A stretch of DNA of 64,000 nucleotides from Branchiostoma floridae. Its lineage: Eukaryota > Chordata > Leptocardii > Amphioxiformes > Branchiostomatidae. The translations under genes were made by a program, and so were the position numbers. Below are positions 1 through 64,000 of this stretch, one piece after another; the stretch's first letter is position 1, and each line of letters starts with the position of its first letter. Below the pieces are notes generated by a model. It was not told the DNA's origin and ran no database searches. It was given only the letters and a program-made list of their open reading frames with translations. The DNA is taken from the NCBI RefSeq assembly GCF_000003815.2, contig NC_049985.1, forward strand, positions 4,616,234 to 4,680,233, in the 5' to 3' direction.

Positions 1-487
1 TATTGGTATCTTTGAAGATTATAGTCTATTAAATAGTTTAGTATTTGAGACCGTACACGGTTTATATTGATAGATATCTGTTGAAGCGTGACGTTATGCT
101 CCAAAAAGCCTTCTAATTCAGTCACGAACTTGCCGCAAAACGTGCTGATCGGAGCCCGGTGTGCTTGCATCACTTCACGTGGACTTTCAGCATTTTATGC
201 TGTTTTCTTGTTAATGACAGCTGTTTTGCAACACAGGAGCAGGGGACCACGTTACTGTCTTGCTTTATGCTAGATGCACATTTTCCAGTCTAGAAATCCG
301 AAGTCTTGAAGGCCATCGCGGCGCGAAAACTGTGCATTGAAGCCCCCCTCCCCATCCCATTGAAGTTTCCAATATGGTAAGTGGACTCTTGTGAACAGGA
401 TTTCATACATGTATTTAACTCCTTAATAACTTTGTGTTGTCCCTCTCGTTCTAAAGCTAATGCAAGTATACAAAAGTAACGGGTTCC
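1..487. other. No gene recognised; upstream flank
   Basis: No convincing coding exon is seen. Short open stretches here have no recognisable domain or flanking splice sites. The only notable item is a sequence reading TATACAAAAGTAACGGG at about 467-483. It recurs at about 854-870 and, inverted, at about 2485-2502, so it marks edges of the palindrome arrays. Confidence 0.5.
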
Positions 488-995
488 GCACTGGTGTTCC
501 AGTGCTGAATCAATGGGTCGAATCGGCCTCAGCACTGGTTTTCCAGTGCTGAAGAAACGTCAGCACTGGTTTTCCAGTGCTGAAGAAACGTCAGCACTGG
601 TTTTCCAGTGCTGAACGGCCTTGTTGCAGTGCTGAAGCTCCCTCAGCACTGGAATTCCAGTGCTGAACTTTTCCGAGCACTGGTTTTCCAGTGCTGAACT
701 TTTCCGAGCACTGGTTTTCCAGTGCTGAACTGCCGTCAGCACTCGGGTACCAGTGCTGAACTCGCGGCGGAGAGGCGGCCAGCCAGTTCAAAGGTCATTC
801 AGCACTGGTTACCCAGTGCTGAAACCGGCGTCAGCACTGGAACCGAGTGCTGATATACAAAAGTAACGGGTTCCGCACTGGATTTTCCAGTGCTCGGGAA
901 CTTTTCAGCACTGGAAGACCAGTGCTGAAAAAACTTCAGCTCTGGGCTTCCAGTGCTGACGATTATAAAGCACTGGAACGTTCCAGTGCTGAACG
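488..995. repeat. Tandem array of palindromes, array 1
   Basis: About 14 copies of a 22-24 bp inverted repeat, CAGCACTGG-N4-CCAGTGCTG, are separated by short variable spacers (AAGAAACG, AACTTTTCC and similar), giving a period near 31 bp in the regular part (531-620). The four central bases vary (TTTT, AATT, GTAC) while the arms stay nearly fixed, as expected if the arms are selected or homogenised. One unit near 627-640 keeps only the right half-palindrome. The array lies upstream of LARS1. Origin could be a satellite inside a terminal-inverted-repeat element. Confidence 0.9.
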
Positions 996-1999
996 TAATA
1001 TTCATTCGTAGCATGCGTCCGTACGGCTGAGTTATTTCCTTTCGACTTGTTACCTTGGAGATTGACATTACACATGACATTGACAACAACAGTTTTATTT
1101 CATGAAATAATGAAAGAATAAAAAGAGGTCATGACTTTGAGCTTTTATTGAATTGTGTGAATGTGATAGATATAGCCCTTTCGGGAATCATTTCGGTGGC
1201 CCTGAAAAGGGCCGGGGTAATTGTAGACAGCAGATCAGTCTTCGTTGTTATTCGTGTCGAACAGACGGCGGTGTATCTCTAGGAAAAGACAGTCCCCTAT
1301 TTTTCAAACAATTGAATAAAGAAAGAGATACAGTTCAGGCGCAACTTGTACCATTACGTGACAAAAGTTTGGAACAAATAATATAACGTCATTTGCTTGG
1401 TAAGTTGCTCTTGTTTTATTATGTCCGAAGGCATAGCGGCGCCGATAAAAAGGCAATACGACAAGCTTCAAACCTTTATGTTTCAACTGACCGTATAATA
1501 CAGCTGTCGATTTACATTTTGTACCAGAATGTACCCTAGCTATGTATCAATCGCTACCCATTGATGTACTACGTATATATTTCTGCTAGTGATTGGACCC
1601 AAATTTTGTAGAGAACTGTATCAATTTACCGTTGCCGTTTTGTCCCGACTTTATTACGTTTTTAGTAGTTCTTTTCACCAACTTCATCAGGCTCCCTTTA
1701 TACATTTTTCAAACAATTGAATAATTGTATAGGGAAAGAAGAGATATAGTTTAGGCACATTACGTGAAAAAAGTTTGGTACAAATAATATAACGTCACTT
1801 TAAGTTGCTCTTGTTGTTTTATTGTGTGCGTGCGTGTGTTTGGCAGTGTGTGTGTGTGTGTTTGGCAGTTTCTTTGGTAGGCTCAGTCGTCCGTGCAGCT
1901 CACGGTTTATAGTCGACACTACAAGTGCGGTCCCTCTTGTTGTAACTATAAATTGGGACCTTCCGATGACCTTTGGCCAAGAAAATTAAACGTTAGACG
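996..1999. other. No gene recognised; probable LARS1 upstream region
   Basis: No protein-coding exon could be supported. The stretch has a short GT-rich run (about 1824-1865) and two related AT-rich passages, near 1305-1400 and 1705-1800, that share blocks such as CAAACAATTGAATA and GTTTGGTACAAATAATATAACG. They look like a degenerate duplication. Promoter elements of LARS1 should lie near its 3' end but no TATA box was identified. Confidence 0.4.
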
Positions 2000-2011
2000 A
2001 TGGCGTTACAT
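2000..2011 (+). CDS. LARS1: Candidate first coding exon of LARS1 (4 codons)
   Basis: The first exon with clear homology (3037) begins with an acceptor in phase 0 and codes residues just before the region matching the vertebrate N-terminus, so a very short start exon is needed upstream. At 2000 there is an ATG with A at -3 and G at +4. It encodes Met-Ala-Leu-His and is followed directly by GTGAGG, a possible donor giving phase 0. Reading on past the donor meets a stop at once. This is the best candidate I found, but only phase and context support it; cDNA would settle it. Confidence 0.35.
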
Positions 2012-2181
2012 GTGAGGTGAATGAGTAATGGACCATGTTTACGGCTCGAGCTGCGGTAGATATCTATGTATATAACGTTACCACAGTTGTTTTGACAAGT
2101 TACGTTTTAGACAGGTTAATTTCGTTATAATTGTAAACAGCAGCTCATGCCGCCTTGAGTCGTGTCGCTAGAGTCGGCGGC

Positions 2182-2478
2182 TTCAGCACTCGGTTTCCAG
2201 TGCGGAATATTTGTCAGCACTGGAAATCCAGTGCTGAAACGTCCTCAGCACTGGATTTCCAGTGCTGAAACGTCCTCAGCACTGGATTTCCAGTGCTGAA
2301 ACGTCCTCAGCACTGGATTTCCAGTGCTGACAGGAGGACATTCAGTGCTGAAGCTGCCTCAGCACTGGTTTTCCAGTGGTGACGGTGGCTCAGCACTGGA
2401 ATTCCAGTGCTGACGGCGGCTCAGCACTGGACTTCCAGTGCTGACGACCACTTCAGCACTGGTGTTCCAGTGCTGACA
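2182..2478. repeat. Tandem array of palindromes, array 2
   Basis: About ten units of the same CAGCACTGG-N4-CCAGTGCTG palindrome follow one another with a 31-bp period. Four successive units around 2212-2330 are almost identical, with spacer AAACGTCC. As in array 1, one unit near 2340-2356 lacks its left half and is followed by AAGCTGCC, so the two arrays share higher-order structure. The array ends just before an inverted copy of the array-1 edge sequence (about 2485-2502). If the start exon at 2000 is right, this array lies in LARS1 intron 1. Confidence 0.9.
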
Positions 2479-3036
2479 GAGGAGACCGTTACTTTTGTAT
2501 ATTTGCAAAGCTAATGATGTTAACCAAGGACGTTGACGTTATATAACGTCCTTGTGTTAACTAAACATTATCTAGTATAATAATAGTCTGAATTGAGATA
2601 TTCTTTAGCTAATTTCTAAGATAATTACTTTGGTTCCTGCTTACTTAAATATTGAAATGTTTTGCAGTGGTTTATTTTGTGGTGGGAAGTGACACCTTTG
2701 AAAGGATCATCTTGTCAATAACAGAATTTTTCCACTGTTGACAAGATTATCCTGTATTATAAAGTAGTGGTAAAATTCTGTAATTGACAGGATCATCTGT
2801 TATTGACAGGATCCTCCTGTCAATAACCATCAAGCCTACCATATTTTTGCATATGTGCTATTGACAGGATAATCATTGCAAATTTTCATGGAGACTTAAT
2901 TCTGATGACAGAGGGGTAACAGTTTTTAGTTGAAATAATTCTGTAATACTTGTAGAGCTGAGGTCATTGCAAAAACTGCCAAAATGAAACCAACGCTAAT
3001 ATGACATTTCAAGATTTACATACTTTGCACTTGCAG

Positions 3037-6000
3037 GAGATCGAGGTGGAAAGGAAAGGAACCTACAAGGTGGAGGCACTGAGAGAGATCGAGCGTCAGG
3101 TTCAGAAGCGGTGGGAAGAGGACAAAGTTTTTGAGGTGGATGCACCTGAGAAAAATGATGGGTAAGATTTAAAAGCTTGAATTTGCATTCTCAAAATGGA
3201 GCTGTATTCTAACTAGTGGCTTTATGGAAAAGGCCAAGCTACTCATAATACATTTTATATCAGACTACCCTTTCTAAGGCCCAAGGTTACAAATGCATGT
3301 TTTTTCCCCAAGACTCTTTGAACCCAAGACGGTATCATGGGGTCATTGCATCAATTCTGCCAACATCAAAGGCATTCGAATATTAATTCACTTAAAGGCA
3401 AAGTTTGTTAGTAGAATGCAAATTTGAATGTTGTCAGAAAAGATTTCTACTTTTCTTTTTGAGTCTTACTACAGTGAACACAAGTAAACCAGTATTTGGG
3501 ACCATTGTGCCATTTTACTATTCTTGTTTACTGTTCACTTCCAGGAACAAGTTCTTTGTGACCTTCCCCTACCCGTACATGAATGGTCGCCTCCACTTGG
3601 GCCACACTTTCTCTCTCTCCAAGAATGAGGTGAGTTAAAGTCTACGACAATATTTCCGAATGAAATTTAATATTATCCCTGTATCTCAACTGGTTGCAGA
3701 CTCACAGTTCATAAAAAAATGGTAGACCCTGGTTCAAATCCTGGGAAGGACATCTTGGTTGGGGCTGTACTCGTCTTAAAGAAAGGACTTAAGTTCTTAA
3801 GATGAGGGTCCTGGGTTGTATTTGGTTGCATTCATGTCATTTGTTATTAGAAAAGAACTGTTTCTTCCTGGCTCATCCAAAAAGTTACATCATGCATGGC
3901 AAACTTTCTCTCTTATGATGTGTTTTTGCAAATAAAATCATACTGAAGGTATGTTTTTCTATGCAGTTCATCATGGGGTATCGCCGTCTCCAAGGTAAAA
4001 GATGTCTGTGGCCATTTGGTCTCCACTGCTCAGGAATGCCCATCAAGGTAAGTTTACAGGTGTCCCCAGATGACTTACAGGTGTTTCCATAATGCTGATA
4101 CTGACCTGCAATTGCACCAATCCTGACTGTCCATCACAGTTCAGCCAATGATTGCATGCCGGAGAAGTTCAGCACTGAAATCCAGTGCTGAGGGAGCTTC
4201 AGCACAGGGACAAGGCCGCTCAGCACTGTAAAACCATTGCTGAACTTTTTTCAACCCTGGGCACCCAGTTCTGAGGCCAATTCGACCAGTTAATTCAGCA
4301 CTGGAACACCAGTGCAGAATCCTCTAAATTTGTACATTTGCTAGAACACTGTGTAGTATATTATGAAGCACAAGTTTGAACAGTGAACTAGTATCCCCTC
4401 CTTCCACAGGCCTGTGCAGACAAGTTACAGAGAGAGATCCGAGAGTTCGGCTATCCTCCCGTCTTTCCTAAGACTGTGGCTAAGGAGGAGGCTCCTGTGG
4501 ACAATGAACCAATCATCAAAGACAAGTCCAAGGGCAAGAAGGTCAGTAGTGAACACTTCTTTTAAAGTTTTATTCCACAGGATGGGGAACAACAGATGGT
4601 AAACCGGATAGTGAGTGTGAGTGAGTTTGGTAATACTTGTACAGTACCACATAAATCTTTGGAACAATAAACCTATGGAGCAATTATAAGATAGTACTTT
4701 CAAAGGATATGAAGAAAATGAGAAGATGAGTTGACAATAGAGTCAGATGGCTGTATAGAACTGTTGAATCTGACCCTTTGCTTTCTATTCCCTGTATACA
4801 TCCTTGAACCTTGGTTACATAGGGCCCAGACTTTCCTCTCTGGCACTGTTTTCTTGTCAATTCTCCAGTTTAGTCCCATCGTTAAAAACAAACAACCAGC
4901 AAATTGAATATGCATGGCCTTAGACGTACCATGTTTTCCTCAAATTTACAAGAGTAAAGCAGCAGCGAAAGCGGGCGGGGCAGACTACCAGTGGCAGATC
5001 ATGCAGTCCCTCGGACTGAAGGACGAGGAAATCAAGAACTTTGCGGAGGCTGCGTACTGGCTGGAGTACTTCCCTCCGCTGGCTAAACAGGACCTGCAGA
5101 GTATGGGGCTCAAGGTAATGTGTTGTGTGCTGTAATTTCATTTATATTTAGTGAATTCAGGTCGTTCAGTGTAACATAACCATCTGCTGCCATGCTACAT
5201 GCCTGCAAAGCTGGTGTGATACCCCAAATGGCAGTTATACCAGCTATATAGATACATCTACAGATTCACAGGGACAGAGTTTTTCAGTGGAAGGAAAAAA
5301 TAGGTTTTCGTAGTACTTCATTTTTTAGGATGACAGTAGCACTATGATATTCTGGAAAAGGCTTTTCTGAGGCAATTAAGTGTAGTCAAGCAAAATTGCT
5401 TGAAAATTACTGTAATTTTTTAGGTTAAGTTGCTCTAGCTCCTTTTGCAAACATTAAGGGAAGTTCTAGGGACTCAATATCACAGCACTAGTAAGGGAAA
5501 AGAGGTTTTCACAGTTTTCTAAGTTTGGGTCAAAACGATTCTGTTACGCAACTATATATACACTGTCAGTTTATATAGTAACTACTGATACTAGTAATAT
5601 TTGTGGAGTTATGAATTATCATCATGTCACTGTCGAAAAACGTGAATTCAAAGAAAAACAGATGCGACCATTTACAGTATTGTTACGTTTGTGTACCCAA
5701 TGAAAGAAAAACTTGAATGTGTGTTTTCACACTTCATAAATTTTGTGCCTTTTTGCAGGTTGACTGGAGGCGTACCTTCATCACCACTGATGCCAACCCC
5801 TACTACGACTCGTTTGTGCGATGGCAGTTCCTCACGCTCAAGGACAGGAACAAGGTCAAATTTGGCAAGAGGTGAGAGGAAGTCCTAACTGGTATCAAAG
5901 TCTTACAGAGCAGATTAGAGTTGCTAATCAAAGCCCACCAGTATCTCAAATCCACGATATATGGTTATGTACTACTGTATATGTACTACTAGAGTAATAC

Positions 6001-6638
6001 ATGTAGTACTCTATGAATTATGTTTAGCATAGAATATGAGTGTATCATTGTCTATAGCATTCCTGGATTTTACATAATGTCGTATCAAATTTTTTTTAAA
6101 TTTTAAAATCTGAGTTTGAGATAATTACTAGACTACATTTTTAAGGGTCCAAGTTTTTCTGTTGCAGCTTCTATATCAATTGTTTGCTGTTGGGGTAATC
6201 TTACAATCTTACATGTTAGACTGAAACTGCTATCAAAGGCCCTTGGAAAATACAATGCAAATCAAAGCTACAGGGATTACACATACTTTTGTAATTAGTA
6301 AATTCCCATCTTGTTTGATGACTTATAGTATTTGTAAATTAAAAAATACAGCCTTTTTCCAGGTACACCATTTTCTCCCCATTTGACAAGCAGCCTTGTA
6401 TGGACCATGACAGGCAGACTGGTGAGGTGAGGGACAAATGTCCATCAACGTTTTTTTGTTATAATTAAGTCTTCTTCTTGTTTATGAGGATTAAAACTTG
6501 TGAGTCAGGTGTGATGAAATATCTTCATTTGACAAGAATGTTGAACAATTTTATTTTATTTATTTTCCAGGGAGTCGGACCACAAGAGTACACCCTTATC
6601 AAGATGAAAGTGTTGGAACCCTACCCACCAAAGCTGAG
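3037..6638 (+). CDS. LARS1: LARS1 exons 2-9: N-terminal and first catalytic half
   Basis: Eight exons counted from 3037. The second of these (3545-3629) encodes [18 protein letters not shown], the ATP-binding HIGH-type signature that opens the Rossmann catalytic core. The next (3967-4047) gives [10 protein letters not shown], another conserved core motif. The lysine-rich stretch [16 protein letters not shown] spans the junction of 4410-4541 and 4953-5114, as in animal enzymes. The exon at 5759 continues with [19 protein letters not shown]. Intron phases are 2,0,0,0,0,2,0,2. The intron before 4410 carries the decayed third palindrome array. Confidence 0.95.
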
Positions 6639-9600
6639 GTAACCCAACATCTTAACACTACTGGTTTTCCTCTTTCTTACACTACATGTTTCATCATCAG
6701 GATGGAATGTTAAGCCTTTAGTCTCATTTATTGAGGAACCACGGGCATTTAAACTCAACACTTATAATTGAGACCCTGTTAACACGTTCCTACCGTGATT
6801 TGCAAATTAGGATTTACTGAGGCACATGATTGATCCTGATTCAATCACCAAATCTACTGGAGGTGCTTTTGCCTGATCTGGGTTGATTGCCCTACCTAAA
6901 AGCCGGATTTGGACTATTGATACTTGGATTCCCTTGTCAGAATCAATCCAATATGCATGCCTTGGTCTCCCAAGGTGTCCTTACATTGTACATGTAGTTG
7001 AAAATGCAAGCCACATTGTACTATTAGCCAAAGAATTTATGCTTCACCTTAATAGGTAATGGCTTATTTACAATTTGCATTAACATAACTATATCTTAAC
7101 TTTCTGCAAATGCAAATAAATGAGACCCTTAGTTAAGTTGGCTCTTGGCATTTCATTTTATCCAGTGGCCTGAAAGACAAGCCCATCTTTCTCGTTGCGG
7201 CGACCTTGCATCCTGAGACCATGTACTTTGCCCCTGTTTTGCCCTCCCTTTCACTCCCTGTGATAAATCCAAACAAAGAAATAAAGAAATACGCGATGAC
7301 TGATTTGCAATGTGCCTTAAGTTAACTATATCATAACTTTCTTAAAGTACAAGTTGTTTCTTGGCGTTCTGTTTTGTCCAGCGGCCTGAAAGGAAAGTCC
7401 ATCTTCCTTGTTGCTGCGACCCTGCGTCCTGAGACCATGTACGGGCAGACCAACTGCTGGGTGCGTCCCGACATGCGCTACGTGGCGTTCCAGACCGTCG
7501 GGGGCGAGGTGTTCGTCAGCACCAGGAGAGCGGCACGCAACATGGCGTACCAGGGATTCACTAAGGATGATGGGAAGTACGAAACGCTGGTGGAGCTAGT
7601 TGGGCAGGTTGGTAACTTGTATGGTACATTTGTATATGGCATTACTAAGGACGAAAAGTAGGCACTGAGGACATTGACTGAAAATACCAGTTGGCACCAA
7701 AATAGGCACTGAAAATATAATGTATGCACAGAATATATATATGTACATGTAAGGTGAAAATCTGTCAATAATCTACATGTGCAAGGATCAGTTACATGTA
7801 CATGTTCATGAATGTAGGCACAAAAAAATTATGGCACACATCTTTGTACTTTCCTAAATAGTGATCAGTGCAGCGCTGGGGACTCAATACAAGCAACAGA
7901 TTAACACTTACAGATACCAAGATACAAACTATGACTCAATCAAAAACATGAATCGCCAAAACCAGACCATTATCCATAGCCACACCTATACAAGTACTCG
8001 AATATATATAGGAAATAAAAACTAATTAAAAACTGGTGAAATGTAGCACAGAGGTCAGACTCACATTCAAATTTAACGTCAGTTGACCTTCGTCCGTAGG
8101 GTAACCTATATACATTGTATATAAAAATAGGGTATTTGGGAATCGTTAAGTCGATGGAAGGTAGTTTCACATTGCAATGTTTTGAAAATGTTGTCATTTA
8201 AAACACATGTCGTTGACCTGAAATACCCAGGGTTTTTTTTTCCAACAACGAATCTAGGTTATCCCACGGATTAAGGTGAACTAGCGTTATTGTGTATCTA
8301 CATCATGTATCATTTGACATCCCCTGTGCTTGTTCAGTATAATGTATTTTTGATATAGTAGGCTAATTTGCTTAGATTTGATGATTAGTAGTGTCCCTAA
8401 CCCTAATCCAATGTTCTCCTTCCCAGGATATCATGGGCGTGGCCCTGAAGGCCCCCCTGACCAAGTACGACAAGATCTACACCCTCCCCATGCTGAACAT
8501 CAAGGAGGACAAGGGAACGGGCGTGGTCACCAGCGTGCCTTCAGACGCTCCGGATGACTTTGCCGCTCTTAGGGATCTAAAGAAGAAAAAGGTATAAAAT
8601 GTTATATAGATATGGAGATGATGACATGGTCTTTTTTGCTTTGTGGTAGAATTATATGTGACATTGTACTCTTATTCTTGACATTTTTAAAACACTTTTG
8701 AGGAATGGCAAACTCCTATGCAGAGCCTTGCCTATGGCCCACGCAATTTACCTTGTGAAGACTGTGCTTAACAGGGCTGAGGTTTCACTTTGTGGGTGTG
8801 ACCTTGAACCATTGCTTTTATGTGTCAGACTTTGTTAACACAGTGCTTCTTCTGCCCTTCTCTGCCATGTTTCTTGGTTTTAATGCAATTTCTGTTTCCA
8901 CAGCCAATGAGAGAGAAGTATCAGGTGACAGATGAAATGGTCTTGCCCTACGACCCCGTAAGTGCTTGATATATTCATAAGTAATGATTAGTAGAAAACA
9001 CATTTAGTATTATATAATCATAGTGAAAGCTCATGAAGACAAACATGATAAGCACAAAGTTTGTATTATGTCTCTTAATTTCAACAAAAACTACTCTTCT
9101 CCTTTGATTTTGACCTTGACTCCTTCACTTCTGAAAAGACATCATACAGGTATCAGTATGTGCCTGATGAGTGTACATGTATAATATACATATTTACTAA
9201 TACATGTATTCAATTTGTGGACTTCTGGTCTTTAATGCATTTGTAATGTACAATCATTTCTCTACCTAACTTGCTCAATTTCAGTGGCCTGTAGCTACTG
9301 TAGAACATGTCACAGAAACAACTGTCTGTTTCAGGTGCCGATCATTGATGTCCCCGGGTTCGGGAACCTGTCCGCAGTGACAGTCTGTGACCAGCTCAAG
9401 ATCCAGAGTCAGAACGACAAGGACAAACTGCTCGAGGCCAAGGAAAAAGTCTACCTCAAGGGCTTCTATGAAGGGGTAAAGCAAAATTCAGAAATTAAAG
9501 ACATGTTTCTTTTAGATTAATACTATATACAGTATATATGGCAGTCTTGACAACTGGGCACAAATTTGCAAAGTGCAGAGGGCTGTGTGCATTAAGATTT

Positions 9601-11014
9601 GGACTTATAGAAGTCACATGAGGGCTTACCTCCCTAACGAGTCATCTTAGATACCAAAGGAGAAGATGGTTATGTGTACATGTATGTCAGTCTGAGGGTA
9701 GAAATTGCAGACTCAGCAGTTCTACTGATAGAGATTGCAATCAGAGTCTCTGCTGACAGAGATAATGTTGAGGACCTCTGCCAGTAGAATTTTCAATTCT
9801 GCAAAATGTTTTTTGTTGGTGGGAATGCGGAATGAAGAAAAACAAACGAAAGGAAAAATCATGATTTTTCCCACCAACCTCTGCTTGGAGAGTACAATCT
9901 ATAGCTACTTGTAAAGATCCCGATGGAAGTAGAACACTACAGTATATATCATCTAGCCTAGTTTTTTTTTATTGTAAATGTACAGTTGGGACAATTCTGT
10001 AGTACAGCTACTTTTAGTAGTATATTGCAAATGTTTTTCTGAAGGGTCATAGTTGTGTGATGGAGAGGTCAAAACCACCGCAAATATTCTAAGATTTACA
10101 GTTTTCAGTTGTCATCAAAACTTTTCCCATGTTGAATGCTGCAGGTGATGCAGGTAGGAGAATACAAGGGCAAGAAGATCCAGGATGTCAAGCAGGATGT
10201 CAAGAAGAAAATGGTTGACAAGGTAAGCAGCTGACCAAGTAGTCTTAGTCTTAGCCTTAGCCTTAACCTTGGTATTATATTTCTGTCAGTATCTTTGGTA
10301 CAGATTTGAAGGCAGTTTTCATGTTTTTATGGTTCCTTATCCCCATTTCTTGGTTTGATGGCTCAACAGCTTTAATTTGTAGTTACTGGTACTTCATAAA
10401 GCCGGCCTCACACCTTCACACCGTCAAATTTGTTGGTCTCCAGAAGGTCGCCAAATTTCAAAATTACCAGAGAGTTGAGCCTTTTTTTAACCTGAAAATC
10501 TACCCGATTACATTGGATTGGCTTTGATGACTTCCAAACATTGGCTGATCCCTAAGATTTGTCTTATTGAGAGGATATCAGCTGTATTCCTGACTTAAAA
10601 TTTTTTAAACAAGCTTGTGCCTGTGCCTAACCCTAGAAAAGCCTGCTGACCCTATGGTAGCTATTCAGTTCCCACTTGTACAAAGCCCTGTGCCTGACAA
10701 GTGTTGTCCCCTAACAGAGGGAGGCTGTGGTGTACATGGAGCCGGAGAAACAAGTCATGTCGAGGTCGGGGGACGAGTGTGTGGTGGCTCTGTGTGATCA
10801 GTGGTGAGTCTTGTCTTACTTTCTGTCTCAGGCCTAGAAAAAAATACTGTGTTCTAGAAAAAACTACCCTAGAAAAACCTGCTTACCCTGAACTTTTGGG
10901 GGGGCTGGACAGTGGAGTCACATGAAACAAGGAAACTTAACATTTTTCTGTAGGCCTTAGTGCTACATGTTGTAGTGCTTAATAGAATAACCTTCATGCA
11001 TTGATTGATAACTG

Positions 11015-11113
<99 letters not shown>

Positions 11114-14100
11114 TGACAGGATAAGAAGGTTGGCTTTGCCTCATGGGGTTCAATGTTGGTCCCATAGAAAACTGCATACTAATCAGGGAGAATTATTGAG
11201 AAGTTATAATAAATAAAACAAAAATTCACAGAAAAAGTCAACATTTTACAGGTTCTTCAACCTAGACTCCCTTTGTCTGTTGCCTGACATGACATGATTT
11301 GTTGCAGGTACCTTGACTATGGGGAAGACGGGTGGAAGAAGCAAACAGCTACAGCACTGCAGCAGGTGGAGACGTGAGTGAAATACATAAGATATGATAC
11401 ATTATCTGTTTAGAGTAGACCTGGGCTGTCTCCAGCTTTAAATGTTTTTAAGTTCCACTCATTGTTATTTGATTTTCAGTTGTCATTATGAAAATGCATT
11501 TTTATCGACTTCCTGTCATGAAGTTAAGATTTTTTGGATGCACAGGCTGAAAGTCCTGTCTCTGGTTGTTGGGATGGGTCCTGGACACAATCTGTTTGCC
11601 AGAGTACCATCCTCCGTGGAGACCGCTGGCTCACTGCTTTCGCTTGCTAATCCATGGTTAGTATACTAAGCAAAAGTATAGAGACAGTGGTCACTACGGA
11701 GGATGGTACTCAGGCTAACAATCTGTGGGAGTGTTTTAAGTCAGTCACTTGATCAGATTTTCCTGAATACTGTAATACCAAGAAGAAAAGCTCTTTACTA
11801 TAGCATCAATAGTCCAGGGCTTAACTTGTGTGCTGTTTTTTATCCAGTTTCACAGATGACGTGAGGAAAAACTTTGAGGCTACGCTGGACTGGCTGCATG
11901 AACATGCCTGCTCCAGGTCCTTTGGGCTGGGTGAGTGCTAATACTGTAATTCCTGATTTTTTCAATGTACTGTTTTGTTCATGGTTTTCACGGTGATGAC
12001 TGTAACTTAAACTTATCATTACCGATAACGAATAATTCACAGCCTTTTTCTATGTGCACCTGCCGCGACAGTGAACATTTAGTTCCGAGAACAAGTTAAA
12101 TTTTCTCAGACCGTGAAAGTATGGTACCGAGAAGACAAATTGAATTACAGTATATTGAATGTTGAATAATTTAGAAAAGTAATGTATAGTGCAGTAAGTC
12201 TTGAAATGTTTATTTTTAATGTTATTTTCCCTTTTTCTGTTGCCAATGTCTGCTGTGGAATCATGTCAGAGCTAATTGACTCAGAATCTTGAAATGTTCT
12301 GACTATGTTTTATTTGTAATGTATTATTCTCCCTTTTTGTCTTTTACCACTGTCTGCTGTGAGATCATGTCAGAACGGATTGTCTTTAAGGCTCTGGGTT
12401 TGAATCCCATATATGCATGCGGTCACTCGAGTCGGGTTAGAATAAAGCCAAACGTCCTGTGTTTGAGACACCACCCCTAACAAAATATGGATTCTTCCTG
12501 GTGTTACTGGATCAAACCTTACAGTCCAGTCTTTTTAACCTACTGTACTAAAAGATATTTCATCCCATCAAAAGGTACAAAGATGCCGTGGGATGAAAAG
12601 TACCTTGTAGAGTCCCTGTCTGACTCCACCATCTACATGGCGTACTACACTGTGGCACATCTACTGCAGGGAGGGACTTTCAACGGCTCCAAACCTGGAC
12701 CTCTGGGAATCAGGTGCCAAATATTTCACAGTGCGCGTTTGCAAGCTCGCGAAGCTCTGTCATACAGTAAACACACTTTTCTATAGTGATTCTACATGTA
12801 ATATATGATTGAAGGATACACCATGCAAAACCCAATGGATACAATGTACATAGCTAATATCTGTGACCAACTGACACACAGAAACACAAGAATATCTGCC
12901 AGCCTGCTGTCTACTAAATACAGTATACTCTCTTATAAGTGATTGGTTACCATGAAACACATGAGAAACACATTAGAATCAGAGTCTCTAATTGGCGATA
13001 GGGAAACCTTTTGGATGTACAAAACTTTGAGGGAGGGACTTTAAATGGCTCCAAACCTGGACTACTGGGAATCAGGTTCCTACATTTTGCACTTAATGAA
13101 CATGTTACTTTGTCATTTTAGGTCTAAAAATTATCTGACTTTTTGTCGCCTTTCGTTTGAAATCTCTCTGAAGACTCACAGTACTAGTGTTTAAAGGTCT
13201 GTACATGCAGGTTGCAAGTTCTTGCAACATGTTTGAAAGAAGGGGAATTGTTTGTGGAGATTTTATGTTCCCAGTTTTTAAAACTAATGTAAACATTTTC
13301 CCTTGTAGGATTCTAACTAAGTTTACAGACAGAAACATTTGTACATTGTTACCTACTAGTGTAGTTAAACCATACTTGAGTACAGATTTTCTTTTACCCT
13401 TATATTATCTATAGGGCCCTGGACTATGTTTACATGTTGTAAATCATTGAGATTTATGTGTCATATAAATCCAGATTAGCCAATCATGTACTATTACTGA
13501 TGTCCTCTTTTGCATCCCAGGGCTCAGGTCTCAAATATTTTCTTGGGTTTATGTATGTAAAGATATCAATGTGTACTAGTATACATCATATTCTTGACAT
13601 CTAAGGGTTAGAAAGATAATAAAAATGTCTGTCAATAGTGTCATGGTACTTGTTTAAGAATTTGATAGTATATAACTATGTTTTGTTATTAGTTTTTTTC
13701 TGACATTCTACTTAAATTAAAGTGGTGCACCCAAAAAAGTTTCGGTGCACCCAATTTTTTAAGCTGGGTGCACCAGTGCACCTAATCCCAAAAATGAATT
13801 TCGAGCCCTGCATCCACTGGGACAGTCATGTCATCCTTTTCCATTTAAATTCACCTTCTCCAGACCAGAGCAGATGACCAGGCAAGTATGGGACTATGTG
13901 TTCTTCAAGTCGGCGCCCTTCCCAAAAACGGATATTCCCAAGGACAAGCTGAACAGGATGAAGCGAGAGTTTGAGTACTGGTACCCTGTAGACCTGAGGG
14001 TGTCGGGGAAGGACCTGGTGCCCAACCACCTGACTTACTTCCTGTACAACCACTGTGCCATCTGGCCAGACAGGTGAGCACCTATAACTAAGGAGAGATA

Positions 14101-17100
14101 GCGGTAATATGTACCAGTACAAAACCAGTGAGTTTTTCTTGTTGGACTGTGGTCCGAAAAATGATCTGTTATCATGCAGTGTCTCTTGCAGTTTAGCAAA
14201 AAGTATAACTCTGATTCGTGTACACTTAATCCCTATTTTTTTTTAATTTGCACAGCAAAGACAAATGGCCACAAGGTGTGCGAGCCAATGGGCATCTGTT
14301 GCTGAACTCTGAAAAGGTTTGTTTCTCAGTGTTCCTCCAAGAAACAGTTAGGCCATGTTGATTTGATTACATGGAAGACATCCGCACTCGCACCAAATTT
14401 CAACCAATGAGTGACTGGTAATTAACAGTTCGACCAATGAGAAAGCGGCTGCATGTCTGTCAAATCTTTGTACATGTATGTTCCATATTTCAATGTTTTT
14501 ATGGAGGTCAGCAGAGCTATGGAATCGGTCCATTGTTTTATTGGTCAATCAGCCCTTATAATTTGTCATACCCAATAATTTAAATTTTATAGATCCCAAC
14601 TGTTTCCTAAGCTTTTTTGCTGTTTCAAATTTTGCAAAAGCTAAAAAGAAATATGTCTCCTTTAATTTCCAGATGTCCAAGTCTACTGGGAACTTCCTAA
14701 CACTGAGTGGTGCCATTGAGAAGTTTTCTGCAGATGGTAATTTTAACTAGTCTTTGATTCAAGTAGTACTTTTTAGATATTAAACGTGTACCATGATATA
14801 TTATTGTGTACTATGTATGTGTGTCTGTCTTTCTGTCTGTATGAAGACATACATGGAGAATGCCAACCCAACTTTGTGGAGAGGATGGTGACTGTTTTTG
14901 AAACGCATGACAGACATAGATGTATTTCTAAATTGTGTTGTTCTCAAACAGAAAAATATCGTTGATGCGAGTGTGTGTGTGGCATTCTGTAGAAATGTGG
15001 CTGGCATTTGCAGATGTAGGTGACACTGGAGAGAATGGTGGATCGGTTATTGAAACGTCTGACAGGCATAGATTCTGAATGGAGTAGTTCTGTATCTCAA
15101 CGATGAATGTACATGTGCTGTATGTACATGTAGGCATGCGGCTGGAATTGACGGCCGCAGGGGACACAGTAGAGGATGCAAACTTTGCGGAGAGGATGAA
15201 TGTTATTGAAACGGCTGAAAGACATAGATTGTGTTTCTGAATTGTGATTCAGGTGTGTGTGTGATGTTCTGAAGGAATCCAGCTGGCTTTGGCTGACGCA
15301 GGGGACACCATGGAGGATGCCAACTTTGTGGAGAAATGCCGATATTATTGAAACAACTGACAGACAGAGATCATTATATTTCTGAATTGTGTGTTGTTCT
15401 CAAACATAAAAATATTGTTGATGCAAGTGTGTGTGTGGCATTCTGTAGGAATGTGGCTGGCATTTGCATCTGATGTAGGTGGAGAGAATGGTGGATGTTA
15501 TTGAAATGACTGACAGACATAGATTCTGAATTGTGTACTTCTGTATCTCAACGATGAATGTACATGTCTGTAGGAATGCGGCTGGCGTTGGCGGACGCAG
15601 GGGACACCGTGGAGGATGCCAACTTTGTGGAGAGGATGGCGGATGCGGGGATCCTGCGCCTGTACACATGGCTGGAGTGGGTGAAGGAGATGCTGGCCAC
15701 GAAGGACACTCTGAGGGGGGGACCCCCCACAAACTGGTCAGACAGGGCCTTCGTCAGGTTTGTTTGTTTTACATAACCCATAAATTACTTTTAGACTTTA
15801 CACACCAGTTTTGTACTCTAGGTACAATGTATAAGCTTAGTTCACATGAGACCAAATGTTAAGGTTTGATCCACTTACACCAGGAAGGACCCCTAAAGAT
15901 TGTTGCATATACATGTACTAGTAGATTTTATACTCACGATGCTCTGGGTCAATTTATGTTTAAGCATATGGCTGAAGCTGTGGTCCTGGGTCTTCATCGT
16001 GGGTCACTGGATATGGCTGAAGCTGTGGCCCTGGGTCTTCATCGTGGGTCACTGCGTATGGCTGAAGCTGTGGCCCTGGGTCTTCATCGTGGGTCACTGC
16101 GTATGGCTGAAGCTGTGGCCCAGGGTCTTCATCGTGGGTCACTGCATATGGCTGTAGCTGTGGCCCTGGGTCTTCATCGTGGGTCACTGCATATGGCTGA
16201 AGCTGTGGCCCTGGGTCTTCATCGTGGGTCACTGCATGTGGCTGAAGCTGTGGCCCTGGGTCTTCATCGTGGGTCACTGCATATGGCTGAAGCTGTGGCC
16301 CTGGGTCTTCATCCTGAGTCATAGCATATGGCTGAAGCTGTGGCCCTGGGTCTTTATAGGTCACTGAGTATGGCTGAAGCTGTGGCCCTTGGTCTTCATC
16401 GTGGGTCACTGCATATGGCTGAAGCTGTGGCCCTGGGTCTTCATCCTGAGTCATAGCATATGGCTGAAGCTGTGGCCCTGGGTCTTCATCGTGGGTCACT
16501 GCATATGGCTGAAGCTGTGGCCCTGGGTCTTCATCGTGGGTCACTGCATATGGCTGAAGCTGTGGCCCTGGGTCTTCATCGTGGGTCACTGCATATGGCT
16601 GAAGCTGTGGCCCTGGGTCTTCATCGTGGGTTACTGCATATGGCTGTAGCTGTGGCCCTTGGTCTTCATCGTGGGTCACTGCGTATGGCTGAAGCTGTGG
16701 CCCAGGGTCTTCATCGTGGGTCACTGCATATGGCTGAAGCTGTGGCCCTGGGTCTTCATTGATGATAGTCTTTGCGTACGGTGCAAGCTTGCCGTTTTTC
16801 CCTTTTCCTGACACATCAACGTATGCCACGGCGTATGGCTCAATGTCATTGTCGTGTTGATCTGATGTCTGTATGTGAGCAAAGGAGGTCGTTGCGTACG
16901 GTGCAAGCTTGCCGTTTTTCCCTTTTCCTGATACATCGACGTATGCCACAGCATACGGCTGAATGTCATCATTGTCGTGTTGATCTGATGTCTGGATGTG
17001 AGCAAAGGAAGTCGTTGCATACGGTGCAAGCTTGCCGTTTTTCCCTTTTCCTGACACATCAACGTATGCCACGGCGTACGGCTGAATGTCATCATTGTCC

Positions 17101-20100
17101 TCTGTCGCCTGGTCCTGAATAGGATTTGGTCGTCTCCCTGGAGACGAGTCTCTGTCCGATGCTTGCAGACCCGCCGAGTTTGAGTACACGACAGCGTACG
17201 GCTCAATCTTATCGCTTCCGTCTGTTTCGGCAGGGGCATCGTGACGGGCCAAACGGCGGTTGTAGAAATAGACGATTCCCACTGATGCTGACACAAGTAG
17301 GAGGGGCACAACAACAGCTGCAATGATGGCATTGACGTGGCGTCTGTCATCGTCCTCAGTGATGTTTGGGCTATCGGGAAGATTGACAATGTCAATCCCT
17401 GTGGCATACATTGAGCTTGTTGTGTCGTAAGTGTACTCCTTCTCTGTGGGAATGGTGTCGTCGCACAGACTCGAGTTGAAGGTGTGAGAACCTGTGGTGA
17501 TGGACGCGTCCGTGACGGTATGACAGACATCCTTCCTCATGGTGACCAGGAGAGTCCCACGCAGGTCAGCAGGCAATGCGCACCTCAGGAACATCGGAGC
17601 AAAAATCTGCTCCAGGTCTGAGAGGTTGCAGATGAACCACGTGAGATTCCCGTCACATTCCAGCTTGTTGCTCTCAACATCGAGACGCGAGATCCGGGTC
17701 TGACGCAGGCGCAGGACTCGGCTGTCGATTGTGGTGATGTCGTTTCTATGCAGTGTTACAGCCTCCAGCGCTGGCGGCGGAAGCAGTGCATCGACGGGCA
17801 CAGCAGGCAGGCGGTTCATGGCTAACCCCAACCTGTTGAGGTTAGGCAGGCCACGGAATGCATGCTGAGATATGACGGAAATGGCATTCCTGTCAAGGCT
17901 CAAGGTAACCACCATCTCAAGCCCGAGAAACGTATCAGGTTCTGAATGAAGAAAGAAAAAAAAGCCAGTGTTAATGGTGAATGATGATGAAATGATGACA
18001 ACAAAGTTCAAGGAATGAGAATGTCAAGGAAACCAGTCGAACCATTTTATAGCCAGTTGCCCAGTGGGAAACGCCAGCCAAAAGTTTAGGCTGCCCATGA
18101 ACAGTTCAGGTATTTAGCCACAAGTAAAAGGGCTTTACATTATTTTAAGGAGTTTAAAGACTGTTCATGGTAACAAAATGCACCCACTGAAAAACAATGA
18201 ATTGTGCATGTACAACAAAAATGGCTTGACATGCACAGGGCTTTACAGCCCTGAAAGTGCCAGAGGGTCTTTTTGTTCCTAGATTCTGCCTTGTTTAATG
18301 GTATGAACTGAAATAACAGGAGTTGTTGACAGAAAAATGTGTTGTTGTTTTTAAACACCAATACTTGATGGTATGACTGTGAAAAGTAACAAGTATATCA
18401 AAATGCCCCTCATGAAGAAATCTCACTTTCCAGATTGGCACTTTTACTTGCCCATGACAATCAGGCTAGTGGACCAATCCTGCAGAATTTCATCACTAAG
18501 TCTTCATCAATAATATGTGCATGCAATCTCTCGGTTTGGCATTGCAAATGAAGATCATCTAGGATGCAATAATGAAATAAAAAAATCAAATAGAAACAAT
18601 AATGAAGTAAGATGAAATCATGAAGTAAGAAATCACTAATTTGAGCCTACCAAGGCTTGAGATACGGTTGTCAGCAAGGCTGAGGGTGTTGACCAATCGG
18701 AGACCGCGGAAAGCCCCTGGCTGCACCGCGGAAACGTTTGAGTTGTAGATGTGAAGGACCTGAACTCGCGGGCTGTTTGGGAAAGCCCACTCCTGAATCG
18801 TAGGAGAACGGAGGTGCTTGATGAAGATTGATCGCGTGGCTGGGTGGAAGTCGGTTGGTATCACTTCAAGACACGCGGGGAAGCTATATTTTCCTCCATA
18901 CCCAATCCAGCTACAGGGGGACCCCGCCCAATTTTTATCGGGACAGCGGCAGATGACTTCCTGTGTAACATGCCATATGTGGGACCAACAGCTGCCTGGG
19001 CACCGAAGAGCTTTCTTCACAGGAAGCGCTGATGACGGGACATGCAACAGAACACTCGAAGCCAAGAGCAACATGACAAGCAGTGACTTGTTTCCCGCCA
19101 TCTTGGTCACTCCTGACACATAGGCTAATCTATGATGGCTGGTTGTGAGAATTATACATTTAATTTGTCCCAGGCCTCAATATTTATTTTATATACATAA
19201 ACAGGGCTCGATATACTTTTTTTCTGCATTCTTGCACTGGTGCAACTTGCAAGTAACATTGAAAATTACCTGCACCAGACAAATTTTACCTGCACCACTC
19301 TGGACTTAAGAATTATGAATCATAATAAAATTGTTCAGGAACTATGCATTGCTATTTTTTCTTTCATACTTTATCAATGCAGCTAATGACAATCTATACA
19401 CAGTCATCATAGGACATTTATGTATAAAACCCAGTACATGGACCAGTGCAGGTTAGGTGCAGGTAGACACCAGAAATACCTGCACAGCTCCAATTTTATC
19501 TGCACTAACCTGTATATACCCAGTACATGACCAGTGCAGGTTAGGTGCAGGTAGACACCAGAAATACCTGCACAGCTCCAATTTTATCTGCACTAACCTG
19601 CATATGCAGGTGGTATTTCGAGCCCTGATGTATGATATGAATGTTGTTTCTGTATTATTGCTCTCAACTACCCAGTAGTTTTGAATAAATATGAAGATAC
19701 GGCAAAGATTAGTTGAATTTAATCATACATAATTTGTCAACCTCCGGTTCTGTCAGACTAATTTTCTCAGTAGCTTTGTATATGGAGAGGATATCAAGGT
19801 CTTTCTGCAGATCAACAATTCATAACACTCACTTTTCGTCCAAACATAAAGAAAACCCCAGGCAGTGTTTAATCAAATGTAAATAGAAGTTTACACACAT
19901 ATACAGCGAGACAGCATGCTAAAACTAGAGAATGAAAGGAAATATACTGGTGTAAGTGGATCTTTTCGTTGGACGGTAAGGATGGAAACGTTCAAAACAT
20001 CACTTTACGACACCCATCGTGGTTTGGGACTTTTTGAGCATCTGTAACAGTTGCTGATATTGAAATAATAGTGCACAACAAGGCTAAGACTAGCATTAAG

Positions 20101-23100
20101 AATTCACTCTAAATAATTTGCCTTGGGATGAAATCTTCAATTTCTTGTTAGAAATGTACGAGTGGGAGTATGTATTTTGAGTCCTTGCCTTGTTTTGCTA
20201 AAAATAGTGTTATCGGTTATTAACGACCAATACTCTCTTATAAGTGTGATGAAATCTTTAATGTGCTCGGGGTGTGGCTCTCCCCGAATACGGGACCTCC
20301 ATTTAACGTCATATCCGAGGGACGGCCCCAAGCAAAGCTTTCACCTGAGTGAAGTTCTCTTTCCTTAATTCTTTTCAGCTCAATGAACAAAGGCATCCTG
20401 GAAACTGCTGCCAGGTATGACAGGATGATGTTCAAGGAGGCTGTGAAAACTGGCTTCTATGAGTTTCAGGTATGTCTTAAATTTTCATTTAGCTAATTCA
20501 TGTACTAGAGAAGTACAAGAAAATATTACAACCATAATGCTATACACATTGCGTCTAAATTTTGTGTAGTTGCCATGGTGATAAGTATAAAGACAACAAT
20601 GTCATGCATTACTTAATAATACTGTAAATGTTTTTAAGTTTGCGGGGATTTAATTTCGCGGTAGCGGGAAAAAGGACTTTTCGCGATGGATTTAAGTTCA
20701 CGGTAACACCATAGACTGCAATAGAATATAATTATAGAAAAATGTTCGCGGTGGTTTCAAATTCGCGGTGAAGTGGTCACCGCGAAAACCGCGAACATTA
20801 ATCCACCGCAAACATTTCTGCATTTACAGTATTAAGTATAAACACAATTTCATGCAGTACTTGATACATAAGTAAGAACACAACAATGTCATGCAGTACT
20901 TGATGATATGTTCATGTTTTGATATATTTTGCAATCAAAGGTTTGTGTAAATTCATAAGGAATTGAAGAGAATTTGTATTACCAAGGAGCTTTTTAGCCT
21001 GTGTTTACACAAGCTCTCGCCGGCTGGGCTTAGTGAACCCCTCCCCCCGAGGGCGGCGGCAATCGTAGGGCCGGCCGCTAGGGGCGCGATTTTAGTCAGG
21101 CTAGAAGCTTTTATATCTGATATAAAAGCTCCTTGGTATTACACAGGTATATGATGTGGGGTAACATACTATAAGGATTTATCATTCTATCAAGTTCTGC
21201 TCTCTCTTTGTTGTATAGTCTTCGTTCTACTACAAAAATTTTTTTTTGTTGACACTCAAAGTTTTATCTTTCCCCCAGGCTGCCCTGAGTAAGTACAAGG
21301 AGATAGCGACAGAAGGCATGCACCGTGAGCTGGTGTTCAGGTTTATCGAGGTGCAGACCCTGGTGCTGGCACCCGTCCGTATATCTGAGATATCTTTCAA
21401 TGTGATTGAATTATTGACACTAAGTTTATATTTCCACCAGGCTGCGCTGAGTAAGTACAAGGAGATAGCTACAGAAGGCATGCACCGTGAGCTGGTGTTC
21501 AGGTTTATCGAGGTGCAGACCCTGGTGCTGGCACCCGTCCGTATATCTGAGATATCTTTCAATGTGATTGAATTATTGACACTAAGTTTATATTTCCACC
21601 AGGCTGCGCTGAGTAAGTACAAGGAGATAGCTACAGAAGGCATGCACCGAGAGCTGGTGTTCAGGTTTATCGAGGTGCAGACCCTGGTGCTGGCTCCCGT
21701 CTGTCCGCACCTCTGTGAGCACATCTGGGGGCTGCTGGGAAAGGTAGGGACTCTTTTTATTCAAGAAAAGTACAATGGTACAGATACAAATAAACACAAA
21801 TGAACATGCAAAAACAATAAGCTACATATATTATTAAAAAGTACAATGGTACAGATACAAATAAACACAAATAAACGTGCAAGAACAATAAGGTACATAA
21901 AAAAACAGAGACAGGTTACCATAGTTCAGTGTAATGAACAAGATAATGTCAGGAAATGAAAATAGCCATTTATAATAGTTGATATTGAGTATGAAGTACT
22001 TCAGTCAAACAGTGTTCCCCACTTACCCCAATACTTCTTCAACTTCCCTCTATGAGTTGCAATACAAAATGCTGAATACTGAAGGGAGTGTATGGTCAAT
22101 CTTGAAATGTTCATGAGGGGTTTTATCTGGGGGCTGCTGGGAAAGGTAGGGCGCAAAATGTTGATGAATACTGTAGGGGGTGTACAGTCAACCTTGAAAT
22201 GTTCACTGTTTTATTTTTGCACTTATTGTGGTAACGTTTTTGTAGTTATTATGTCTGGAAGGAGAGAGTCAAAGTCAAAGTAGAACTGGTCCGGGCATCT
22301 CGCCCATGATGATGATGATGATGTGGTGACTTTTCTATCATGAAATCATGACACCACAGTTCCGCAATTGGCATTTGATCAATGCTAGACTAGTGTAAAG
22401 AAGTTGAGACAGAAGACTAGTGCTACATGTAGAAAGGTCCCAGAAAGTTGGCAGGGATGCAAAATGTTGATGAATACTGAAGGGAGCAGGGTTCTAGCCA
22501 GCGTCCATCCTTCTGTCCTGGGGATGGACAAATATTTTGCCCATTCTGTCCTCTATGATGGACAAAAATCGACATGTTAAGATATTAAAACAGATGCCAT
22601 TAATTAAACCAGGTAGAGTCTACATTCAAGCAAAATTTCTAACTCAAAATGCAGGAAATAGCATTTCAGAGGGACTAGATTTCAAAATTTTCCACGTGTA
22701 GCATACCCCCCGACCCCCCGAGGATCGTCGCGCCTTTGGCACTCAACAGGATTTCCAAATCAAAATCCAGGGGATGGACAAAAAATTCAGGCTGGCTAGA
22801 ACACTGGAAGGGAGTGTATGGCTAATCTTTGAATATTCACGTTTTTTTTTGCAGTTACTGTGGTGACTTTGAATAATTGTAAAAATCATGACCCGACAGT
22901 TCCGCAATGGGCATTTGATCAATGCTAGACTAGTGCAACAAAGTTCAGACAAAAGTGCTACATGTAGAAATGTCCCAGAAAGATGGCAGGAAAAATATTT
23001 CGCCCAAGTCCACAGTTTTTCCCAGTGATAGGCCAGGATAAGGGCGCCTCATTGTTATTTCTCAGATTGTTATTGCCAGAAGAGGATTCCGAAGATGAAG

Positions 23101-26100
23101 CAAAAAATTACCAAAAGTTGTTTTACAAACTTGAAGGTATGAGGTCTCTGGACTCTTGTTTCCTTTTTGTATGATGAAAAGTATCAGAAGGTCTGAGATT
23201 CATTATTTTCCAGTGGTTTACTCATTAAAATGTTGAATTATTTCAACTTATACTTTGATCCGCCTAATGTTACCTTATCTACATGTTGGAACTTCTCACT
23301 CTCCTCCCTCTCTTTCACCACAATCGGCAATGATGTAATGGTATTTCAGCCTTGTTCTGAGATTAGTCAGATGTCACTGATCAGAATTTTTTTGCAAACC
23401 ACAGAAGGAGTCCATCATGCATGCAGCCTGGCCCCAGGCAGGGCCTGTAGATGAGGTGATGAACGAGGCGCTCGACTACCTCATGGACGTCGCTCACGAC
23501 TTACGCATCCGCCTCAAGAACTTCGCTGAACCAAAGGGCAAGGTATGTACATATACAATGTTAGGTCGCTTTTTTCAAGGGAAAATCTGAAGAATGGATG
23601 GAATTGTATTACTCTCTTTGTATAGTTTTACAGACTAATCTTTTATATTTTACTGAAAATAATGCCAGAAAAATCTTTATCGTCTTTGACCTTCTGGTTG
23701 AAAGAACTTGCAAATTGCAAATTGACATTGCTTTTCTCTTTTTATGTTATAATACCATATTTTTATAAGTTAGGGCAAGAATATTCTTATCATAACTTAT
23801 CAAAAAATGTATGTAATATGTGTGAAAATGTCATTGAACTTTGAAATACTAAATAGTAATTTATAATAAGATTAATGATGACATATTGGGAGTACATTTT
23901 TCAAATCTGTAGCGTCATGCAAGAATGAAAATGGTATTTCTTAATTACTCGCCAAGCAGATGTTAGCCTCTGGCTGTTTTCTGAAGCTTATCAGGCCAAA
24001 CGAGACATAAAGAAAACAGTACAACATAGACAGCCAGTAAAAACGCCTAGAAAAAGGAGAAAAAAACCGTCGGAGCCTAACCTCTGCTTGCAGAGTATGT
24101 CTTAATGTCTTTTAAAAGTGCATGGTAAATGAATATACATGTAATGGTTCAACACCTAAAACATAAACTGTTCTTCTCTTGTCACCAACAGAAGGGTGCC
24201 AGCCAGCCGCCAGCCCAGCGCCCCACCCACATGACCATCTGGGTCGCTAAGACCTTCCCCACCTGGCAACACTTGACCCTCATGACCCTCAGGAAGATGT
24301 ATGAGGTCAGTTCAAAGTTCAAAGTTCAGTCACACAAGGATTTATGTCTGCAATCTGATACTTGTGAAAATTAATCTCCAACCAGATCCATGGTGGCGTA
24401 ATGTATCAAACTTACCGTTTGACTCCCTTAGCCGGCTATACTTCTTGGCCAGCTTTGATACTATCTTATGGCACTGTAGGATCTGCTTGGAGATTAGTGA
24501 AAATATCACATGCCAATGTCACACTATTTACCACCTTTGGGAAAATTTATCGACTGCCAAAATGTAGCCAAATTTCAAGCATATCTTTCACATGAAAATC
24601 TACCCTTCAACATTTGAGGGGACTCAGTGACATGTGACCATTGGTCAACCTCACAAATTGTGTGGTGATTAAAAGGACACTTCCAGCCATGTTGTTGCCA
24701 GAAGGTCCTTTAGTGCATGCTGTGTGCCCTTGGCTTCAAAATACGTTTAGATGTACTGTTTGATTTACATTTATCTTATTCCTGCTCTGAACTTAATGTT
24801 GAGAATGCAGATGTGTTTTATTGCTTTTGGTCAAATTTCATTGGTTATCTATTATGCCATGTTGTGGATTGAAGCAGCAAATAGACAGAACTTGCACAGC
24901 TTCAGTCTTAAATTCATTTCTTTTACTAGACACGTAACGTTATGTGAACTTTGAAAAAAATGATGGTACCACCAAGGCATGGACTTTCTTTGACATTTTC
25001 GCAGGAAAACAACAACAGCTTTCCGGAGAACAAGGACATTGCCAAGACCCTTGGTGGGTTGGAAGAGTTGAAGAAGTACATGAAGAAGAAGGTCATGCCC
25101 TTCGTTGCCATGGTCAAGGTCAGTACATTTAATCCCCACGAAAATCGTTGATTTTACATTTATTATGTATGTTTGTGACAGGACTTTAGCTAAATTCTCT
25201 CCTGCACCAGATAGTCCATACATTTGAATACCCCTTGGGCCACACAACTCTGTGCAATCACTACAGCAGGGGGCTAGCCCACTAGTAGGGGTGTGTGTTC
25301 AAGTACCATTCTATTGCCCAAATGTTGGGTGCTAAGCAGAGAAAGCAGAATGATATTTAAAGTGTTCGGAATGACTCGACCGGGGATCAAACTCACGACC
25401 TACAAAATGCAACGAAGGCAAACACTCTACATACTTAGCCTTTGCATTGGTGTAAAATAATTTTAGCTCACATTGTAATCCATAAGGAATGTTTGCACCT
25501 TTCGTATTTCTGACTATTTTACTTTTTTGCCAAAGACCAATGTAGAGAAGCAGGGGACCAGAGCCATGGACGTGACACTGCCATTTGATGAGAAGGCTGT
25601 CCTAGAGGAGAACATGAAGTACCTTCTCAACACACTAGAGGTGAGGATAGAGTTTATCAAGTGCAGTGTAGCTAGTATTACATTGTGTATAAGGCCATGT
25701 TGATTTGAATATATGGATGACATCCTCCGGGAACTCCAAAACTGATGCGAGCGAGCGAATAAAAAAAAAGTTTGGCCAAAAAAAAAAAGTTGCCTTCAGT
25801 ATGAAATCAAAGTGGCCAGGAAGGTTGAACATAGGACTAAACACACATAGTATGATATACCAACAGTTAGGTGTAGGGACCAGTACATCAAAGGGGTGCA
25901 AAACATTTTTTTCTTATTGGACCAATCCGAAAAAAACAGACCTGAAAAAAAAATAGAGGAACAGGTTTCGCCAATTACAAAATGGACACACTATGTCGGC
26001 AGCCTTTTGGGGTCTAACGGGGGGGGGGGGGGGNNNNNNNNNNNNNNNNNNNNNNNNNNNNNNNNNNNNNNNNNNNNNNNNNNNNNNNNNNNNNNNNNNN

Positions 26101-28275
26101 NNNNNNNNNNNNNNNNNNNNNNNNNNNNNNNNNAAAAGTATTTTGAGCCCTGATGTACTAATGAATGTTTGTCCTGCCCCCTTGTGCCCCCAGCTGGACT
26201 ACATCCAGGTGAAGTTCTCCACAGAGGCAGAGGAGAAGGTGAAGGAGGAGTGCTGTCCTGGGAAACCTCTCAGCAACCTCTGGGTGGAGGTCAGTTACAA
26301 GAAGTCTTACTATGATTACATACCTTGTACCTTATACCTTGGTCCTTGACCCATGCCAGTATTCCTGGGTTGTGGGAGCACTGCATGGTAGCACTGGTTA
26401 TCAGGTCCCTCCATCCTAATCGGTCCTGCGTCAGTAAGAAGGATGCTGCAAAGCTCTTTCTTGTCCATTCCTTGATGTTGTCAGTCCTTTTTTTTCTGCC
26501 TACCCCTTTACCTGGTTCCATTCACAGTTACTTGAAGGACAACTGTGGACAGTCCATTTGACCTCATTGTATATCCTCACCACTTTGATTTTCTTCTCTT
26601 CACTACTGTTAGGAGTCTTTCATATATAGTAGCAGCGTTGTTTTATGTTGTTTTATGATTACATACAGAGTACACGATTAGACAATTGTGGCTTTTGTCT
26701 GTTGTAATGGTTAGTTGGTCCTGGTTTCAACACTCGCCATGCCCTGACATGGTGCCCTTGGATTTCACACCATATACCCACCATGACTGTGGAGTGATGC
26801 CAACTGAGCCTCTGGGCTAATCTGTCACTATTCATATTATTGATAATTTCTGTTTTCGTAAGAATACTACACAATGGGGGTGAGTACCAGTACAGAAAAT
26901 TCAGGTATTCGACGTCCCCGTTCACATTATGTAAACAACACTAACTTCCTCTGTTTTTGACCAAGTTTGCTGTAGAAACATATACAGTAGTAAAATTACT
27001 AGTATTAACTCAACTCTACCCTACTACACAACCATACAATGTAATAATTGCATCTGGTTTGCCTCTTAAACAATACATGACATGACATTTCTACATGTCG
27101 TATGGAAATCATCCTTGCCATGTGTGTATGTCCTGCTTCAGCCTGGGGTGGAGGTGAGGTTTGTGAACCCCCAGCCGTGCAGCGGCCATTTCAGCTTAAA
27201 TCTGCCCGTCCGTCAGGGCGACACCACGGACAAGGTGCTGGGGCGGATCGTGCGCATGGACAGATCAATCAAAGGTGAGGCTTTGTCAGGCCTGTCTCCA
27301 GGCCCCAGCTGCCCTTCTCAGGAGGAAGGTAGATGAAAACAGCAGTGAAAAAAACTCTTGTCCCTATTTCTTTTTTTGATTTTGTAATACCCCAATTAGA
27401 AATGGGCTTGTCTCCAGGACCTGGATATTTGTTTGGACCGAAAAAATGTAATGTTGTCCATATTTTACCTAAAAATGACATAGAATGGCCATAGAATGAC
27501 ATAAGATAGGAATGAAAATGACAGAAAAATGGTGAATATGTATTTTAGAACCTAAAAATTACAGAATCTTAACAACAAAAGTTAACAACATGGACTTCCA
27601 AACAGTAAGTGGGATAGGATGAAGGAGAATTCTTATTACCCAACCAGTAAGTTCTTACATTGCTTACGTTTTGACATCTCTCAGACACCTTCGTCAGAGC
27701 TTTTAACTTGAGTTCTGCTTCTCATCGCTATATGTAGCCGATGTAGGTGGCGTAAGCAACGTAAGTACTTACTGGTTGGGTAATAAGAGTTCTCCTTCAT
27801 CCTATACTCTACCAACCTGATGAAACTATTTTCGGAAATAAGTGGGGTGAAAAAATCAAAGCTGGAGACATGTCATACAGGATAACAGCAAGCAAACCAA
27901 CTTGTTGACAACTTGTCGCTGGGGTTTGAGCAATGTCATCAAAGTACATTTTAATTTTTGAGACGAAGGAAAGACAATCGAATCGTTACAACATTCATGT
28001 TTATTTTAGCAGTCATGACTTGACATATTTACATGATTGTGTACTCTTTTATGACAGATACCACTCAAATCAAGCTGATGCGCTACGATGACCCCAATGT
28101 GGGGCCCAGATCCATCCCCGTTTTCAACCAACCAGAGAAGGGGAAGACTGCCATCCCAGAGTCCTCTGTCTTCACTGTCAACCTGGAAACCCAAAATGTC
28201 TCCGTGTCTGAAAACGGGAAGTCTATAGACGTGGGGAGAACTCTGGTGTACCTTGTACAAGGAGCAGATTTCTAG
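3037..28275 (+). CDS. LARS1: Leucyl-tRNA synthetase, cytosolic (LARS1), 30 homologous exons
   Basis: Class Ia synthetase that charges tRNA-Leu in the cytosol and hydrolyses mischarged products; in animals it is part of the multisynthetase complex. Exons: 3037-3161, 3545-3629, 3967-4047, 4410-4541, 4953-5114, 5759-5871, 6363-6426, 6571-6638, 7382-7607, 8427-8591, 8904-8957, 9335-9475, 10145-10222, 10718-10803, 11308-11373, 11848-11930, 12575-12713, 13864-14073, 14256-14316, 14673-14736, 15574-15757, 20379-20469, 21603-21743, 23405-23542, 24192-24305, 25005-25118, 25536-25640, 26194-26289, 27142-27274, 28058-28275. All have AG/GT boundaries and compatible phases, and sum to 3537 nt (1178 codons plus stop), close to the roughly 1176 residues of the vertebrate enzyme. 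The HIGH-type motif (HLGH), the TLRPET editing motif and KMSKS are intact, so the gene appears functional. Confidence 0.97.
3680..3840 (+). repeat. Possible tRNA-derived SINE fragment
   Basis: Within a LARS1 intron, TATCTCAACTGGTTGCAGAC is followed about 45 bases later by CCTGGTTCAAATCCTGGG, a spacing and sequence resembling A and B boxes of a tRNA gene. It does not fold as a complete tRNA by eye and is followed by a tail like that seen in tRNA-derived SINEs (TACTCGTCTTAAAGAAAGG). Confidence 0.4.
4170..4318. repeat. Degenerate palindrome array, array 3
   Basis: Four or so diverged units of the same CAGCACTGG...CCAGTGCTG inverted repeat, with mismatches in the arms (for example CAGCACTGTAAAACCATTGCTG), in the LARS1 intron before the exon at 4410. 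It appears to be an older copy of arrays 1 and 2. Confidence 0.75.
7166..7226 (+). pseudogene. Decayed partial copy of LARS1 exon at 7382
   Basis: Sixty-one bases match the first 61 bases of the exon at 7382 with about ten substitutions ([21 protein letters not shown] when read in the same frame), preceded by a similar intron tail and an intact TCCAG acceptor. It then diverges abruptly, has no matching donor and lies 216 bp upstream of the true exon. It would break the protein if spliced in. Confidence 0.8.
7382..9475 (+). CDS. LARS1: LARS1 exons 10-13: CP1 editing domain
   Basis: Four exons (7382-7607, 8427-8591, 8904-8957, 9335-9475) encode most of the CP1 insertion that hydrolyses misacylated tRNA-Leu. 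The threonine-rich editing motif reads [16 protein letters not shown]. The later motif [19 protein letters not shown] contains the conserved editing-site aspartate region. Both match the family closely, so editing should be intact. A decayed partial copy of the first exon lies 216 bp upstream, at 7166. Confidence 0.95.
10145..14736 (+). CDS. LARS1: LARS1 exons 14-21: second catalytic half and KMSKS loop
   Basis: Eight exons return from the editing domain to the synthetic active site. Conserved blocks include [20 protein letters not shown] (10718), the [20 protein letters not shown] block (12575) and [20 protein letters not shown] (13864). KMSKS is split by an intron: K ends the exon at 14316 and [11 protein letters not shown] opens the exon at 14673. 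The exon at 12575 has a decayed copy of its 3' end about 360 bp downstream. Confidence 0.95.
11016..11110. repeat. (GT)n microsatellite
   Basis: Long GT dinucleotide run in a LARS1 intron, interrupted near the middle by GCGTGTATG. Its complement gives a spurious His-Thr open frame. Confidence 0.97.
11595..11717. mobile_element. Short hAT-like MITE
   Basis: The ends are inverted (TTTGCCAGAGTACCATCC and GGATGGTACTCAGGCTA) and the element is flanked on both sides by ACAATCTG, an 8-bp target duplication typical of hAT transposons. It is 123 bp long, has no coding capacity and lies in a LARS1 intron. A related element is at 47952. Confidence 0.75.
11944..12150. mobile_element. Mariner-like MITE, CTGTAATTC family
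   Basis: Starts CTGTAATTC and ends GAATTACAG, flanked by TA on both sides, as in Tc1/mariner elements. About 207 bp. A second copy with roughly 85% similarity by eye is at 38897. No coding capacity. Confidence 0.8.
13031..13075 (+). pseudogene. Decayed copy of 3' end of LARS1 exon 12575-12713
   Basis: GGGAGGGACTTTAAATGGCT and on through GGGAATCAG|GT repeats the last 45 or so bases of the exon ending at 12713 together with its donor and some following intron. It lies about 360 bp downstream. It lacks the front of the exon, so it cannot substitute for it. Confidence 0.75.
14850..15522 (+). pseudogene. Five decayed tandem copies of start of LARS1 exon 15574
   Basis: Segments at about 14850-14920, 14992-15070, 15132-15227, 15274-15368 and 15447-15522 each resemble the intron tail plus first 60-90 bases of the exon at 15574. 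Their common pattern is GGAATG..GCTGGC..TTTG..GATG, then AACTTTGTGGAGAGGATG, then ATTGAAACG.CTGACAGACATAG. All carry indels that destroy the frame. Spacing is irregular (about 125-175 bp). Only the sixth, most downstream copy continues into the full exon. Confidence 0.8.
15574..21743 (+). CDS. LARS1: LARS1 exons 22-24: anticodon-binding domain
   Basis: Three exons: 15574-15757 ([20 protein letters not shown] and on), 20379-20469, and 21603-21743 ([20 protein letters not shown] then [14 protein letters not shown]). The 4.6-kb intron between the first two holds a complete gene on the other strand. The first exon is preceded by five decayed copies of its start. The third is the last and only full member of a three-copy tandem series (21279, 21441, 21603), because only this copy continues into the CPHLCEHIW block needed by the family. 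Confidence 0.93.
15960..19101 (-). CDS. LRR transmembrane protein with tyrosine-repeat tail, nested in LARS1 intron
   Basis: Two coding exons, 18651-19101 and 15960-17941, joined in phase 1 through a GTAGGC donor and a TTCATTCAG acceptor, give 810 residues ending in TAA. Residues 1-26 form a signal peptide ([19 protein letters not shown]). A Cys-rich N-terminal cap ([15 protein letters not shown]) and several leucine-rich repeats ([41 protein letters not shown]) follow, then a C-terminal cap near 242-290, a TM helix at about 355-377 with NRR stop-transfer residues, and a 430-residue cytoplasmic tail. The tail has three 44-residue units with [12 protein letters not shown] and LAPYA, then 18 [15 protein letters not shown] repeats. 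It is probably a cell-surface receptor with many phosphorylatable tyrosines; ligand and signalling are unknown. I recognise the class, not a named orthologue. It lies entirely inside a LARS1 intron, antisense. Confidence 0.9.
15963..16758 (-). repeat. 45-bp coding minisatellite (18 copies)
   Basis: Eighteen tandem units encode [15 protein letters not shown] with few changes (one unit lacks one residue; variants YAMTQ, YSVTY, PHAVTH, YPVTH). All but one keep the central tyrosine. DNA identity between units is very high, so copy number is probably variable between individuals. Confidence 0.95.
16770..17100 (-). repeat. Three 120-135-bp coding repeats ([13 protein letters not shown])
   Basis: Three tandem units in the LRR protein tail read [18 protein letters not shown] then LAPYA, linked by a [12 protein letters not shown] spacer. 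They are nearly identical in DNA. Each unit has several tyrosines and they precede the 45-bp repeats in the protein. Confidence 0.9.
19202..19627. mobile_element. Element with CAGGGCTCGA terminal inverted repeats
   Basis: Begins CAGGGCTCGATATAC and ends GTATTTCGAGCCCTG. It contains a tandem internal duplication of about 77 bp around GGTTAGGTGCAGGTAGACAC. The ends resemble hAT termini, but I could not match an 8-bp target duplication. It lies upstream of the nested LRR gene start. Related ends are seen at about 13800, 26140, 33815 and 43340. Confidence 0.6.
20622..20829. mobile_element. Mariner-like MITE, CTGTAAATG family
   Basis: Ends CTGTAAATG and CATTTACAG flanked by TA. The interior has GCGGTGG and CCACCGC blocks that pair, giving a large hairpin (TTCGCGGT with ACCGCGAA). 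A near-identical copy is at 36917, at the MFSD8 exon 9 donor. Confidence 0.85.
20975..21145. mobile_element. MITE with TATTACCAAGGAGCTTTT inverted ends
   Basis: The 5' end TATTACCAAGGAGCTTTT is mirrored at the 3' end by AAAAGCTCCTTGGTATTA. The core is unusually GC-rich (GGGCCGGCCGCTAGGGGCGC). It lies in the LARS1 intron before the triplicated exon. No coding capacity. Confidence 0.7.
21279..21743 (+). repeat. LARS1: Tandem triplication of a LARS1 exon start (162-bp unit)
   Basis: The first 98-100 bases of the exon occur at 21279, 21441 and 21603, each preceded by the same intron tail (TTGACACTAAGTTTATATTTCC and CAG; diverged before copy 1). The period is exactly 162 bp. Copies differ at only a few bases. 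Copies 1 and 2 stop after CCCGTC and continue into GTATATCTGAGATATC, the start of the next unit's intron tail. Copy 3 continues into the full exon. Because 162 is a multiple of 3 and there is no stop, the three units form one open frame. Confidence 0.93.
22125..22151 (+). repeat. 27-bp exact copy of a LARS1 exon 3' end plus donor
   Basis: ATCTGGGGGCTGCTGGGAAA followed by GGTAGGG repeats 21723-21749 exactly (end of the exon at 21603 and its donor). It lies about 400 bp downstream, in a region of further local repeats (GAATACTGAAGGGAGTGTATGG). Confidence 0.8.
22487..22806. mobile_element. hAT-type MITE, GAAGGGAG target duplication
   Basis: Starts CAGGGTTCTAGCCAGC; the inverted 3' end reads CAGTGTTCTAGCCAGC. 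Both sides carry the same 8 bp, GAAGGGAG. 320 bp, no coding capacity. The 8-bp duplication and CAG-start ends are diagnostic of hAT. Confidence 0.9.
23405..28275 (+). CDS. LARS1: LARS1 exons 25-31: C-terminal region and stop
   Basis: Seven exons (23405-23542 through 28058-28275) encode the metazoan-type C-terminal extension used in tRNA-Leu recognition. Recognisable blocks are [18 protein letters not shown] (25005), [13 protein letters not shown] (26194) and [11 protein letters not shown] (27142). The last exon ends [14 protein letters not shown] and a TAG at 28273-28275. A 100-base assembly gap lies in the intron before 26194, outside any exon. Confidence 0.94.
23946..24097. mobile_element. 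Short element with TACTCNCCAAGCAGANGTTAG ends
   Basis: The 5' end TACTCGCCAAGCAGATGTTA is mirrored by TAACCTCTGCTTGCAGAGTA at the 3' end. The same end sequence recurs at about 9870, 50770, 58935, 59025, 59130, 61740 and 61845, marking a dispersed family. Confidence 0.6.
25210..25455 (-). repeat. tRNA-derived SINE
   Basis: On the minus strand GGCTAAGTATGTAGAGTGTT resembles an A box and GTGAGTTTGATCCCCGGTCG a B box about 35 bases later. A non-tRNA body (CTGCTTAGCACCCAACATTT) follows. This arrangement fits a tRNA-derived SINE rather than a functional tRNA. It lies in a LARS1 intron. Confidence 0.6.
26034..26133. other. Assembly gap (100 N)
   Basis: Exactly 100 undetermined bases, which is usually a placeholder of unknown true size. 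The left edge is a G homopolymer and the right edge is the end of a TIR element (TATTTTGAGCCCTG), so the gap probably hides a repeat inside a LARS1 intron. No exon is lost. Confidence 0.99.
27614..27805. mobile_element. Foldback element with about 55-bp inverted arms
   Basis: ATAGGATGAAGGAGAATTCT then TTATTACCCAACCAGTAAGT runs inward and is mirrored from 27751 to 27805 with a few mismatches. The loop is about 80 bp. Located in the last LARS1 intron. Confidence 0.8.
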
Positions 28276-29776
28276 ACATTATCTAATATGTTACAAATGT
28301 ATAATCAAGGGTTAATGACCCACCCAAGGAGTTTATGGTGACATAACACATGGCCAGTTCCTAATAATCACTGAATAAGCCACCGAGTGAGCAAAGTGAA
28401 TGATGTTGTTTTATTAGGTGGTTATACACTGTCTAGGCATTTTGTCACTGTTGCATAACAATGAGGGAAAAGTAAGTCATTTAGATTTTTATTATGTAGC
28501 AAACTCAAACTGACATCAATATTGTTCAAAAAGTTTAGATATCATCATTCCTACTTACAAGTGTGCATTATTGGCCAAACGTTAATGCACGGCTTTTTTC
28601 TTCATCAACCCATGGTTATACATGTATATGACGTTATGGCTGTATAACCAACAGAAATGGAGGCTTCCAACTGCTTTTCATGAAATCTAGATTACTGGTA
28701 CCTCAGAGCTGATCAGTGTGATTTTTACTACGTGACATTAGTGATATTTTGCACAAAAATTTCATTATAAGCAATTGTGATACAGTAGTTGTTTACTGAC
28801 TGGGTTGCACATGTTGATTGCACATTTTCTAATTCATAAAGCAATGTTCTAACTCCAAAAAAGAGTGCAGGGAAAAGGGTACACTTAAGCACAAAACAGT
28901 AAAATTGATATTAACATTATCAAATACACAATATTGCATTTTTTCATAGTGGCATGGGTAAAGTGTTCAGTCCATCTGTTTCCCCATGTACATGTATCTA
29001 TAAGTCAATGATAATGATAATGATATGGCTCGAAACATAACTGTCCTAAATGACAGTGCAAATATGAAGCCATCATAGTTCTGTTTTCGGACAGCTATTT
29101 TACCTAATATCCTTTGCCCCACAACTGCCATATTGGTTAATGTATTGCAACACAAGAAAAGTTCTGAAGTATTTAGAAAATTCTATAAAGTTAGATTTTT
29201 GTATCCGAAAACAAAAATGTGAATTATGTACCAAATCTATATGTACCATGAGACAGGTACGAATGTACTTTGCATTTTGATATGATGTCAGTGGCCATTT
29301 TGATCAAATTAAATATAGATTGCTTCAACATTTATAGGTAGTTGGGACTAACTGAAGTACTATAAAATTATATGCAAGCATGAAAAACTGAAGGTTTCAT
29401 TTTCTTTTTGCTGTGCAATCATGATCGTGCAGCTACAACATGTAATGATGTTATTCTCGGTGCTTAATTAAAATTGGGATTTGATATGGTCGCCAACTGT
29501 GTTGTAGAATTTGACTATTCATAAATATCTACTTTACACATATTCAACGTTAAATTTCTGCCTTCCTCAATGAAGGGAGGTTCAAATTATGATCATTATG
29601 ACATCATCAAAAAGCCTGTGCAAGCCGATTTACCGCACAAGGTGAAAGGTGATGCCGCCTTACTTGTAAACAGTTCTTGTCTAATCCATGATTGACACCA
29701 TATCACTTGGTCCGTACATTTAATTTGATGCATTGCCCATAGTGCATCACACTGCGCATGGGCAGTTCAAATCGTG
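28276..29776. other. LARS1 3' UTR and intergenic region
   Basis: AT-rich, with no exon-like open frame. It should contain the LARS1 3' UTR, but no clean AATAAA was identified. No other feature was recognised. Confidence 0.5.
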
Positions 29777-30001
29777 AATAAGCCTTTCACAGTAGTCAGA
29801 ACGCATGTGCGGGAATTTTAGGTAATATGTCAAAGGATAAGGCCCACAAAAATTAATCAAAACCCGTCTGGACATTGTTATGCAAATCGAAACAATGGTC
29901 AAGACAAGGACTGTTTACGTTTTGTGGGACTTACCCTTTGACATATTACCTAGAATTCCTGTCGCCGCACATGCGTCCTGACAACTGTGAAAAGGCTTAT
30001 T
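29777..30001. mobile_element. Foldback MITE upstream of MFSD8
   Basis: Arms of about 75 bp: AATAAGCCTTTCACAGTAGT, then ACGCATGTGCGGGAATT, then TAGGTAATATGTCAAAGG, mirrored at the 3' side. It ends about 110 bp before the ATG of exon 1a, so it may sit in the promoter or 5' UTR. No coding capacity. Confidence 0.85.
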
Positions 30002-30110
30002 GGCGAGGCAGGCGATAACAGCAGATATTTTACTCATTTAAAATTAGCTGGACTTTAAAAAAAGATTTTCGGACAAAGTTTGCTTTGGCTGTATTAAGGA
30101 AACTGCCCAG

Positions 30111-30340
30111 ATGACCGTGAAGATGCAGAAAGAAAACGATTTAGACTCATCAGAGGCTTTGAAGACACGCCAACCAAGCTCCTCTTGTATCGAAGACGAA
30201 GTACAACTACTACTACTAGCAGAAGAAAGTGGCAACGCTGGCGAGGTGCCGCTTATACATTTGAAGCCACAAACTGGACGGAAGGCATCGACCACAGGTT
30301 CCAAAACCGTCAAACAGGTCCAGTCTTCAAATGATTTTAG
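30111..30340 (+). CDS. MFSD8: MFSD8 candidate first exon 1a
   Basis: ATG at 30111 opens 76 codons ending AG|GTAAGC in phase 2, compatible with the next exon (S-S-N-S-I-Q-W-W). Residues 29-34, DEVQLL, form an acidic dileucine signal [DE]XXXL[LI] used for lysosomal sorting, as in human MFSD8 (EQEPLL). Nothing else in it is recognisable. It could instead be the start of a longer isoform or an unrelated small exon; phase and the sorting motif support membership. Confidence 0.55.
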
Positions 30341-33300
30341 GTAAGCCACCCCATCAAGGGGGTTTTAACATCTACTAGTATTTGCCTTCATTGTGGCAGG
30401 CAAGCCACCAGACAGACACTAGTCCAATATATGTAGACACGTTTTTAAGTAAAAGCTGCTGTTAGAAATTGTATTTCACACAATTGATTTTTAATAGCAC
30501 CTGAGATATGGAAATGGACACCCAGTAATCATTCTGTCTGGAGCATACTGATTTAAACTCTTTAAATGAGAAAGTAACATCAAAGTTTTTATTGCTCTTT
30601 CGGGATTCGAACTTCCAATGCCACCTGCTAACAACTAACCACTGATCCAAATCTTTTTAAATTACTGAAATATTTCACAAAACGATTTTGTTTATGCAAA
30701 AGCCATGGCGATTATATCTTTTCTGTCATCATATAACGTTAGACACTTGTTTAATCAAGGAGGTTAGTCACAGAGAATTGTCTATAACCTCCTTTGTTTT
30801 GAAAGTTTAGACACTATTTCGCTAATCAGTCCTACATGCTAGGTTCTTGACCTTTGACCGTTCAAAAAACCCCTCTGCTCAGAAAACGCGCAACCTAAAA
30901 ATCTTCTTTTCAGTATCGCTATACATTTGGCTTGATTTGCTTGAATCGTAAATTAAAGGAGACGCGAAGGATACACCGCAAAATTTGGATATATGTCCTC
31001 CGAAATGAAAATACACTTCATCCAAAAATCGCTAGGCGGCTCTAATAGTGGGTCAAAGGTCGACTAGCAGACGAAGTAGGGTAACGCACAAAATATGGCA
31101 CCTAGAAGAAGTAAGAATCGAGGCGATCCTGACGAGCGCTCGAAGCTGTTGCAGAGCGTCCCACCGATTGAAAGGTAAGGATAACAAGGTCGAGGGGACG
31201 AGGCACAACATGAACAGGAGCTATGCGTGGTGCCTCTTTCTCTCAGTTCCTACTTGGCCGAACGGCCAACGTGATAACGTTACGTAATGGTCAGAAATGC
31301 AGCTTCTTAAGGGGACAAACGGTTGTATTTTTGAGGACCCTTGAACGTTTCACTTTAAAGGTACAGGAAAAGAATACAGATGATACCAGTCGTCAGTGAT
31401 TTTATCAAATGGTCAGTCAGATCTCAGCACTGTAACTTTGTTATAGTCGTATCTGACAGTCAGACCATTTGTTGGTAAAACTCCTGAAGATCACTCAGCT
31501 CACTTTTTTCTTGAGCTGACAATATCAAAAGTTCTACTTGTCTTGTTGCTCGTTATGCGGACCCACTGTAATTAACGTCATGTCTTACGTATTCAAGTTT
31601 TCTTCTCTTCACATAAGTCAGGTGTTTTTAGCTGTTATTTCATTCTACCGGTTTGGAAGATCAAAGTCCAGTTTACATAATTTGTACATTAATCACCTTA
31701 ACTGCTGTGAGTTTTCAGCATATGACCTAAAAATGTCAAACCTTCAACCTCGAAAATTCAGTTAAATTATAAAGTTTGTAAATGGTAAAACACATCAGAA
31801 GTATGGAAATCATAATCTTCTTTACTCCAGAGTGTTATTACGTTATTAAGATAATTATTACCTTCGGCTTTGCCAAGACTTTGGGTAACGTTAAAATTAA
31901 CGTTAGCGTTTGTATGTTTGTGTGTAGAAGACCAGCATATATCAAGAATGCCTGAATGGAATTTGTAATGATATTCAGTATGTGGGTATGTCTTGATAAG
32001 ACCTGAAAACGGTTGGATTTTGGGCCCCCTATGGGCTTGTTATGTTATTGCTGCAGAATTTCCTGTTTTGATATCTCTAGTTCTACGCATACTTTGGTCA
32101 TGCTTTTTGAGTGGTCTTGGATCCTAATGGTTGTTTGGTAGCTTCAGTGATGCTTGACATAATTTTATGCTTTGTGCTATGCTATTGTTTGTTTTGTCTG
32201 TTTGTTTATTGATTCACACAACAAAAAATCAGCTGTTGGGAGAACTCCTCCCTGATCTTCACCAGATCTGATATTTGGTGTACATTTGCTTGTAATACAA
32301 GTTGTATTAAATAGTTACTATTGGCTCTGAGACTAAACGGATTGTGTGACATGTGCGACAGCGCCTGCGAAGCTGGTATGTTATGCCAAAGGGTGGTTAT
32401 ACCAGCTTTATACTATAGACTGATACAGATACGGAAAATGATACAGATTGTAAAAATTCTCTCCTTCTCTCCAGTTCCAACAGTATCCAGTGGTGGGAGG
32501 ATGACAAGGATAACCGCAGGCGCTGGTGGTCCATACGGATCATGTACCTCACCATGTTCCTCAGCAGCATGGGTAAGGACAACTTTACTCTAACTTGTAG
32601 AAAAACTTGCTAACACATTACTCTTATTCAAGTCTATTTTGAGTCAACACTGATCAGAAGTAATGCTGCAGCTGCACCAATTCAACAATGGGCTGCTACC
32701 GTATTGGTACAGTTTTGTATTTCTCTTCTAGATTTAAAAAAAAGTGTTTTAGTTTGTTTTGTATAAAAATAGAAAGAACTGAGAGATGTAGATGTAAAGG
32801 GAATTTAAAGAATTGATTAAATGAATAAATCAAGGGACATCATTAGAGTCTACTTAAGATTTTTAAACTGATACTTTTAATATGGCACATTTAGACCAAA
32901 TGTCAGAGTCACTAGTACTATCAGTCCATTCTAGACAGGGTACTGTAGCTGCCTCAATCTTTTTGCTTACTAATGCCACTTTGTTTTCCTGCAGGATTTT
33001 CGATTGTTGTGTCTTCAGTGTGGCCTTTCCTGAGAAAGGTAGGTTTGAACATCCTTGCCCAGAAGCATGTACTGAGTGTTGTCATATATCACAGACAGCT
33101 TGAAATGAATGAACATTCTGTGACATCATAATCATATAATGATCAATGTGACTGCTCTGTTAAGTCTTTGACTAAGTCTTTGACTGCTCTGTTAAGTCTT
33201 TGTTAAGTCTTTAAGTCAGAAACATCATGATCATGAGACAAACTGGGGGGGATTATGCAGTAGAAGAGGCAGGAAAGTATCCACATTCCCTATCCCACAG

Positions 33301-36300
33301 GTGGACCACAGTGCAGACAAGTCATTCCTCAGCTGGGTTGTGGCTACCTACAGATACATGAGTGCCGCAGCACCATTTGTTGTGGGAAGGACTTAAATTT
33401 TTTTTCTCCGTATGCCTCCCAGGTAGACCACAGTGCAGACGAGTCGTTCCTTGGCTGGGTGGTGGCTGCCTACAGTCTGGGCCAGCTGGTGGCCTCGCCC
33501 GTGTTCGGCGGCTGGGCCAACCTGCGCGACCGGACCAAGGAGCCCCTCCTGGTGTCCATCGTCATCAATGTGGCGGCCAACACCATGTACAGCTACACCC
33601 ACGCCTTCCCCCAGCCCAGGGGCGTCTACATGCTGGTGGCCAGGGCACTGGTCGGCTTCGGGGCAGGTTGGTTGGAGCAGATATGCACTTGTTGGTTACT
33701 GCAAATCATTTTGTTTTTGCGAGATTTTGCACTATGAGGGGGGTTTTGCAGTGTACAATTTGGTGCTACTGCAAACAGTTCCGTAATCTTCAGTGATTGT
33801 TTTCTTCCCTAAGCCAGTGCTCGAAATACATGTACTTTTTTTCAGCCAGGTTCTCAGGTGGCAACCTGAGTCAGAAGCCATTTTGTGCCATCAAATATTT
33901 CAGGTTGCCCCACCTACAAGTTATTACTTTCTTCAAAATAACTACTTATCGATGATCTGTTCTTCTAGTTTCTACCTTATCAAGAAATAAATACAAAAAG
34001 GTTATGCACATAGGTGGGGAGAAAAGCGCACTGTGGTACCTGGGTTTGAAATTAATGTGGTTGCATTTGCAAGTGTGCAAGTGGGTATTTTGAGCACTTA
34101 CTAAGCATAGAACTATATCATGCACTGCAGGAAATGTCGCAGTAGTGCGTTCCTACGCGGCGGCAGCCACCACCCTGAGCGAGCGCACGTCCACCATGGC
34201 CACCATGAGCGCCTTCCAGGCCATCGGCTTCATTTTGGGGCCAGGTAATACAGCAAAACATTTTTCTCACAAATGTGTGATTATTTCCGTCTTAAGACCT
34301 TCCATACAGTGTGTACTGGTAGATGTTTCCATGCATCATACCTGCCATAAATTGTATTATTAGGTGGTTACATAGACATGAAAGTTTGTCAGAATTTTGT
34401 GTGTGATTTTCGTTTACTAAGTTTTTTCTTAAGTTTTTTATATACATTAGAATAGAGATTTTTTTTTATGTGTCTCTTCCATGGATAGAGTGCCGTATAC
34501 TTTCAGCAGATTGCTGTTTCTGTGGCAATATTTTTCAATTTGAGGCTCATATATACATGTACACAAGGAAGGGTGTAACTCAACCATTGAAAGGGCCAAA
34601 AGTGTAATTGAGTCCAAAACAGAATTCGATTTTACAAAATTGCACATTGCGTAGAAAACCATACTGTTATTGAAAAGTATGGCCAAAATGTGACTCTCCT
34701 TAAACACGTGCACGCATAACCTGTTGAAACCAACTAATCACTATCTCACTGACTAACTACACTACACCCCCACCCCACACAAAGTGTTACAGACGGCCTT
34801 CGTACCGCTGGGTGAGAACGGAATTGAGTGGAAGGCCATCCAGCTGTCCATCAACATGTACACAGGACCCGGCTTCCTGTCAGCTATCCTGGGCATCATC
34901 AACATCCTGCTACTCATCTTTGTATTTAAGGAATGTAAGGTGGCTGACACGGCTGGGCTGGTGGTCAACAGTCAGGGTAAGACTGGTATTAGGTCTTTTT
35001 TGGTGGCATCAAATCGGATATAATTTGGCAATGCCTCATAGCTGGAGGCATTTTTGTAATCTGCTTGTAATGAAAATCATCTAACAGTATGCCATAACCT
35101 GTACTTTGTGTTGGTAAGTATAATCTGTGCATTAAGTAGCTGATTAGTCATGACATTGCTAACACACTTTGCATGACTTGTATTTGTAATTCTAAATTTA
35201 TATCAATTTGTCATAGATTACAAATCTTGGCATGGATTTGAATCTGCTTGTACTAATATAAGCACTATTTGATGGAGGGATGCCAAATATCAGGCACTCA
35301 AGCAACTGGATATGATTTTGGAAACAGTCAGACATTCCAATGAGATCTCTTCAGTGTCACTGACAAAAGGTAGTGAATTCTACCTGAAACATCTGACTGT
35401 TTCCAAAATCATCTCCAGTTGCTTTAGTAATTGCTATTTGCTGTATCTTATTACCTGGATGTCTCACCTTCATCAACGTTAATGGAGGGATGTTTAACAC
35501 TTTCTAGGATGTTGAATTCACCTTGTTTCTCCTTTCCAACAGAGATAGAAAAGTCGGAAGAAGAGGGGACAGTGGACTACTTTGCAGTCATAGCAACCAA
35601 CATCCTGTTCTTTGTCATCTTGTTTTCCTTTGCCATTTTTGAAACGTAAGTTTTAAAAGTGAATAAAGAACTGAAGTTAACATGGTGCTGAACATATTGT
35701 TATTGTTAAAAAGATAACTATTTTTTTTTACATATTTTCTTATTTCTAAGAAACTAATTATACACAGATTTGTAACATAGCAAAGACAAGCTAAAGTTTA
35801 TAAGCTTATGAGAAGGATTTGCCTGCCAGAAGTAGGAAATATGATTGTAAAGAATATGATTTTCTTCGAAGGATGGCTGGAGGGGTAGATGTATAGATAG
35901 TTGGATGGACAGATGGATGAACAGCATGGCAAATTTCTCATCCTTCAAATTAGTAAAATTAATTAAGACTCACTTTGGCTAAACATTGGACCTTATTCAT
36001 GCTTTCACTGTCCTTATGCTGATATCATTTCAATGCCAGTAAATGCAAGTATTACACCTTGGCAAAGCGTTGTCCTCTGCAATTCCATTCAGTATTGCTT
36101 TTATACCTAGTACCTATAGTACCTACTTAGTCCCTTGACCTCCGGGTCGTTGGGTGACAAGGTAGGCATGAAGATGTAGAGCTGTCTCCAGGCTTGTTAT
36201 TCTCTTGCAATGGTCATCCTTATATACTCTGATACCATGTTTCAGAATCACGACCCCCCTGACTATAGTGATGTATGCGTGGACCCAGAGCCAGGCTGTG

Positions 36301-38471
36301 CTGTACAACGGTGTCATACTGGGCTGTCTGGCTGTCCAGTCTGTCTGTGTCATGATTGCCATCAGGATTCTCTCCAAAAGGTAAGTACAAACTTAAGGTT
36401 TGGTCATTTATATTTACTTGTTATTGGGTGGGCCAACTACTATCAGCCAGGGGCTGAATTGTGAGAAGCTTACAATAAGCGGGGTTATATCACAAGGGTC
36501 TGGGGCGGCTGCCATTTGGCACTATCTCACTGACAGGTGACCTCAATACAACAGAAATTGTTAAAAGTGGTAAGGTGAGACATCCAGGTAATAAGATATG
36601 GCAAATAGCAATTACTCAAGCAGCCACATGGATGCTGTTTGTGTCTTTGACATTTACATTTAACCTATGGCATTTGACATTTAACCTCTGACATTAGCCA
36701 TAATTTCCCGCAACTGTGACGAGTAAACATCTGCAAGCCAGAGGCAGGAACAAAAAGTTCTGAGACCTTTTTTCTTTCATGATGAAAACCAAACCTTTGT
36801 TTTTTTCAGGTTCAATGAGAAGAGGATGATGCTTGTTGCCTTTTTCATCATGCTTGGTTCCTTCGTCATGCTGATTCCTTATGGGGACCAGCCAATTCCC
36901 AGGGTCGCAGGAGGTACTGTAAATGCCTTTAATTTCGCGGTAGCGGGAAAAGGGACTTTTCGCGGTGGATTTAAATTCGCGGTAACACCATAGACTGCAG
37001 TCTAATACCATAATAGAAAAATGTTCGCGGTGGTTTTAAGTTCGCGGTAAAGTGGTCACCGCGAAAACCGCAAACATTAATCCACTGTGAACATTTCTGC
37101 ATTTACAGTATTCTTCATGTTCTTGCCATGATCTGGAAATTCTATCTCAGAAGTGAAAGCAAAATTTTGGATGTAGTTTTGACAATGTCTTGAGGGCAGA
37201 ATGTTTAGTGGCAGGAGGTAACTTCATATTTATTGATATTGCCATGATTTCTGGAAATAGTTCAATATTTTATCTCAGAAGTAAAAGCAAAACTTTGGAT
37301 TTATTTTTGGCAATGTCTTGATAGCAAAATGTTTTTGCCTGCGTATTTCACATTGTCTGTAACAGAATCCACTGTTACAAAAAGACTTTTGAATCCTTTG
37401 TTTTCATTACATTTGCTTTCCACACTGAGAATTACAGCAAGGAGGTTATATAGACAATAACCTCCTTGGTTACAGAGAGAATCTTTAATTATTGGTATTG
37501 TATGCATAATAGTTAACCCAGTTGTGTTTTCGTTGTCAGGTCTCCATCCCGCAGTAAACATCACCACTCCAAGTCCACACCCACAGAACATCACTCACTC
37601 CCCCAACGTCACAGTCCTCACCACTCCTGCAGCAACTACGCCCCCTAGGGGCTGTCCCTGGGAGTACAACTGGTGCGACAACACACCCAAACTCTTCATG
37701 GGACAGATGTTTGCTGGGTTCTTCCTCCTGGGACTTAGCTACCCCACAAGCAACGTGTTATCGTATGCGATGTACTCTAAAATCCTGGGCCCCAAACCAC
37801 AGGTATTTTACAATTTTATTGTTTATTCCTGTAAAGACAATGTTGTGTTACAGCTTCAACCTGCTAAAAAAAGTCGTTTGGCAACAAATTTGCCTCGGTT
37901 ATGGGGTTAGTCAGCTGGGAGGAGGTTAAAGAGCTTATTTATATCTTAAGAGAATTGCAATTACTATTAGAAGGATTGTCAAGAAACTAATTTTTGTAAA
38001 GTTCTTTTGTTATTCATTATTTTGAATTTCTCACTGAATCAGTAGTGAAGTATGTACATTTGTATGTAGCATGAAGACACTGAAATGAGATAGCCCATGG
38101 TTAACTACATGTAGTCTGGGACAAGAAACCATGTGGAAACACAAAAAACACCAAAGACAAAACCTCCACTTTTAGGAGATGATGATTGAACTTTACACAA
38201 CCAAGCATTCAAACTGAAGCAACTAATTTCTTTGTGGGTGACATTTCAGGGCACTTGGATGGGATGGCTGACGGCCTCGGGCAGTCTGGCCCGCACCCTG
38301 GGGCCCGTCTTTGTTAGCCAGATCTACACGTACCACGGCCCGCGGATCGCCTTCGGGGCCGCGGCAGGCATCGTTCTAGTCGCCATCTTCTGGCTTATCG
38401 GAGTCTACAGAAGGCTGGTTCCTTATGTGGAAAGAAATAAGATTCTTACTTCATATGCTAGTGCAGACTAA
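30111..38471 (+). CDS. MFSD8: Lysosomal MFS protein MFSD8 (CLN7)
   Basis: Polytopic endolysosomal membrane protein of the major facilitator superfamily; loss of the human gene causes CLN7 disease, and a chloride-channel role has been reported. Exons: 1a 30111-30340 or 1b 31095-31174, then 32475-32572, 32995-33038, 33423-33666, 34131-34244, 34785-34976, 35543-35645, 36246-36380, 36810-36913, 37540-37802, 38250-38471. All phases match. The protein is 532 residues with exon 1b or 582 with 1a (human about 518). Family signatures are [60 protein letters not shown] and [10 protein letters not shown] followed by [18 protein letters not shown] luminal loop near 37550-37625 carries NITT, NITH and NVTV glycosylation sequons. 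Two elements sit close to exons: an exon-4 echo at 33301 and a MITE at the exon 9 donor. Confidence 0.96.
31095..31174 (+). CDS. MFSD8: MFSD8 candidate first exon 1b
   Basis: ATG at 31095 (A at -3, G at +4) encodes [19 protein letters not shown] and on to PPIE, ending AG|GTAAGG in phase 2. ERSKLL is an acidic dileucine motif in the same place as the human one, and the resulting 532-residue protein is closest to the family length. I favour this as the main start. The same donor phase as exon 1a suggests alternative first exons. Confidence 0.7.
33301..33353 (+). pseudogene. Decayed partial copy of MFSD8 exon 4 start
   Basis: GTGGACCACAGTGCAGACAA and the bases that follow repeat the first 53 bases of the exon at 33423 ([17 protein letters not shown] against [17 protein letters not shown]), 122 bp upstream and with an intact CCACAG acceptor. 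It then diverges and has no proper donor. Confidence 0.85.
33815..34098. mobile_element. TIR element, CAGTGCTCGAAATAC family
   Basis: Begins CAGTGCTCGAAATACATG and ends GGGTATTTTGAGCACTT. The flanks share CTAAGC, possibly a decayed 8-bp hAT target duplication. It lies in the MFSD8 intron before the exon at 34131. Related to the element at 19202. Confidence 0.55.
35300..35425. mobile_element. Foldback element in MFSD8 intron
   Basis: AAGCAACTGGATATGATTTT and GGAAACAGTCAGACATT are mirrored at 35388-35425 (GACTGTTTCCAAAATCAT then CCAGTTGCTT). About 37-bp arms with a 50-bp loop. Confidence 0.75.
36917..37108. mobile_element. Mariner-like MITE at MFSD8 exon 9 donor
   Basis: CTGTAAATG and CATTTACAG ends flanked by TA. 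Nearly the same sequence as 20622-20829, so a fairly recent member of the family. The left TA is bases 2-3 of the intron, so the splice donor is G from the host followed by TA of the target site and then CTGTAA of the element. Confidence 0.88.
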
Positions 38472-38896
38472 TGTAGATTGTAGTTGTACAAGGCTTGTTC
38501 AATTTTTTAAAAAGCTTTAAAATTTGTACTTTTGGTACCACTGTTACTAATAAGGGATGTGTGCAATTTTTTAATTGATTTTAAACTGTACTCGACTGCA
38601 TATATTACTTTTGATTATGTAATCAGAAAATTGTGTAACTTATATCGATAATTGTTAGAGCTGTACTGAATGCATTGCATATTAAGTATATGATCAAAGA
38701 GGTGTTTTGTAACATGCAGGGTATTTTCACAGCAATCAGTGAGTCAAAACTTGTTTTTAGTATTTTGGGGTCAGTTTGTAATATTGCACAAGATAACATC
38801 AAGAAGTATATAATAGATCTAACTTGTAGATATTTTAAACTTCTAGTACCTCTCCTTACAGACCACAATTTTATGCTGAATCAGCAAGATGTACTA

Positions 38897-39100
38897 CTGT
38901 AACTCCTGATTTTTTCAATGTACTTTTATGTTCACGGTTTTCACGGTGATGACTGTAACGTGAACTTATCATTACTGATAACAAATAATACATGAGAATT
39001 TTTCAATGCCCACCTGTCACCACAGTGAACAGTTCCGAGAACAAGTTAGATTTTCTCAGACCGTAAAAGTTTGGTACCGAGAAGACGAAGTGAATTACAG
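38897..39100. mobile_element. Mariner-like MITE, CTGTAATTC family, second copy
   Basis: CTGTAACTC at the left and GAATTACAG at the right, TA on both sides. Co-linear with 11944-12150 over its whole length (shared GACTGTAACGTGAACTTATC-like and GGTACCGAGAAGAC blocks). Confidence 0.8.
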
Positions 39101-41118
39101 TATTTTTTTCTACTGCAGCTTTTGATAAAGGTTGCATGCATCCGAAATTTGGTCCATGTCTATTTTGATATTCTATATTTTCCTGAAACTATGCAAATTA
39201 TTATATCAAACAAAATCCTCCTGTGAACTGCCATATCATATTTTTTACAGACCAATATTACCTCAAAGGAAAAACTGCAAAATGTATGACTGTATGATCA
39301 CTTCACTAGATATTAAGCCACTGAATGTATTTTACACATATTATGCAGTAAGTTGATAATGATTCGAGCAGGTGGTGGCCGGAACACAATATTATGGAAA
39401 GAAAATGTCTAAATAAATCTATGTAAATTTGAATGTATATGGTGAACCAAGTGGACTAACATGTATTCATCTACTTATCCTAGTAGCTAGTGAACAAAAT
39501 GGATATTTGGAAAACAATATTTTGTTAAATAATAAAATAACTACAAGGACAAACAGAGTTTTTGTGTATGAACTTTATATTCTGGTGTATGGGAAGAAAC
39601 ATGGCACGAGTAAACACAGTGTATACCTTCAGTACAAGTTGTAAGAGAGGAACTGGCCTGAAGAGTCCTGAAGATGAAAATATTGCAACTTTTCTTAACA
39701 TGGTTGTTCAAATACACATTTGTTTTCACCCTAATTCCTAAAATTGTTTCAACCCATCACCCTTTGACAGTGCAAATCAGAACTTGGCTTTAGGATCGGC
39801 TCATTATTTGCAAGGTTGACAGCAGGGTTAACGTTTCACTTATATATTTCCTTCATACAAATATGTGAAAATGTTCTGCTTAGATTTTCTAACATATGAG
39901 TGTAATTTTTGTATCAAATATGAATAAACAATATTCAAACCTTCCTTTGATCAGAATGAAGGGTAACAAAATACCATGAAACTTAACTATAACTACTCCA
40001 AGGTCTGTAGTTGTGCACTTTTTCAAGTCACAAAATTGACTTCACAACGAAAGAGCTACTTACATAAAATGAAACATCATGATCACAACATTACTTAGTA
40101 CAGTAGATACATTTTGTATAAGAGGATGATATCACTGCTGGACTAAGTTCAAGCGATTATAACGATGTAAAGGGTAGTGGTTTCTGTAAAAACAAGAAAT
40201 ATAAATATGATAAAACAAGTAAGTACATGTATGTAACAATGACAAATGTTCAGCAAAATTACACTGTGTAACATCATAATAATGTCTACAAAACCATCAC
40301 ATATGGCCCCGTGCTGATCACCGCAACTTGAAGAACATACAGGTAACCTTCATCAACATTTATCCGCCAGCTTACACATATCCACCGCATTGCTAATGCT
40401 CTCATGAATGTCTGATGAAGGAACATTGCTATGCTTTATCTTTATTGATAGCTTCAATTACAGATCAACTGTAGAAAATGACAGCAATATAATTATGTTG
40501 CAGTGAGGTCTCTTTCCTCATTCTATTAGGTTGTCATATGATTTTGATGTTGGAGAACTTTTACGCAGGCTGTGACAGAAACAACCACCAACAAGGTCAG
40601 TCTAAGACAGTCAGCAGTGAAAATTTTTAAAACCTAATTTGTAAGACTATTCCAAAGACCGTCATAATTATGACAAATGTGACTTGAGACCTTAACCAAA
40701 ACGTGTTGGTTGCAGACAGCACCAAAACAACCAGTGAACAGCTCCATTTTTATATCAAACCATGCTATCAACATTCTAACCAAGCTGTGTACAGCTTTCA
40801 CATTGCTTTGCCAAAATCTTGCATTTGATATCTTTATATCAATATATCTACCACTAGTTTTGTCTGCTCCAGCAGATAACAAAGTCATACTGAGAGATAA
40901 AATAACTTCTTGAGTACATAAAAACGTAACACTGAATAAAACTTAACAACATGTATATACATGTAACGTTACTTACAACATAACGTTATAGATAAGCATA
41001 TTCCTCTTTTCTGATTAAATACAAACTGCCAAATATTAACTAAAAGTTGATATGCACATTTTCCCTTCCAAGGCCTTTCACTTCCCTCAATAAACTCTTT
41101 TTCTTGGCAAACGTATTC

Positions 41119-41818
41119 TAGAGTCGATTCCAAGACACCATGAGGGTTTTTAGACAATAATTGTAATAAGTTGGAATCATTTTGAAAAAAGAATGTCTAA
41201 GCCACAACAATTATAATTTAAAAAATAAAAATAACATGGAATTTTGAATCTATTTGAATTCATTTGAATACTTTGGAAACATTTTGAAAGAGATCACACA
41301 AAAATCTCTTTATTTACAATAATTTTCAAACATCTGCAGGATTCTTTCACTTTTAGAAATATTTACAAAAAATGGTAATCCTTGCCAAATGGTAGAACTA
41401 GTTTATTGGCCCCATAAAAGTTAGCCCCTTTTGTCTGCCTGGTATATTTTTAGATTTCACTGATGGGCACTGGTGGGTCCTTTGTGGTAGGCCATTGACA
41501 TGACACCTAACCATACTTTGCAAGGATGTGTGAATTGCTTTCTTCCCAGCCCACTGACCCAATATTACAAAAAATGGTAGGAAATGGTAGAAAATGGTAG
41601 AATGCTGTTATCATTGTTTAGAAACCATTAGAAGTATCCAATTCCACACCATGAATATTTCCAAAGTTTTACAGGACCAGGGAAATATTTATAAAGTTGA
41701 ATAAGTGTTAAAAATATTTCTAAAGTATGAAATGTCCTAGACATATAATTACAAAACTTTAAAATCAATTCTAAACAATGGCAACAAACATCCGCACGGT
41801 GTCTTGGAATCGACTCTA
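41119..41818. mobile_element. Possible 700-bp TIR element
   Basis: TAGAGTCGATTCCAAGACAC at the left is mirrored by GTGTCTTGGAATCGACTCTA at the right, a perfect inverted pair of about 20 bp. The interior is AT-rich with repeated AAATGGTAG motifs and no coding capacity. A target duplication was not clear. Confidence 0.6.
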
Positions 41819-43397
41819 CAACTCTACATAACTCGACTAAGACAGTAAAGAAGACATTGTGCAAATCACCACAAGGAGTGTTGTACAACATGTAGTAGTT
41901 ATAGTAGCTAAGAAAACGTAAAGGACTATCAATTTAAGAGGAAGGTTACAACAATTTTTACCAAGCATAACAGATTTGTGTTTTAATATAACAACATCAT
42001 GGTTCTCAAAAACTCAGTTTTTGTTTCTTGAAGTTAAAAAGGAATGGTTGAAGTAGTGACAGTCCTGTTATAATTGTCTCTAGTTCTGGAAAGGTAAAAA
42101 CTATACATCATGCAATGTATATTTCACATGTGTACCTCACAGACCACAATGATCATTGAAGTCTGCGCTACAACAGAAAGTTCCCTTTTCCCAAGAGAAA
42201 GGAGGAGAGAAAGAGACAGGGCAAAGCAACTGACAAGAAAACATAAGATCAGTTTTGGAACAATAAAGCATAACCTAATTGATCTTGTAGCAATTCGAAG
42301 TAGAACAATGCTGAAAGCTAGAAATGTAAAAATTGCACAGCCAACCCTCATCAAACCATCTAAAATCTCACTCACTAAAATGTCAAAATGGTGTGATTCA
42401 AACTTCCTACTGGAACATGTAGGTTTTGATACGTATGACAATGTGCCTGGCACTACTTTTCAGTTATTGCTTTCAACATCATGGCACAGGAATTTCTACA
42501 TTGCTTTTTTGTCAATGCGCAAAACATACCATAAAACCCTTCAACAGACCTCACTCAATAAAAGTCATTTGCTTAATAGGTATGGAGTTACCCAGGCAAA
42601 ATTCAAATCAATGGGACAGACTGAGGGAGAAAGCATTCATTTGGCAGATCTATATTTTGTCATTTGTCTGAACAATTTGACAGTGTCCATGGCACTTAAA
42701 ATAATCCCATATAAAAAATCTTGAATAAAACGTGTAAACAAAAAAACATGGGACTTGTTTATGGCCATATATCGATGCAATTGTTGGTTCTTGGATATCT
42801 TTTTGTAAATTATAACAAGACAACAGAAGACTGGGAGGACAAATTGCATCTGCCTCCATTCAGTTTGAATGCAAACACCTAAAAGTGGAGATGAATATCA
42901 CTATAATAATGTATTGACTCCTCTGCCCACTAGTACTGTAAAAATCAACAACTGACGTATTATCAAGGTATATTCTTGTGGTGAATACATACCTTTCAAA
43001 CCTGCCTTTATTCTGCGGTGAAAACTTCTTTCTCTAAATTCTGCTTCTAAATACAGATTTCAACGAGTTGATACTAAAAATCCAACATGGAAAATTTTCT
43101 CCAAACTACCCTCTAATGGTCTTTTCAAAGTACATGTATCAGTATAAATTTTGTGGTTATACGTCTCCTGTATAGTAACCTTGCTCTTAGTTGTTTGTAG
43201 TACATTCTTGTAGCAGCGCCAAAATTCATCATTCAGTACATATACAATATCTTACTAAAATCTGGGACACCAAGATTGTGCTTGCCAGGCTTATACTGAA
43301 CTTGCAATTTTTTCCTGCAAATTGCAAGTGGGGATTTTGGGCCCTGTGTGGTATGGAAATGTTTGAGACCAATGATAGTGAACTGTGGGGAACCAGT

Positions 43398-43590
43398 CTA
43401 CCAGTTGACGACGACGCTCACGGAACCATCTTCACCTTTGATGACCTTGGGACTCGCAGGAGCAGGGGACTCAGGGTCGTCCTGTGCGTCGGGTGCCTCC
43501 CTGAACGAGATGGTAGGGTTCTCCGATTCAGGCACTTCAGAGGTGTCCACAGTTTCTGGTATTTGAGCAAGCAAGTCTTCGGTCACTGGG
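43398..43590 (-). CDS. Alternative last exon of the mucin-like gene
   Basis: Preceded on the minus strand by TACTAAAT and a pyrimidine-rich TTTTTCTGTCTTCACTTCCAG-type tract, a near-ideal branch point and acceptor. Its phase (needs two bases) matches the AG left by the exon 2 donor at 44165. It adds an acidic, Pro/Ser-rich end (PVTEDLLAQIPETVDTSEVP and on to VSVVVNW) and a TAG. The donor GTAGAC is weak at +5, so both forms may occur. Confidence 0.65.
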
Positions 43591-46500
43591 CTGGAAGTGA
43601 AGACAGAAAAATTTAGTATCCTTTTTGTTTGTCATAAATATTTTTTTGTGCAGATTACAAACATATGACATAAACAGCTTCATAGGGTATGTATGGACCT
43701 GCATGGAGGAGGAAAATATCAATTTTTCATATTACGTCTTTAAGGTTCCCGAGAACTGGACAATAGACAAGATACACAGATATAATACAGACACAGTACA
43801 AGTACAAGATGTCCACTATACATGACACTACTCATGATGTATAGAAAATGGAACAAAAAAATATTAGGCTAAAACAAGGTAGTTTTTCATTGTTAGAACT
43901 GTTCCCCTCTTTGCCATTCACCCTAGTATAGCACAATTGTTAGCATCACTGTATATTCTGCTCTTTGCCAGAAGCTTTGTTAGGAACAGCATGCAGTACA
44001 TAAGGGTTAACGCATAGCATTAATAGAAAATATTTTTTTGTTAAACACAATCTAATAGAAAAGGAGGAAGCAAATAATTGCAGGACTGGCAGTCGGCAGC
44101 ACATGCGGCTCATGGTCATCAGCGGCATTCCAACTGCGATGGGGGAACAAGGAACTAAGTCTACCTAGCAGACGAGGGGGGCAGCGGCCCGGGGGCCTGG
44201 TCAGTTCCCGTTGCCTGGACGACCACGCCGTTTGTACCTGATTGGGGGCTGTACACTGGAGGGGGCTGGTCTTCTGTCGCAACAGCCTGGTAGGACGCTC
44301 CCGACGCTTGCTGCACAACATGGTTACTGCCGCTGTCGTTAAGCGCGCTTGTGTTCTTCTCGTCCTCCGCCCTCCCAGAGCTGTGGCTGGATTGGCTCGT
44401 GTTGGAGGACTCCAGCGGCTGCTTGGGCTTGTCCAGGTCGTCGTCGGTGATGTACGCCATGTTGACCTGGCCGGGGTTGCCTGACCCGTGCTGGTACACG
44501 GACGGGCGCGGGATGGTCGTCATGGGGTAGTCGCTCAGAGAGATATGGGGGATGTCGCTCAGGAGGTCGAAGGACTTGCTCTTCTGCCGCCGGCAGCACC
44601 TGACGATGCAACACAGGATGGCTACTAGCAGGATGACTCCGATGGCGATCACGCAGGACAGGAAGATGACGCAGCCGGTGTAATCCAGCCCTCGGATCAT
44701 GCAGAAGGACCCTGCAGGTTTCGGGGATGTAGTAGTGGTTCCAGGAGTTTCCGGAGCTGCAGTTGGTGGCTGGACGATCTCTGAACTCGCTGCTGCAAAC
44801 GTTGACCCTCCAAACGAGAACATCAGGGGTTCCGTAGAGTTCGGGTCGTTAAGGTTCTCAAACTTCTCAGCAACGGCTGTCTGATTGGCCGAAGGGTCGA
44901 CTTCTACAACGACAATGGTGGAGCCGCAAAGTACGTCTACGCACCTCACGGTGCTTTCATTGGCGCTGAGCCATTGAGCGCATTCGACACTGCAGTTCTG
45001 GAGGAACTCCACTTTGTTAGTCAAGGCGACGGTGCAGTTGGCATCGAATGTCACCCTCCAAGAACGAGGACCAGCTGCTGCTGTGGTCATGACATCAGTA
45101 GTCTGGGTGGTCGGCACCATTGTGGTGTTCATCGGTGCCATGGTGGGGGTGGTGTCTGATGTCATGGTGCCATTGGCCTCTGGTGTATCTGTGGTAGTAT
45201 CCATCGCACTTGTACTGCCTGGCATTGCATCTGTGCCATTCATGGTACCTGTAGTGGCTGGCATTGTAGTGGTAGCATTTGTTGCACCTGTAGCGCCTTG
45301 CATTGCAGCTGTGGTATTGGTAGTACCAGTTGTGCTTTGCATTGGAGCTGTGGTATTCATGGTAATGGTAGTGCCTGGCATTGAAGTGGTATTTGTCGTA
45401 TCTGACGTGATATCCATTGCAGCTGTGGTGTTCATGTCGCCTGTAGTGCTAGGCATGGCAGCTGTGGTATTCATGTTGCTTGAACGGCTCATCATTGCAG
45501 CTGTGGTATTCATTGCACCCATAGTGGTTGTCATTGCAGCTGTGGTATTTGCTGCACCTGAAATGCTTGTCATTGCAGCTGTGGTGTTTGCAGCACCTGT
45601 TGTGGTTTTCATTGCAGCTGTGGTATTCATGGCACCTGTAGCACCCTGCATCGTAGCTGTGGTATTCATCGCAATGGTACTGCCCCGCATTGCCGTTGAA
45701 GCATTCGTGGAATGAGTCGTGCCCTGCATTGCACCCGTGGTATTCATGCCTGCTGTAGTGCCCGGCATTGCAGTTGTCTGACTTGTAGTGTTCATCATGG
45801 TGCTTGTAGCTTGTAGGGTCGTGTTAGGTGCTGGTGTGGCTGTCACAACAACTGTACTTCCAGATGGCCCAGCAATGGTCATTCTCCTTGTTGTCACGAC
45901 AGTTGTGTTTCCGACTGCCTGTGTTGTTGCTTCTGCTGAGGTGTTGGATACTGTGCTTCCCATAGCTGCTGTGGTTGTGTTGTTGTTGTTCTGGTTGGAT
46001 GCAGTCATGGCCTGAGTTGTCCCCATGTTGCCTGCAGTTGTTGAACCACTCACGGTGGTTGTACCTGCAAAAGACAAAGAGATTTTGCAATCCAGAATAT
46101 GTCATATCAAAATAGTGGGCACTGCACTAAGTTAACTGTAATTTTTTTTCGGAACGAAGCACTTCTGGTGCAATACTGTTTCACGATTTTGCGGGGAAAT
46201 CACAAAAATACATCTACTGCAGACATTTCAATATTTTCAATAACTTGAAGTCTATATTTATCCATAGTCTAGTAATTAACTATGAGCATCTGATGACGTT
46301 TGAACATTGAATTTCTGACATACCATTAACACAGACTAAACAGTGTCCACGACAGTGATACTTAACACTTAGATCCTGAAGGTGGAGGAAATGGGCAAAG
46401 TCTCATCAAGACCAGAACGTTAAAAGATGTAAAGAGGACTATATAAAACGCCCTCATAATTTGTACACATTGTGTATACCTGGTTTGATAGATATTCCAC

Positions 46501-47733
46501 ACCTTTCGTTACATGCTATTTTATTTGCAACAACAGCATTTCTATGACTCTTTACAAGGATCAATAAAGTATTATCTGTTTTCAGGCAATAAAATAACCA
46601 CATACATTTCAAGTAACGTTACAGCAAAGGACACCAGCTGTTTATTGCTTACAATTTACATATCTTTTCATGGCTTTTTCACAATACATTTTATGTGACA
46701 AACCATCCCTCACACAAGCAACGTAAATTCATTGTTTTTGTGGCACTTAATTTTGCAGTGGGAGGAGAAAGGAGGGTTTCACTGTGTTTTAATCTGATCT
46801 GAGTTTCCAGTTGAAATAATTTCGTAGACAAACATTACAAGATTTACAGTATAAAATCTCTATCCCAGCATAAGTCTATATAAAACAGTAACGCTATATA
46901 AACCTAGATATGTTGGGGCACATCATGAATTCAGTATTACATATGTGATAAAAGCCTTTGGATACTGCATTAGTTTTACTGGCTCAGAATGAGTTTACAG
47001 ACACGGGGGTGATACATTTTAAGGTTATGACATGGGCAGACTTGAGCCACCCCAACCTGGAGTCTGGTTATTTTTAGTCGAAATCCTGACCTCGCCATTT
47101 CTTTGAGATGCCCTCGGACATTTAGAGATCCCAGATGCACATGTAGGTTGATTTTAAGCTCACAGTAACTCAAATTTGCAGTCACGCCATGTTCTCAAAA
47201 TGACTACTTGGGGCTTGAAACTCATTTTGGGAAATATTAAAAAATAAACTAAAACACAAAATAAAGTAGAAATTTTAGAATTTTAGCAAAATCTGATTCT
47301 GGACAAGCCATATTGTCTTTTTTGTTCAATTAATGGCTTGAACTTCTAAGAATTTTTTTAACAAGACTTACAAAGAAGGTTTAATTTTTTTCAGACAACT
47401 CAATGCTAAGAATATACTGTATACTACTATCATCCAACTAGGACCTCAACGTATGTAACCCTACACAAGTATCTAGTCAAGAATTAGGTACACCGAGATC
47501 CAATTTTGGCATGTACCCAGCATTTCGATCCCCGTTATTGGTTTGCTGGTCACATTCAGAGCTTCACAAAGTCAACACATCATGGAAGTGCATTTCCCAG
47601 TCATGCTTGCATGCACCATCGAGTGATCGACCATACCTTGTGCTTGATGGCTGCACAAGCTCAGAACAAGGAGTAGAGCGAGCGTCGCCGCTTGCATCCT
47701 GGACTCTCTCCTAACAGTAACAGCTGTCATCAT
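43398..47733 (-). CDS. Mucin-like type I membrane protein, Thr-rich
   Basis: Exon 1 (47637-47733) encodes a signal peptide (LALLLVLSLCSHQAQ), ends in phase 1 at CAAG|GTATGG and joins exon 2 at 46064 (TTTTGCAG acceptor) to give QAQGTTTVSG. Exon 2 has about 300 residues rich in Thr, Met and Ala with many NTT sequons and a 13-residue repeat (NTTAAM core), so dense N- and O-glycosylation is expected. A Cys-containing, SEA-like domain follows at about 368-455 (my inference from WRVTFDANCTV and CGSTIVVVEVD), then a TM helix near 497-521 followed by CCRRQ, and a tail with PPPVYSP, a PPxY motif. If exon 2 is read through it stops at 44161 (666 residues). If the AG|GTAGAC donor at 44165 joins exon 3 (43398-43590), the protein is 729 residues. 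I do not recognise a named orthologue. Confidence 0.85.
45200..45780 (-). repeat. About 39-bp coding repeats in the mucin-like gene
   Basis: Imperfect tandem units encode (M/A)NTTAAMxxTTGA, mostly 13 residues. Each usually holds one N-glycosylation sequon and several threonines. The plus-strand complement stays open for 233 codons only because the repeat avoids stops. Confidence 0.85.
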
Positions 47734-47825
47734 GGCACTAGTACTGGACCTGTACAAACAAATGAGATCATGTCAAAACCCAAAGTTCTGCTGCTGTACT
47801 GTAAAAAATAATCCACTTAATATCG

Positions 47826-47943
47826 TTAGCCTGGTATCCACTATCCAGCCATGTTATAGCTCCCAATTAAGACTCTCCTGATTTAAATTTGCGGAGAGAA
47901 TAGAAGAGACTCTGGAGCTATAGTACAGCTTGATACCAGACTA
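47826..47943. mobile_element. hAT-like MITE, TAATATCG target duplication
   Basis: TTAGCCTGGTATCCA at the left, inverted CTTGATACCAGACTA at the right, and TAATATCG on both sides. 118 bp, no coding capacity. It lies just upstream of the mucin-like start exon. Confidence 0.75.
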
Positions 47944-47951
47944 TAATATCG

Positions 47952-48075
47952 TAGCCTGGGTACCACCCTCTGTAGTAACTGCTGGCTCAATCTTTTTGCT
48001 TGCTAACCACGGATACTTATTAAGCAAGAGAAAAGCATGAGCCAGCAGTTACTGTGCAGGATGGTACCAAGGCTA
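47952..48075. mobile_element. MITE with TAGCCTGGGTACCA ends
   Basis: TAGCCTGGGTACCACCCTCT and the inverted GGATGGTACCAAGGCTA bound the element; GTAACTGCTGGCTC and GAGCCAGCAGTTAC pair further inside. Related to 11595-11717. It directly abuts the target duplication of the preceding element, suggesting a nested or reused site. Confidence 0.7.
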
Positions 48076-48482
48076 CCATATGAAACTTGACCTTCTTTTC
48101 CTGACCGTTGCCCACGTACCAAATATCATTAGATATTCATCCACAGCTTTTCAGCTTATGCTGTCTATAGACACATACATATAGTACATAGTACTTAGTT
48201 TTTTTACACACAAATAGCACCAAAACAAACCTGTTTTGGCAAACTTAAGGTAACGACAAGAGTATCACATGTATTACAGTATGTCACATACACCTGTCAG
48301 CATTACACCTACTCATTAAAACAGTGATTCGATATAATGTACCATATACGTACAAGGTATTGTTTTCATAGACCTGTATAAGGATGATACCCCATATATA
48401 GTTTTCACACGGTGTCAAAAAAGATACTGTATGCATCAGAAAAAATTCTGAATGTGCAATATTGAACAATATCAAATGTGAC

Positions 48483-49495
48483 GAATTCTATTGTAAGTGA
48501 CTTGGCAAGTTCAGCTAGCAGGTTGCTAGAACAGGTCCAGTACCAAGCAGGCCTTCTCGTCACAGGGGCGATGAAAGGTACTCCAAAATCTAACCTATTG
48601 CAGGAACTGGAATGGGACACTCTAGCCACCAGACGACAGCTCAACTCACTCACCATCATGTATAACATGATGAACGGACGTGTACCCCCACATCTACAGC
48701 TGCTTACTCCGTCAACAAGAGGCGCCCAGTCTACAACACGTCTACAGCTACGTAACAACACTCACCTTCATGTTCCTCGTTGCCGGACCCAGACATTCAA
48801 AAACAGCTTTATTCCTTTCACATCGTCACTCTGGAACCAGCTACCGCAGACAGTCAGAGACGCCCAAAGCCTCACTGATTTCAAGAGAGTTAGCAAAAGG
48901 CATCTGCTATCCACAAGGCACCACCAAACTTACCGACGACTCGGCCCAAGGCACAGTAACATCCAAGCTGCCAGGCTACGCATGGGTTGGTGCCAACTAA
49001 ACAGTACTTTGTACAAAATGAACATCAAGAGCAAACATTGTGTCTGTGGGGCTTCCTCCGAAACAGTTCAACACTACCTGCTACACTGCCCCCTGTATTC
49101 CGACCAGCGTAGCAAACTCACCTCCACCGTTGAACGCCTTGTACAACAACGGCCTACTGTTTCACTCCTGCTCCAGGGCTCACCTGACCATGACGCTGTC
49201 ACCAATAGACAGCTTTCAGAAGCACTGTGTGTGTACACGATATCTACCAAAAGATTCACTTCCAGCCGTACCTCTGTCCAGTAAATCCTTAGCTAGTTCG
49301 TACAAAAGGGATAGCTTTAACTGCTTTTAATGTAAAAACTATTTTATTCTATTGCTTGTATATACATGTCCATTTTGTATTGTATATTTATATGTCTGTG
49401 GCCACGATATCAGCTTCGCTGCCTAGTGCCCGCAGTGTGTTGTCCTGTTACAACTTGAATAAAGAAAGAAAGAATTCTATTGTAACTACAAGTAC
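48483..49495 (+). mobile_element. 5'-truncated non-LTR retrotransposon with 14-bp target duplication
   Basis: The body 48497-49481 is flanked by GAATTCTATTGTAA at 48483-48496 and 49482-49495, a perfect 14-bp duplication. The right end is an A-rich tail (AATAAAGAAAGAAA). This is the classic mark of target-primed reverse transcription of a 5'-truncated LINE. The intact duplication and open frame imply a young insertion. Confidence 0.93.
48497..49284 (+). CDS. LINE ORF2 C-terminal fragment (post-RT region)
   Basis: The frame has no start codon of its own; it is cut by the 5' truncation. It reads LEQVQYQAGLLVTGAMKG, then WDTLATRRQLNSLTIMYNMM, then SSLWNQLPQTVRDAQSL, the conserved region after the reverse transcriptase of CR1/jockey-like LINEs. 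A Cys/His cluster (HCVCGASSETVQHYLLHCPLY) follows. It ends with TAA at 49282. No RT active site is present, so it is non-autonomous. Confidence 0.9.
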
Positions 49496-51102
49496 ACTAA
49501 AAGACAACGACTCAGGTACATGTACATGCCTGATAATGCAATATATTTTGTATTTCACGTTGCAACTGAAGTACTAAAGATTATTTGCCAAAGATTATTG
49601 ATAAAAACAAATAATTCACCAACTAGGCTGATCATCCGACATTCCCCATATGCATACTACGTTCTTGGATAGTGTTCATTGACAACTGCAACATTAGCTG
49701 TAATGCTACCCTCCCCATATACCCCAGCAACCATTAGCACCTGAAACCCACCTCAGTCTTCATTCTACAGCCTGCTCGATGACAGAAAATTGATCCAACG
49801 TTTAAGCCAACAGATGTGGTCATATAATTCTGATTTAGCTGATGAGACAATATAGACGGGTGGGTGGCTTCGTGATAAAATCGTGAAGAAAACAAGGTCA
49901 GATGACATCATTTCTTCCACCGTTTAGACAGCGATTTAGTCTATCTGTTCGTGTCAACCAAAATCAATCCATGGACAATGATAATATTTATGGAAAAGGA
50001 CATGTGTAGTTAGTTGTATTGGGTTCAATCAATGTAAACGAAGATTTGTTTATTGTTACGAATGGATCATAATTATTGAAAATTATTCACTCAATCGACA
50101 TTTTCATCAGAAGGCCACAGCAAGTAAATTCTATGGATGGCATCTACGAAATCTCAATTCTTTTAAAATCTTTACTTGAGAATTGTTTGTTTGTTTGATT
50201 TGGATCAGATTTTCCATTGGTTATGCATATGTGTAAGGTTACACTTGTTGGCTGTGATACCATGTTTTGCCCCTTGAATTCTTTATACCATGTTTATGGT
50301 CTAGTAGTCTGAACATTTATTAAAAATCTAGGTTACCGTATCATATTTTGTTGCTGTTGTTCTCTTTCTTATTTTTTCCAGGGACTCCAGATTCTTAGAT
50401 TTTGGAATTAGAGTCTCCAGGGTTATCATCCATGTAATCAACTTGCTGTGCCCTGATAAACATTATTGTCTAATGGAAAATGGTTTTATCGATGCAAATG
50501 ACATTCATTTTACAGGCTATTTGATGTATAGAAGTGGGTAAGGATGATCAAATCAGCACCAAGGACAGGACTTGATTATTGCTGAATGGCAGATACGATT
50601 TTTAGATTCCAGATGATGCCTTCAAGCAATTTGCTACAGAGCAAGATTCCATCATTTATCTAATCTCTAGACTTCATCAGCAACTACTGCAAATTCATTC
50701 AATTTTTTTGCGGAAACTTAATCTTACACTTTGAGCTGTGGGAAAGGAGATTTCTCACGGCCTAAAAACAGCCGGAGCCTAACCTCTGCTTGGAGAGTAG
50801 TCAGTAGTGTTTAAAGTTTGCAGGCAACAGTACAGTTACTGTAAAATCATAGCACACAATGGAAAGCTCATTGCAAAAACTGCAAAAAACAGTGCAAACA
50901 TTCTTTGACTTACAGAATGATACACCCTTCCAATCCACCAGTCTATGGGAAATGAGATGAGACAGACAAAACTGTAAGCCAGAGTGCCATATGTCAGCTA
51001 GACACAGACAACTGATGGTTAAACGTCGTTAAGTGGGCAGGCCCCCAAAATTGCTCCTCACCAATCAATAGCTCTGTATTATTGCCAGTCGATGATCATA
51101 CC
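49496..51102. other. No gene recognised
   Basis: AT-rich, no supported exon. It includes an AACCTCTGCTTGGAGAGTAG terminus of the dispersed family at about 50780 and a GTAAAATC/GATTTACAG-like relic. Otherwise nothing recognisable. Confidence 0.5.
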
Positions 51103-51446
51103 CAGGGTTGTAGCCAGCCTGAAATCATTTTCCTTCCTCTCAATTTTGAATCCTATCGAGCGGGCAAGGCACGATGTTCCTAGGGAGGCCTTGAGGCATG
51201 CTCCCTAGGTAAATGTTGAAATCTAGACTCTCTGAAATGCTATTTCCTACCTTTTGAGGTGTACATTTTGCTAATAGACTAAGCTGTTCAACAATATCTG
51301 TTTTGGTAGAAGATTATACATTTTTCTTTATATCTTTACATATCAATTTTTGTCTGTCACAGAGGACAGAATGGGCAAATTTTTTTCTGGCCCCAGCTAC
51401 AAAATTCCGTCAAAGGACGGTAGGACGGGTTCTGGCTACAACCCTG
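51103..51446. mobile_element. hAT-type MITE, ATCATACC target duplication
   Basis: Starts CAGGGTTGTAGCCAGCC; the 3' end inverted reads CAGGGTTGTAGCCAGAACC. ATCATACC occurs immediately on both sides (51095-51102 and 51447-51454). 344 bp, no coding capacity. Sister of the element at 22487. Confidence 0.92.
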
Positions 51447-51506
51447 ATCATACCTATCATCCGGTCATGTGACACGACGGTTTACGCACCAACAGTTACT
51501 GAGCAC

Positions 51507-51930
51507 CGCATTGATGAAGAGTAGAGTACACATATTGGATTTCTTAATTTGCACGGAAATCAAAGAAACATTAGGCCATACCAATTTAGCTTCTTGGTGC
51601 ATAAACTTGAGTTTTCTTTTTTTTCTGGGTCTTGCGTTTCATCTCTATTGTTAACGCTTTACCAAACTGCATTGATGAAGAGTAGAGTACACATATTGGA
51701 TTTCTTAATTTGCACGGAAATCAAAAATACATTAGGCCATACCAATTTAACTTCTTGGTGCATAAACTTGAGTTTTCTTTTTTTTTTTGGGGGGGGGGGG
51801 GTCTTGTGTTTCATCTCTATTGTTAATGCTTTACCAAACTGCATTGATGAAGAGTAGAGTACACATATTGGATTTCTTAATTTGCAGGGAAATCAAAGAT
51901 ACATTAGGCCATACCAATTTAACTTCTTGG
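51507..51930. repeat. Tandem repeat, three units of about 162-172 bp
   Basis: Each unit runs GCATTGATGAAGAGTAGAGT, ACACATATTGGATTTCTTAA, AGGCCATACCAATTTA and a T-rich stretch ending in a TTTCATCTCTATTGTTAA passage. Units start near 51507, 51669 and 51840; the third decays at its end. A G-run in unit 2 makes the length differ. Confidence 0.9.
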
Positions 51931-52222
51931 AACATAAACTTCAGGTTTCATATTTTTTCTGGGTCTAAAGTTTCTTCCTTATTGTAGAAAATTTATTTAT
52001 CAATTAATTAAAATTGGACAATCCATTGTTTATGAGGTCAACTTTTGTATGCTACCTGTACTTAAGTAACTGTGTTCACATAGCTCTGTTCATAGCGTAT
52101 ACATATAAGTCCACTCATGGATGCCTACTTCTATTCTTTTTTAAATTTCACCAAATTTTCAGTCAAAATCTGACAAAGCACATATGTTTTCGTTGCCAAT
52201 TGGTACACACACAAAAATAAGA

Positions 52223-52290
52223 ATCATCAATCATATCAAAAGCCTTTGATAAATCAATAAAGATCACTAAAGTGCCTTGATTCCCAAAGC
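52223..52290 (-). pseudogene. Reverse transcriptase relic (LINE, motif A)
   Basis: The minus strand encodes GTLVIFIDLSKAFDMIDD, matching the catalytic motif A of LINE reverse transcriptases (F-x-D-x-S-K-A-F-D). Neighbouring sequence does not extend the domain cleanly, so this is a decayed fragment of an older insertion. Confidence 0.7.
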
Positions 52291-52775
52291 AGGTGGAAAT
52301 GGATGTCGGACCAGTGATTCCAGCACATGTGATTATGGATATTAATCGAGGCCAGAACACTAACAGAGTGCATCTCCCAAATGCCACTTTGTTGAGTGCT
52401 GAATTTCAAATGTGGACTTTTATTGACATACATTTGTCAACATTATTGATGACAATTAGGGGGAATGCAGGGCCATCACATTTGAATATGGGAAACATTA
52501 TCACAGCTATTCACAGTTATTGAACATAATCTCTGTACTTATGAAAATAGATTATACGTAATGTGACTAAAGGGAGTTGCAAAGAGACAAATCGATCCAA
52601 TGCTTCCCCATCTTGCTACACAAATCGTTATGACCTGGACTGTCGTTTCGGATTGAAAGTAGAATATCCTACATAAATTTTTCAGTGGTTGGTAAAGTAG
52701 AAAGATATCGACCAGAAATGTGTACAAATAATGTCCCATGCTTTAAATTCCATCAGGTCCAATAAAAAAAGGTGC

Positions 52776-52922
52776 CTACAAATGCAGCACCAGCAATCCC
52801 AAAGGTATGCACACTTCAGATATTCTACAAATGCAGCACCAGCAATCCCAAAGGTATGCACACTTCAGATATTCTACAAATGCAGCACCAGCAATCCCAA
52901 AGGTATGCACACTTCAGATATT
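52776..52922. repeat. Tandem repeat, 3 x 49 bp
   Basis: CTACAAATGCAGCACCAGCA then ATCCCAAAGGTATGCACACT is repeated three times with a period of 49 bases and essentially no differences. Confidence 0.95.
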
Positions 52923-55074
52923 CAGGTGTTCAAGACATTCTTTGAAAGGCCCCGATAACATGGTCACCATCTTTAGGGAACCTAACAAAACTACATGTGT
53001 CTGACGTTGACATCATTCGCACACATTTGTAACTGTGCGACAAACAGAAGCCATATGCATGCTTCTCACTTGAGTATACCTGTAAAGTCACATTTGTCGA
53101 TACTGGTTTACGACATAGCAAATGGAGTGCATTCTTTCTGACAGTTGTGACTGGGTTGTACGAAATGTAGCTGCCTTGTGTACTGTGCAAACATAGCCAT
53201 AGATCCTGATCCTTGCCGATTGGTTCTGTCTTGCTGAAAATCTTTCCAGTCACAGTTTCGCTGAAAATTTAACGAAAATAAAATTGCACTTTGAATGTGA
53301 CTGAAACTTAACGTATGCACAGCAAGTAAAACCCTGGGGCCTGAACACCAACGCCAAAGATACCTTCTTGACAGAATGTCAACAAAGTAAGCATTTGGAA
53401 AATGGGCTAAAATTAAACACTGCACAAACATGTACCCTACATGTAAGACATTTCAGGAGAACCTTCTAAAAGGTCAAGGCTAAGAATGCTACGACATATT
53501 TTGTTAATGTTACACTCTCAAACGTGTGCAGGTGGCCACCTCAACTTAAGGAGTCTTACTTAGATAATTTATCACTTTGACCCCACACCAAAGCATTAAG
53601 AATCCTATCAGGTGACTATAGTACCTACCTGTCCACGTAGACCAGATCTTATCAGTCCCCTCAGTGGTCTTCTTGGAAAGGTTTGACCACAGGTGCTGTG
53701 CATCTGTTTGTACTTTCATCAGTTAAGGTTTCTTAAATACTGTAAATACATATGCTGGAACCTAATATTTGCATAAGAGGAATAAAGAGGCAATTTTGCA
53801 ATTATTTTTTTTAGGATTGCAGAAAATTCTTTGAAAAAGGAGGTTTTCCCAGCCTAAGGCTATCAGTGGACCCACTGGGCTGTTTGTAGAAACGAAAAAT
53901 AGAAATGTGTACGTAAAAATATACACAAACACTGCTCATGACTATTCTCTTTACGACTTGTGTAGTTTGGTGCGCGGTTTAGAAACGTGATGCTGTGGTT
54001 GCTCACAGTGTCATAAGTGTATGGTTTGGTTTATAATAGGTGGTCACCACAAAAGTAAAACCAACGCAAACATTTCAAGATTTACAGTAATGGGGTGATA
54101 AATATTAATGGCAAACAGAAATGCCATCACCATGGAAACGGGATAGTTCGTCACATTGCCAAGGAGACGTTTTAGGTATCAGGTGGCTTTCCCCAGGCAA
54201 GGAAATGTTAACTCCAAAACATTAGCACAAAGCCCTGGTAACCGTCTGTAGTGGTGAGCCATATGAGGACTGTATGCATGCCAACGACATCACAAAACCT
54301 CCACGCTAAGCTCCTTCGCAGAGGGAACCAATCAAACTGCACGATGCATTTGGTCGGTACACATTTAAGCCTTGTCAAAAAATCTCAGAGCTACTTTGGG
54401 GTCCATTTAGATTACAGGTTATACAGGATCTTTATACCAGGTTATAAAGTCCTTAAAAGGTCAGAGTACTGGGAGGAATTGAGAATCCATTAACGTTGAT
54501 CCAGAAACACGAGTACAGAAGGATGTATACAACTTACGGGATAAAAGATTTAAGCAGCTAAGCTACAAACATACAGCCTTACTGCAATATCCACATATCC
54601 GGTAAAGGCACAGAACACAGTGGCCTAAAATATTGGAACTGTAAATGTCATAGCATGGGTACAATTATATAAAACCTTTATCAGTATGAGTACTTGAAAA
54701 GGAGCTAAAGGGATAAAGAAAAATTAGATGTTTTGCCAAAACCAATGATTAAATTTGCTTTTGATAAGTTTTATACCAATTATAGCAATTTTCACAATTT
54801 TGGTAAATTTTTTTTCAAAATAGATTTTGTGTACTTCATGAAAAATACACCAGACTGTCCAGAGACTAGATCTATCAATAAACACCTGAAACTACAATGT
54901 AGTATTAGACTGAACGTGTGGCATGGAGTATTAGAACTAATTCCAAGTGCCAATTCTGAATACCATAACCCATGCGTGCCCACACCTCTAACAATCCTCC
55001 CTACATTCTTCAAATATTAGCAGTAACACAACACCGTCACAATGAATGAAGCCATTGCTGAGTCTACACATTGT
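52923..55074. other. No gene recognised; repeat relics
   Basis: No supported exon. 53743-54087 begins CTGTAAATAC and ends with GATTTACAGTA, an old member of the mariner-like MITE group. Open frames between 52930 and 53431 on the minus strand lack a recognisable domain. Confidence 0.45.
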
Positions 55075-55447
55075 TAAGGCCACACCAATTTAATTTCTTG
55101 GTTCACGGATTTTTTCATAAAAAATATGGAGCGAGAGGGCGAAATAAAAATAAAAATAAAAATTGTAAAATGGTTGGGGTAAAGGTAACGGCTAATCCAA
55201 AACATAAAGAAAAAAAATTTTCAGCTTGAAGAAAGTACAAAAACACTATTTTTTTACAGTAACAGCACCTGTACCCACACTTTAAGGAGCTTATAATATA
55301 AAGGCCAATTTGCTACACCAGAAAGTTGGTGAATGGTTTCATTAATGGTGAAAACTTGCTGAGTGGTAATTTTTATTTTTATTTTTTTCCCAAAAAAATA
55401 GGAGCGAGCGAATCCGTGAACCAAGAAATTAAATTGGTGTGGCCTAA
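55075..55447. mobile_element. Foldback/TIR element with about 37-bp ends
   Basis: TAAGGCCACACCAATTTAAT then TTCTTGGTTCACGGATT at the left is mirrored by AATCCGTGAACCAAGAA then ATTAAATTGGTGTGGCC at the right. The interior is A/T-rich. Related starts (AGGCCATNNNAATTT) occur in the tandem repeat at 51507 and near 14350 and 25692. Confidence 0.85.
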
Positions 55448-55830
55448 GGGCTGACTGCTAATCACTTTATCCATGTTATAAAACATGTTGACAAGTTGAT
55501 TCCTAAGGCATACGAAAAAATGTTCTCTTTCCGGTTACCCTACCAAACCTAGCAAAAACCTGCCAACCCTAGCCTTTTTCTGACAACATAAAAATTTGAC
55601 CTGAGTGGTAAATTCAATACGGCGTACGATATTTCACACTCAGATAAAGGCTTTGAACAGTTGAATTAAGAATAAGGATATGTTGCACAGGTTGCGATTC
55701 TTCGTTCAGTTCATAAATACATTTGTGCTTGTTCAATGTACATTTGCATATCTGAATGCTAATTACAATATGATGTTGAAAATACCACTATGGTGTCCTG
55801 ATGCATTTCATGTTCTACATGTTTTGTTAA

Positions 55831-56804
55831 CCCTCAAACCACCGTAGCTTTTTTGCGACGTAGATTACCGTATGGGGTCAAAACTGACCCCAAAACGTTT
55901 TGTACAAATACAGTTTTTTTGTGTGACACTTTTTGTGATTTTTATATATGTTTAGTTTCACTAATCTATGTGGAACAGTCTGACATGATTAGGTGAGAAT
56001 ATTTCTAGCTCATTATCATAATTTCTGCAAAAGATCATGATGACCACATTTTGCACCAATGCTATTCAGACCGGGAAGGAGATTTTTGATGACAATTTCA
56101 ATGCCGTATAACGTCTGAATGGCTCACGCTAGGGCCACCAAACTTGGTAACTTTTTAGAAAATGTTGAAAGCAAAAATTTTCAGTGAACAAAGTATGTTT
56201 ATCATTTTTCATGTTGCCATGGCAACGAAATTCTGACAGACATATCTATTACTAATTATTAATATTATTAAGTTTTCTAATTTTGTATTAAACATTTAAG
56301 TTTTAAGGTTTTCTTAGCAGATATCAGTTGTTTATCACATCTTATGAAATTCAACGTAAATTTCATACCTCAATATTCGTGATTTATGCTAATTTAATGA
56401 CGTCATCAGGCAAAATCCAAGATGGCGGCCGAGATTACCTAAATGACGTCATAATGGCGTCATATAACATGATATTGGCACAAAAGCTGTTACAATAATT
56501 TTGGCTTACATGTACATCATTCTCTAAAAATTTCGTGATTCTAAGATAAGTAGTTTAGGTGTAGGTCGGAAAAGTTTGTTTAAAAAAATGCTGGGGTCAG
56601 TTTTGACCCCACTGGACCATACATAAACTTTCTAAGATAACTTAATCAATAATGAGCCAATCTCGTTAAAAACTTATAAGAAGTTATAGGACATATATAC
56701 AAACAAACTCATGGGAGGAAATTTGTTTTCGACCACAAATGCCATGATGGCACACATCGATATACGCCTGGGGTCAGTTTTGACCCCATACGGTGGTTTG
56801 AGGG
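55831..56804. mobile_element. Non-autonomous piggyBac-type element
   Basis: CCCTCAAACCACCGTA at the left and the exact inverse TACGGTGGTTTGAGGG at the right are both flanked by TTAA (55827-55830 and 56805-56808), the obligate piggyBac target. Subterminal GGGGTCAAAACTGACCCC palindromes lie near each end and another at about 56591. 974 bp with no transposase visible. Confidence 0.93.
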
Positions 56805-57954
56805 TTAAACTACAAAAACCAGAGCAAGCCATTGAGGGTCCAAACACACACCACTTCTTCCTTACATCACAAGCTAACTGCCACCATATAGCATGTCCAG
56901 GTCAAAACATGCAAAAAAATGAAGTTTTACTGCAGTACCAAGCTCACACACCAGGGGGGTCAAAATTGACCTTGACCTTAGTCTTCCCAACCCCTACTCA
57001 CAGACTAAATATCATCATAGTCCATCAAGAGGTTCTCAACTTATGATGACCACAAATATCAGAAAACACAAACAGACACACACACAGACACAAACACACA
57101 GACACGCAAAAAAAACATACCTCCATTTTTCAAGGAGGTAAGATTACTAAGAAGGAAAATAAAAGAACAAAGAAAACCTCTACTGACCGACCCTACTCTT
57201 TTCAGGACTGTAACCGGATTTTAAGAACAACATATTTTTTTGCCAAGCCTTATGACAACTCAGGTGTGCCAGCACTTAATCAGTTTGCAGGCCGACCTTG
57301 AAACCCGACCGTGACCTTGTTGACAGGAATTCTGTGTTAATATAAACACTGTGACACGGGCCCCTTACTACACCTGTCTGACATGTCTCTGGCACAAGGT
57401 GTGTTCCCAACCGAGGGCAAACATGCTGAGTTGTGCCAATTCCAAAAACACAAAGAAGCCATTCACAAGTCATCTGTTGGCAAAATTTTCACTTACAGTT
57501 ACAGTAAGTTATGTCAGTGATTGTACTTTGTAGTACCTCTCCAGCTCAAAATACTGCAAATCAGTCAAATTTGGGGGACACTTAATTTTGCTGAAAGGTT
57601 GAAAAGGACATAGAATGCATCGCTGTCAGAAAACCTGTAGCATCCAAAGTGGATCTAGGTCTCTGAGAAACTCACTTCTTAACACAAGATTTACAGTTGC
57701 CTAGCTCCAACTCCAAGCAGATCTATGACTTTGGTCACGTTTGAATTACTTGTAGTAATTTCTACCTGTTTTTGCTGCATTTTCAAAACTTCTTTCTATA
57801 GTGGTTCATATTTTTTGCAGGTGAATAGATAAGTCCTACAAAATGCCACGAAAATTCTGTGACCAAAAACAAGCCACACCCTACGACTGATTGGAGATCA
57901 GAAATACCAGCCTACAACCTTGGAGCAACTCACAGAAAAGATTGGAGATTGCAG

Positions 57955-58407
57955 CAGGGCTGTCTCCAGCTTAAAATTTTTTTCTGTCCCAATCATCGTT
58001 TGTGAGCCCATGTTGTTGATCTTCCTGGTTAAATATGTCATGGTATAAATGGAAGTGCATCTAAAACAGTTCCATGTCTGACTCATTTTTGGACGGACGG
58101 AGTAACATCGACTATCATAATTCCACCGGGTGTCATTATACCGCCACCTCAAAAAAACATTAGTATAGAGGTCTTGCCAAGATTGTCTTGAACACAGGAT
58201 GTTAAATATCTTAAATGTAATACAATTCAGATATTTAGGTGTTGAAGACAATCTTGAGAAGGCCTCTATAACAGCGGTTTTTGAGGTGGCGGTAAAATGG
58301 TACCTGGTGGAATTATGAGAATGAATGTTAGAATTATTTTCCGTCCCAACAAGCTACTATCTGTCCTGGGATGAAAGGACGGGTCCTAGAGACAGCTGAC
58401 AGCACAG
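57955..58407. mobile_element. hAT-type MITE containing a foldback
   Basis: Starts CAGGGCTGTCTCCAGC and ends in a GGACGGGTCCTAGAGACAGC stretch then TGACAGCACAG. The flanks GATTGCAG and GATTGCAC agree at 7 of 8 positions. Its ends resemble the 1.9-kb element at 59171. A separate inverted repeat occupies 58115-58320. Confidence 0.7.
58115..58320. mobile_element. Foldback nested in a hAT MITE
   Basis: CATAATTCCACCGGGTGTCA, then ACCGCCACCTCAAAAA, then AAGATTGTCTTGAACAC is mirrored by the downstream half, ending GGTGGAATTATG. Arms are about 90 bp with some mismatches. It probably inserted into the surrounding element. Confidence 0.75.
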
Positions 58408-58930
58408 GATTGCACTGAAAGATAATGATTAAAAAGACTTGGCAACTGCACAGGCTAAAGGAATACAAGTTTGACATAATGAATAACATATATTGTATCA
58501 AAACATGATGGAGTACATTTGTATTCTAGTACTGATTCCGTCGATAACATTACTACTTAGTTAGGTCATGACTACTATCTAAATTACTACATGTCAACAT
58601 GCATACCACAAGTGCTAGGTATACCACAACCCCCACCTACTGCCTGCTGGGATCAGTGATTCAGAGCTAGAGATAGGGAACGCCATAGTAACTGCCTAAC
58701 GTCTACTTCTGGATTTTATCGCTGCAGCCGACCAAGTCGCCCCTGACATTCCTTGCGAGCGACTGTATACAAGTTTGGCTAAACAACTCCAAGGCAACAG
58801 TCTTAGTACCTGACCAACACATTACATCATGACATAACTTCGCTCGAAAATATCAGAAAGGGGGTGGCTCAAAAAAGGTAAAGGTATTCCCATATGGCCT
58901 TTTTGAATCTGAGGGCGTAGGAACAGTGGG

Positions 58931-59154
58931 TTATTATTCTCCAAGCAGAGGTTGAGTCACAGACACATAGTAGAACTAGAAGTTGGAATTTTTACCGGCT
59001 CGCTCCCCAGTAACTATTTTATTCTCCAAGCAGAGGTTGAGTCATGGAGATATGCTAGTAGTCAGGATTTTTGCCGGCTCGCTCCTCTCACAAGCTAGTA
59101 AAAGTCCCAGCTACTATCTCCACAACTCAACCTCTGTTTGGAGAATAGTTATTA
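58931..59154. mobile_element. Element with ATTCTCCAAGCAGAGGTTGA ends
   Basis: TTATTATTCTCCAAGCAGAG at the left is mirrored by CTCTGTTTGGAGAATAGTTA at the right. An internal second copy of the left end at about 59020 shows a tandem duplication (both followed by a GCCGGCTCGCTCC or ACCGGCTCGCTCC block). Confidence 0.75.
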
Positions 59155-59170
59155 TCCACTGAGTCTAGAG

Positions 59171-61070
59171 CAGTGCTGTCTCCAGGACCCGTCCCTCCGT
59201 CCCTGGACGGAAATTTACTTGTTGGGACGGAAAAAAATTTCACCCATTCCGTCCCAAAAAATCTTAATTTCATCATTTTCATGACATGAAAATGCAGTTT
59301 CGTAAGCTTAAAATGGCAGATTCAATAACTAAAATAGCCTTCCGAATTCAAATTTAATCGACTTTTGCCTTTTTCTTCACCACGTCTCCACCTTCCAAGC
59401 CACGAGATAAGCGTGGCGCAAAAGAAGGCGGGGCTGCGGCGTTATCTCACCTTACCACTGTGCCTTACCACAGTTGTGGCTCTTTAGGCTAAAGTCACGG
59501 TCGACTAGCACCACGGTCCAAACATAAACTACGGGTGAGACCGGGACTCTCCAACTGATGATGTGGCGAACACGCGGTGTACGCCTGTTCTTTTCATAAA
59601 CATGTTCCAGACACGCCCTATTGGCGAAAGTTCGGGGGTTGGCAGAAATCAGCTTCTTTTCGTATGCAGGCCGCCCGAGCTGTGGGCGGAGAACGAATCC
59701 CGCCCAATTTGTTTCCATATAGTAAAAGATGTGTGTGTACTGGTGTATGAACAAGCATGGCAAGAAAACATCTGTAATAATCGATATCACTTTTATTCTA
59801 TGTTTTATTTTGCAATGCCGATCGGAATCACTAGGCTCTTGTACGTTTTAAAATCAACATTAACGGGAAACTGCAATTCATTATGAACCTGACACGGCAG
59901 TTCTGAAATTATCTTTCTTTACTCGGCCGTCGTGTGTGTATCGGGACCTCAGTAAACCGTCACACTGGTGATCTCCATAGTTCTACAACCATCAACAAAG
60001 GAGGTTTTTCCCCTGGTGCAAACTGTAAACAGATGGCAAACACCATATTCTCACCGTCTACGTCTACGATGTGACGAAGCCACGGCCGATTCTTGCGCCA
60101 TTTATCTTCAAAAGAACGCTTTTGCTTGGAGTTGGGACCGAGCTCGCAGCGCCGTGTTCGTAAAGTTCCGCGTTTCATCGTGACTGACATGGTGTTACCG
60201 CTTTGTCCGTGCCGCTGCTGCCTGTGATTGGTGGGAAGTTGATTGAATTTGAAGAATTATAACGCACGCCCTGTCGCAGGCACTACTTCAAAAGGCTACC
60301 ACCGATGCTGCTACCATGGTAACAACACGTCTTGCCGCGTTTTCCAACTCGCTGCTGTTACAGCTTACATGCATAATTTTCGGGGGAATGTAAACCTGTT
60401 TTCACGGGAAAATATCAGGAATCGATCTTGTGTATTTTTTGCCGATCTTCCCCTGAAATTATACGGGAGTAGCCTGCGACGGTATTCTTACCCAGCACTG
60501 TGAACATGATCGCTGTTGGTAATTTTCCACCGATCTGCAAATCTGTACCCTTTGGACGGTGCTGGACGACGAGCAAAAAGGTGTTCAATTTTATTGAGAA
60601 ATGCACATTCCTTTCAGTACGATCTTCCGATATCTTACAAGCTGAAATGCGTCAATGGACCTCGGTCAATAATGCCAACACCCGCGGCGTTATCCAGCCC
60701 CCGAGCTATCCACAAATTATCGATCAACAAATACGTGAAAATGACGAAGAAAAAGTATCATGCAAAGTTCAGAGTGTAAACGCAACACTGCTTAACGAAC
60801 AATATATTTCGTCAGCGAAATGCCGACCAAAGGGCGGGCAGTCGGAACAAAGCCTTTTGTTTGGAGATCGTGGGGTGTCGGTAGTCCTACTTTACGAAAT
60901 GAAATTTTGCCTCTGAAAATACGTGAAATGGCGTTTTAGAGGGTTTGAATTTTCAAATTTTCCCGGGGGAGCATGCCCCCGGACCCCCCTAGTTTGGCGA
61001 GCGCCTTCGGCCCGATCCCCCCACCCCAATGTTAGGGACGGAAATAAATTTAAAGCTGGAGACAGCACTG
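59171..61070. mobile_element. hAT transposon, 1.9 kb, internally deleted, GTCTAGAG target duplication
   Basis: Perfect 15-bp terminal inverted repeats CAGTGCTGTCTCCAG and a perfect 8-bp target duplication GTCTAGAG (59163-59170, 61071-61078). Inside, the minus strand carries a likely first transposase exon (60055-60190) but no catalytic domain could be seen, so it is probably an internally deleted non-autonomous derivative. It inserted into an older SINE/repeat composite. Confidence 0.93.
60055..60190 (-). CDS. Probable hAT transposase first exon (zinc-finger N-terminus)
   Basis: ATG at 60190 encodes MSVTMKRGTLRTRRCELG and then KRSFEDKWRKNRPWL, ending DVDG at a G|GTGAGA donor. The KRSF-x-x-x-W-x-x-x-x-PWL pattern resembles the start of TTF/BED-type zinc fingers found in hAT transposases and domesticated hAT proteins, in which a C-x-x-C would come in the next exon. 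That exon is not present nearby. The match is short, so the assignment rests mainly on its position inside a clear hAT element. Confidence 0.5.
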
Positions 61071-61127
61071 GTCTAGAGTATGGAATCTTAAGGCGGAGCC
61101 CATCCCTCTCCTACCACCACCTTTTAC

Positions 61128-61215
61128 CTTCTCAACTGAAGTCAGTTACCTATTTTCACACCTGGGTGGAGTGAGGAAAGTCGAGTTACATGCCTTTCCC
61201 AAGGGCACAGCAGCT
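61128..61215 (-). repeat. SINE tail fragment
   Basis: On the minus strand GTGCCCTTGGGAAAGGCATG is followed by TAACTCGACTTTCCTCACTC, the body seen in tRNA-derived SINEs of invertebrate deuterostomes. Head not identified. Confidence 0.6.
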
Positions 61216-61559
61216 AGCCAGAAAAGGAACTAGCCAGGCAGAACCCACATGTTTCTATAACCCCTATTCAATGGTTCAGAAAAATGGGAAGTGAGTGGTA
61301 AAACTAAAAGAAAAACTGAAATTGAACTGCATGAATGAATGTAAACATGCCATTAAATAATGTAAACATGCCCTGTGATGATGAGTGTGAAAACTATAAG
61401 TGTTCACACTGTTCACAGCAAAACTAAATGATGAGAAAAGCAGGCTTAATGTGTTTTGCAGTGAAAAATCATGATTTTCCACTTGCAATTGGAGCTGAGG
61501 AACATTGTCATGCTTGCATGGGTGGGATTTGGGCATTCGTGTAACTAGGAATTGTGCAA

Positions 61560-61690
61560 ATTGCTGAGTGGGTAGGCTGGGAGACATGGAATTGAGAGGT
61601 CATTGGTTCCATTGCTGACATTCCTGGTTAGACGTTACATTGTGTCCTTGGGAAAGACACTTTCCTCACACCACTGAAAGGTATACGTAA
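61560..61690 (+). repeat. tRNA-derived SINE fragment
   Basis: GAGAGGTCATTGGTTCCATTGC resembles a degenerate B box and is followed by GTGTCCTTGGGAAAGACACT and TTCCTCACACC, the same body as at 61128 in opposite orientation. Confidence 0.6.
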
Positions 61691-61710
61691 AAAAAACATG
61701 GTCGGTTAGT

Positions 61711-61892
61711 AGCCCATCCCTCTCCTTCCACCGCCCTTTTAATTTTATTCTCCCAGCCGAGGTTTCATTCAGAGAAAAAGCTGCTACCTTTTACAGTCGT
61801 AAGAATTCTCGGGCACTTTTTTTGTTCTCCCAACTGAAACCTCTGCTTGCAGAGTAAAAAAACTAAAGGTGGTGGATGGAGAGGGATGGGCT
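61711..61892. mobile_element. Inverted-repeat element (CCCATCCCTCTCC ends)
   Basis: AGCCCATCCCTCTCCTTCCA at the left and TGGAGAGGGATGGGCT at the right are inverted. Inside are the GAGGTTTC and GAAACCTC parts of the CCAAGCAGAGGTT family. The left sequence also occurs at about 61095, just right of the hAT insertion. Confidence 0.6.
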
Positions 61893-64000
61893 CAGTCTTC
61901 CAATACTGTGCCCTAGAGTAGACAGATTGGCCCCCCACTGCACCTTCACTAAAGTATCAAAGGCTATGAGTCTATGGGATCTTTACCTTTAAATCATATT
62001 TATAGGGACACTTGTCATCCCTGAGGGCATGGTTTGCAGTACACCACAAAATATTCATTCTCAAAGACCATTTCCTCATGTTCCCCATGACACATATTTA
62101 GATTCCTTTTTACTAGATGAGGAAATAGACAAGAGATTATATCTCCAGGCAAGACAACTGCTCTGAAGAGCCAACCAGTATCCAACTGTGGTGGCCTGCT
62201 GGATACTGGTTAGCCCTCAGGAAACAGTATTGCCTTGTCACTGATAGATCTGCTTGGAGATTAGACAAGAATGGCAAATACACTTGCAATACACACCTGT
62301 TATTTGCAGATTTTCTTTTCAATTGCTTTTTCTAATTGCAGAGAAAAATTGCAATTTAGCAAGGATTTGAAGGAATAAAAATATTAGTTGTATCATTAAC
62401 GTTAATCACATATTCATATTGCAAGGAAAAAAAGAGAAATGAATTGAATATGAAGTACCGACCATATCTACCATAAATTCACCTATTTAAGTTATTAGGT
62501 TATTTCTTGGAAACTTACCTTTGAAACACACATATTATTCACTTTGTCATGATTTAAGAGTAGAAGCTTACCTCGAATATCAAACCAACAAAATCATTTC
62601 AAGTTTTACAGTACTAACGTTACTTCTGCCCCTGACAAGCCCAGCTCCCCTTGTTTTGGTTGATACACTACTGTGACACTGGCCATTGACCCCTGTAGGA
62701 CCTTTCAGTGCCACCAGGAGGTGCCGACTCCTCCCAGCTTTCCTGATACCCTGAACAACAGTTTCCTACTGGCTTTTCTTTTCAGTACAGTTTCCACCCA
62801 CTGCGTTGCAGCTGTTCTCCAAAAAAAATCTAGATTTCGCATAGAAAATAAAATTGTCATCGGTTTGGTACATTTTGCATAAAACGTGTCCTGACATGAA
62901 CAAGGGGGCAGAAAGGTAAAACGTCAAAATCCTACTCTGTAATTTTCCTAGTTCTTTGACAACCACATGGCGTCCTGCCTGGGCATTCCCCTCTGTCTTC
63001 TTGTGTACAGCGGGCAAAACAAAGAAGTGCGTCGGCAAGAGAAGCTGTCTGCCCCGTAGAGATGTGTTGCAGCATGCCGCTAAAAATCACAGACGACCTC
63101 ACCTCGGGTGCAGCAACGGTTTTTCTCAAATGTGCCACCACATGCCAAGCAAGGCGACTGCAAGGTTGTCTACTCCACCTGGCTCCTTTTCCTTCGCCCG
63201 GCCGGCTCCTTCGAGGTTCGGCGCCACAATCTTCGCGACAATCTACGACCTAACACGATCCCCTCACGACTGCACTAGAGTCGGTCGCTATCGGAAATGC
63301 TGTAGGGAGAAATACCAAGACAAAGAGAGAGCGCCAATACCTTGTGAAAAATGCAGGAACCTCTCAAAAGCAGATGTCTTCCGCCAGTAGCTGGAGACAG
63401 ACGTGTTAGAAGCGGATCCCAGACGGCTGAGGAAATGTTGTGAATAAATTATGCAGGATTAAAAGCCATGACTGTCATTGGCTCGGGGTCGTGGGAAGGA
63501 CAAGGAGGAGACAAATTCAGCTCATCAACACCCAAGGATGACGAGGGTATCATTCTAAAGAAATGAATAACAAAAACAAAACAAAGAAATCAGTTTTGAC
63601 TCACAATGTTGCCACTTCTTTTCTTCACCGCTGAATTCTCAGAGAGGGATCAACCGTGAAATGTAAACCGTTACACGTTGCCACGGTAACGGTGACTGCT
63701 ACAGTATTTGCTACATTGCAGAATTGTTAACGTTACACTGAGTTTTGGGGGTCATGTAAAAATTTTCGGACCTTTGGGGGGACTTTTTTTTCAAGATCCC
63801 GAATACACATTTAAATGCGAAAGCTGGACCCCTGCCGCGTTGCTCATGATCTGTTTTCAGGAACCGACAATTATCATGAGCCGGCAAATTATACCAAGGA
63901 ATATATAATCAACGATAAAAGCTCCTTAATTATACACATCCAGGGTTATTGTTTCTGATTCTATTGTTTTCTTGTTCTCGTAAAGTTGTGAAAAGAAAGA
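61893..64000. other. No gene recognised
   Basis: No supported exon. A GC-richer stretch (62950-63430) has overlapping open frames on both strands without domains, atypical starts and no clear splice partners; it could be a promoter or UTR of a gene beyond the window. A hairpin-like CCAGTATCC/GGATACTGG pair lies near 62170-62210. Confidence 0.45.

Follow-up and report, generated by a model that had tools for sequence, protein, structure and literature searches.

A tandem array at positions 21279-21743, in the LARS1 gene of the amphioxus Branchiostoma floridae, repeats the border between an intron and an exon and very probably represents a 'mirage', namely a minisatellite-like tandem duplication that by chance extends across such a border. 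Coordinates refer to the window, i.e. the whole 64,000-nucleotide stretch of contig NC_049985.1 that we analysed, and features are on its plus strand unless stated otherwise. The term denotes tandem repetition across the borders of introns and exons, as described in amphioxus genes (PMC3087553). The LARS1 array appears to be of this already known kind, in another gene. The assignment is based on anatomy: the repeated unit spans the intron/exon border, and the authentic, full exon is found at the end of the array. The extra copies of the exon start are most likely part of the intron.

Anatomy of the LARS1 array

We placed LARS1 along positions 3049-28257 using the human LARS1 protein as bait, which yielded a model of 30 exons with approximate borders. 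The gene is intron-rich here and close to the animal enzyme. Three joined exons matched PDB chains named 'Leucine--tRNA ligase, cytoplasmic' (E = 2.7e-54), presumably human proteins, and the Pfam Anticodon_1 signature was found at residues 104-150 of the frame read through the array (E = 9.5e-8). The gene, the exon and the coordinates proposed by an earlier, sequence-only reading of the window are correct, the repeated exon being that of the LARS1 anticodon domain.

Inspection of the sequence between 20200 and 23700 revealed the exon-start sequence, GCTGC(C/G)CTGAGTAAG..., three times, at 21279, 21441 and 21603, with a period of exactly 162 nt. The repeated unit consists of a 63-nt intron tail and the first 99 nt of the anticodon-domain exon, and TRF delineated the array at 21249-21701 (2.8 copies, period 162, 96% matches, score 837). 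Aligned with the exon and its 40-nt flanks, the two start copies yielded E-values of 9.6e-67 and 1.9e-50, compared with 2.3e-4 for the best of 30 reversed-exon controls.

Copy 1 (21279-21377, 33 codons) shows four synonymous differences from copy 3. It is separated from copy 2 (21441-21539) by a 63-nt tail that is open in frame (21378-21440) and that has 0 of 63 differences from the next tail (21540-21602), which carries the acceptor of the real exon. As had been proposed, the third copy is the start of the true full exon (21603-21743, 141 nt, 47 codons, phase 0), which belongs to the anticodon-binding domain and is directly followed by the donor gtaggg. The 465 nt from 21279 to 21743 are devoid of stop codons and translate into 54 + 54 + 47 residues; the period of 54 codons and the stop-free tails reported earlier thus do place two 54-residue units before the 47-residue exon in one open frame. 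The earlier description of a recurring 162-bp unit is correct for the period and for the identical inner tails. It does not extend to the tail before copy 1 (21246-21278), which is only partly similar to those of copies 2 and 3: approximately 30 nt are recognisable, with 27 of 30 aligned bases identical and 3 gap positions, and no similarity to the other tails is found further upstream, so that this tail is either different or diverged.

A 27-nt exact copy of the 3' end of the real exon together with its donor site is present in the following intron (22125-22151, E = 1.2e-8). Two further elements were seen by eye, one short and with inverted ends (TACCAAGGAGCTTTT... / ...AAAAGCTCCTTGGTA) at 20978-21146 in the intron just 5' of the array, and the other with TACTGTAAATG-like ends at approximately 20617-20832.

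History of the array and number of units

The copies can be told apart at exon positions 6, 30, 48 and 93, which read C, G, T and A in copy 1, G, T, T and A in copy 2, and G, T, A and T in copy 3; the first two of these positions distinguish copy 1, and the last two distinguish copy 3. Given this site pattern and the identity of the inner tails, copy 2 corresponds to the left part of copy 3 joined to the right part of copy 1. At a lag of 162 nt, identity is perfect across 179 nt (21309-21487), in agreement with the recent event invoked by the sequence-only reading, as far as the last event is concerned. The chimeric pattern combined with the 179-nt match fits the recent gain of one unit in an older two-copy array, or else a misjoin of haplotypes. 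The sequence holds three copies, but what had been called a triplication is more aptly described as a two-step process, in which an older duplication was followed by a perfect one-unit gain. The older event would have produced the pair formed by copy 1 and the real exon, between which a later unequal crossover or slippage would have generated the additional, chimeric copy 2.

Signs of tandem turnover are found, in that the inner part of the array is homogenised and its outer border is divergent, although wrongly joined haplotypes might produce some of the same picture. A similar organisation has been described for the globin gene BflGb6, whose 150-160-bp units comprise the end of an intron and the start of an exon, with 6 and 3 units in two haplotypes (PMC3087553). 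According to that paper, BflGb6 resembles LARS1 in its anatomy, its unit size and its concerted evolution inside the cluster with the border excluded. It differs in being another gene, documented by two haplotypes and RT-PCR, whereas the LARS1 array is known from the sequence of one haplotype. The short recognisable tail before copy 1 fits an outer border lying outside homogenisation, as in BflGb6.

An assembly artefact, arising from the joining of haplotypes that differ in unit number or from mis-stacked units, so that the true count is another one, is unlikely. It would account for the clean left/right chimerism of copy 2 and for the exactness of the repeat across 179 nt at lag 162. The window also contains a 100-base N gap within a LARS1 intron (26034-26133), and for lancelet PGBD5 the repeat counts are 2 and 3 in one genomic sequence, compared with 7 and 6 in a second one (PMC3902484). 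More decayed copies that precede other exons of the same gene argue against an artefact (see below). Because four sites separate copy 1 from copy 3, and their upstream tails are different as well, at least two copies are likely to be real. An artefact in unit number is compatible with a real two-unit mirage.

Splicing and the open reading frame

We scored splice sites with matrices built from 28 acceptors of the gene, none of them from the array exon, and 28 donors; these sets are small and the scores are rough. The acceptor of copy 1 is the strongest of the three (12.95, above 27 of the 28 gene acceptors), and those of copies 2 and 3 both score 8.48, above 18 of the 28. The strongest donor in the region is the real one (8.29, itself included in the matrix), and each copy holds two weaker donors (4.8 and 4.3). 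From these scores, copies 1 and 2 offer competing acceptors for one good donor. The sequence-only reading had considered their use as 100-nt exons. The donor needed, TCC|GTATAT, is not among the positive-scoring sites when compared with the donors of the gene, and a site at 96 nt scores 0.97. We discarded cassette use of copy 1 or 2, as no 100-nt donor scores positively; in-frame donors at 72 nt are present in every copy.

Most likely, splicing joins the exon ending at 20469 directly to the one starting at 21603, so that copies 1 and 2, presumably neutral, are discarded. The high score of the copy-1 acceptor speaks against this simplest reading and could favour the use of copy 1. Entry at this acceptor, with the sequence remaining exonic up to 21743, would introduce a 108-residue insertion into the anticodon-binding domain of part or all of LARS1. 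Such read-through is improbable in our view, even though it is consistent with the 465-nt open frame, the rank of the copy-1 acceptor and the lack, in copies 1 and 2, of a positive-scoring donor at the 100-nt exon/tail junction. Similarly, the fact that the differences are synonymous only and that the exon parts are more alike than the tails would be in line with read-through.

The in-frame openness, which had been taken as meaningful, loses its weight when compared with the rest of the gene. The 63-nt intron tails upstream of its 28 acceptors are open in 30 of 84 tail-frames (three frames each). Multiplied by the one-in-three chance of a triplet period, this gives an open in-frame unit in approximately 12% of cases, i.e. 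about 1 in 8; the second inner tail of the array merely duplicates the first. Five older exon-start copies examined before two other exons contain 1, 9, 7, 5 and 3 in-frame stops before the real exon, and four of them are out of step with it (lags of 581, 440, 299 and 125 nt), the lag of the fifth, 216 nt, being a triplet.

The synonymous pattern was evaluated in the same way. That all four exon differences among the array copies are synonymous has a probability of approximately 0.004 if every site is equally free. If the exon is constrained and the copy evolves freely (expected synonymous share of approximately 0.40), this value becomes 0.025, and it is 0.068 at the share of the non-readable copies (24/47). 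That share reflects 24 synonymous differences over 71 sites and 23 non-synonymous ones over 216 sites in five older copies, which share history; the most decayed copy of exon E21 (at 14868) was left out of these codon counts. With the latter two expectations, the pattern does not decide in favour of selection on the read-through frame. A synonymous lean is also observed in copies that cannot be read into their exon. Its source could be a constrained exon that diverges from free copies or converts them, and there may be weak constraint on copy 1, with few sites to judge from.

The PDB chains of cytoplasmic LARS are gap-free at the repeat site in the two alignments shown of the four matched, which also argues against an insertion there. 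In the same vein, RT-PCR of the similar BflGb6 array suggests regular splicing, as do the Adh data (PMC3087553), and splicing is apparently undisturbed in the Adh and TnC mirages, as told in the PGBD5 paper (PMC3902484). Nothing in the sequence calls for the translation of copies 1 and 2. It is even more improbable that some of the LARS1 transcripts are spliced into the copy-1 acceptor and translated through the repeats, the unit number of each individual setting the count of 54-residue modules. If this were true, an essential tRNA synthetase would vary between individuals in the 54-residue modules of its anticodon domain.

We regard the birth of an intron as highly improbable: copy 1 would serve as a short exon up to the in-frame AG|GT at 21350/21351, joined to the corresponding AG|GT of the real exon at 21674/21675, leaving the protein unchanged and creating a new 324-nt intron, but both AG|GT sites are weak and are also present within the real exon. 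The motif AGGT occurs twice per copy. With a score of 4.8, the in-frame donor at 72 nt, GAG|GTGCAG, outranks 6 of 28 real donors. The acceptor at 21675 reaches 1.94, which exceeds 2 of 28 leave-one-out scores, and the copy-1 acceptor is strong. A similar fate of mirages is proposed in the globin paper (PMC3087553), and tandem genomic duplication is, according to a review (PMC3443670), the only route by which introns have been shown to arise in vivo. The likeness to that route lies in tandem copies containing AGGT, and the AGGT sites of LARS1 would be candidate new-intron sites only.

Other border duplications and known mirages

To find other border copies, each exon with 40-nt flanks was compared with the window, using 30 reversed exons as controls. 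Four of the 30 model exons (E09, E17, E21 and E23) have border copies, with the best E-values per exon ranging from 1.3e-14 to 9.6e-67. E23 is the array exon, with its start copies and the 27-nt exact end copy containing the donor. An older copy of the start of E09 with its upstream intron tail is found at 7164-7226 (92 nt, 82.6% identity, E = 4.5e-22), the real exon beginning at approximately 7382. Upstream of the real exon E21, which lies at approximately 15574, a decayed array at 14868-15497 comprises as many as five partial copies of its start (E = 4e-28, 4e-22, 7e-6, 2.6e-5 and 0.001). The last of these E-values belongs to the copy at 15442 and does not stand out from the control; this copy is upheld by the codon comparison and by a window-wide list of repeat pairs. 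A copy of the 3' part of E17 including the border is present at 13030-13080 (51 nt, 90.2%, E = 1.3e-14), downstream of the exon at approximately 12575. A 33-nt match at 38892 to the flank of the exon at 11848 (E = 2.5e-9) was not counted, as it lies outside the exon.

We also asked how often duplications touch exons. The 48 window-wide pairs were merged by eye into 11 clusters for the gene span, a procedure that did not count the exons of a nested minus-strand gene and that worked from a list for which the 27-nt copy at 22125 is too short. Four of these 11 clusters touch exons, compared with 5.2 expected by random placement (probability of at least four, 0.87). As this rate is close to random, no special targeting of exon borders is needed, and we rejected this hypothesis.

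Several other features were noted along the window. Inside a LARS1 intron, two open frames on the minus strand with leucine-rich-repeat matches (15963-19176) are probably one gene. Its tail contains approximately 17.8 copies of a 45-bp (15-residue) repeat and 2.7 copies of a 123-bp repeat, both of which hold tyrosines in QPYAV-like motifs. Clusters of 31-bp palindrome-like repeats (CAGCACTGG...CCAGTGCTG) lie upstream of LARS1, at 529-995 and 2183-2476. A neighbouring gene that matches the Major Facilitator Superfamily also holds a copy of an apparent exon start with its acceptor, at 33298-33353; the counterpart of this copy follows at 33420-33475, at a distance of 122 bp (87.5% over 56 nt, non-triplet period). 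Three exact 49-bp repeats at 52776-52923, each with an AAAG|GTATGC donor-like site, are possibly another exon-border repeat. Finally, a retroelement-like open frame at 48466-49281 has a weak match, below the Pfam cut-off (E = 0.003), to a zinc-binding domain of reverse transcriptases.

Among the known mirages, those of Adh (Nucleic Acids Res 2002) are similarly tandem repeats across exon/intron borders, and differ in their units of 10-72 bp, for which somatic instability is reported, per the globin paper (PMC3087553). In lancelet PGBD5, an exon border is likewise tandemly triplicated and the period is a multiple of three (PMC3902484), but there the repeats overlap with exon 4 and directly adjoin the donor of intron 4, and the units are imperfect. 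In our literature search, which mostly covered titles and abstract openings, no entry names this LARS1 array; one paper retrieved for the enzyme treats it as an example in a different context.

The PGBD5 case, in which gene prediction turned three 108-bp repeats into 57 extra residues that the authors excluded (PMC3902484), is a warning that automatic gene prediction may convert such border arrays into extra protein. With their several degrees of decay, the LARS1 border duplications constitute a natural series for testing how splicing proceeds with competing acceptors, and the same series would be useful for testing whether border repeats seed new introns.
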